Source: Tyzzerella sp.
GTDB lineage: Bacteria > Bacillota > Clostridia > Lachnospirales > Lachnospiraceae
Reading direction: 5' to 3'
Length of the DNA: 38,789 nt
Assembly: GCA_017465565.1 (NCBI GenBank)
Contig: JAFTWA010000040.1
Location: forward strand, 1 to 38,789
Shown piece by piece: positions 1 through 38,789 of the stretch. Position 1 is the first letter of the stretch. Every line of letters begins with the position of its first letter. The notes below the pieces were generated by a model. That model made no database searches and was not told the DNA's origin. It saw only the letters and a list, made by a program, of their open reading frames with translations. The position numbers and the translations under genes are program-made.

Positions 1-2
1 AG

Positions 3-62
3 CGTGGACTCGGAATCCTAACACCGATGGAATTTTACCAAAAACAATTATTAGCAGCATAA
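3..62 (+). CDS. Transposase, C-terminal fragment (window edge)
   Basis: Only the last 19 codons are present, reading RGLGILTPMEFYQKQLLAA before a TAA stop. The 'LTPMEFY' tail resembles the 'LTP(M/V)EY' ending of DDE transposases of the IS3/IS481 type that carry an rve integrase core. The catalytic residues lie upstream of the window. The hairpin and IS-like terminus just downstream support the call. So short a fragment could match other DDE families. Confidence 0.5.
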   Translation, partial: RGLGILTPMEFYQKQLLAA

Positions 63-66
63 AAAT

Positions 67-90
67 GTTGCCCGGCATATACCGGGCAAC
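67..90 (+). terminator. Hairpin after the transposase gene
   Basis: A perfect 9-bp stem (GTTGCCCGG / CCGGGCAAC) with a 6-nt loop begins 4 bp after the transposase stop. The T-rich stretch that follows is offset by about ten bases, so termination may be weak. It lies inside the element and may shield the gene downstream. Confidence 0.6.
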
Positions 91-168
91 ACAAAAACTT
101 TATATTTTTTTACTTGTCTACTTGACGGGGCGCACACCAAACTTATCGGGGTCAATTTATTTTGGACT

Positions 169-1395
169 TTATTTCTTGTCACGTTTTCTATTGTTATAGA
201 TATCCAGTTTTTCCTTCATGTTTTCTGGAATTTCTCTTGAAACAGGACATTTCTTGGCATTTGCCATAGCATCAACAAATGTATTGATAAAATCAATATC
301 CTTTGCCATCTGAACAGCACTCATAACCTTTGCAGTATCGTATGAGTTGTGAATGGTTGCTGTATTATTTGGTGCCCAGCGTGCAAAGGAAAGTGCAGGT
401 ACACCTTTATCAGCAAATGGAGTAGAGTCACTTGAATATACGTCCTGCTTCGCTTTCATATCAAAGCCTTCGATACATGATAAATATTCAATATAATGTA
501 CAAGCTTTTCTTCCGTTGTACAGCAAGCCATGAAGTATCCCATGATACATCCAATCATATCTAAGTTTACATTAAGAACAATATTTTTCAATTCCTCTTC
601 GTGAGCTTCCACATAGGCCTTTGAACCTAAAAGCCCTCTTTCTTCCGAACCACACCAAACAAATCTGAGACCATAGTGATGCGGTTCTTTTGCAAATTTC
701 TCCGCGATTCCAAGAAGCCCCACACTTCCTGACATGTTGTCATAAGCTCCTTGAGAGAGAGAGGTTGAGTCATAGTGGGCTGTCAGAACAATTGTTTCTT
801 CTACTTCTCCTGGAAGGTCTAAAATAACGTTATGTGATTTGCCCTTGTATTCGTCTTGCTCGATTACAATCTTTGCTGATTTTGCGCCCTTGTTAATTAA
901 TTCAACCGCTTTCTTTGAGTTGATATTTACACCAGGAATCTTATTTCCCTTGCTTACATGCTCACGCAGTTCTCTTTGGTCAATGTCTTCGTCCACATAA
1001 TTTAAGTTGCCGTCATGAGTAATAAAACCTACAGCACCATTTTCTAAAATATCCTGATATTTCCAGTAGCCCATGTAACCATCAGTGATAACAATTTTTC
1101 CCCTGCATGCAGAGAGAGAGTATGGGTCCTCTGCTCTTAAGTAGTAAAGTGGAGCTTCTACTTCGTGACTTCCGCAATTGAAATAACCTTTGCAAGTAAT
1201 CTCTTCTCCGTCTACCGTTAAACTTGCTTTCTTAATATCAGCCATCTCCACTTCAAATTCTTCTAAGTATGCGTCGAGTCCCATTTCCGCACATTGAGCT
1301 TTTAAGTATTCCGCGCATTTTAATTCTTCTTTGCTTCCACCCATACGAACATATGCTGTTTCCGCAAAAATCTGGTCAATTTTCTTAATATCCAT
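169..1395 (-). CDS. M28 family zinc metallopeptidase (aminopeptidase-like)
   Basis: This 408-residue protein is a probable cytoplasmic di-zinc aminopeptidase; no signal peptide or membrane segment is visible. The M28 ligand set is complete: H207 and D209 (HYDS), bridging D219 (AYDN), catalytic E251 with E252 (SEERG), D279 (NLDMIG) and H349 (IHNS). Residues about 75-180 look like the PA-type insert domain common in this family. The start is supported by AGGAGG seven bases upstream on the minus strand. The gene stands alone, divergent from the MATE operon, and its 3' end almost touches the IS end at 154. The exact peptide substrate cannot be told from sequence. Confidence 0.9.
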   Translation of the reverse strand: MDIKKIDQIFAETAYVRMGGSKEELKCAEYLKAQCAEMGLDAYLEEFEVEMADIKKASLTVDGEEITCKGYFNCGSHEVEAPLYYLRAEDPYSLSACRGKIVITDGYMGYWKYQDILENGAVGFITHDGNLNYVDEDIDQRELREHVSKGNKIPGVNINSKKAVELINKGAKSAKIVIEQDEYKGKSHNVILDLPGEVEETIVLTAHYDSTSLSQGAYDNMSGSVGLLGIAEKFAKEPHHYGLRFVWCGSEERGLLGSKAYVEAHEEELKNIVLNVNLDMIGCIMGYFMACCTTEEKLVHYIEYLSCIEGFDMKAKQDVYSSDSTPFADKGVPALSFARWAPNNTATIHNSYDTAKVMSAVQMAKDIDFINTFVDAMANAKKCPVSREIPENMKEKLDIYNNRKRDKK

Positions 1396-1496
1396 TTCCG
1401 TCCTCCTAGGTATAAAAATATTATGCAGTTATTATAACATATTTGTTCCATTTTGTAGAAAAATAAGGTAAAATTGTTTGGAAGGAGTGAAAAAAT

Positions 1497-2876
1497 ATGA
1501 TGAATATTAAGAAATTATTTGAGCCAGCTGATATGACAGTTGGAAAACCATGGAAAAGTATTGCAATGTTTTCCATTCCAATGCTGATTGGTAACATCGC
1601 ACAACAATTATATAGTACGGTTGACAGTATTGTTGTAGGACACTATGTTGGGGACAATGCCCTTGCAGCGGTAGGAAGTGCAGCACCTCTATTAAATATG
1701 CTGCTCGTTTTATTTGTTGGAATTTCGGCAGGGGTAGGAATCATGGTTGCCCAGTATTTTGGAGCAAAGCTTCGGGACGAGCTTTCAAATACAATCGGGA
1801 CATGTATTACCTTGTCGGCAATTGTTTCTGTATTTTTAATGCTTGCAGCACCACCAATCATAAAACCTCTTTTAAGAATGCTCAATACACCTGCATCCAT
1901 TTTAAATGACTGTACCGATTATCTTGTCATTATGATGTATGGAATCGCCGGAATGGCGTATTATAACATTTTAAGTGGTATTTTACGTGGAATGGGTGAT
2001 TCGTTTTCGGCTTTGATTTATTTGCTGATAGCAACAGTCATTAACATTGTGTTAGATGTTTATTTTGTAGCAGAGCTTAACATGGGAGTAGCGGGTGTAT
2101 CTCTGGCAACAGTAATTGCACAGGGAATCTCAGCGGCATTGTGTTTATGGAAATTGTTACATATGAGGAGCGTGTTTGACCTCGGTATCAAGCAACTGAA
2201 AATGACAAAAAAACACGCAAAACAGTTGGTGAAACTTGGGCTTCCATCAGGACTCACACAGGCAATTATGTCTTCGGCAATGATTATCGTGCAATCACTT
2301 ACTAATAGTTTCGGTGAACTTTTTATTGCAGCGAATGTTATCGTAATGCGTATCGATGGTTTTGCCATGATGCCAAACTTTTCGTTTGGTACAGCTATGA
2401 CCACCTATACAGGACAGAATGTTGGTGCCAATAAATATGACCGTGTAACCAAAGGTGCTAAACAGGGAACCCTTATGGCAGTAGTGTGCTCTACCCTGAT
2501 TACCATGGTTATTTTGATATTTGGAAAATATCTGATGATGATTTTTACAGATACACCAGAATTAATCGACACGAGCGTGTATGTAATGCGAATTCTTGCA
2601 GTGGGCTATATTGCAGTGGCAGTTACGCAGAGTTTATCCGGTGTTATGAGAGGTGCAGGAGATACTGTGACGCCAATGTGGATTTCCCTTTTCACAACAG
2701 TGCTTCTTCGCGTGCCAGTAGCGTATGGAATTTCGTTCTTAACAAGAACTGCAGACCTGCCTTATGGTAGATTTGAATGCATTCCGGTTTCATTATTAAT
2801 ATCCTGGTTAGCAGGAGCACTCCTTACTACGATTTTCTATAAGCGTGGTAAATGGAGAGGAAAGGCGATTTCGTAA
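1497..2876 (+). CDS. MATE family efflux transporter
   Basis: This 459-residue integral membrane protein has about twelve hydrophobic segments in two similar halves. MATE pumps exchange Na+ or H+ for cationic drugs, dyes or metabolites. Family-like stretches include 'SIPMLIGNIAQQLYSTVDSI' near residue 25, 'GILRGMGDS' near 160, and the matching 'LSGVMRGAGDT' near 380 in the second half. GGAGTG lies six bases before the first of two adjacent ATG codons. It heads an apparent operon with an HD phosphohydrolase, another MATE pump and an esterase. It is NorM/DinF-like; the substrate is unknown. Confidence 0.93.
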   Translation: MMNIKKLFEPADMTVGKPWKSIAMFSIPMLIGNIAQQLYSTVDSIVVGHYVGDNALAAVGSAAPLLNMLLVLFVGISAGVGIMVAQYFGAKLRDELSNTIGTCITLSAIVSVFLMLAAPPIIKPLLRMLNTPASILNDCTDYLVIMMYGIAGMAYYNILSGILRGMGDSFSALIYLLIATVINIVLDVYFVAELNMGVAGVSLATVIAQGISAALCLWKLLHMRSVFDLGIKQLKMTKKHAKQLVKLGLPSGLTQAIMSSAMIIVQSLTNSFGELFIAANVIVMRIDGFAMMPNFSFGTAMTTYTGQNVGANKYDRVTKGAKQGTLMAVVCSTLITMVILIFGKYLMMIFTDTPELIDTSVYVMRILAVGYIAVAVTQSLSGVMRGAGDTVTPMWISLFTTVLLRVPVAYGISFLTRTADLPYGRFECIPVSLLISWLAGALLTTIFYKRGKWRGKAIS

Positions 2877-2887
2877 GGAGGTATGTT

Positions 2888-3550
2888 ATGGCTATTTGTT
2901 ATGATGAAATAAAAAAGAATGAAGAAATTTTGAATTTTATCCGTAAAGGAAATGCCAATCTTGGAGTTTTGGGATTTACAGACCACTCCGAGGCACACAC
3001 TTGCCTGGTGGCAGAACGCGCAGCTTATATTTTAAGTGAAATGGGATATTCGGAGCACGAGCAGGAGCTTGTAAAAATTGCAGGCTTCATGCACGATATT
3101 GGAAATGCCATTAATCGTAAAAACCACGCAGAATATGGCGGACTTCTTGCAGATGCCATTTTGAAAAATATGGATATTTCGATAGAAGACCGCGTGACAA
3201 TCGTATCTGCAATTGCACATCACGACGAGTCGACAGGCGGGGCGACTGATGTGGTTTCTGCGGCACTTATTATTGCGGATAAGACAGACGTTCGTCAAAA
3301 CAGAGTTACAGAAAAGGATAAGACAGCGTTTGATATTCATGACCGTGTAAATTATGCAGTTATTGGAAATAGACTGGTTGTCAATGTGGACGATAAAAAG
3401 ATTACACTGGAACTTAAAATCGATGAGTCGATTTGTACCATGTATGAATATTTCGATATTTTCCTTGGGCGAATGCTTCTTAGCAGAGCGGCAGCAGAAA
3501 TGCTGGGCGCAAAGTTCTCTTTAAGAGTGAATGGAAATAAGGTCTTATAA
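2888..3550 (+). CDS. HD domain phosphohydrolase
   Basis: This 220-residue cytoplasmic protein carries the HD metal-binding signature: H37, H69-D70 ('GFMHDIGNA'), H80, H111-H112 ('AIAHHDEST') and D131 ('IIADKTDV'). Such enzymes hydrolyse nucleotides or phosphate esters with divalent metal. The start chosen is ATG 2888, which follows TAAGGAGG; an upstream ATG at 2852 lies inside the MATE gene and lacks such a site. The MATE stop overlaps the ribosome binding site, so the genes are probably co-transcribed and coupled. About 80 C-terminal residues follow the HD core and are unassigned. The substrate is unknown. Confidence 0.85.
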   Translation: MAICYDEIKKNEEILNFIRKGNANLGVLGFTDHSEAHTCLVAERAAYILSEMGYSEHEQELVKIAGFMHDIGNAINRKNHAEYGGLLADAILKNMDISIEDRVTIVSAIAHHDESTGGATDVVSAALIIADKTDVRQNRVTEKDKTAFDIHDRVNYAVIGNRLVVNVDDKKITLELKIDESICTMYEYFDIFLGRMLLSRAAAEMLGAKFSLRVNGNKVL

Positions 3551-3563
3551 AAGGTGAATAAAA

Positions 3564-4898
3564 ATGAAAAATGATTTTTCACAGGGACGTGTCTGGCGAA
3601 ACATTGTTTCCCAGGCAATTCCTTTGACGTTGGCGCAATTAGTACAATTATTATATAACATTGTAGACCGAATCTATATTGGACACATGGGGGAAGCTCA
3701 CAACATGGCTTTGACCGGTGTGGGACTTACTTTTCCGGTTATTACTCTGATTGCAGCGTTTACAGCACTGTTTGGGATGGGTGGCACACCATTATTCTCA
3801 ATAGCAAGAGGAGCAAAGGAAGATGAAGAAGCAGAGCATATTTTAGGAAATGTATTTTCTCTTTTGGTTGGAGCTTCTGTGGTTTTGTTCTTGTTCTGTT
3901 ACATATTCCGTAAACCTATTTTATATCTGTTTGGAGCAAGTGATGTTTCTTATGTTTATGCAGATGAATATTTAAAAATCTATCTGTTTGGAACAACGTT
4001 TACCATGTTGACCACGGGATTAAATGGATTCATTAATGCACAAGGATTTCCGCGTATTGGGATGATGACAACGATGCTGGGAGCAGTTATGAATCTGGTT
4101 TTGGACCCAATATTTATTTTTGGTTTTGATATGGGAGTTAGCGGAGCAGCGCTTGCAACAGTTATTAGTCAGGTGGCATCGGCAATCTGGGTACTTCGTT
4201 TCCTTACAGGAAAGAAAGCGCTATTGACTTTGAAACGAAAGCATATGAAAGTCGATTTACAATTGACAAAGCAGATTACAGGACTTGGGATGTCGGGATT
4301 TATTATGCAGGGAACCAACTGTCTGGTACAGGTGGTGTGCAATGCGACCCTGCAAAATTATGGCGGCGATTTATATGTGGGAATTATGACCGTCCTAAAT
4401 TCCGTGCGGGAAGTATTATCCCTTCCTGTTATGGGAATTACTCATGGGGCACAACCAGTACTTGGTTATAATTATGGTGCAAAAGAAAATAGCAGAGTCA
4501 AAGAAGGAATTCGATTTACAGCTATGATAGGTATTGGATATACCCTAATAGCTTGGTTTATTGTAATGTGGGTTCCAGAGATTTTCTTTAAGATATTTAC
4601 AACAGATAATGCAATTATAGAAAATGGTCCAGCAGCATTGAACATATATTTCTTTGGATTTTTCTTTATGTCCTTTCAGTTCGCAGGACAGACTGTGTTT
4701 CAGGCTTTGGGGCATGCAAAGAGAGCAGTTTTCTTTTCGCTTCTTAGAAAAGCAGTCATTGTGGCACCATTGACGATTATACTTCCAATGTTAGGGTTTG
4801 GTGTAAATGGCGTTTTTTTAGCAGAGCCAATTTCAAATGCAATTGGCGGTTTGGCGTGTTTTGTAACCATGTGGTTTACAGTATATAAGAAATTATAA
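3564..4898 (+). CDS. MATE family efflux transporter (second)
   Basis: This 444-residue protein has about twelve transmembrane segments and the MATE duplicated fold. 'IPLTLAQLVQLLYNIVDRIYIGHM' begins near residue 15 and 'GLNGFINAQGFPRIGM' lies near 155. It diverges clearly from the pump at 1497, so this is not a recent tandem duplication. It belongs to the branch often annotated as MepA-like multidrug pumps. It begins 14 bp after the HD gene and is followed 26 bp later by the esterase gene. The cargo cannot be predicted. Confidence 0.92.
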   Translation: MKNDFSQGRVWRNIVSQAIPLTLAQLVQLLYNIVDRIYIGHMGEAHNMALTGVGLTFPVITLIAAFTALFGMGGTPLFSIARGAKEDEEAEHILGNVFSLLVGASVVLFLFCYIFRKPILYLFGASDVSYVYADEYLKIYLFGTTFTMLTTGLNGFINAQGFPRIGMMTTMLGAVMNLVLDPIFIFGFDMGVSGAALATVISQVASAIWVLRFLTGKKALLTLKRKHMKVDLQLTKQITGLGMSGFIMQGTNCLVQVVCNATLQNYGGDLYVGIMTVLNSVREVLSLPVMGITHGAQPVLGYNYGAKENSRVKEGIRFTAMIGIGYTLIAWFIVMWVPEIFFKIFTTDNAIIENGPAALNIYFFGFFFMSFQFAGQTVFQALGHAKRAVFFSLLRKAVIVAPLTIILPMLGFGVNGVFLAEPISNAIGGLACFVTMWFTVYKKL

Positions 4899-4924
4899 AT
4901 AGACATTTTAAGGAGGATGAAAGT

Positions 4925-5734
4925 ATGAGATGTTTTGAGTTTATACCAGAAGGAATTGATGAATGTAAGGTGACAGCGTGGATTCACGGAAACGATACAG
5001 ATAAGGAGTTGAAGAAAAGAGTCCGTCCAGCCATGATTATTTGTCCAGGCGGTGGTTATGGTATGGTTTCGGAAAGAGAAGCAGAGCCAGTGGCAGAATG
5101 CTATTTTGCAGCAGGCTATCAGACATTTATAGTATGGTATTCAGTTGGAGAAAAGGCAAAGGATTTCCGTCCTTTATGCCAATTGGCATCCACAATTGCA
5201 CATGTGAGAAAGCATGCAGAAGAATGGGATGTTTTACCAGATAAGATTGCAGTGAGTGGATTTTCGGCAGGGGGACACTTGGCATGTTCTCTTGGAACAC
5301 TTTTTAACGAAGAGCGTTTCTTGAAAGCATTCGGAAGAGAAGAGGATATTAGACCGAATGCAATGGTTTTAAACTATCCAGTTATCGTGGCAGATGAATT
5401 CGCGCATCAGGGTTCTATCAAAAATGTCAGCGGCGAACCAGTTGGAAGTGAGGGTTACAAGTGGTTTGCACTTGATCAACATGTGGATGAACAGACCCCG
5501 CCTGCGTTCTTATGGCATACGGCAGAAGATCAACTTGTGCCGGTAGAAAATAGCTTAAGAATGGCGACTGCATTGTCAGCAGTGAAAGTTCCGTTCGAAT
5601 TACATATTCTTCCAAAAGGATATCACGGAATGACAGTATGTACTGAGGGAGTAGGCTCAAAGGATGATTATAATGGCCGATGGGTAGAGTGGAGCATTAA
5701 GTGGTTAAACAAAGTATTTGACTTTGTGAGATAA
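4925..5734 (+). CDS. Alpha/beta hydrolase (acetyl-esterase-like)
   Basis: This 269-residue soluble alpha/beta-hydrolase has an oxyanion-hole motif PGGGY at residues 41-45, nucleophile S114 in GFSAGG, probable acid D202 ('AEDQLVP') and H234 ('GYHGM'). The layout matches the BD-FAE / acetyl-xylan-esterase-like group, which removes acyl groups from sugars or small molecules; a peptidase of the S9 type is less likely at this length. AAGGAGGATG lies directly upstream. It is the last gene of the operon that starts at 1497, and a terminator follows at 5776. Confidence 0.82.
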   Translation: MRCFEFIPEGIDECKVTAWIHGNDTDKELKKRVRPAMIICPGGGYGMVSEREAEPVAECYFAAGYQTFIVWYSVGEKAKDFRPLCQLASTIAHVRKHAEEWDVLPDKIAVSGFSAGGHLACSLGTLFNEERFLKAFGREEDIRPNAMVLNYPVIVADEFAHQGSIKNVSGEPVGSEGYKWFALDQHVDEQTPPAFLWHTAEDQLVPVENSLRMATALSAVKVPFELHILPKGYHGMTVCTEGVGSKDDYNGRWVEWSIKWLNKVFDFVR

Positions 5735-5775
5735 TAGTTGGGAAGAGTGAGTATGAAAATTGTGTAGTTAGTAGA

Positions 5776-5808
5776 AGGTCCTGTCTGATTGAGATGGGAT
5801 CTTTTTTT
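5776..5808 (+). terminator. Rho-independent terminator after the esterase
   Basis: An 11-bp stem with three G-T wobbles (AGGTCCTGTCT / AGATGGGATCT) and a 5-nt loop is followed by seven T residues. It ends the 1497-5734 operon just before the hic promoter. Confidence 0.75.
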
Positions 5809-5814
5809 GATAAA

Positions 5815-5844
5815 TTGACAATGCGTATTAGATGCGCATATAAT
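5815..5844 (+). promoter_or_regulatory. Near-consensus sigma-A promoter of the hic remnant
   Basis: TTGACA at 5815-5820 and TATAAT at 5839-5844 are both perfect consensus boxes with an 18-bp spacer. The spacer holds an imperfect inverted repeat (ATGCG ... CGCAT), a plausible operator for the HicB repressor. HicB proteins usually autorepress their own operon, which would explain such a strong promoter. Confidence 0.75.
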
Positions 5845-5862
5845 AAAGAAAGGAAGTACTAT

Positions 5863-5907
5863 ATGAAAAGGCGAGAATTAATTAAATTACTGGGAAAGAA
5901 TGGGTGA
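5863..5907 (+). pseudogene. hicA: hicA toxin remnant (14 codons)
   Basis: The ATG at 5863, behind GGAAG, opens MKRRELIKLLGKNG and then reaches TGA. This is the usual start of HicA mRNA interferases, whose next residue is normally Trp (NGW). A TGG to TGA change or a deletion junction at that codon fits. The rest of HicA, including the catalytic His in the central 'GSH(H/Y)' region, is missing: hicB begins 18 bp after the stop. The toxin is therefore not functional, although its promoter and translation start survive. Confidence 0.7.
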
Positions 5908-5924
5908 TTGAGAAAGGAGGATTT

Positions 5925-6317
5925 ATGAAAACAAGAATTGTATATCCAATAATTATTTCAGAAGAGAAAGACGGTTTTTATGTATCAATTCCAGATTTTG
6001 AAATTTCTACACAAGGGGAAAATATAGCCGATGCAATTATGATGGCGAGAGATGCAATTGGACTTATGGGAATTGATATGCAGGATGATGGGAAAGAACT
6101 TCCAATCCCGCACTCGAAGGAGTATAAGACAGAGAAAAACGATATAGTAACATTGGTAGACGTGGATTTTGCAGAATATAGAAAAAGAGTAGATAATCGT
6201 GCTGTAAAAAAGAATTGCACAATACCTTATTGGTTAAGTGTTGAAGCCGAAAGGGCTGGCATAAATTATTCGCGAATTTTACAAGATGCACTAAAAAATG
6301 CATTGGGACTTTTCTGA
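5925..6317 (+). CDS. hicB: HicB family antitoxin (orphan)
   Basis: This 130-residue protein has the HicB partial RNase-H-like fold at residues 1-65 ('YPIIISEEKDGFYVSIPDFE', then 'GENIADAIMMARDAIG') and a C-terminal ribbon-helix-helix segment at about 103-130 ('CTIPYWLSVEAERAGINYSRILQDAL') for DNA binding. The start is ATG 5925 behind AAAGGAGG; an in-frame GTG at 5904 lacks a proper site. HicB normally neutralises HicA and represses the operon. Here the toxin gene is reduced to 14 codons, so the protein probably survives as an autoregulator or as an antidote to toxins encoded elsewhere. Confidence 0.88.
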   Translation: MKTRIVYPIIISEEKDGFYVSIPDFEISTQGENIADAIMMARDAIGLMGIDMQDDGKELPIPHSKEYKTEKNDIVTLVDVDFAEYRKRVDNRAVKKNCTIPYWLSVEAERAGINYSRILQDALKNALGLF

Positions 6318-6391
6318 AAAACTATAAAACGTTGTAACGAAAGGTGTTTTCTTTGCATTAATGAACAGAAAGGTTGAAAGGAGGATGTGAT

Positions 6392-6874
6392 ATGCTGTCA
6401 ATAGAAGATGTTTATAAAGAATATTCACAGATTGTATATCGATACCTTCTTTCCATTACAAGAAGTGAGCAGCTTTCCGAGGAACTGACTCAGGAAACGT
6501 TCTATCAGGCAATCCGTACTGTGAATCGATTTGATGGAAGTTGCAAAGTGTCCACATGGCTTTGCGCAATTGCGAAAAATGTGTGGAAAAGTTATCAACG
6601 AAAGCACCCGTATACAGAGAACTTGGCTGAAGAGGTATCACTGGGAAATCATACGGAATCAGTTGTGTTTTCAAATTTAAGCAGGATAGAAGTATTCAAG
6701 AAAATACATTTGCTTGAGGGAGAGGCAAAAGAGGTCGTGTATCTTAGATTATTCGGCGATTTGTCTTTTAAAGAGATCGGAGAAATCTTGGGAAGAACGG
6801 AAAATTGGGCGAGAGTTACATATTATCGTGGTAAGGAGAAACTCAGAAAGGAGCTTGACGCAGATGAAAAATGA
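6392..6874 (+). CDS. ECF-type RNA polymerase sigma factor
   Basis: This 160-residue protein has only sigma regions 2 and 4. Region 2 spans about residues 8-72 ('ELTQETFYQAIRTVNRFDG', 'VSTWLCAIAKNVWKSYQR'). Region 4 spans about 105-155 ('VVYLRLFGDLSFKEIGEILGRTENWARV'), a helix-turn-helix that would read the -35 box. ATG 6392 follows AAAGGAGG. Its last 11 bp overlap the start of the anti-sigma gene, the usual coupled arrangement that balances both proteins. A TGTAACG motif at 6333-6339 could be an ECF -35 element for autoregulation, but this is only a guess. Confidence 0.92.
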   Translation: MLSIEDVYKEYSQIVYRYLLSITRSEQLSEELTQETFYQAIRTVNRFDGSCKVSTWLCAIAKNVWKSYQRKHPYTENLAEEVSLGNHTESVVFSNLSRIEVFKKIHLLEGEAKEVVYLRLFGDLSFKEIGEILGRTENWARVTYYRGKEKLRKELDADEK

Positions 6875-7847
6875 TTTGGATTGTCGTATTGTAAGAGATT
6901 TACTGCCATCTTATGTGGATGGACTCACGTGTGATTTTACAACTCAAGAAATTGAAGAGCATGTGAAGGAATGTGAGGAGTGTTCTCGGATTCTTCTACA
7001 TATGAAAGAACCAGAACAGCATGAAGATGTAGTGAATGTAGAAGTAGATTATCTGAAAAAAATACGTGGTCGCACGAGTAGATTATTAACCATTGGCGGC
7101 GCATCTACGATTATTCTTGTACTAGGACTTATAGTGGGATTAATGTTATATAATCGAATAGTGCCAAAAGATTTTTTAGAACTATTTCCGGAAGCAGAAA
7201 CATCAAAAATTCTAGTGCTTCATTCACAGAGTGATGCAGAAATGGAATTAACAGGCGTGGAATGTAAGACATTATATTCTTTGCTTGAAGATGCTGGTTA
7301 TTATTATAATGGCCGTCAAACAAGAGCAACTGCTATACATGGAGACGAATATAACATGGTAGCATTTGACGCAGATGGAAACAAAATATTTGAATTCTGT
7401 ATTACGGATGAATATTATGTTTATGCAGAAGATAAGATTTATGATGTCCGAAATGATGAAGAAATCATGGAATTTATAGATTTGCGAATTGTTTCAGAGG
7501 CAAAATGGATAGAGTGGGAAAAAGAACTGTATGGCTATTTGGATGGTGCATATATGATAGAGAGTGAAGAAGACTGGGGCTCTTTGATTACAACACTTCA
7601 ATTTGATTTAGAAGAGCATACTTGTATGTTTCCGCAATCTGTATTTTCTTCGGTTTATCCAGGTGGAACATTCCGCATCAAAGATGATAAAGTAGTCGTA
7701 AAAAGATATAGTGGTAAAGACACTTATATTTTTGAAATTGTAGATGACGAAACGATACGTTTTGTACAAGAAGGTTCTTCTGAAATTCCATTGGGAGATG
7801 GAAGGAACTTACCAGATGGGACAGTGTTTAAATTGGTTGATGAATAA
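6864..7847 (+). CDS. Anti-sigma factor with zinc-finger domain, membrane-anchored
   Basis: This 327-residue protein has three parts. Residues 1-45 form a zf-HC2/ZAS zinc-binding anti-sigma domain with H33-x3-C37-x2-C40, preceded by 'CRIVRDLLPSYVDGLT', typical of clostridial anti-sigma factors. One transmembrane helix lies at about 73-97. The remainder, about 230 residues, should face outward and matches no family I recognise. ATG 6864 lies inside the end of the sigma gene behind GAAAGGAG. By family knowledge it holds the ECF sigma factor inactive until an envelope signal releases it. The outer domain is presumably the sensor. Confidence 0.88.
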   Translation: MKNDLDCRIVRDLLPSYVDGLTCDFTTQEIEEHVKECEECSRILLHMKEPEQHEDVVNVEVDYLKKIRGRTSRLLTIGGASTIILVLGLIVGLMLYNRIVPKDFLELFPEAETSKILVLHSQSDAEMELTGVECKTLYSLLEDAGYYYNGRQTRATAIHGDEYNMVAFDADGNKIFEFCITDEYYVYAEDKIYDVRNDEEIMEFIDLRIVSEAKWIEWEKELYGYLDGAYMIESEEDWGSLITTLQFDLEEHTCMFPQSVFSSVYPGGTFRIKDDKVVVKRYSGKDTYIFEIVDDETIRFVQEGSSEIPLGDGRNLPDGTVFKLVDE

Positions 7848-7850
7848 ATG

Positions 7851-7880
7851 AAAGGTGGCAAGAATTTTCCTGCCACCTTT
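7851..7880. terminator. Bidirectional terminator between convergent genes
   Basis: A perfect 10-bp stem (AAAGGTGGCA / TGCCACCTTT) with a 10-nt loop sits between the anti-sigma gene and the oppositely oriented MATE gene. A-tracts and T-tracts on both sides let it serve either direction. Confidence 0.85.
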
Positions 7881-7881
7881 C

Positions 7882-9360
7882 TTATGTTTCACTCTTAAGT
7901 TTTATCATTTTCCATTTACCGCTATTGTATCTTCCAAGTACTAGTGCCGAACGGACAATTTGGTCACAAGCCATTGCGGACCATGCGCCATATAATCCCC
8001 AGCCTAAGTTCACTAAAAGAATAGCTACGCTAGGGCGAATTAAAAGAACTGTAATTAATGTAAACATTGCAGTAGCTCTTGTGTCTCCAGCACCGCGAAG
8101 TCCACCGGCGATAATAAACTGTGAACTTTGGAATGGCTGCAGGAATGCCACAAATAACATAATATGACCGCCAATACGAATGATTTCCGGGTCACTATTG
8201 TAAAGTCCTACAATCGTTCCGCCAAAGAACACGAATACAGACGCAAGGAATAATGAAAATGCAAATCCGACAGATCTTGTTCTTGAGCAGTAAGCCTGCG
8301 CCATATCGGTTCGGCGTTTTCCGAGGGACTGTCCCATTAAAGTAGTGGCGGATACGGCGAATGCCTGTCCTGTCATAAATGACAATGCCTGAATGTTCAT
8401 ACATACTTGATGGGTTGCGTAAGCGGTTGTTCCAAGTGATGCAACTGTCTTTGCAAAGATAATCATTCCAGCACGCATGATTAACTGTTCAAACATGGCT
8501 GGTAAACCAATGTTAATGATATTACCTAGAACCAGCTTGTCAGGTTTAAATCCTAATTTAAATTCTAACTTCAGGAAACCATTTCCGCGAAGGATAACTA
8601 CGAATGCAATAATAAATGCAACAAATTGTCCAATTACTGTGGCTAAAGATGCACCGGCAACGCCCATTTCTGGAAAGCCTAAGTTACCATAAATCAATAA
8701 CCAGTTAAAAACAACATTGACACCATTTGCAATCAGATTGTAAATCATAGGTGTTTTTGAATCACCGACGGCACGTAGGGCAGCGGTAATGGTGCTGGTT
8801 AATGCTACCGTTAAGAAACCTATCATCTGAATCTGCAAATACTGTGTTGCCCATTGCGTTACGATTTCTTCTGTGGAACCCATGAAGATAACCATTGGTC
8901 TGGCAAATACGGTTCCTAAAATCGACATAATGATTGTGGTACAGAATGTGAAAAGCAATCCTTGTCTGGCTGCCAGATTTGCTTGTTCCTTATTGTTGGT
9001 TCCTCTGTGTCTGGCAATCAGTGCGGTAACACCAGTATTCATGGAAACGAAAGCTGCCATTAATAAGAACTTTGGCTGTGTAGTAAGTCCGACTGCGGCT
9101 AAAGCCTGTGTTCCAATTTCTGGATGTGCAGTTCCGCCCATGGAACCTACCATCATTAAATCGACCATGGAAGCTAATTGTGTTAAAAGTAATTCCACAA
9201 AGCTTGGCCAGGCGATGCGGATAATGTCTTGATATAATTCTTTGGATTTGACTCCCTCTGGGAGTTTTTTCGTTACTTTTAAATCTCCAGACAGATTGGC
9301 GTCTCCATAGGGAAGACGGTCTAGAGTTGTTTGTAGTCTTGCATTTGTGCTCATCTTCAT
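7882..9360 (-). CDS. MATE family efflux transporter (third)
   Basis: This 492-residue membrane protein has twelve or so transmembrane segments. A roughly 45-residue polar N-terminal extension precedes the first helix ('IAWPSFVELLLTQLASMVDLMMVG'). MATE motifs appear as 'ALRAVGDSKTPMIYNL' near residue 190 and 'GGLRGAGDTRATA' near 420. The start at 9360 has AGAAGAAGG about seven bases upstream; the ATG two codons later is an alternative. It is transcribed alone, convergent with the sigma/anti-sigma pair and divergent from the HTH gene at 9498. The substrate is unknown. Confidence 0.92.
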   Translation of the reverse strand: MKMSTNARLQTTLDRLPYGDANLSGDLKVTKKLPEGVKSKELYQDIIRIAWPSFVELLLTQLASMVDLMMVGSMGGTAHPEIGTQALAAVGLTTQPKFLLMAAFVSMNTGVTALIARHRGTNNKEQANLAARQGLLFTFCTTIIMSILGTVFARPMVIFMGSTEEIVTQWATQYLQIQMIGFLTVALTSTITAALRAVGDSKTPMIYNLIANGVNVVFNWLLIYGNLGFPEMGVAGASLATVIGQFVAFIIAFVVILRGNGFLKLEFKLGFKPDKLVLGNIINIGLPAMFEQLIMRAGMIIFAKTVASLGTTAYATHQVCMNIQALSFMTGQAFAVSATTLMGQSLGKRRTDMAQAYCSRTRSVGFAFSLFLASVFVFFGGTIVGLYNSDPEIIRIGGHIMLFVAFLQPFQSSQFIIAGGLRGAGDTRATAMFTLITVLLIRPSVAILLVNLGWGLYGAWSAMACDQIVRSALVLGRYNSGKWKMIKLKSET

Positions 9361-9497
9361 AACCTTCTTCTTCTGTTTCTAATATCTATTATAGACCTGA
9401 AAAATAAAAGTGCAAATAGAATTTTTCAAAGGGTTTAGTTTTTGATGAAATTGTGTTAAACTTCATTTAGTGGAATCGTGGAAGGAGAATAGAAAGA

Positions 9498-9830
9498 ATG
9501 TTAATCAGTGAACGCATATACAAGTATCTTGAAGAGAAGAAAATGTCGCAGATTGAATTCGCGCATAGAACTGGGATTTCCCAGAGCACAATCAGTGATT
9601 GGAGACGAAAAGGAACCAACCCGTCCGCTGATAAGATTATGATTATATGTGAGGTACTTGGTGTTTCTCCATATGAATTGCTGCTCGGAACTGAAAAAAA
9701 ACAAGTGGATTATGTTGTGGTAGATAAACAATCCAAGGAGTATCTGTTAATTGAAACCTATCAGAATCTTGATGTAGACGCACAAAAAAGATTAGAAGGT
9801 TATATGACTGCTTTAAATGATATGAAATAG
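9498..9830 (+). CDS. XRE-family HTH transcriptional regulator
   Basis: This 110-residue protein has an N-terminal Cro/C1-type helix-turn-helix at about residues 5-62 ('MSQIEFAHRTGISQSTISDW' then 'NPSADKIMIICEVLGVSPYEL') and a short C-terminal helical tail with 'YLLIETYQNLDVDAQKRLEGY'. GGAAGGAG lies upstream. A terminator begins directly after its stop codon, and a second HTH gene with its own promoter follows. It may regulate itself, the divergent MATE gene, or the Uma2 gene next door; the sequence does not decide. Confidence 0.87.
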   Translation: MLISERIYKYLEEKKMSQIEFAHRTGISQSTISDWRRKGTNPSADKIMIICEVLGVSPYELLLGTEKKQVDYVVVDKQSKEYLLIETYQNLDVDAQKRLEGYMTALNDMK

Positions 9831-9865
9831 TGGTATGTCTATGTGGTTGACATACCATTATTTTT
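9831..9865 (+). terminator. Terminator of the XRE gene, overlapping the next promoter
   Basis: A perfect 9-bp stem (TGGTATGTC / GACATACCA) with a 9-nt loop starts one base after the stop codon and is followed by TTATTTTT. The right arm contains part of the -35 box (9847-9852) of the next gene, so terminator and promoter share sequence. Confidence 0.8.
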
Positions 9866-9875
9866 GCGTTAGAAT
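9847..9875 (+). promoter_or_regulatory. Promoter of the HTH-Uma2 gene
   Basis: TTGACA (9847-9852), a 17-bp spacer and TAGAAT (9870-9875) form a strong sigma-A promoter. It lies about 35 bp ahead of the ATG at 9910 and overlaps the palindrome at 9875-9890. Confidence 0.75.
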
Positions 9876-9890
9876 ATCGTATATACGATA
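9875..9890. promoter_or_regulatory. 16-bp palindromic operator
   Basis: TATCGTATATACGATA is a perfect 16-bp palindrome that touches the last base of the -10 box and covers the likely transcription start of the Uma2 gene. A dimeric HTH repressor, either of the two adjacent XRE-type proteins, is the natural candidate to bind it. Confidence 0.65.
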
Positions 9891-9909
9891 CGGAAAAGGA
9901 GGAACGAAT

Positions 9910-10698
9910 ATGGATATTAACGATTTAAGAAAATTGAAAAATGATTCAGGAATGACAAATGCTGAGATTGCGGAACTCTCAAATATACCGCTAGAAGTAG
10001 TCAATAAGATTTTTTCAGGTGAGATTGAAAATCCGAAATATATGAATCTTCTTGTGATGGAACAGGTAATGGTGCGGAAAAAGAAAATGCCATATTATTA
10101 CGATGAAGGATTAGAGCAACCTTGTTTGATTCGCGAGGAAGCAGTGGCATACAATTTTAATGCCAGATCATATACGATGAGGGACTTGGAGAAACTTTGT
10201 ATTGGTGTGAGAGTAGAATTAATAAATGGTAAACTTTATCACATGACGACACCAAAACGTATACATCAGTTTTTAGTGGCTAAGCTTCTAATTAAAATGG
10301 GAAATCATATTGAGAGAAAACATGGCGGTTGTCATATTTATCCTGCACCTTTTGGAGTGCGGTTGTTTGCAGATGACATGACATGGGTAGAGCCAGATAT
10401 TCTAGTGGTATGCAAACGAGATAAACTTACAGAAAGGGGATGTGATGGAGCACCAGATTTGGTTGTGGAAATTGTTTCTCCGAGTAATGCAACTCATGAT
10501 TATTTTACAAAATTAAGATTATATCAGCAAGCAGGGGTACGTGAATATTGGATTGTGAATCCGGAGGAAGAAAAAGTAACCCTTGTCAATTTTGAGGATG
10601 CAGATAAAAGCGGTTTGTATACCTACGAAGAGACTATAAAGTCGAGTGTATTAGAAGGCTTTGAAATTCGAATCGCTGATTTTATTCAAGAATTCTAA
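9910..10698 (+). CDS. HTH domain fused to Uma2-family (PD-(D/E)XK) nuclease-like domain
   Basis: The protein has 262 residues. Residues 1-45 form a small XRE-like helix-turn-helix ('MTNAEIAELSNIPLEVVNKI'). From about 85 onward the protein matches the Uma2/DUF820 family of the PD-(D/E)XK superfamily, with probable active-site residues E103 (VELING), D163 (VEPDI), E187 (VVEIVSPS) and K201 ('TKLRLYQQAGVREYW'). The start is ATG 9910 behind AAAGGAGGA. Uma2 proteins are very common in cyanobacteria and of unclear function; an HTH fusion in a clostridial setting hints at an autoregulated nuclease. No partner gene is obvious nearby. Confidence 0.85.
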   Translation: MDINDLRKLKNDSGMTNAEIAELSNIPLEVVNKIFSGEIENPKYMNLLVMEQVMVRKKKMPYYYDEGLEQPCLIREEAVAYNFNARSYTMRDLEKLCIGVRVELINGKLYHMTTPKRIHQFLVAKLLIKMGNHIERKHGGCHIYPAPFGVRLFADDMTWVEPDILVVCKRDKLTERGCDGAPDLVVEIVSPSNATHDYFTKLRLYQQAGVREYWIVNPEEEKVTLVNFEDADKSGLYTYEETIKSSVLEGFEIRIADFIQEF

Positions 10699-10775
10699 GG
10701 AAACACTTTGAACATTGTATTTCTTATAATTTTATGTTATGTTACAAAAAACGGATGATAAAAAGGAGTAACAGC

Positions 10776-11462
10776 ATGAAAAAGAAAGTTTTGTATACAG
10801 AGATGGCATACGTATTAGGCCTTATATTACTGGCAATCGGCAATTCTTTAATGGCTAAAGCTGACTTTGGTATTTCGATAGTCATTGCGCCAGCTTATCT
10901 CGTGTATTTAAAACTGTCATCAATTTTCTCATTCTTTACATTTGGGATGGCAGAGTACATATTACAAACCATTTTGCTTATTATGACAATGCTGGTTTTA
11001 AGAAAATTTCGAATCAGCTTTTTATTTGCATTTGTGACGGCAGTAGTATATGGCTTGATTTTGGATGTGGTTATGCTTGGCATAGATTGGATTCCGCATG
11101 ATACATTTGCAATGCGAGTGCTGTTCTTTATAGTAGCACTTTTCTTTAATGCTGCAGGTGTATCTATGCATTTTCATACATATCTGCCACCAGCAGCTTA
11201 TGAATTTTTTGTAAAAGAAGTCTCTGGGAAATTGCAGATAGACATTAATAAGTTTAAACGTGGCTTTGACTTCTCGTTTTGTGTTATCGGAATTGTAATG
11301 TCGTTCTGTTTCTTTGGATTATGGCATTTTGAAGGAATCAAATTAGGAACAGTTATATGTGTGCTTTTTAATAGCTTTGCGATTGCAAAATGGTCGAAGT
11401 TTTATGAACAAAACTGGGAGATAAGGGATAAGTGGGGATTTCGTCAAAGGTTCGAAAAATAA
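10776..11462 (+). CDS. YczE/YitT-like integral membrane protein (DUF6198-type)
   Basis: This 228-residue protein has about five or six transmembrane helices. It starts 'TEMAYVLGLILLAIGNSLMA' followed by 'KADFGISIVIAPAYLVY', the characteristic opening of YczE/YyaS/YitT-like proteins, whose biochemical role is unsettled. ATG 10776 is chosen for its AAAAGGAG; an upstream in-frame ATG at 10734 has no site. It stands between the Uma2 gene and the SCIFF promoter, with no overlap to either. Confidence 0.75.
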   Translation: MKKKVLYTEMAYVLGLILLAIGNSLMAKADFGISIVIAPAYLVYLKLSSIFSFFTFGMAEYILQTILLIMTMLVLRKFRISFLFAFVTAVVYGLILDVVMLGIDWIPHDTFAMRVLFFIVALFFNAAGVSMHFHTYLPPAAYEFFVKEVSGKLQIDINKFKRGFDFSFCVIGIVMSFCFFGLWHFEGIKLGTVICVLFNSFAIAKWSKFYEQNWEIRDKWGFRQRFEK

Positions 11463-11470
11463 TAGAAATC

Positions 11471-11499
11471 TTGACTTTAACCAAGGGGTATGTTAATCT
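11471..11499 (+). promoter_or_regulatory. Probable promoter of the SCIFF locus
   Basis: TTGACT (11471-11476), a 17-bp spacer and TAATCT (11494-11499) precede the SCIFF precursor gene by about 75 bp, leaving a 5' leader. A second -10-like TATATA lies just downstream. This is read by eye only. Confidence 0.5.
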
Positions 11500-11572
11500 G
11501 TTACATATATAGGCAGAGAATGTTTTTAATCATGCCATTATAATGAGACATAATAGAATGGAGATATGAACT

Positions 11573-11719
11573 ATGGAAAGAATTAAAACATTAGAAACAC
11601 GTAACTTATGTGAAAGTGCACAAAATGGTGGATGCGGCGAATGCCAGACATCTTGCCAATCTGCTTGCAAAACAAGCTGTGGTGTAGCTAACCAATCTTG
11701 TGAAAACACAGAAGAATAA
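11573..11719 (+). CDS. SCIFF ranthipeptide precursor (six-cysteine peptide)
   Basis: This 48-residue peptide contains the SCIFF core CGECQTSCQSACKTSC at residues 21-36, plus C43, giving the six family cysteines C21, C24, C28, C32, C36 and C43. C13 in the leader is a seventh. Family leaders usually start 'MKHIKTLNT'; here it is 'MERIKTLETR'. GGAG precedes the ATG. The maturase follows after a hairpin. In the characterised Tte1186a peptide the maturase links Cys32 to Thr37; here residue 37 is Gly, although C32 is conserved at the same number. The role of SCIFF peptides is debated; proposals include quorum-type signalling. Confidence 0.93.
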   Translation: MERIKTLETRNLCESAQNGGCGECQTSCQSACKTSCGVANQSCENTEE

Positions 11720-11742
11720 GAAAGTTTAACATTCTATAAAAG

Positions 11743-11772
11743 ATGGAATCTCGCTTACGAGATTCCATTTTT
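11743..11772 (+). terminator. Hairpin between SCIFF precursor and maturase
   Basis: A perfect 11-bp stem (ATGGAATCTCG / CGAGATTCCAT) with a CTTA loop runs into five T residues. It is a typical intrinsic terminator. Partial read-through would yield much more precursor than maturase mRNA, as expected for an enzyme/substrate pair. No separate promoter for the maturase is evident in the short gap. Confidence 0.85.
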
Positions 11773-11804
11773 ACGATAAAGAGTCTTTAAAGGAGAAAAT
11801 GACA

Positions 11805-13190
11805 ATGGTTCATCAATATAAATTAAATGGATTTAATATTGTTTTAGATACATGTTCTGGAGCAGTCCATGTGGTGGATGAGGTGGCGTATGATGTGATT
11901 GAAATGTTTCCAAATAAAACGCCAGATGAGATTGTATCGGAATTACTTGTAAAATACAGTGAACGCGAAGATGTAACAGAAGAAGAATTACGTCTTTGCA
12001 TCGAAGACGTGGAAGGTCTTGTGAAGGCAAAGAAGCTTTATACAGAGGATACCTTTGAAGCAATGGCAGGAACTTTTAAAGAACGTTCAGGAAATGTTGT
12101 AAAAGCCTTATGTTTACATGTGGCACATACATGTAACCTCAATTGCTCTTACTGCTTTGCAAGTCAGGGGAAATACCATGGCGAAAGAGCGATTATGAGT
12201 TTTGAAGTGGGTAAGAGAGCTCTGGATTTCTTGATTGAAAATTCAGGAACCCGAAGAAACTTGGAAGTAGATTTCTTTGGCGGCGAGCCACTTATGAACT
12301 GGGATGTGGTGAAAGATTTAGTAAAATATGCGCGCAGCGTCGAAAAAGAACATAATAAAAATTTCCGCTTTACATTGACTACAAATGGCGTATTAATCGA
12401 TGATGATGTAATCGAATTTGCTAATAAAGAAATGAGCAACGTGGTTTTGAGTTTGGATGGACGTAAGGAAATCCATGACGCAACCCGTGTGGATTATGCG
12501 GGAAATGGAAGCTATGAGAAAATCGTTCCAAAATTCAAGGAAATTGTGGAGTCTCGTGGCGGCAAAAATTATTATATGCGTGGAACATTTACCCATGCAA
12601 ATCCAGACTTTACAAAAGATGTTTTCCATATGGCAGACCTTGGCTTCACAGAACTTAGTATGGAGCCTGTTGTAACAGCGGCAGACGATCCGATGGCTCT
12701 TACACCAGAGGATTTAGAGATTGTAAAAGAACAATATGAAATTTTGGCAAAAGATATGCTGAGACGCCAAAAAGAAGGGAAGCCAATCACCTTCTATCAC
12801 TATATGATTGATTTGACAAGCGGACCATGTATTTATAAACGTATCTCAGGTTGTGGATCAGGTACAGAATATATGGCAGTGACTCCATGGGGAGATTTAT
12901 ACCCATGCCATCAGTTTGTAGGTGAAGAGGAGTATAAGCTGGGTGATATCTGGAACGGTGTGACAAATAATGATTTGCGCGAAGAATTCCGCAGCTGTAA
13001 TGCGTACGCAAGACCAGATTGTAAAGATTGCTGGGCAAAATTATATTGTTCAGGCGGATGTGCAGCGAACGCATATCATGCAACAGGAACAATCCGCGGT
13101 ATTTACGAGCCGGGATGTGAATTGTTCCGCAAACGTATAGAATGCGCAATTATGATGAAGGTTGCAGAGGATGCAGCAAAAGGAGAATAA
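11805..13190 (+). CDS. SCIFF radical SAM/SPASM thioether maturase
   Basis: This enzyme of about 461 residues should install a thioether cross-link in the adjacent precursor. Residues 1-90 form a PqqD-like peptide-recognition (RRE) region ('GFNIVLDTCSGAVHVVDEVAYD'). The radical SAM motif is C110-x3-C114-x2-C117 (CNLNCSYC), with GGEP at 159-162. The SPASM/twitch part supplies auxiliary [4Fe-4S] ligands among C342, C350, C368, C398, C406, C409, C415, C419 and C438 ('CKDCWAKLYCSGGC'). ATG 11805 is preferred over ATG 11799, which is only three bases from AAAGGAG and would add two residues not usual in the family. The decarboxylase gene starts one base after its stop. Confidence 0.93.
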   Translation: MVHQYKLNGFNIVLDTCSGAVHVVDEVAYDVIEMFPNKTPDEIVSELLVKYSEREDVTEEELRLCIEDVEGLVKAKKLYTEDTFEAMAGTFKERSGNVVKALCLHVAHTCNLNCSYCFASQGKYHGERAIMSFEVGKRALDFLIENSGTRRNLEVDFFGGEPLMNWDVVKDLVKYARSVEKEHNKNFRFTLTTNGVLIDDDVIEFANKEMSNVVLSLDGRKEIHDATRVDYAGNGSYEKIVPKFKEIVESRGGKNYYMRGTFTHANPDFTKDVFHMADLGFTELSMEPVVTAADDPMALTPEDLEIVKEQYEILAKDMLRRQKEGKPITFYHYMIDLTSGPCIYKRISGCGSGTEYMAVTPWGDLYPCHQFVGEEEYKLGDIWNGVTNNDLREEFRSCNAYARPDCKDCWAKLYCSGGCAANAYHATGTIRGIYEPGCELFRKRIECAIMMKVAEDAAKGE

Positions 13191-13191
13191 G

Positions 13192-14544
13192 ATGAACACA
13201 CCGATTGCAGATTTTGTGAGAGGTTATGAAAAAAAGAATATGTTGCGTCTCCATATGCCCGGACATAAAGGAAAATCCTTTCTCGGATGTGAAGCCTATG
13301 ATATCACGGAAGTGAAAGGTGCAGATTCGCTTTATGAGGCAGAAGGTATCATCGCGGAGAGTGAGGCAAACGCGGGCAAGCTTTTTGGGACAGGCAGAAC
13401 GGTATATTCTACCGAAGGTTCCAGCCAATGCATCCGCGCTATGCTGTATCTGGCGTTGACGAACCAGAAAAGAGTGGGGAAACCAGTAGTGGTGGCGGCT
13501 CGAAATGTGCATAAGGCATTTGTATATGCAGCAGCTTTGCTTGATATTGAAGTGAAATGGATATATCCAGAAGGAGATATGCATTCACTCTGCAGCTGTC
13601 AGATTTCTCCGAGAAAATTAGAAGAGACTTTGGAGCAATTGGAAGAGCCTCCAGTTGCAGTATATGTGACGAGTCCCGACTATCTAGGCGGACAGCTTGA
13701 TATAAAAGAACTTGCAGAGGTTTGTCATCGGAATCAAACGATTTTATTAGTAGATAATGCGCATGGAGCATATTTGCATTTTTTAGAAGAAAAGAAACAT
13801 CCAATTGATTTAGGGGCGGATATCTGTTGTGATTCTGCGCATAAGACACTCCCTGTTTTGACGGGCGGCGCATATTTGCAAATTGGACAAAATGCGCATG
13901 GAGAACTCGAAAAACATGCAAAGAGTGCGATGGCGCTATTTGGTTCAACCAGTCCTTCTTACTTAATCTTAAGTTCGTTGGATCTTTGTAATCAGTATCT
14001 TTCGGAGAACTACGAGGAGAAACTGCAAAAGACAGTTGTAGATTTGAAGAGGCTTCGAAAGGAACTTCGCAATAAAGGTTGGAGAGTGGAGAATACAGAA
14101 CCGTTAAAACTGACTGTGAAGGTCCCAGATGGCATGAAAGGTCGAGAACTGGCAGAGCAATTGCGCAAAAAACAAATTGAGTGCGAGTATGCAGACCCAG
14201 AGTATGTAGTATGTATGTTTACACCAGAAATTGAAGAAAGTGTGTATCAGCGCATTTTAGAAGCCTTTGGAGAAAATTTGTATACATATGTGGATAAAAT
14301 CCCATTAAACGCAGCAAAATGTGAACAAGTAATGTCTATCCGTGAAGCTATATTTACGGAGCATGAAGAGGTTCAAGTTTCAGAAGCAGTAGGGCGTATT
14401 TGTGGTACACCAACAGTATCTTGCCCACCGGCAATTCCAATTGTGGTGTCGGGCGAGAGAATTAATGAAGAAGCAATTCAGTTGTTTGAACACTATGGAA
14501 TTACAACCATTGATGTGATAAAAGGAAAGGGAGAAGAGATATGA
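13192..14544 (+). CDS. PLP-dependent Orn/Lys/Arg decarboxylase-like enzyme
   Basis: This 450-residue fold-type I PLP enzyme begins with the family hallmark 'LRLHMPGHKGK' at residues 18-28. D188 lies in 'VDNAHGAYLHF', and the Schiff-base lysine K218 in 'DSAHKTLPVLTGGAYLQ'. It is like the short Bacillus SpeA/YaaO group, which decarboxylates basic amino acids to polyamine precursors, but somewhat shorter. The start is ATG 13192 behind AAAAGGAG, inside the end of the maturase. Its stop overlaps the ABC-F start by 4 bp. A standalone amino-acid decarboxylase is the safe reading; a link to the SCIFF peptide is only suggested by position. Confidence 0.85.
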   Translation: MNTPIADFVRGYEKKNMLRLHMPGHKGKSFLGCEAYDITEVKGADSLYEAEGIIAESEANAGKLFGTGRTVYSTEGSSQCIRAMLYLALTNQKRVGKPVVVAARNVHKAFVYAAALLDIEVKWIYPEGDMHSLCSCQISPRKLEETLEQLEEPPVAVYVTSPDYLGGQLDIKELAEVCHRNQTILLVDNAHGAYLHFLEEKKHPIDLGADICCDSAHKTLPVLTGGAYLQIGQNAHGELEKHAKSAMALFGSTSPSYLILSSLDLCNQYLSENYEEKLQKTVVDLKRLRKELRNKGWRVENTEPLKLTVKVPDGMKGRELAEQLRKKQIECEYADPEYVVCMFTPEIEESVYQRILEAFGENLYTYVDKIPLNAAKCEQVMSIREAIFTEHEEVQVSEAVGRICGTPTVSCPPAIPIVVSGERINEEAIQLFEHYGITTIDVIKGKGEEI

Positions 14545-16280
14545 TTCAGGTAGAAAAATTATCTTATGCATTTCCAGAAAAAGAATTATATAAAGAAATT
14601 TCATTTACATTAGAAGACGGGCAGCACTGTGCATTTATCGGAAGTAACGGTACTGGAAAAACCACGTTAATCGATATGATTATGGACCCGGAGAAATACT
14701 TGTACGATGGAAAGATTATCAAAGACGAACATTGCAGAATCGGTTATGTAAGTCAGTTTTCGAAAGCAGAAAAGAATCAGGATTTTACAGTATTTGAGTT
14801 CTTGAGTGAGAAATTTGTGAAGAATCAGGAAGAGACGGCGGCAGTTTGCGAAGAAATGGGTTCGTCTGAGGATTTGGAGTCAGTCTATGAACGCTACCAG
14901 AAACTGATGGATGAATTCCAGGCAATGGACGGAGACAACTACGAAAGTAACATTCGTAAGCAGTTAAAGACTGCAGGTATGAGCAAGCATGAAAATACAT
15001 TGCTTTCACAACTGAGTGGGGGAGAATATAAGCTTCTTCAGGTTATGAAGGAGATGTTGCTTGCTCCAACACTTCTTATTATGGACGAGCCGGATATTTT
15101 CCTTGATTTTGAAAATTTGAATGGCTTGTGTAAATTAATCAATTCACACAAAGGGACATTGCTTGTAATTACACACAACCGTTATCTGTTAAATCATTGT
15201 TTTGATAAGATTCTTCATTTGGAAAATACAGATATCCAGGAATTTGATGGAAACTATGTGGATTACAACTTTAATCTGCTTCAAACGAAGATAGAATTAC
15301 AAGAAAAAGCGGCAGCTGACAATGAGGAAATCGCAAGAACAGAGGCTATGGTTGACCGTATGCGTACGGCAGCAACTTACGCTAGTATTGCGTCTCTTGG
15401 CCGTGCAGTTCATGCAAAACAGACCCATCTGGACAGACTGCGTGCCAGAAGAATCAAAGAACCATTTGTAGATATCCGTCAGCCAAAGATTACACTTCCA
15501 GAAGTAGAAGGAGACGCGGAAAAGACGGTCCTCAGCGTATGGGATTATGAAGTTGCATTTGATGAACTGTTGCTGTCTGACGTCTGCTTTGAACTGAAAG
15601 GCAATGAGAAAGTAGCGATTGTGGGAGCGAATGGGACTGGTAAGACAACCCTCCTTCGTGATATCTATAAAAATAAAAAAGCAGCGATTACCATTGGTGA
15701 AGGCGTGAAGGTTGGTTTCTTGTCGCAGATTCACGGCGAAATGCTGGACGAATCCAAGACAGTATACGAGGAGTTTGAAAACTTAGGTTTTGAGAACAAA
15801 GCAGAGATTCAAGCATTCTTAGCAGGATATTGTTTTGAAGAAGAAACGTTAAATAATAAGATTGGAATGCTTTCTGGTGGAGAACAAAATCTATTACAGC
15901 TTGCGAAAATATCAGTAAGTAATGCAGATTTACTGCTTCTTGATGAGCCGACCAGTCATCTCGATACCTATTCACAGATTGCACTGGAAAAGGCAATTTC
16001 AGAATACAAGGGTGCAGTTCTCATGGTATCTCATGATTTTTACAATATCGTAAATTGTGCTGATTATGTGCTTTTTGTAGATGACAAGTCTGTAAGACGC
16101 ATGAGAATCCGTTCGTTTAGAAAGATGATTTATGAAAATCATTTTGATAAGGAGTATTTGGAGTTAGAACAAAAGAAAAAAGAATTGGAAACAAGAATTG
16201 CTGTGGCACTGAAGAGTTCAGATATTAAGACAGCAAAGATTCTTTGTGAACAATTGGAAGAGGTTATAGAAAAATTATGA
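14541..16280 (+). CDS. ABC-F family ATPase
   Basis: The protein has 579 residues, two ATP-binding domains and no membrane segments. Domain 1 has Walker A GSNGTGKTT (34-42), signature LSGGE (158-162) and Walker B ending MDEPD (181-185). Domain 2 has GANGTGKTT (362-370), LSGGE (444-448) and LLDEPTSHLD (466-475). A helical linker at about 250-300 joins them, and a charged coiled-coil-like tail ends the protein. ABC-F proteins act on ribosomes, some as antibiotic-resistance factors, and are not transporters. In domain 1 the usual DEPTNHLD is replaced by DEPDIFLDF. The start overlaps the decarboxylase stop (ATGA), as does the next gene. Confidence 0.92.
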   Translation: MIQVEKLSYAFPEKELYKEISFTLEDGQHCAFIGSNGTGKTTLIDMIMDPEKYLYDGKIIKDEHCRIGYVSQFSKAEKNQDFTVFEFLSEKFVKNQEETAAVCEEMGSSEDLESVYERYQKLMDEFQAMDGDNYESNIRKQLKTAGMSKHENTLLSQLSGGEYKLLQVMKEMLLAPTLLIMDEPDIFLDFENLNGLCKLINSHKGTLLVITHNRYLLNHCFDKILHLENTDIQEFDGNYVDYNFNLLQTKIELQEKAAADNEEIARTEAMVDRMRTAATYASIASLGRAVHAKQTHLDRLRARRIKEPFVDIRQPKITLPEVEGDAEKTVLSVWDYEVAFDELLLSDVCFELKGNEKVAIVGANGTGKTTLLRDIYKNKKAAITIGEGVKVGFLSQIHGEMLDESKTVYEEFENLGFENKAEIQAFLAGYCFEEETLNNKIGMLSGGEQNLLQLAKISVSNADLLLLDEPTSHLDTYSQIALEKAISEYKGAVLMVSHDFYNIVNCADYVLFVDDKSVRRMRIRSFRKMIYENHFDKEYLELEQKKKELETRIAVALKSSDIKTAKILCEQLEEVIEKL

Positions 16281-17431
16281 TTCAATTATTACTTGCAGTG
16301 ATTTACTTATCTTTTATTAGTTTGGGGCTTCCAGATGCCTTGCTCGGTTCTGCGTGGCCTACCATGTATCAAGAATTTAACGTACCGATTTCTTATGCAG
16401 GAATTGTTTCTTTTATCATAGCAGCAGGAACCATTGTTTCAAGCTTGCAGAGCGACCGAATAACTAGAAAATTTGGTGCAGGCAAGGTTACTGCTTGCAG
16501 CGTGGCAATGACAGCAATTGCTTTATTTGGATTTTCTTTTAGTTCGGAATATTGGATGTTACTTTTATGGGCAATTCCATACGGGCTTGGCGCAGGAAGT
16601 GTGGATGCGTGTCTCAATAATTATGTGGCACTTCACTATGAAAGCCGCCACATGAGCTGGCTTCACTGTATGTGGGGCGTAGGTGCGGCAGTTGGTCCAT
16701 ATATCATGGGATATGCACTTTCTGGCGGACAAGTGTGGAATATGGGCTATCGCTATGTTGGAATTATCCAAGTAGCTTTGACGGTGATTCTCTTTATAAG
16801 CCTGCCATTGTGGAAAGGTTCAAGTGAAGCAATGGGCGAGGTGCAGCCTAAAAGCTTGTCCTTGAAAGAAATCGTTGCAATCCCAGGTGCAAAATCAGTT
16901 ATGGTTGCGTTTTTCTGTTATTGTGCGATGGAGTCAACCGCAGGACTTTGGGCGAGTAGTTATCTGGTATTAGAAAAAGGAATTGCAGAGGAAGTAGCAG
17001 CTAAATTTGCCAGCTTGTTTTATGTAGGGATTACAATTGGACGTGCCATCAGTGGCTTTATAACTATGAAAATGAGTGATAAAAATATGATTCGTATGGG
17101 ATGTGGTATCATTCTTCTGGGAGGTGCCATGTTATTATTACCATTCAATGAAACAGTTGCCCTAATCGGTCTTATTGTTGTAGGAGTTGGATGCGCGCCG
17201 GTGTATCCTTGTATCATTCATTCTACACCAGCACATTTTGGAGCAGATAAATCCCAGTGCTTGATTGGTGTTCAGATGGCGAGTGCTTACACGGGCAGCT
17301 GTCTTATGCCGCCATTTTTTGGATTTTTGGCAAACCATATTACAGTGGCACTTTATCCGTTCTTCTTACTTATATTGGCAGTCGGCTTGATTGTAATGCA
17401 TGAAAATTTATGTAGGGTATGTAAAGATTAA
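16277..17431 (+). CDS. MFS permease (FucP/FHS-like)
   Basis: This 384-residue protein has about twelve transmembrane helices. The opening 'YLSFISLGLPDALLGSAWP' and the motif 'SDRITRKFGAGKV' between helices 2 and 3 (motif A position) place it in the major facilitator superfamily, near fucose-permease-like FHS proteins. It starts within the ABC-F stop (ATGA overlap), so it is translationally coupled and ends the operon; a terminator follows at 17488. Substrate unknown: sugar uptake or export of a small molecule are both possible. Confidence 0.88.
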   Translation: MIQLLLAVIYLSFISLGLPDALLGSAWPTMYQEFNVPISYAGIVSFIIAAGTIVSSLQSDRITRKFGAGKVTACSVAMTAIALFGFSFSSEYWMLLLWAIPYGLGAGSVDACLNNYVALHYESRHMSWLHCMWGVGAAVGPYIMGYALSGGQVWNMGYRYVGIIQVALTVILFISLPLWKGSSEAMGEVQPKSLSLKEIVAIPGAKSVMVAFFCYCAMESTAGLWASSYLVLEKGIAEEVAAKFASLFYVGITIGRAISGFITMKMSDKNMIRMGCGIILLGGAMLLLPFNETVALIGLIVVGVGCAPVYPCIIHSTPAHFGADKSQCLIGVQMASAYTGSCLMPPFFGFLANHITVALYPFFLLILAVGLIVMHENLCRVCKD

Positions 17432-17487
17432 ATAAATGAAAAGGGCTCTTGGAAAATAAAAAAAATAAAATCTTAATTATGAGATTT

Positions 17488-17514
17488 TACCCACCACATT
17501 TCGTGGTGGGTTTT
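17488..17514 (+). terminator. Terminator of the SCIFF-maturase operon
   Basis: A perfect 9-bp stem (ACCCACCAC / GTGGTGGGT), a 5-nt loop and TTTT follow the MFS gene. Just before it, 17466-17487 forms a second small hairpin (AAAATCT / AGATTTT). Confidence 0.85.
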
Positions 17515-17540
17515 TGTGTAACTGCAAGAAACCACGGGAC

Positions 17541-17714
17541 CATTTTCCATATACAAACTTTTTGATGCTCCACGGATGAAAAAACTTTGATTTGAACGGA
17601 TTCATCTCTGTTTTTAGGCTGTTTTTTCCATATGCAAGATAATTCATCTCAAATGCTAAGGGTTTTGAGGAAAGTCTAAGCATAGAGAAGCAATTTTTTT
17701 GTATATGGAAAATG
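17541..17714. repeat. Structured intergenic region with 17-bp inverted repeat arms
   Basis: The 356-bp stretch 17432-17787 has no convincing gene. After the terminator it holds CATTTTCCATATACAAA at 17541-17557 and its exact reverse complement at 17698-17714. A related unit, TTTTTTCCATATGCAAG, occurs in between near 17624. Shorter possible stems inside are GATGAA / TTCATC (near 17575 and 17602) and CTCAAA / TTTTGAG (near 17648). It may be a small structured RNA, a MITE-like remnant or a regulatory region; no RNA family is recognised. Confidence 0.55.
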
Positions 17715-17787
17715 AAGTTCTTAAAATTCCACAACACTCGTCTCTCGTAGAAATACGGCTTCGTCTTTTGATTTTCTAACAGCCCCT

Positions 17788-18636
17788 TTATAACTTATTC
17801 TTAAATTGTTTTCGAAACTCCAATGGAGAAATTCCTATTACTTGTTTGAAATAACTTGAAAAATGTGTATTGCTGTTAAAACCAACTTTTTCTGCTATGA
17901 AAGCCAATGATTGTTCGGTGGTTAGCAGCAATTTTTTTGCTTCATTGATTCGTATATTCAGAATGTATTTGTGTACACTGGTTCCGGCATGTTTCATGAA
18001 CAAACGGTTTAAATGATACTCATGATAACCACTCATGGCAGATAGCATTTCATTGTTTAATGGCTTGTCATAATGATTCTTAATGTAATCCATAATTTGT
18101 GAAACAGTAGTCGCAGAGTTGGGCGTGCCTGAAATACTGTATCTGTGCAGTTCTACAAGAAGATTTTTTAATAGGGCGCTGCTGTTTTCACGATAATATA
18201 TCTTCTGCATGGAGAACTCATTCAATATTTTTTTGAGAGGGTTCAGACAGTCATTTGCGTTAGCAATAAAAAGGTGTGAATTAATAAATTCACTGTCATC
18301 AACTGTTTCCAGGTTAATAGAAGGAATGTGCTCTTTATCTGACAGGCTAATGCGTGGATAAAATTCTGTGTGCACATTATCGCGCTGTGTCAAATCAAAA
18401 TTCAAAGCAAGAATCTTTACGCCAGAAGACTGCATGATATAGGTATGTCCTGCAGAACAGTAGAATAAAGAGTTTGGAATTAGCTCATAATGCTGATTTT
18501 CAATGAAAAGCTCTGCCTCACCAGAAATGACATATAAAATTCGGCAGTCCTTTACGAAAACAGGATTTTCTGGCAATCTAGGGTGAAAAACATACTCAGC
18601 AAATCGTATAAATGGATTGATATCACAAAAATTCAT
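17788..18636 (-). CDS. AraC family transcriptional regulator (cupin + HTH)
   Basis: The protein has 282 residues. An N-terminal cupin-like sensing domain occupies about residues 10-140 ('AEYVFHPRLPENPVFVKDCR', 'ISGEAELFIENQHYELIPNS'). A C-terminal AraC/XylS double HTH covers about 180-282 ('IMDYIKNHYDKPLNNEMLSA', 'LAFIAEKVGFNSNTHFSSYF', then 'ISPLEFRKQF'). The start at 18636 has AAGGAG eight bases upstream; the in-frame ATG at 18654 would place that site inside the gene. It follows the radical SAM gene by 24 bp on the same strand. A sugar or other small ligand is expected. Confidence 0.9.
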   Translation of the reverse strand: MNFCDINPFIRFAEYVFHPRLPENPVFVKDCRILYVISGEAELFIENQHYELIPNSLFYCSAGHTYIMQSSGVKILALNFDLTQRDNVHTEFYPRISLSDKEHIPSINLETVDDSEFINSHLFIANANDCLNPLKKILNEFSMQKIYYRENSSALLKNLLVELHRYSISGTPNSATTVSQIMDYIKNHYDKPLNNEMLSAMSGYHEYHLNRLFMKHAGTSVHKYILNIRINEAKKLLLTTEQSLAFIAEKVGFNSNTHFSSYFKQVIGISPLEFRKQFKNKL

Positions 18637-18660
18637 GGTCAGTTCTCCTTTCATCTAGTT

Positions 18661-19647
18661 TTATGGACATCGTATGAGTCCTTGTGCCCACAGGCACGCA
18701 CCGCATGTTGGTTCAATATTATACATGCAGTCCTTTTTATTTTCCAATCGGTCTTCACATCCCATACAGATAGTACAGCAAGGATAATTGAATTCGGAAA
18801 CATTATTCTGGAAATCCATATATTCTGAACTGTTGAAAATATCAGAAAAATCTTGCGTGTTGATGTTCCCATAAGATTTTGAATATACTTTTCGTTTCTC
18901 ATTATAAAGATATGTATATGAGTTGTGCAATAACTGCATACAAGGGCATACTTCACCATCCCAGCGGATGAAACAGCAGTTTTCCGCGATAAAAGGACAC
19001 AGGTTTTCAACCTTATTAGAAGTGTGATTTAGAAAGCGTGTCATTTTACCAACGGGATAATCTTTTTCATACAAAGCCTCTTCCTGATTCAATGGTTCAC
19101 CGGGAAGGACATGGCTAAGGTTTATAAAATCTGCATGAATATCATCGGCAAAACGGTTGATATGCTGCAGTTCATATTCGTTTTCCTTCATCATTACGAA
19201 GGTGATACCTAGCTGGGTGGTTGTCCTTTGTCGATTAAATTCCTCTAGATTTTTCATGATAAGTGAATACATGCTGCCTTTACGGATTCCTTCATAGCTT
19301 TCTCTCGAAAATCCATCCATAGAGACCCAGAGGCAATGTAGTCCTGCACGGAGAAGGTTTTTAACCATAGTGGAATTTAATAAGGTAGCATTTGTAATCA
19401 ATTCTGTTCTTTTTCCTGCTTGCACTGCGCAGGAAACCATTTCAATAATATCTGGGTGCATAAGCGGTTCACCCATTCCGCCGAAAAAAACGGTTTCTAT
19501 GTTTGATTTTTGAAAAATCTGAAATAAAATATTTTTCGTGTCTTTTGACATGAGGCCTTTTTTTTCTTCAAACCAGTTGTTTCGAAAGCACATACTACAG
19601 TTTAAATTGCAAAGTGAAGAGGGCTCAATGTATAATTTTTTAATCAT
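18661..19647 (-). CDS. Radical SAM/SPASM protein, tungsten-cofactor-maturase-like
   Basis: This 328-residue enzyme has the radical SAM motif C13-x3-C17-x2-C20 (CNLNCSMC), GGMGEP at 56-61, and a Cys-rich SPASM end with C217, C224, C225, C234, C236, C290, C291, C294, C297, C307, C315, C318 and C327. The closing 'TCGACLWAQGLIRCP' resembles maturases of tungsten-dependent aldehyde ferredoxin oxidoreductases, which modify the pterin cofactor or enzyme. That assignment is from memory of the C-terminus, and no AOR-type gene is in the window. Other SPASM peptide modifiers remain possible. Its promoter region is shared with the divergent AraC gene at 19796. Confidence 0.75.
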   Translation of the reverse strand: MIKKLYIEPSSLCNLNCSMCFRNNWFEEKKGLMSKDTKNILFQIFQKSNIETVFFGGMGEPLMHPDIIEMVSCAVQAGKRTELITNATLLNSTMVKNLLRAGLHCLWVSMDGFSRESYEGIRKGSMYSLIMKNLEEFNRQRTTTQLGITFVMMKENEYELQHINRFADDIHADFINLSHVLPGEPLNQEEALYEKDYPVGKMTRFLNHTSNKVENLCPFIAENCCFIRWDGEVCPCMQLLHNSYTYLYNEKRKVYSKSYGNINTQDFSDIFNSSEYMDFQNNVSEFNYPCCTICMGCEDRLENKKDCMYNIEPTCGACLWAQGLIRCP

Positions 19648-19795
19648 AATCCATGTTCCTTATAAAAATGTTGGTTTTCCTAAAAAATGCGTTTGTTTTA
19701 TTTATTTAGTATAACGTACGGAAATGTTAAAATCAAGATAGAATAGGAGAAATGTGGACCAGCAAGTTTAAAAGTGAAAGAGATTAAGGTGAAGT

Positions 19796-20608
19796 ATGCT
19801 AAGTGTAAGGAATGAAAAAGAAATTAATGAAGCCGCTTGTTTTGTTGTCGAGCAATATGTCTGTAAGGGGTATAGTCTTCATTTTCATAAAAATCTTGAG
19901 ATTTTCGGTGTTGTAAAAGGAAAGGTGGCAGTTACTATCGCTGGACAGCGCATGGTACTTCATGACGGACAAATTGCGATTATCGACAAGTTTGAGAATC
20001 ACAGTTATGAAATTGATGGAGAGGCAGAGGTTGTCTGTGCATATTTAGGAACAAGGTATCTGAGAGACTTCTATTCTTTATATCCAGAAAAGAGGCTACC
20101 TTTATGGTTGGAGGATACAGATTACAATGAAATTGTATTCCGAGGAATCGAGAAAGCCATGAATGTTTCTGAAGAGAATACCAGTGAATTAGATAAAATA
20201 GCTGCAGTTTATCAATTACTTTCATGCATTGTAGAACGTTATGAGATGGTGGACAAGAAGGATAAGGTTGCGAGTGATAATGAATTTACAACGGAAGTTG
20301 TTCAGTATATCTATGACCATTATAACGAAAACATCACATTAGAGACTCTGTCAAAGGTGTTTTATGTTTCGCCGAAAGCACTAGGTATCAAAATTGGAAA
20401 AAGGCTGAATGTGGATTTGCGTGTGTTTGTAAACGACATTCGCGTGCAGCGGGCAGTTCAGATGATGGATGATTCAAAGAATAAAGATAAAACATTAGAA
20501 GAAATTGCGATGATGTGCGGTTTTAACAGTATGAGAACTTTTTATCGCAGTTATGAGCGCAATTTCGGCTTTCGAAAACTTCCAGGAGAAGAAAAATCGC
20601 AAAAGTAG
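19796..20608 (+). CDS. AraC family transcriptional regulator (second)
   Basis: The 270-residue protein has an N-terminal cupin at about 20-90 ('GYSLHFHKNLEIFGVVKGKV', 'LHDGQIAIIDKFENHSYEI') and an AraC-type HTH pair at about 160-265 ('VVQYIYDHYNENITLETLSK', 'LEEIAMMCGFNSMRTFYRSY'). H29 and H31 with E35 look like the cupin ligand set. It is divergent from the radical SAM/AraC pair and stands 121 bp before the long plus-strand gene row, so it is the prime candidate to control that locus. It has little identity with the other AraC protein in the window. Confidence 0.9.
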   Translation: MLSVRNEKEINEAACFVVEQYVCKGYSLHFHKNLEIFGVVKGKVAVTIAGQRMVLHDGQIAIIDKFENHSYEIDGEAEVVCAYLGTRYLRDFYSLYPEKRLPLWLEDTDYNEIVFRGIEKAMNVSEENTSELDKIAAVYQLLSCIVERYEMVDKKDKVASDNEFTTEVVQYIYDHYNENITLETLSKVFYVSPKALGIKIGKRLNVDLRVFVNDIRVQRAVQMMDDSKNKDKTLEEIAMMCGFNSMRTFYRSYERNFGFRKLPGEEKSQK

Positions 20609-20646
20609 AGATTTGATTTGTGGAAATAATTGGTAGACTTATGCGA

Positions 20647-20675
20647 TTGTCTCCGTTGGTCAAACAGACTAAAAT
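20647..20675 (+). promoter_or_regulatory. Candidate promoter of the redox/glycan operon
   Basis: TTGTCT (20647-20652), a 17-bp spacer and TAAAAT (20670-20675) lie about 55 bp before the U32-like gene. The -35 and spacer region holds a GTCT ... AGAC inverted repeat, possibly part of an AraC-type site. No other promoter is obvious for the following genes. Confidence 0.45.
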
Positions 20676-20729
20676 AGTAAGAGAATAATCGAAAAAAATG
20701 GGTATTTTACATAAAAGGACAAATTAGAA

Positions 20730-21674
20730 ATGAAATATATGATTGGTCTCAAAAACGGAGACAGAGAACTTATAGAATGTATTAAAAATTATAAAGAAAA
20801 TATCTATGAAGTTTATTTCTCATGGGGAGATATACCAAATGGCAGAACAAGTCAATTGGAAAATGAGAGATACACACCATGGGAAATGCAGGAGATTCAG
20901 AGAAATGCGCTGAAGGAACTTTCAGAAGAAGGGATTGCGCTGAATCTTCTGTTTAACGCAAACTGTTATGGAAAAGATAGTCAGTCGAGAGCATTCTTTA
21001 ACAAGGTGGGTACTATTATTGACCACGTTGCTGAAACTTACGGCTTACAATCAATTACAACCACTTCGCCATTAATTGCAAAGTTTGTGCATCAAAATTT
21101 TGAGAATATAGAAGTTCGGGCATCGGTCAACATGGAAATTGGCACAGTGCAGGGCATGGAATATCTGGCAGAGTATTTTGACAGTTACTATATGAAGCGC
21201 GAACTCAATCGTGATTTCGAAGCAATAAAGGCGCTGCATAAATGGTGCAATGAAAACGGAAAGAAGATGTATCTATTGGCAAACAGTGGGTGCTTAAATT
21301 ACTGTTCAGCGCACAATTTTCATGACAATCTGGTGGCTCATGAAGCAGAGATTGCACAGATGGATAATGCATACGATTTCCATGGCATCTGTAAAGAGTA
21401 TTTGAAGAATGAAAATCATTATCAGGCACTGATTGATAATACAAACTTCATTCGACCAGAGGATATGCATCTATATGAACCTTATTTTGAGGCGGCGAAG
21501 CTGGCAACCAGAATCCATCGTAATCCAAGTATGGTTGTCAATAGTTATATGAGAGAAAAGTATAGCGGTAATATTTTGGAACTGCTAGAACCAGCACATA
21601 ATATTTATCCTTATGTGGTGGAAAATGGAAGTCCATTGAAACTCAGGAAAATTGATGAAGAGTTTTCAATATAG
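20730..21674 (+). CDS. U32-peptidase-like protein with possible [4Fe-4S] site
   Basis: The 314-residue soluble protein resembles the U32/UbiU-UbiV TIM-barrel family. 'VRASVNMEIGTVQGMEYLAE' (129-148) matches the segment around the barrel strand that in U32 proteins reads 'ASLQLNVTN', and 'MKRELNRDFEAIKAL' follows. The cysteines C173, C188, C192 (GCLNYC) and C221 could bind an Fe-S cluster as in UbiU/UbiV. UbiU/V perform oxygen-independent hydroxylation; other members act on tRNA or peptides. It leads the operon and is followed after 21 bp by the first of three Fe-S paralogues, so an electron-transfer or B12-linked role is plausible. No close family name is recognised. Confidence 0.7.
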   Translation: MKYMIGLKNGDRELIECIKNYKENIYEVYFSWGDIPNGRTSQLENERYTPWEMQEIQRNALKELSEEGIALNLLFNANCYGKDSQSRAFFNKVGTIIDHVAETYGLQSITTTSPLIAKFVHQNFENIEVRASVNMEIGTVQGMEYLAEYFDSYYMKRELNRDFEAIKALHKWCNENGKKMYLLANSGCLNYCSAHNFHDNLVAHEAEIAQMDNAYDFHGICKEYLKNENHYQALIDNTNFIRPEDMHLYEPYFEAAKLATRIHRNPSMVVNSYMREKYSGNILELLEPAHNIYPYVVENGSPLKLRKIDEEFSI

Positions 21675-21695
21675 ACAAAGGAGAGGAGAGAAAAC

Positions 21696-22775
21696 ATGTT
21701 AACAAGTAAAATGATCAAAGAAGTTGCTTTGGCAGCAGGAGCAGATGCTTGTGGGATTGGACCAATGTCACGTTTTAACGGGGCACCAGATGAAATGAAT
21801 CCACAGTTTTTGTTTCCAGAAGCGAAAAGTGTAATTGGATTTGTATTCCGTATTCCAAGAGGAGTGCAGAGAGGAATTGAAGAAGGAACACAGTTTTATC
21901 AATATCCATCTATGGCATATGGTGGAATCAATGAGATTTTTGCACCAGCAGTACTTTATCAGGTTGGAAAGCTAATAGAAGACGAAGGGTATGAAGCATT
22001 TGTTTATCGAAACACTGGCGCACGTGGTGTAGTTTCAGATATGGATGGAAGTCCTGGAAATACATTATCTCCAGAGGAACAGATTGAAGTAAATGAAAAT
22101 GCAAAGACATCGACTGCACACCACAGAAGTGTACAGTTTACAAGACCAACACGCGAAGACAATGTAGCACCAGATTTACAATTTCAATTCCGTCTTGCGG
22201 CAGTAGCATGTGGACTTGGTGAAATTGGCTGGAGCAAAATGCTTTTAACTCCAGAGTTTGGTCCTCTCCAGAGAGTTGCATTTCTTTTTACAGATGCAGA
22301 GTTAGAATACGATGAAATGTATAGTGGCAAGCCACTCTGTAGAAGATGTGGTGCCTGCGTAAGAGAATGTCCAGGAGGATGTATTCCTGCTCTTAATTCA
22401 GGTAAGACAATCAGTGTAAATCTGGATGGTAAAATCTGTGAGTGGGGTGACATCGATATGTGGAGATGTTACGCATTCTATACACACGCAGGAAGATATT
22501 ACAACCCATTTGTTCCAAAGGAAGTTTGGGATGCAAATGAAAATGGAGCTCTCGATTTGATGGAAGGTGTTACAGACGTGGCAGATGAGAAAGAAATTAT
22601 GAAAGTATACACCGCGCTTCAAAAGTATTTTCCGAGCTGGGTTGGATATAACATGGCAAAATGTGGCGGCTGTATCAGAGCTTGTGTATCTGTCTTAGAG
22701 AAAAAAGGTGGCTGCATGGAAGGCAGATTTGAAGAACCACTCAGAACAAAGAAAGCATGGCGATTAGACAGATAG
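21696..22775 (+). CDS. QueG/reductive-dehalogenase-like double [4Fe-4S] protein A
   Basis: This is a 359-residue cytoplasmic protein. The segment 'ACGLGEIGWSKMLLTPEFGP' (171-190) matches the cobalamin-facing core of QueG epoxyqueuosine reductases and of reductive dehalogenases. A ferredoxin-like region supplies C215, C218, C221 and C225 (CRRCGACVREC) plus C258, C323, C326 and C330 for two [4Fe-4S] clusters. It has about 60 more residues than its two neighbours, mainly an insert at about 105-155. No Tat signal is present, unlike respiratory RdhA. Whether it binds B12 is inferred only. GGAGAGG precedes ATG 21696. Confidence 0.82.
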   Translation: MLTSKMIKEVALAAGADACGIGPMSRFNGAPDEMNPQFLFPEAKSVIGFVFRIPRGVQRGIEEGTQFYQYPSMAYGGINEIFAPAVLYQVGKLIEDEGYEAFVYRNTGARGVVSDMDGSPGNTLSPEEQIEVNENAKTSTAHHRSVQFTRPTREDNVAPDLQFQFRLAAVACGLGEIGWSKMLLTPEFGPLQRVAFLFTDAELEYDEMYSGKPLCRRCGACVRECPGGCIPALNSGKTISVNLDGKICEWGDIDMWRCYAFYTHAGRYYNPFVPKEVWDANENGALDLMEGVTDVADEKEIMKVYTALQKYFPSWVGYNMAKCGGCIRACVSVLEKKGGCMEGRFEEPLRTKKAWRLDR

Positions 22776-22796
22776 TAGAAGAAGGAGAGAGTGATT

Positions 22797-23690
22797 ATGT
22801 TAACAAATGCGCAGATTAAAGAAAAGGCAAAAGAACTTGGCGCAACCGTATGTGGAATTGGGAAAGTGTATGAAGAACCAAATCCTCAAAGAGACCCAAA
22901 GATGATTTTGCCAAATGCCAAATGCATTATCGGTTTTGGTTTCGCTGTACCAAAGGGGCTCTACAAAGCAATGGACAGAGGAAACCAATATTATACATAT
23001 ACAACTATGGGCGTCAAATACATCGACGAAGAAATGGCAGAAATCTTCCTTTTGAAAATTGGTGGAATGATTGAAAATGAAGGCTACGATGCCTGCTTAC
23101 AGAAAGCTATTCCAAATCTTCGAATCAAAGGTGACAAAACAACAAACCCAGAAGTGTTAGATACTTATGAATTAATTCATGCTGAAGCTGTTGCAGAAGG
23201 AAAACCAGTTCCAGATGTTATCATTGATTTCGGAAAAGCTGCAAAGGCTTGTGGACTTGGCGAAATGGGATTAAACGGAAAGATTATCAACAAAGAACAT
23301 GGTCCATTTATGAGGTATTGCTTCATTATCACGGATGCACCAATTGAATGCGATGACGTGAAAGAAGAAAGTATTTGTGATAAATGCGGTGCTTGTATCG
23401 AGGCTTGTCCGGGAAACGCAGTAAGTGAAGAAGGTTTAGATACATGGCAATGTAGTGTTTATTATAAGGGCGCTCACAAATCAAATCCATTTATTACGGA
23501 TGAGTTCTTGAAGGGTAATCCTGAAAGAGAGGCAATTCTAAACGGAGAGAAACGTTTCGATGCAGAATCTGCCCGTGAAATATACAAAGAGATGAACTTC
23601 TTGCCAAATACACAGTGGGGATATTCACCATGCCTTTGTGGCAGAAAATGTGATATTGCCTGCTACAAACATATCAAGGGAGAATTGTAG
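22797..23690 (+). CDS. QueG/reductive-dehalogenase-like double [4Fe-4S] protein B
   Basis: This 297-residue paralogue of the genes on either side has the same order: N-terminal alpha/beta part ('KELGATVCGIGKVYEE', 'GFGFAVPKGLYKAMDRGNQY'), core 'ACGLGEMGLNGKIINKEHGP' (151-170), first cluster C194, C197, C200, C204 (CDKCGACIEAC), then C219, C279, C281, C285 and C289. ATG 22797 is preferred to GTG 22791 because AGAAGGAGAG then sits at normal distance. It starts 21 bp after paralogue A and ends 12 bp before C. Three distinct but related copies imply different substrates or a heteromeric complex. Confidence 0.82.
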   Translation: MLTNAQIKEKAKELGATVCGIGKVYEEPNPQRDPKMILPNAKCIIGFGFAVPKGLYKAMDRGNQYYTYTTMGVKYIDEEMAEIFLLKIGGMIENEGYDACLQKAIPNLRIKGDKTTNPEVLDTYELIHAEAVAEGKPVPDVIIDFGKAAKACGLGEMGLNGKIINKEHGPFMRYCFIITDAPIECDDVKEESICDKCGACIEACPGNAVSEEGLDTWQCSVYYKGAHKSNPFITDEFLKGNPEREAILNGEKRFDAESAREIYKEMNFLPNTQWGYSPCLCGRKCDIACYKHIKGEL

Positions 23691-23702
23691 GAGGTGTATG
23701 AG

Positions 23703-24638
23703 ATGAGAAATAAGATTATTGAAATAGCAAAGCAAAATGGTGCTGACATCGTAGGTTTTGCTTCGGCAAGCAGATTTGACAAAAACGACCCAATCTTCCA
23801 GATTATGCCTGAGACAAAGACCGTTATCGGACTTGCGTTCCGAGTACTCCGCGGAATTTATCGTGGTATTGAAGAAGGAAGTACTTATTATCAGTACACA
23901 ACCATGGCAGTGGAAAATATGGAAGAAACTGTCATGCCTATGGCACAACTAAAGGTTGCTATGATGATGGAAGGTGAGGGATATATTGCCCTTCCTCAGA
24001 GAAGACATCAGCAGATTATGGCAGAGGAAAACAGTACAAATCCAGAGGTTGCTTATGATGCAGTTTACAGAGGACGCACTGCAGAAGTGCAGATGGATTT
24101 CTTAGATGCAGCTGTGAAATGTGGTTTGGGAGAGAAAGGTCTTCACAACACGCTTCTTACAGATGAGTTTGGTCCAATGGTAAGATACTGCTTTATCTTG
24201 ACAGACGCCGAACTTGAAGAAAGCGCAATCGTAGAGCCACACCTTTGTGACAAATGTGGCAAATGTATAAAAGGATGTCCAGGACATGCAATTGATGAAG
24301 ACGGAAATGTTGACCCATGGCAGTGTGCAGTTTATTACAACGGAGCAAACGGAACTAAAAATCCATTTATGCCATTAGACGCATTTGCAGATATGGATAA
24401 TCGTATCGAGATTATTGCTGGTGAAGCAAAAGTAACACCTGAAACAGCCAGAAAGATTTTAGATAAAATCTATTTCTATCCACCGGCCCAGCATGCATAT
24501 CAGTGTTCAATCTGTGGACGTTCATGCGATATGGCTTGTTATGTACATCTAGAAGAAAAAGGCGTGTTGACTAAGAAGTTCAAGACTCCATTCCGAAAGA
24601 GAGAAGAGTGGAAATTTGATATCGAAGATTGGAAATAG
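23703..24638 (+). CDS. QueG/reductive-dehalogenase-like double [4Fe-4S] protein C
   Basis: The protein has 311 residues. The N-terminal part has 'ADIVGFASASRFDKNDPIFQ' and 'GIYRGIEEGSTYYQYTTMAV', clearly akin to A. The core is 'KCGLGEKGLHNTLLTDEFGP' (139-158). Cluster ligands are C182, C185, C188, C192 (CDKCGKCIKGC), C208, C268, C271, C275 and C279. It ends with a basic tail after 'KKFKTPFRKREEWKF' that matches the end of A. ATG 23703 lies eight bases after AGGAGG; the GTG at 23694 overlaps that site. The next gene starts three bases after its stop, so coupling with the epimerase-like gene is likely. Confidence 0.82.
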   Translation: MRNKIIEIAKQNGADIVGFASASRFDKNDPIFQIMPETKTVIGLAFRVLRGIYRGIEEGSTYYQYTTMAVENMEETVMPMAQLKVAMMMEGEGYIALPQRRHQQIMAEENSTNPEVAYDAVYRGRTAEVQMDFLDAAVKCGLGEKGLHNTLLTDEFGPMVRYCFILTDAELEESAIVEPHLCDKCGKCIKGCPGHAIDEDGNVDPWQCAVYYNGANGTKNPFMPLDAFADMDNRIEIIAGEAKVTPETARKILDKIYFYPPAQHAYQCSICGRSCDMACYVHLEEKGVLTKKFKTPFRKREEWKFDIEDWK

Positions 24639-24640
24639 TC

Positions 24641-25528
24641 ATGAGTGATGCAACTTTTAAATTAGAAAATGACTGCATGAAGATTGAAGTTTCTCCAGTT
24701 GGAGCAGAACTTCAGAGTTTATATTCCAAGAAAACAGAGATGGAATATTTGTGGCAGCCAGGACACGATATTTGGCCACACCATTCCATGTTGCTTTTTC
24801 CAAGTCCAGGAAGGATAGCGGGTGACCGTGTGATTATTAGTGGAAAGGTTTATCCAGCTACTATGCACGGGTTTGTAAATGATATGGAGTTTGAAGTAGT
24901 AGAGGCTGATAATAAACATCTTCTGTTTCAATTGTCAGCAAATGAGGAGACAAGAAAGTGTTTTCCTTACGAATTCCGCCTGCAAGTGGATTTTTCATTG
25001 GAGAAAGATGTTGTTAGTCAGAAGTTCCGCGTAATCAATGATGATAATAAAATAATTTACTTTTCGCTAGGAGCACATCCCGGGTTTTACTGTCCGATTG
25101 TACTTGGCGAAAGTGGAGACGATTATTCACTAGAATTTGATTCACCACAATACATAAACAGTTTAGAACTACAAGAGGGCACACGCCTGCTTACGGGAAA
25201 AAGAATTCCATGGCTGCAGGGCGGGACTGAAATAAAGATTAGCGACCAGTTTTTTGATGATGGACCGAAGATGCTCGAAGGAGTTCGGGCAGAAGCTATC
25301 ACCATGAAATCAAAACGCTCTGGACATTTTGTGGAATTGGGAATTAAAGATTTTCCATATATGTGTCTGTGGGGCGTAGGGACAAGAATGTCGATTTTTT
25401 GTATTGAGCCATGGTGTGGAGTTTCAGATTTGGCAGATACAGACCATGTCTGGGAAAAGAAGCTCGGAATTGAGGTTGTCGGTGTTGGAGATGTTTTTGA
25501 ACGGACACTGACATTCCGAGTGGGATAA
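24641..25528 (+). CDS. Aldose 1-epimerase-like protein (LacX type)
   Basis: The 295-residue galactose-mutarotase-like beta-sandwich protein has probable catalytic-site histidines H76 (ATMHGF) and H146 (GAHPGF), and the opening 'VSPVGAELQSLYSKKTEMEYLW' common to LacX-like aldose epimerases. These enzymes interconvert sugar anomers or bind hexose derivatives. ATG 24641 follows the stop of the Fe-S gene by two bases with no strong separate ribosome site, which suggests re-initiation. An upstream TTG at 24629 would overlap that gene. Its presence ties the Fe-S module to sugar metabolism. Confidence 0.85.
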   Translation: MSDATFKLENDCMKIEVSPVGAELQSLYSKKTEMEYLWQPGHDIWPHHSMLLFPSPGRIAGDRVIISGKVYPATMHGFVNDMEFEVVEADNKHLLFQLSANEETRKCFPYEFRLQVDFSLEKDVVSQKFRVINDDNKIIYFSLGAHPGFYCPIVLGESGDDYSLEFDSPQYINSLELQEGTRLLTGKRIPWLQGGTEIKISDQFFDDGPKMLEGVRAEAITMKSKRSGHFVELGIKDFPYMCLWGVGTRMSIFCIEPWCGVSDLADTDHVWEKKLGIEVVGVGDVFERTLTFRVG

Positions 25529-25568
25529 ATATTGTCAAAATAAATAAAAAAGGAGAGTTGAAAGGCGT

Positions 25569-26432
25569 ATGAAAAAGAAAAGAAAATTTGATGCATTTCC
25601 ATACTTGCTTTTGTTGCCGGTAATTGCATCTAGTGTTTTGTTTAGTTTTTACCCGTTTCTAAAAACCATTATTTCTTCTGTGGCATTTACTGATACTTTT
25701 GGAAACTGGACAGGATTTGCAGGAGGCACATTTTGGAGCATGATGCTAAAAAATGATGAGTTTTGGATGATATTGTGGACTACTGTGAAATTTGCAATTG
25801 CAAACTTCATTGGAACATTTTTTATGGCGATGCTGCTTGCATTACTTTCTGTAAAAAGAACGAAACTTGGCAAAGTTTACCAGATGCTCTATGCACTGCC
25901 AGTAGCGATGGCTTCTGCTATCAGTTCTGTAATCTGGAAATCATTCTTTAGTCAGAATGGAATTTTAAATTCATGGCTCGGCACAAACATTTCGTGGATG
26001 GTGGATGTGGACAAATCTTTCTGGGTTGTAACAATTGTTACGGTGTGGTGTCATATTGCAGGTAGTTACATTTACCTTCTGGCAGGATTTCGTGGGGTAT
26101 CCGAAGATATTCAGGAAGCAGCTATCGTAGATGGGGCAAATTCTTTTGTGCGAGCATTCAAGATTATGATACCGATGGCATCTCCACAAATTTTCTTTGT
26201 ATTATTTGTAAATATTGTAAATGCAATCAAGACATTTACACAGATTAAGTTGCTTACTGCAGGCGGTCCTGCAAAGTCAACAACGACAATTATGTACGAT
26301 GTCTATGTGAGAGCAATCGAATTAGGAGAGTTTGAGTATGCATGTTGTCTTTCAATAGTACTCTTTATCTTAATCTTCCTGGTAACCAGAATTCAGTTTG
26401 TTTTGGAAAATAAATTCGTACATTATGAATAG
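25569..26432 (+). CDS. Carbohydrate ABC transporter permease (MalF-like)
   Basis: The 287-residue protein has six transmembrane helices and the EAA loop 'EDIQEAAIVDGANSFVRAFK' (about 178-197), which docks the ATPase. It belongs to the CUT1 branch that imports oligosaccharides or glycosides. AAAAAGGAG lies upstream. It pairs with the MalG-like permease 15 bp downstream and the solute-binding lipoprotein after that. No ATP-binding subunit gene is found in the window, so a shared MsmX/MsmK-type ATPase elsewhere is expected. Confidence 0.93.
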   Translation: MKKKRKFDAFPYLLLLPVIASSVLFSFYPFLKTIISSVAFTDTFGNWTGFAGGTFWSMMLKNDEFWMILWTTVKFAIANFIGTFFMAMLLALLSVKRTKLGKVYQMLYALPVAMASAISSVIWKSFFSQNGILNSWLGTNISWMVDVDKSFWVVTIVTVWCHIAGSYIYLLAGFRGVSEDIQEAAIVDGANSFVRAFKIMIPMASPQIFFVLFVNIVNAIKTFTQIKLLTAGGPAKSTTTIMYDVYVRAIELGEFEYACCLSIVLFILIFLVTRIQFVLENKFVHYE

Positions 26433-26447
26433 GAAGGAGAGTGTGCT

Positions 26448-27257
26448 ATGAAAAAGAAAGATATTGTATCTGACATATTTAAAATACTACTTGGTATTGT
26501 TTTGGTTCTGCCGCTAATTTTAGCAGCAAGTATATCATTTATGCCAAAGGCGGATATTATGAAGATTCCGTTTGAATTGAATCTTAGCAATGCGACATTG
26601 GAAAATTATATTCATTCATTTAAATATATGAATTTGTTAACTTATTTTAAGAACTCATTCATTATGGTTGGAATTGAATTACCTTGTAAAGCATTCACGG
26701 CGCTGTTAGCAGCGTATGCGTTCTCACACTTTGAATTTCCAGGTAAGAATTTCCTGTTTACATTAACGCTTACCGTTATGATGATTCCGGGCGAAGTAAT
26801 TATCATGAGTCTTTTCAAGATGATTATGGGATGGAATTTGATTGATACATATGCAGGGTTAACCATTACAGGATTGGTGGATGTAGCTGCGGTATTTATG
26901 CTCCGACAGAATATGTTGTCTATTCCAAAATCTCTTCATGAAGCGGCAAGGATTGATGGTTGTGGACGTATGAGATATTTCTTCAGCATTCTTGTGCCAC
27001 TGTGCAGGACGGTAGTTGCAGCATATGCACTTAGAGGATTTATTAATATATATAACAGTTATATGTGGCCACTTTTGGTTACAACAAAAGATGAGATGAG
27101 AACCATACAGACGGGAGTTGCGCAACTTAGCTGGAGTAGTCACAGCGGACTGGTACTTGCGGCAGCTATGATTACATCAATTATTCCGTTAATGGTATAT
27201 TTCTTCGGAATGGATTCTATCGTAGAAGGTATGACTGCAGGAGCAGTGAAAAATTAA
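26448..27257 (+). CDS. Carbohydrate ABC transporter permease (MalG-like)
   Basis: The 269-residue membrane protein has six helices and the EAA loop 'KSLHEAARIDGCGRMRYFFS' (about 163-182). The N-terminal 'SISFMPKADIMKIPFELNLS' and the 'AYAFSHFEFPGKNFLF' segment are typical of CUT1 MalG-like subunits. AGGAAGGAG precedes the ATG. It forms the translocation pore with the upstream MalF-like subunit. A hairpin lies between this gene and the binding-protein gene. Confidence 0.93.
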   Translation: MKKKDIVSDIFKILLGIVLVLPLILAASISFMPKADIMKIPFELNLSNATLENYIHSFKYMNLLTYFKNSFIMVGIELPCKAFTALLAAYAFSHFEFPGKNFLFTLTLTVMMIPGEVIIMSLFKMIMGWNLIDTYAGLTITGLVDVAAVFMLRQNMLSIPKSLHEAARIDGCGRMRYFFSILVPLCRTVVAAYALRGFINIYNSYMWPLLVTTKDEMRTIQTGVAQLSWSSHSGLVLAAAMITSIIPLMVYFFGMDSIVEGMTAGAVKN

Positions 27258-27268
27258 ATTCGGTACAT

Positions 27269-27293
27269 AACTGCACCGAGAGTAGATGCAGTT
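27269..27293 (+). terminator. Hairpin between permease and binding-protein genes
   Basis: A 7-bp stem (AACTGCA / TGCAGTT) with an 11-nt loop is followed by TTAT only. It is too weak for full termination and may instead stabilise the upstream or downstream mRNA, so that the binding protein is made in excess. Confidence 0.5.
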
Positions 27294-27329
27294 TTATGAC
27301 AATATAAAAAAGTAATGGAGGTAATTATC

Positions 27330-28676
27330 ATGAAAAAGAAACTTTTATCAACAATTCTCGTACTTGTTCTTGCATGCTCATGTTTGACAGCATGCGATGG
27401 AGGTGCAGGAGATGACACAAACGCATCAGGAAAAATAGAACTTTCTCTTTGGAGTACTTACACAGAAGCAAGTAACTTGAAACTGACTGAATTGGTAGCA
27501 AGATTCAACGCACAGAGCGATAAGTATGAAGTGAAAATGGAGATTGGACAAAGCGCATCTGGAAATCGTCAAAAACTTGCAGCATCTACTCCAGATTACT
27601 ATCCATCTATGTTCATGGGAACAAACAATGCGATTGTAGAGTATGCTCAATCAGACTATACGGCTCCTATTCAAACATTTATTGATGCAGATAGTGAAGA
27701 TTGGACAGCAGATGTCTTAGGCGCGGTAAAAACAGGTTTTTCAGATAATGAAGGTAATTTAATTGGTTTGCCAGTTGGAACTAGTGTAAAAGGATACATG
27801 GTAAATGTTGATTGCCTAACAGCAGCAGGATATACATTAGACCAAATGACAAGCTTTGAAAAAATTGCTGAGGCTGCTCAGGCTGCAAAGCAAAAAGGTG
27901 TTTGCCAATACGGATATATCCCATCTGACGGAAGCGATATCCTTAATATGTTATTGTATCAAGGAGTAAACATCTTTGATAGTGGAGACGGATACGACGG
28001 AGATGTTACAAAATGTCTTTACGGAGAAGGCGAGACAAATAAATATTTAAAGAAATATTGTGAAATCTTAGCAGGACTTTTCAAAACAGAAGCAGCTATG
28101 AAGAATACAAATGGTGCTGATGGTGGTACTTCTACATTCGTAAATGGAAAAGCAATGTTCTGGGGAACAACAAGTTCATTCGTTTATGAATTTGCAGATG
28201 TTGATATGAACTTTGAATGGGCATTCATTCCATTTAGAGGTGTTGATGACAATGCAAAATATACAGATGTAGTGTTCGCTGAAGGAACAGGAATCTTTAT
28301 TGGAAATACTGGCGATGAAAAAGAAATGCAAGGTGCATATGAATTTATCAAGTTTCTTGGAAAACCAGAAAACCAGATATTCTGGTGTACGTTCCGTGGA
28401 TATACACCATATACAAAATCTACATTAGATAGTCAGGAATGGATTACATGGAGAGATGCGAACCATCCAACAGAACTCGCATTAGAAGCACCATTACAAA
28501 ATGCAGATATGGGACTTAGATTCCCTAACGTTCCATTGATTTCAAAAATTCTTACAGTTAATAAAGAACTTACAAGCTATATTATGTCTGACCCTACTGG
28601 CGATTTAGATGGATATATTAAACAGACAGTTGATTCTGTGAATCAGTCAGTTGATATGATGAATGCTCGTAAATAG
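27330..28676 (+). CDS. Extracellular sugar-binding lipoprotein of ABC transporter
   Basis: The 448-residue family 1 solute-binding protein has a lipoprotein signal peptide: a basic start, a hydrophobic core, and a lipobox LTAC with C22 as lipid anchor. The mature protein opens 'IELSLWSTYTEASNLKLTEL', the usual first strand of MalE/UgpB-like proteins, and contains many aromatic residues suited to sugar stacking. ATG 27330 lies nine bases after GGAGG; an upstream start at 27315 would extend the signal peptide without a site. It should deliver the glycan or glycoside to the two permeases just upstream. Confidence 0.93.
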   Translation: MKKKLLSTILVLVLACSCLTACDGGAGDDTNASGKIELSLWSTYTEASNLKLTELVARFNAQSDKYEVKMEIGQSASGNRQKLAASTPDYYPSMFMGTNNAIVEYAQSDYTAPIQTFIDADSEDWTADVLGAVKTGFSDNEGNLIGLPVGTSVKGYMVNVDCLTAAGYTLDQMTSFEKIAEAAQAAKQKGVCQYGYIPSDGSDILNMLLYQGVNIFDSGDGYDGDVTKCLYGEGETNKYLKKYCEILAGLFKTEAAMKNTNGADGGTSTFVNGKAMFWGTTSSFVYEFADVDMNFEWAFIPFRGVDDNAKYTDVVFAEGTGIFIGNTGDEKEMQGAYEFIKFLGKPENQIFWCTFRGYTPYTKSTLDSQEWITWRDANHPTELALEAPLQNADMGLRFPNVPLISKILTVNKELTSYIMSDPTGDLDGYIKQTVDSVNQSVDMMNARK

Positions 28677-28699
28677 TGATTTTGAAAGGGGAAATTCTG

Positions 28700-29752
28700 A
28701 TGAAAAAAATCAAATTTCTAAAGAAAATCAGTTGCCTCATGCTTGTTATGTTAATTACTCTGACTGGCTGTAATTTCAGCCAGTCGGCTTCAAAAGACAG
28801 AATCACTACAGGGGTAGGATATGAGGACACTGTGTTTAACCGCGAGCTGGTAGAAGGAAAGATGGCAGTTTATTATTTGTCATCTGGTCTCAGTATTTCT
28901 ACATGGTACAACCAGACAGCTGGCGGTGATGCTATGATTATCATTATGCCTGATGGTACAACAGCGATGCTTGATTGTGGTCATCAAGGAGAGGGTGCAC
29001 ATGCACTTAATAGATTAAAACAATTAGGTATTGAAAAATTAGACTATTTTATCGTTTCACATCCTCATACGGATCATATTGGCGGTTTTTCTGTTATTGC
29101 ACGTAATGTTGAAATCGGGCATGTATATATGCCTCCTATAGAGGTTATGGACCGAGCTGACGTTGTTGCCAAGGACTTTATAGATGGTTTAGAAGAAAAG
29201 AACATACCATATACACATTTGGCAGCAGGGGATGTTGTAGAACTTTCAAAAGATGTAACGATGAAAGTATACAATCCAGAGCCAGGATTTGGTTCAAATA
29301 CAAAAATTAACTTAAATGAATCCTCGTTACTTACAAAGTTTATCTATAAAGATTCAAGTTATTTGATGAATGGGGATATTGCCAACAACGGCACAAATGA
29401 AAAATTCAACTTTGCTACAGAAGACTATCTCGTAGAAAAGTATGGAGATGAGCTTAAGGCAGACGTATCAAAAATCGGGCATCACGGTAATGCGGATACT
29501 TTGAGTAGTATGGAATGGAGAGAAACGGTAGGTGCTAAGATTTATGCTACATTAACCACATTTCCACGTGATTATGGAGAACATATGAAAAATATCCAAG
29601 CCGGAGGAATTTCTCTTAACACGGCTTTGGATGGAGATTTTGTAATATACACAGATGGAGATGGCACATATGATGTTCAGGTGTCAAAAGACCGCGCTTC
29701 AATGGAATATGAAGTCCTAGACACAAAGGACGGATACATGCATGTAGAATAA
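28700..29752 (+). CDS. Metallo-beta-lactamase-fold lipoprotein (ComEC C-terminal-like)
   Basis: The 350-residue secreted protein has a lipobox LTGC (C24). The metal motif 'HPHTDHIGGF' gives H121, H123, D125 and H126. Further ligands are likely D in 'YLMNGDIA' and the histidines of 'KIGHHGN'. This is the arrangement of ComEC/Rec2-like MBL hydrolases, here without the membrane channel. It is anchored on the outer membrane face, between the sugar-binding lipoprotein and the giant beta-helix protein, with only short gaps. Substrates of such stand-alone proteins are mostly unknown; phosphodiesters or nucleic acids are family precedents, but a sugar ester is possible here. Confidence 0.85.
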   Translation: MKKIKFLKKISCLMLVMLITLTGCNFSQSASKDRITTGVGYEDTVFNRELVEGKMAVYYLSSGLSISTWYNQTAGGDAMIIIMPDGTTAMLDCGHQGEGAHALNRLKQLGIEKLDYFIVSHPHTDHIGGFSVIARNVEIGHVYMPPIEVMDRADVVAKDFIDGLEEKNIPYTHLAAGDVVELSKDVTMKVYNPEPGFGSNTKINLNESSLLTKFIYKDSSYLMNGDIANNGTNEKFNFATEDYLVEKYGDELKADVSKIGHHGNADTLSSMEWRETVGAKIYATLTTFPRDYGEHMKNIQAGGISLNTALDGDFVIYTDGDGTYDVQVSKDRASMEYEVLDTKDGYMHVE

Positions 29753-29768
29753 GGTAAGGAGGATGTTC

Positions 29769-32700
29769 ATGGAAATGAGTAATGAGATAACAAAAAATAA
29801 GAAAAAGTTTCCGATAGGTTTGATCATTTGCCTTGCCCTGCTTATCGTTTGTGCCGGGGCTACGGCTGGAGCATTGATATTAAAAAATGTATCTTCAAGT
29901 AAGAATATAGAACTTTCGGAACAAATGGAAGCGGCTGATGAAGAGACTCTGCGCAAAATCTTGGCCGCAGATGGGACATGTACGATTACTCTTACAGAAG
30001 ACGTGGTTGTTTCAGAGGAATTAGATGTAAATGGTACGAAGACAATTGTTGGAAATAAGAGTATCATCATGGATACTTTCAACATAGGAACTGTAGAGGC
30101 TGTATGTGCTGTTCAAGCTGGAGCACATTTGACGTTAGATGGAGCAACCATCGACGGAAGTGGTGTTGTGAATGGTATCGCTGTAAAAAGCGGTGGAGAA
30201 CTCACATGTCTTTCGGGTGATGTTGTATTCGGATATCCATATGGACTTACGATTGCTGGATTGGCAAATATCGAGGATATTACAATCGATGAAACATTAC
30301 ATACAGGAATCTATGTAGAGTATGGTGGAGAGGCGCACATGAACGGAGGTGTGATTAAGAACAACCTTTATGGTGTTGCCGTTGCATCACAAGCAAGTAT
30401 GACTATCGGTGGTGATAGTGTAATCACAAAGTCAAACGCTATCTTGATTAACAACTACGGAAAACTTGATATCACCGGAGGTAAATTCACAGATGCATTT
30501 GACAATGCGATTACAAACCAAGGTGAAATGACAATCAAGGGTTCAGCAGACAAAATGGTAGAAATCGGTGATGTTGACAGATCCGCAATTGTTTCTAAAA
30601 AGAATTCAAAGTTAACAGTTGAATATCTTCATATGCACGACCTTGGTCTCCACGCAATTGATGTTGAAAAAGACAGTGAGGCTAACATTCAAAATTGTGT
30701 AGCAGAAAAAGCAGGCAGAAGTTGTTTTTATGTGAACAATTCAAAGGTTGTGATGAAGGATGTTTCCATTTCAGACTGTGAAAGTTATGCAATTTATGGC
30801 ACTAAAAATTCCAATGTAGAATTGGAAGGTATCACGGTAAAAGACGTGCAAAATCGTGGTATTGTAAATGACGGAGCTAAAATGACAGCAAAAGATGTTG
30901 TCATTGAAAATACGAAAAAGAATGCGTTCCACACAATGGGTGAAGGTGCGGTTACGAAGATTGAGAATTTGAAAGTTGTCACTCCAAATTCCAATGCTAT
31001 CGCGGCAGTCACAGGTGGAAATGTAAATGCAAAAAATGTAACAATAGAAGAACCGAAGAATGAAGGATTAATTGTTAATGCAGATTCTAAGATTGAAATA
31101 GAAAATGTTACTATCAACAAATCAGGTATGACCAGTGTTGCGAACAATGGTGGAACTCTGGCGGCGAGAAATATCACAATTATCTCTCCAAAGAATATCG
31201 GTATAAAAACAACAGATGGAGGTACATCTGCAGTTAAAGGTGCTGTGATAAAGAATACAGCAAGTCACGCCTTGGCAGTGGAAAAAGGAAGTACTCTCAC
31301 AGTTAGCGATTGTAAGATGGATAAAGTTGGCTGGGATAAAGTAAAATCAGCCGTATATATTTCAAAATCGAAGTTTACAATGAAGAATTCAGAACTCAAC
31401 GATGTGGCTAGTTATGGTATTTATGTAGTTGACGGCGGCAATACAACGGAGAGAGAAACTTATCTTGAAAACGTTACAATCACAAAAGTCGGAACAACGA
31501 ATGGACATAGAGGTATTGCTAACGTAGATTCAAGAATTGCATTAAAAGATGTAAAGGTATCTAATGTCACAGGTGCAGGAATTTATACAAAAGGTGCGAC
31601 GTCAGTTACCAATATGAATGGAGTATCTGTTTCTGATACAAAAGGACCAGCTCTTGGATTCATAGCAGGGACTGTAACTGTAAAAAATACCGAAGTTGAG
31701 GATATTGAAAATGACGGTGTACATGTAGGAAAAGAAGCTCAAGTAAGATTAGACAATATTGCAATTGAAAATGTTAAAGGACAAGGTGTTGGAAACTACG
31801 GCGGTGTTGTTAATATTACAGCTGATAAAGAATGGAACACAGCAAATACAGAAGAAATTGGCGCAAAAATTACGATTATAGGTGAATCTGGAATTTACAG
31901 TGAAGGTGGAACAAGCACAGCTAAAAACACAACAGTTATAAATGCGAAAAAACATGCAGTATGTTTGAAAAAGAGCAGTGATGCAATTATCAACCAATGT
32001 ACTTTTGATACAACTGAAAAATCTGCAGTTTATGTATTAGAATCGAAAATTGATTTAAAGAATTCTAAGGTGTTAAATGCAGGCAGCTATGGTGTTTATG
32101 TAGAAAAGAGTGCAAAGGCTGATGAAAAAGGTGCAACGCTTGAAAATGTTACTGTTTCAAAAGCAGGATACCGCGGCATCGCCAACATAAACTCATATGT
32201 TGTAGTAAAAAATTCTGAAGTAGTAGCATCAAAAGGTGCAGGTGTTTACACTTCTGGGGTGAATGCAATTACTTTGATGAATGAAGTTGTGGCAAAAGAT
32301 ACTGGTGCTAGTGGATTTGCATTGACAGGTGGTCAAGTACAAGCAAGAAATATCACAATTTCAAATACAAAGAACGAAGGTATCTATGTTGGTAAAGATG
32401 TTAATGTAAAAAATCTTGATAATGTTACTATCAAAGATGCAGGAACAGATGGTATTAAAAATGAAGGTGGCACAGTTCATATCACAGTAAATAAAACATA
32501 CAATCCAGAAAACGTAAAAGAAAATGGTGTGACTATTGTAAATCCTGGAAGAATTGGTATCTGGAATACAGGTGCAGGAACACTCACAGGTAAGAGTGTT
32601 GTAATTCAAGATACTGTAACACAAGGTATTTATGTAACAGCAGGTCATGTTGATCTAGATGAAACTACTGTTAATAATGCAAGCGGCCATGGCGTTTCAT

Positions 32701-35700
32701 TGTATGGTGAATCAGCAAAAGCAACATTTAGCAATCTTACAATCAATGACGCAAAGAGTAACGGTATTTACGTTGAAGATGGTACATTAGAATCAACAGG
32801 AACAATTACAATTGACGGCAAAGTTACAGGAAATACAGCTGTTACAGGAGAAGGTCTCTTTGTAAAAGGTGGAAAAGCAAATATTGCTGACATTACTGTA
32901 GTGAATACAAAGGCACAAGGATTGCATTTTGCAAAGAGTAGTGCAGGAAATGTGGCGGATGCAACAATTGAAAAGTTTGATGTAAGTAACACAAACTTAA
33001 GTTCATCAAACGCAGTTGTGTATGTGGATAATGCAAAAGCGACATTAAAGAATGGTACAATCAATGCAAAAAATACGCGTCAAGGTGCTACAACATATGG
33101 TATCAACATCACAGAAAGTACAAAAGCAACTGACAAAATGGTTGTAATCGAAAACGTTACAATCTCAGAAGCAGGTAAATATGGCATTTACAACAGTGGT
33201 TCATGGGTTGAAATGACAGACATTACGGTTGATGAATCAACTGATGATGCGATTTATGTTACAGGTGCAAATGCAGTTGTAAATATGGATACAGTAGACT
33301 TGACAGAATTAAGTAACCGCGGATTAGTAATTGCAGGCGGAACTGTAACAGGTAAGAATGTATCAATCACTGAATTCGAGAATGAAGGTATCAAGTTAAT
33401 CAGTGGAACAAGTTTATCGCTTGACAATGCAACAATTGTTAACGAAAGTAAAAATTCATCAAGCAATAAAGCAGGTATCCTTAACGAGGGCGGTACATTA
33501 ACAATCACAGCTGATAATCAAGCAGTAAATGGGGCTACAATCCAAAATGTGACTGGCGATGGTATCAAAGTTAATAACAATGGTGTAGTAAATGCGACAG
33601 GAGTTACCGTGAAGAACTCTTCTGGATGTGGTATTTACAACGAAAAGGGTGGTACGACTGAAACTCCAAACGTATATAAGAACGTTGTAATTAATAACGT
33701 TGGTAAATTCGGTGTATATGTGCAAGCAGGACAAGCTACTCTTGATAATGTAGATATTAAAAATGTAACAGGAACAGACCGCGACGGTATTAAGAGTGAT
33801 GCGAAGATTGCAATTGTGAATGGTGCTAAAATTGAAAATGTAGCCTCAGGAAATGGTTTAGCCGTTTCTGCAATAGGAAATGTGGAAGCAGATACGTTGG
33901 TTGTAAATCAAGTGTCTGGTAATGCTCTTTTCGTAAAAGGCGGTAATGTGAATGTTACTGTCAAACTTACTGTAAGTAATGTGGGAGCGCAGGCGGTTGT
34001 ATCTAAAGATGATGCAAATGTATCCATTGCAAGTTTTGATGAGATAAACAGCGTAAATACATCTAATGCATATGAAGAAACTGTTTTAGTTGAAAACGCT
34101 AAATTAACTTTAAAAAATGGTACAATTAATACAGGGGACAATTATGGTATTAAGGTAACTGAAAGTACAAAACCAACAGAAAAGAAGGTTGTTCTTGAAA
34201 ATGTTACAATTAACACTCCAAGTAAAAATGGTATTTATAACAATGGTTCATGGGTTGAAATGACGGGAGTTACAGTTGTTAATTCTGCTGATGATAGTAT
34301 TAATGCAGAAGGCGCAGATTCAGTGACTGATATGAGTAATATTACCTTGACAAATCCAGGAAAACGTGGTCTATACCTTGCAGCAGGAACATCGGATATT
34401 AATGGTATTTCAATTACAGGCGCTGAAGACTATGCAATGCAAATTGGACCTAGCGTGTTAATAGGTAAGTTATATGATGTAACTATCAATGGTGCAGATG
34501 ATGGAGAAGGACGTGGCGGTAAACACGGTATTTACGTTGAGGATGAAGCTTTAGTGCAAGATGCAAAAAATATAAGTATTAGCAATATGGCTCAAAAAGG
34601 TCTTTATATGAAGAAAGGAAATGCAACTCAATCAGTAATTAATACGCTTGTGATTAACAATGTATACGAACAAGGAATACAATTGGGTTATGGTGCTAAT
34701 GTCAAAGTTTCTAATTTTGAGGTATCTAATTCAAATAGTAAAGATGGTTCGAATGCAGCAGTTTATGTTCATGATCAGTCAAAGAATGTAGTGTTTGAAA
34801 ATGGTACGATTAGTGCTGTGAAAAATGGAATTACTATTGCAGAGAATTCTGAATTAGTTGCGACAAATGTCCAAATAATTAGAGCAAATGAAACAAATAA
34901 TAATAAAACATTAGTTAGTGTTGGAGCAGGAACAAAATTCACACTTAACGAAAATAATGGAAAATCGCTCATTGGTAAAGAAACAGAATCTCACACCGCT
35001 TATGAGGGACGCGGTGTGGAAGTTTCCGGAGAATTTGTTCTGAATGGTGGAACGATTACTGGTAATAAGATTACAAACAGTACAACTGCTGCTATGTTTG
35101 CAGGAGCTGGTGTATTAGTAAAAGACGGTGCGACATTCACTATGAATGGTGGAAGCATCTCATATAATATTGCTAGTGGAAATCATACTACTAAAAGTAA
35201 TGTTAATACATACGGGGCTGGTGTGGCAGTAGAAGGAAACGATGCCGAAACACAGTTTATCATGACAGGTGGAAGTATTTCCCATAATGATTTAACAGAA
35301 ATTAAAAAATCAAATACATATGGAGCTGGTGTGGCACTGAATGGTGCGAAAGCAAAATTTGAAATGTCAGGTGGAGATATCAGCGACAATGGTAACAATG
35401 ATCTGAATGCCGGAGGAGCAGTATCAATCAATAGTGGTTCAACATTTATCTTAAGTGGTAGCGGACTAATTCAACGCAATAAAGCTAACAATGGTGGCGC
35501 AATACACCATAACAGTGGTAATTTAACCATGGATGGAGGCACTATTGATTCTAATGAAGCAAATGAAAATGGTGGAGCTATTTATATAAATGGTAGTCTG
35601 ACATTTACTATGAATAAGGGAACAATTAGTAAAAATAATGCTAAAAGTAAAGGCGGAGGAATTTACTTAACAGGAGCAGGTACTGTGAAATTATCAGATG

Positions 35701-35861
35701 GCACATTTAGTGGCAATACTTGCAGTACTAATAATAGCCCTGGTAATGATATGTATGCTAATGATGTTAATAGTAAAGGTAAACTCCAATATAAAGTCGG
35801 ATATAATTTGTCTGGTGTCGCATATAATAGTAATTTTACTGTGAGTGAACTAACACAATAA
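29769..35861 (+). CDS. Giant membrane-anchored parallel beta-helix protein
   Basis: The protein has about 2030 residues. One hydrophobic segment ('FPIGLIICLALLIVCAGATA', residues 14-33) follows a Lys-rich stretch and acts as signal or anchor. Then come some 1700 residues of right-handed beta-helix rungs of the 'V.NGTI ... GIYVEGG' type. Larger modules recur, with equivalent starts near nucleotides 31350, 32025, 33012, 34077 and 34755 ('AVY(V/I)..SK..LKNS' followed by 'GIYN'-like loops). The last 270 residues switch to 'GGAI..N.G..TMNGGTI..N' repeats like Pmp adhesins. No LPXTG, SLH or dockerin is seen. The fold fits polysaccharide lyases or adhesins; no catalytic triad is recognised. ATG 29769 sits six bases after AAGGAGG; 29763 and 29775 are alternatives. 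Confidence 0.85.
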   Translation: MEMSNEITKNKKKFPIGLIICLALLIVCAGATAGALILKNVSSSKNIELSEQMEAADEETLRKILAADGTCTITLTEDVVVSEELDVNGTKTIVGNKSIIMDTFNIGTVEAVCAVQAGAHLTLDGATIDGSGVVNGIAVKSGGELTCLSGDVVFGYPYGLTIAGLANIEDITIDETLHTGIYVEYGGEAHMNGGVIKNNLYGVAVASQASMTIGGDSVITKSNAILINNYGKLDITGGKFTDAFDNAITNQGEMTIKGSADKMVEIGDVDRSAIVSKKNSKLTVEYLHMHDLGLHAIDVEKDSEANIQNCVAEKAGRSCFYVNNSKVVMKDVSISDCESYAIYGTKNSNVELEGITVKDVQNRGIVNDGAKMTAKDVVIENTKKNAFHTMGEGAVTKIENLKVVTPNSNAIAAVTGGNVNAKNVTIEEPKNEGLIVNADSKIEIENVTINKSGMTSVANNGGTLAARNITIISPKNIGIKTTDGGTSAVKGAVIKNTASHALAVEKGSTLTVSDCKMDKVGWDKVKSAVYISKSKFTMKNSELNDVASYGIYVVDGGNTTERETYLENVTITKVGTTNGHRGIANVDSRIALKDVKVSNVTGAGIYTKGATSVTNMNGVSVSDTKGPALGFIAGTVTVKNTEVEDIENDGVHVGKEAQVRLDNIAIENVKGQGVGNYGGVVNITADKEWNTANTEEIGAKITIIGESGIYSEGGTSTAKNTTVINAKKHAVCLKKSSDAIINQCTFDTTEKSAVYVLESKIDLKNSKVLNAGSYGVYVEKSAKADEKGATLENVTVSKAGYRGIANINSYVVVKNSEVVASKGAGVYTSGVNAITLMNEVVAKDTGASGFALTGGQVQARNITISNTKNEGIYVGKDVNVKNLDNVTIKDAGTDGIKNEGGTVHITVNKTYNPENVKENGVTIVNPGRIGIWNTGAGTLTGKSVVIQDTVTQGIYVTAGHVDLDETTVNNASGHGVSLYGESAKATFSNLTINDAKSNGIYVEDGTLESTGTITIDGKVTGNTAVTGEGLFVKGGKANIADITVVNTKAQGLHFAKSSAGNVADATIEKFDVSNTNLSSSNAVVYVDNAKATLKNGTINAKNTRQGATTYGINITESTKATDKMVVIENVTISEAGKYGIYNSGSWVEMTDITVDESTDDAIYVTGANAVVNMDTVDLTELSNRGLVIAGGTVTGKNVSITEFENEGIKLISGTSLSLDNATIVNESKNSSSNKAGILNEGGTLTITADNQAVNGATIQNVTGDGIKVNNNGVVNATGVTVKNSSGCGIYNEKGGTTETPNVYKNVVINNVGKFGVYVQAGQATLDNVDIKNVTGTDRDGIKSDAKIAIVNGAKIENVASGNGLAVSAIGNVEADTLVVNQVSGNALFVKGGNVNVTVKLTVSNVGAQAVVSKDDANVSIASFDEINSVNTSNAYEETVLVENAKLTLKNGTINTGDNYGIKVTESTKPTEKKVVLENVTINTPSKNGIYNNGSWVEMTGVTVVNSADDSINAEGADSVTDMSNITLTNPGKRGLYLAAGTSDINGISITGAEDYAMQIGPSVLIGKLYDVTINGADDGEGRGGKHGIYVEDEALVQDAKNISISNMAQKGLYMKKGNATQSVINTLVINNVYEQGIQLGYGANVKVSNFEVSNSNSKDGSNAAVYVHDQSKNVVFENGTISAVKNGITIAENSELVATNVQIIRANETNNNKTLVSVGAGTKFTLNENNGKSLIGKETESHTAYEGRGVEVSGEFVLNGGTITGNKITNSTTAAMFAGAGVLVKDGATFTMNGGSISYNIASGNHTTKSNVNTYGAGVAVEGNDAETQFIMTGGSISHNDLTEIKKSNTYGAGVALNGAKAKFEMSGGDISDNGNNDLNAGGAVSINSGSTFILSGSGLIQRNKANNGGAIHHNSGNLTMDGGTIDSNEANENGGAIYINGSLTFTMNKGTISKNNAKSKGGGIYLTGAGTVKLSDGTFSGNTCSTNNSPGNDMYANDVNSKGKLQYKVGYNLSGVAYNSNFTVSELTQ

Positions 35862-35888
35862 TGGGCTTTTAATATCAAACCAAAAGAG

Positions 35889-35914
35889 GAGGATGCAGTT
35901 TTTCCTGCATCCTC
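35889..35914 (+). terminator. Hairpin after the beta-helix gene
   Basis: A 10-bp stem (GAGGATGCAG / CTGCATCCTC) with a TTTTTC loop lies 28 bp after the stop. Only TT and an AT-rich run follow, so it may terminate partially or protect the end of the long mRNA. Confidence 0.6.
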
Positions 35915-35970
35915 TTATAATCTAAGTATAACTTATAGACAAAAATGTTTAAAAAGGAGACAAGCAGACT

Positions 35971-37824
35971 ATGGCAATTCAATTTAAACAACAAGAAAAT
36001 GAGTGGCAAGTCCTCTTAGATGGAGAACAGGTATTAACCATTCCCCTTCCTGAAGGCTGTCAGGACAGTTTTGAAATCATAAATGATAAGGCGTTTTATT
36101 GGAAACGAAAAACAGACACACCTGTTACGCAAATGAAACTCACGTTGAAAGTAGCGTATGCCCCAAGATATTTTCAAATTCCTGCAGTAAACTACAATGG
36201 AAACGGCTGGGGCGCTGGAGCACAATACTCAGGCTACTGCTGTAAAGATGAGCCATGGGTATATGCATGGCATAGAACTTCCATTCCAGCTTGTACTTAT
36301 TCAGAATCTGACAAGTATGCAGTTGCATTGTTTGGTGAGGAACGGGGTGGTATGAGTTGTTCGATTTACCCAGAGGGAGAAAATCTTGTGCAGGAACTTA
36401 TTTGGCCAGAGATAGAAGCACCGAAGGTGTTATTCAAACGTGCGTGGGATGCTCCTTACTACGGAACCATGGAACCAACAAATAGCTTTACTGGAATTGT
36501 AATGCTTATGCCGGCTGGAAAACCAAGAGAAAGAGTGCATGACCTATTAGATTTTGCATGGGATTTCTTCTATCGTGAAGTGAAGATGTGGCACACACCA
36601 GAACGTGTAAGACAATTAGATTTATTGTTCTTCCGTCAATTATGGAGTCAGAAATACAATGGGTTAGTTGGATTTGCAACAGGGTTAAACTGGGATGATC
36701 AAAGCAATTTATTTATTCAACAGTCAAAGAACTTCCATATCGGCTGGGTAGGACAAAACGGTATCAAATCATGTGCGCTTCTGAAACAGTACATGGAAGA
36801 AGGCGATGAGGATGCCAGAGATAAAGCAATCAGCGTTTTGGACAGCTGGGACAAATATGCATTTCTTCCAAACGGTCTGATGTTTGTAAAACTGATTGAA
36901 AGACCAGAACGTTTGGATTCTACATTGAATGGCGATATTCCAATGGATATCGATACAGGAAATTTAGGAACTGCGGCAGTCTATTTCTTCAAAGCATATG
37001 ACCTTTGTAAAGAGGCTGGAATTGATAGACCAAGCTATGAGAAACGTGCTTTTGGTATCTGTGACTTTTTCGTAAATGCACAGCAAGAGAGTGGAGAATT
37101 TGCAAAAACCTACTTCTTAGATGGGTCTATTGACAGCGCACATGGAAGTATCGGTGCAACAGCAACGTTGCCTTTATTTGTTGCATATGAAAGAACTGGT
37201 GATAAGAAATATTTTGATGCAGCTATGAAGGGACTTGATTTCTACCTTGGCGAATTTGAAAAAGGTGGATTTACGACTGCAGGCGCGATTGACTCTTACT
37301 GTATCGATAAAGAATCAGGTGCTCCAATGCTTCGTGCGTCTCTGAAAGCGTATGAATTAACAGGAGATCAAAGATATTTAGAAATGGCTGAAGAAGTGGC
37401 GTATTATCTTGCTACATGGCAATATCATTACAGTGTTGCTTTCCCAGAGGGTTCTATGACAAAAGAATTGAACGTGGACACTTATGGTTCTACAGCTGTC
37501 TCGGCAGCTCATAACGCACTTGACCATTATGGATTATGGTGGGTTCCAGATTATTTGAAATTGGCTGAACTTACAGGAAAGAAAGTGTGGAGAGAACGTG
37601 CTCGTGCTCTTTGGTACAATGGTACACAATTAATTTCAGATGGAACCATGGTAGTGAAAGGACGTGTGCGTCCGGCAGGATGTCAGGATGAATCCATCCG
37701 TCATACAAGATGGGGACGTCCGGATCACAGGTACTTTATTGTGTCAGAATGGTGCACAGCATGGCAGGGAGCATTTAGGTATATGGCATTGGAAACATTA
37801 GAGGATTGGAGCGTGCTGCGATAA
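35971..37824 (+). CDS. Alpha/alpha-toroid glycoside-hydrolase-like protein
   Basis: The 617-residue protein has no signal peptide and so is probably cytoplasmic. Residues 1-200 look like a beta-sandwich domain. From about 230 to 600, helical hairpins with repeated '(A/E)YE.TGD.(K/R)Y...A' units ('VAYERTGDKKYFDAAMKGLD', 'KAYELTGDQRYLEMAEEVAY') indicate an (alpha/alpha)6 barrel as in GH88/GH105 and other six-hairpin glycosidases. Conserved-looking acidic or His residues occur in 'GDIPMDIDTGNLG' and 'GSIDSAHGSIG'. I do not recognise the exact GH family. AAAAAGGAG precedes the ATG. With the beta-glucuronidase nearby, action on a uronic-acid-containing oligosaccharide is a reasonable inference. 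Confidence 0.75.
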   Translation: MAIQFKQQENEWQVLLDGEQVLTIPLPEGCQDSFEIINDKAFYWKRKTDTPVTQMKLTLKVAYAPRYFQIPAVNYNGNGWGAGAQYSGYCCKDEPWVYAWHRTSIPACTYSESDKYAVALFGEERGGMSCSIYPEGENLVQELIWPEIEAPKVLFKRAWDAPYYGTMEPTNSFTGIVMLMPAGKPRERVHDLLDFAWDFFYREVKMWHTPERVRQLDLLFFRQLWSQKYNGLVGFATGLNWDDQSNLFIQQSKNFHIGWVGQNGIKSCALLKQYMEEGDEDARDKAISVLDSWDKYAFLPNGLMFVKLIERPERLDSTLNGDIPMDIDTGNLGTAAVYFFKAYDLCKEAGIDRPSYEKRAFGICDFFVNAQQESGEFAKTYFLDGSIDSAHGSIGATATLPLFVAYERTGDKKYFDAAMKGLDFYLGEFEKGGFTTAGAIDSYCIDKESGAPMLRASLKAYELTGDQRYLEMAEEVAYYLATWQYHYSVAFPEGSMTKELNVDTYGSTAVSAAHNALDHYGLWWVPDYLKLAELTGKKVWRERARALWYNGTQLISDGTMVVKGRVRPAGCQDESIRHTRWGRPDHRYFIVSEWCTAWQGAFRYMALETLEDWSVLR

Positions 37825-37861
37825 TCGCAGCATGACGAGGATTAAGGAGTGTGATTTTATA

Positions 37862-38140
37862 ATGAAAAAGAAATTGAATGTGGCTTTTGTAGTAACTCTA
37901 TTAATTTTTGCATGTATTAGTATGACAGCATGTAATTCTTCTATTGATAAGGAAGATGCAAAAGAACCTGTGAGCAGCGAGCAAGCAGATGATAGCGTGA
38001 ATAATGAAATGATAATTGAAGGTGATGATCCAGATAGCCCTGCAGACGGAAGTGATGAAGAAGAAGGGTTTGTGGATGAAACTGATGTTGATGAATATGA
38101 AGGAATCGTTGACGAAGAAACGGAAGAGGATTTAAATTAG
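37862..38140 (+). CDS. Small acidic lipoprotein
   Basis: The 92-residue protein has a lipoprotein signal peptide ending in MTAC (C24). The mature 69 residues are almost all polar, with long runs of Asp and Glu ('DGSDEEEGFVDETDVDEYEG') and no predicted fold. An upstream ATG at 37832 lacks a site; AAGGAG precedes ATG 37862 by about 12 bases, rather far. It lies between the glycosidase-like gene and a decayed isomerase fragment. It could be a cation-binding or surface-charge protein; no family recognised. Confidence 0.65.
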   Translation: MKKKLNVAFVVTLLIFACISMTACNSSIDKEDAKEPVSSEQADDSVNNEMIIEGDDPDSPADGSDEEEGFVDETDVDEYEGIVDEETEEDLN

Positions 38141-38141
38141 T

Positions 38142-38312
38142 GATAGTATCTACAACAACATTGTACGTTCCATGGAAGTGGCATCCATTTTAGGTGCAAA
38201 GCTCATCGTTGTACATCCTGTGCAGCATTTAACTTACGCAGAACACCCACAGGAACTTTATTTAGAAGCATTAACATTTATGTGTGGCGTTGGAAAGTAT
38301 CTCGCAAAGTAA
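38142..38312 (+). pseudogene. Sugar phosphate isomerase/epimerase fragment
   Basis: About 56 codons read without a start as NNIVRSMEVASILGAKLIVV, then HPVQHLTYAEHPQELYLEAL, then end in TAA. The first part closely resembles the central strand region of xylose-isomerase-like TIM-barrel proteins (AP endonuclease 2 fold), where 'RS(I/M)E.A..LGAK.IVVHP' is typical; the normal length is about 270-300 residues. The last dozen residues do not continue the family and suggest an internal deletion. The stop codon TAA at 38133-38135 blocks the frame upstream. This is a remnant, not a gene. Confidence 0.7.
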
Positions 38313-38357
38313 AAAGAATATAGAAAACTATATGAAATAATGAAAGGAAAATGAAGC

Positions 38358-38789
38358 ATGTTATATCCAATCGAAAATGAAATAAGACAGATAAAAAATT
38401 TAAGTGGCATTTGGAAGTTTCGGAAAGAAGAAAGATATAATCAGGGCGCAGATGAAAAATGGTATGAAAAACCTTTGACAGATTACATCGAGATGCCAGT
38501 TCCTGCAAGCTACAATGATATTACCACGGATAAGACACTACGAGATCATGTAGGCTGGGTATGGTATGAGAGGGAATTTTCCATTCCATATGACTGGCAG
38601 AATAAAAGAATGGTGCTTCGTTTTGGCAGTGTGACACATCATGCGGTGGTTTATATCAATGGAAAAGAGGTTGTACGCCACAAAGGTGGATTTCTTCCGT
38701 TTGAAGCAGAACTAAATGAGTATGTGAAAGCTGGACAGAACAGGGTAACTGTTGCAGTCAGTAATATGCTGGACCACGATTGTTTACCA
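38358..38789 (+). CDS. uidA: Beta-glucuronidase, GH2 (5' part, runs off window)
   Basis: The first 144 residues of a GH2 enzyme are present. The jelly-roll sugar-binding domain shows 'MLYPIENEIRQIKNLSGIWKF' (split here: MLYPIENEIR, then QIKNLSGIWKF), 'MPVPASYNDIT' and 'DHVGWVWYEREF', a combination typical of bacterial beta-glucuronidases of the UidA/GusA type. The catalytic glutamates and the NxK glucuronate-recognition motif lie beyond the window, so specificity for glucuronides rather than galactosides rests on N-terminal likeness. GAAAGGAAA precedes ATG 38358. It extends the plus-strand row that starts at 20730 and gives the locus its probable substrate class. Confidence 0.88.
   Translation, partial: MLYPIENEIRQIKNLSGIWKFRKEERYNQGADEKWYEKPLTDYIEMPVPASYNDITTDKTLRDHVGWVWYEREFSIPYDWQNKRMVLRFGSVTHHAVVYINGKEVVRHKGGFLPFEAELNEYVKAGQNRVTVAVSNMLDHDCLP

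Follow-up and report, generated by a model that had tools for sequence, protein, structure and literature searches.

The question raised by this locus is which reaction could call for three adjacent paralogues of the QueG/reductive dehalogenase (RdhA) superfamily, here named RA, RB and RC, behind a U32-like protein. The window, i.e., the whole stretch of 38,789 nucleotides that was analysed, carries these four open reading frames at exactly the coordinates of the preliminary description, all on the plus strand and separated by gaps of 21, 15 and 3 bp (U32-like/RA/RB/RC), together with the following genes:

17788..18654, minus strand: AraC-type regulator (HTH_18; Pfam)
18661..19647, minus strand: radical SAM/SPASM protein, nearest to a metalloenzyme maturase (Pfam; NCBIfam TIGR04317)
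19796..20608, plus strand: second AraC-type regulator, with a cupin-like sensor domain (Pfam)
20730-21674, plus strand: U32-like protein with four invariant Cys
21696-22775, plus strand: RA, QueG/RdhA-superfamily protein, probable catalytic subunit
22791-23690, plus strand: RB, paralogue with clusters retained and pocket Asn altered
23694-24638, plus strand: RC, paralogue with clusters retained and pocket Asn altered
24629..25528, plus strand: aldose 1-epimerase-like gene overlapping the end of RC (Pfam; no constant partner)
25569..28676, plus strand: two ABC permeases and a solute-binding protein, sugar type (Pfam, NCBIfam; no constant partner)
28676..29752, plus strand: metallo-beta-lactamase-fold protein (Pfam)
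29763..35861, plus strand: right-handed beta-helix protein of 2032 aa (Pfam)
35971..37824, plus strand: C5-epimerase-C-like protein, a possible glycosidase or epimerase (Pfam, PDB profile matches) and the final large gene of this operon

A neighbourhood search showed that the four-gene cassette recurs. Across 57 loci, i.e., the window and 56 related ones, the order of the genes present is identical in 57/57; the U32 gene is found in 46 of them and is truly missing at the locus in six, and L069 is without RA although 2.1 kb of its upstream sequence was covered. Median pN/pS was 0.085 for RA, 0.16 for RB, 0.19 for RC and 0.31 for U32, with synonymous sites near saturation, and RA is by far the most constrained, with a median identity of 90%. 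Because a single gene order is kept in 57/57 loci and pN/pS is low in all four genes, the cassette is not a chance arrangement. Its distribution is patchy, and its carriers are gut bacteria, a good many of which come from herbivorous animals. Furthermore, an AraC-type gene stands divergent from and upstream of the block in 43 of the 49 loci with enough upstream sequence; identity among these genes is only 26-47%, so that their orthology is unproven.

The three window paralogues are indeed divergent, with 32-39% mutual identity, and each carries the CGLGE core and eight Cys. Among their relatives (52 RA, 53 RB and 54 RC rows, 159 in total), the eight Cys are conserved in 52/52, 53/53 and 54/54 rows, bar a single RC row that is gapped at the final two, and their spacing matches that of the QueG ligands of two [4Fe-4S] clusters (alignment; available part of PMC4646009); among 12 remoter relatives, the seventh Cys fails to align in 7. 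The equivalent of Arg305 of the dehalogenase PceA is present in every row (52/52 RA, 53/53 RB, 54/54 RC; 159/159), and that of Asn272 in 52/52 RA, 1/53 RB and 1/54 RC rows, so that Arg and Asn occur together essentially in RA alone. The place of PceA Tyr246 differs by alignment, being taken either by Y75 (RA only) or by Y70 (all 159); in a profile-profile alignment, RA and RdhA were matched over the core only, with the Tyr246 region beyond its reach, and the predicted structure of RA is weak at 108-161, directly after N106. Since RB and RC have kept the clusters and changed the pocket, they would serve as electron-relay or second-step subunits. The joint occurrence of RA, RB and RC makes the heteromeric or serial reductase proposed in the preliminary description plausible, and the complex itself is presumed. 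Our main reading, to which we give a probability of roughly 45%, is that RA, RB and RC make up a multi-subunit reductase that acts on a small molecule of plant origin and probably depends on a cobamide, with RA as the catalytic subunit.

Cobalamin dependence, previously raised as a possibility, draws indirect support from the retained dehalogenase Arg and from cobalamin and corrinoid genes near two distant relatives (L090 and L091; two genomes, one genus), in which a U32 gene and three such domains lie between cobalamin-synthesis and corrinoid-methyltransferase-like genes. The window contains no cobalamin riboswitch and, by Pfam, no cobalamin gene, and in L091/L098 and L096 the riboswitch stands ahead of the cob genes and not of the cassette; the idea of such a riboswitch in front of the cassette was rejected on these sequences. 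Elsewhere in the window genome there are two cobalamin riboswitches as well as B12-binding domains, the latter matched in frames of 819, 583 and 624 aa, and no separate small corrinoid protein was found in it. It is unlikely that the three paralogues instead do without cobamide and, on a fold of common origin, act as iron-sulfur reductases, possibly with flavin, or as electron carriers: the curated RdhA and QueG models reach only 28-48 bits, the window is without a cobalamin gene or riboswitch and Asn is lost in RB and RC, yet the CGLGE core region is invariant, as is the Arg that sits over the corrin in PceA, and the best PDB matches of the profile are cobamide enzymes.

The wider neighbourhood bears on the substrate. 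The cassette had been described as heading an operon for sugar uptake, a position that did not hold beyond the window: the transporter is not conserved across loci, which led us to reject a general link to sugar uptake, and many copies are solitary, by eye amid housekeeping genes. A steady pathway partner was likewise rejected, as each Pfam family occurred at most 3 times among 100 neighbour proteins. The cupin was rejected as a clue to the sugar, its best PDB match being uncharacterised, and the glycyl radical enzymes that neighbour L028 and L036 were dropped, with every model under its cut-off. Glycosidase-like genes of two families follow directly after RC in 25 of the 57 loci, and homologues of the gene at 35971..37824 begin at most 1.1 kb after RC in nine of the 57; in twenty-one loci with at least 5 kb of downstream sequence, no same-strand member of either glycosidase family lies within 2.5 kb. 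The preliminary description had not connected this gene, or the upstream AraC and radical SAM genes, with the cassette.

O-demethylation would be one particular form of the main reading. The substrate would then be a methyl ether of a plant sugar (e.g., 4-O-methylglucuronate) or a methoxylated aglycone, opened by cob(I)amide cleavage at RA or by methyl hydroxylation at U32, with salvage of the one-carbon unit. Uronide/pectin-type enzymes near relatives (GH88 in L090; beta-helix proteins adjoining those of L152 and L142, by eye) and in the window, which has a beta-helix protein of its own, are compatible with it, as are MtaB-like, MtaA-like and corrinoid proteins in the same region as L097, in the genome of L090. 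However, this region represents a single genus and all three matches fall under their curated cut-offs, the window genome showed no separate small corrinoid protein, and such a reaction was not found in the literature among the matches listed; we consider this case improbable.

The U32-like protein precedes the paralogues, as described before, and carries the CX3C pair (C188, C192) along with C79 and C221, all invariant in 42/42 sequences, although its U32 kinship is weak at the sequence level. No Pfam model matched the window protein at E 1, while PF01136 is matched by six of the 42 relatives (best E 0.0045), and the relative in L090 reaches E 0.00035 at 20.4 bits, under the cut-off of 22.4. 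With the U32 oxidases UbiU/UbiV, RlhA and TrhP it shares this faint profile kinship, four conserved Cys that include a CX3C pair and would suit one [4Fe-4S] cluster, and a predicted structure (mean pLDDT 91.5) in which strands and helices alternate in a barrel-like manner; it differs from them in escaping PF01136 and in its Cys spacing, CX6CX15CX3C being the one described in the available part of PMC11574389. The window genome also encodes two ordinary U32 proteins.

The substrates of known U32 oxidases, RNA and quinones (PMC11574389, available part), lend some weight to a biosynthetic or maturation role, in which the set would modify a cofactor, peptide or RNA and not a nutrient. A maturase-like radical SAM protein (TIGR04317, 248 bits against a cut-off of 380) stands beside the cassette in the window and, as a 44% homologue between U32 and RA, inside it in L146, and some copies are without a catabolic neighbour. 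Against this role, no homologue of the radical SAM gene was found in the further cassette loci examined, leaving it in two loci only, AraC-type regulators as well as glycosidase-like genes often lie nearby, and the distribution is patchy, so that we judge it quite improbable.

The cassette was also compared with the two known branches of the superfamily, neither of which had been thought to explain the locus. RdhA model TIGR02486 scores RA, RB and RC at 37.2, 40.9 and 37.3 bits (cut-off 160.35), and QueG model TIGR00276 at 27.8, 47.6 and 43.0 bits (cut-off 200), far below both curated limits. In the tree, RA, RB and RC form one clade each (support 100/99 or better), and the group that they compose is split 99/96 from the small sample of RdhA and QueG-type rows; they are three orthologous lineages of old standing within a third clade. 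An ordinary RdhA was rejected on score and tree.

Reductive dehalogenation of a natural organohalide would suit the Arg305 equivalent in all three proteins and the Asn272 equivalent in RA, as in PceA. The likeness to RdhA and PceA also covers the two-cluster Cys pattern and the GLGE core region. RA, RB and RC nevertheless lack the long RdhA N-terminal part, occur as three linked paralogues under an AraC-type gene and form a separate clade. Their sequences open directly with the shared fold (alignment), at its first element, which leaves no room for the Tat leader of respiratory RdhA, and the block has no separate ORF for an RdhB-type membrane anchor (ORF list). With 37-41 bits against a cut-off of 160 and a glycosidase context in addition, dehalogenation is very improbable.

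With QueG the three proteins share the two-cluster Cys spacing, a short N-terminus and a profile match to 5D08 at 6.8e-14; they differ in carrying the Arg that is missing from QueG and in being without its DYH motif (alignment; both features from the available part of PMC4646009), and PF08331, the QueG domain, has no match in any of them (Pfam). A search for a separate queG in the window genome (assembly 88.6% complete) found none, whereas QueH is present (5.9e-71), for which reason the cassette is not regarded as a queuosine enzyme. Substitution for QueG by one or more paralogues, suggested by QueG scoring highest of the curated models on RB and RC (43-48 bits) and by its apparent absence from the genome, was set aside as extremely unlikely in view of the 200-bit cut-off, the Arg and QueH. 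The cassette fits no known enzyme family, and no published description of it was found among the matches listed in a search that lay mostly outside subscription journals.

Under the main reading of a multi-subunit reductase, RA, RB and RC would be partner subunits and an undescribed third branch of the superfamily, whose 'class III' architecture would comprise a base-off cobamide and two [4Fe-4S] clusters. The AraC regulator would turn the operon on when the plant-derived small molecule appears, and a co-encoded glycosidase, differing by copy, may release this molecule from its sugar; RA, RB and RC would next break a C-O bond, or another C-heteroatom bond, in it by reductive cleavage. RA probably holds the cobamide under a pocket that retains the dehalogenase Asn and Arg, and its two clusters would deliver electrons to this active site. 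By analogy with its RNA- and quinone-modifying relatives, U32 would add, in most copies, an oxygen-independent oxidation or hydroxylation. It is doubtful that the whole can be drawn as an obligate three-paralogue class III B12 complex coupled to an oxygen-independent U32 hydroxylase, i.e., a third family whose cassette has spread between gut Clostridia with interchangeable glycosidases, and which anaerobically oxygenates and then reductively strips a plant-glycoside aglycone or a methylated sugar.

As of 2015, the enzymes characterised with this cofactor architecture were reductive dehalogenases and QueG, and further mechanistic diversity was expected for the combination of cobamide and iron-sulfur clusters (PMC4646009, available part). 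A third clade with a fixed three-paralogue make-up in gut Clostridia would widen the chemistry of B12 and iron-sulfur clusters, would offer a handle on the oxygen-free removal of C-O bonds by herbivore gut bacteria, and comes with a sharp prediction, namely that RA is catalytic and that RB and RC are not.

The four-gene observation of the preliminary description proved right: a U32-like gene and three paralogues of the QueG/RdhA superfamily (RA, RB and RC) lie closely spaced on the forward strand.

20730-21674 (+): U32-like protein, 314 aa
21696-22775 (+): RA, 359 aa
22791-23690 (+): RB, 299 aa
23694-24638 (+): RC, 314 aa

The paralogues share 32-39% pairwise identity, and all are nearest the NCBIfam models for QueG (epoxyqueuosine reductase) and for reductive dehalogenases (TIGR02486), with scores far under both cut-offs; the sole above-cut-off Pfam match among the four proteins is a short Fer4 in RB. 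Upstream of the cassette, genes for radical SAM/SPASM, Orn/Lys/Arg decarboxylase, ATP-binding cassette and MFS proteins follow one another (11799-17431, +). Also upstream is a radical SAM/SPASM protein (18661-19647, -) best matched by a tungsten-enzyme maturase model (248 bits, cut-off 380), a 44% homologue of which sits inside the cassette of locus L146. Downstream, a right-handed beta-helix protein of 2032 aa is encoded in the direction of the operon (29763-35861, +).

The system is real and recurrent. Scanning one genome per species with short RB peptides, which detects close relatives only and is thus a weak guide to absence, gave 56 loci, and genes were mapped by tblastn across these and the window (n = 57). 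A single order holds for the genes present at all 57 loci, comprising all four genes in 45, RA-RB-RC in nine, RB-RC in two and U32-RA-RB in one. Five of the 11 loci without U32 start within the block at a contig end (L020, L051, L056, L064, L073); the gene is truly missing from L021, L024, L039, L065, L068 and L069, the last also lacking RA despite 2.1 kb of upstream sequence. A divergent AraC-type gene lies upstream in 43 of the 49 loci with enough sequence, the exceptions being L022, L034, L037, L048, L065 and L069; the RA-RB distance exceeds 250 bp in 12/55 loci, in 12 the block contains a gene for a cupin-like protein, roughly 110 aa long (26.6 bits against Cupin_2, cut-off 27.2), and a YgjV-like membrane protein occurs within or beside it in seven. 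Of the 56 record titles, 25 refer to goat, sheep, cattle, buffalo or deer, three contain "Lapin" (rabbit) and none mentions a human host. Against genomes of the class, the TIGR02486 model matched in 160 of 196 and passed its cut-off in three; all 20 regions selected from this search held an RA-family match, and eight the cassette (L138, L140, L144-L149, with L144 and L148 repeating L037 and L025).

Among 149 other genomes of the family to which the window belongs, two encode U32 relatives at 64-67% and five more have relatives at just 21-24%, and an RA match at 1e-20 is absent from two other genomes of the genus. Cassette copies are flanked by unrelated housekeeping genes (by eye). Given a median identity to the window of 90% for RA (64-95; RB 79%, RC 76%, U32 58%), the cassette looks to have spread horizontally. 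Median pN/pS is 0.085 for RA, 0.16 for RB, 0.19 for RC and 0.31 for U32, with synonymous sites near saturation.

Since the genome encodes two ordinary U32 proteins elsewhere (1.7e-101, 1.0e-82), the cassette U32 brings the number to three and is a divergent member. Its cysteines are not spaced like the CX6CX15CX3C of the U32 oxidases, which, in the accessible text of the review PMC11574389, hydroxylate without O2 and, in quinone synthesis, take the oxygen from prephenate. The U32-like proteins of L090, L136 and L152 carry a C-terminal Cys group, CX3CX2CX2C, absent from that of the window.

A maximum-likelihood tree was built from 64 rows: 15 for each of RA, RB and RC, 12 other relatives, three RdhA, two RdhA-like and two QueG-type. 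In it RA, RB and RC each form one clade (100/100, 100/100, 100/99), RB is sister to RC (98/94), and the three with the 12 relatives split from the remaining rows at 99/96, several rows being long and outside rows few. Eight Cys are kept in RA, RB and RC and match the QueG ligand spacing in the accessible part of PMC4646009; the seventh is unaligned in 7/12 more distant relatives. Cys172 of CGLGE is invariant in cassette proteins, and its position is Ala in 8/12 of those relatives and in the three RdhA. Residues by the corrin of the dehalogenase PceA are Tyr246, Asn272 and Arg305 (accessible portions of PMC5500849 and PMC4646009), which appeared at the expected numbers, counted on the alignment, when the L100 dehalogenase from the class search was aligned to PceA. 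The Arg305 counterpart, R193 in RA, is Arg in 52/52 RA, 53/53 RB and 54/54 RC, and its equivalent is reported absent from QueG in that part of PMC4646009; the Asn272 counterpart, N106 in RA, is Asn in 52/52 RA, 1/53 RB and 1/54 RC; that of Tyr246 falls at Y75 in one alignment and at Y70 in another.

Downstream, a DUF5696 gene, whose product matches the alpha-N-acetylgalactosaminidase 5WZN by profile (1.9e-32), starts on the same strand within 1 kb of RC in 16/57 loci, and homologues of the window protein at 35971-37824, which matches an alpha-1,6-mannanase (1.9e-7) and a cellobiose 2-epimerase (0.002), within 1.1 kb in 9/57. At 21 loci whose downstream sequence extends for 5 kb or more, neither family occurs within 2.5 kb; these include L019 and L030, with DUF5696 upstream, L054, with it on the other strand, and the window, whose C5-epimerase-like homologue lies 11 kb away. 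That the core stays the same as the predicted glycosidases vary suggests that it may act on a product common to these enzymes.

Relatives of other build exist. Two genomes from a single genus (L090 and L091) have an RA-like gene beside genes for a U32-like protein (44%) and for a protein of 790 aa, which in L090 holds two RA-type domains, again U32 plus three. Nearby are a sugar-type ABC importer and GH88; one flank carries a cobalamin-synthesis cluster with riboswitch (cobT-type phosphoribosyltransferase, cobW and PocR domains by Pfam, remaining genes by eye), and the other, in L097, MtaB-like, MtaA-like and corrinoid proteins, all under curated cut-offs. RA-U32 pairs occur in L136 and L152, the latter also with the cupin.

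At a probability of roughly 0.45, slightly short of even, we read the cassette as a multi-subunit reductase of a third branch of class III (cobamide plus two [4Fe-4S]), with RA catalytic and with cobamide, substrate and reaction putative; O-demethylation is the most specific variant of this reading. Identity with QueG is rejected, as QueH is present in the genome (5.9e-71) and PF08331 was not found in its 88.6% complete assembly. The same genome also encodes a fourth, more distant QueG/RdhA-type protein, seemingly fused to an RDD membrane domain by eye (contig C41, locus L018, 4899-6278, +), and in L094 a single RA-like gene (8910-10556, -) directly adjoins a queH-looking gene (by eye).

An RdhA-like form of two genes adjoins an AraC-type gene in L139, L141, L150 and L151, without U32 and without transporter, and in L143 such a pair adjoins a LacI-type gene (by eye). 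The form in the first four loci is a simpler relative of the cassette and may be easier to study.
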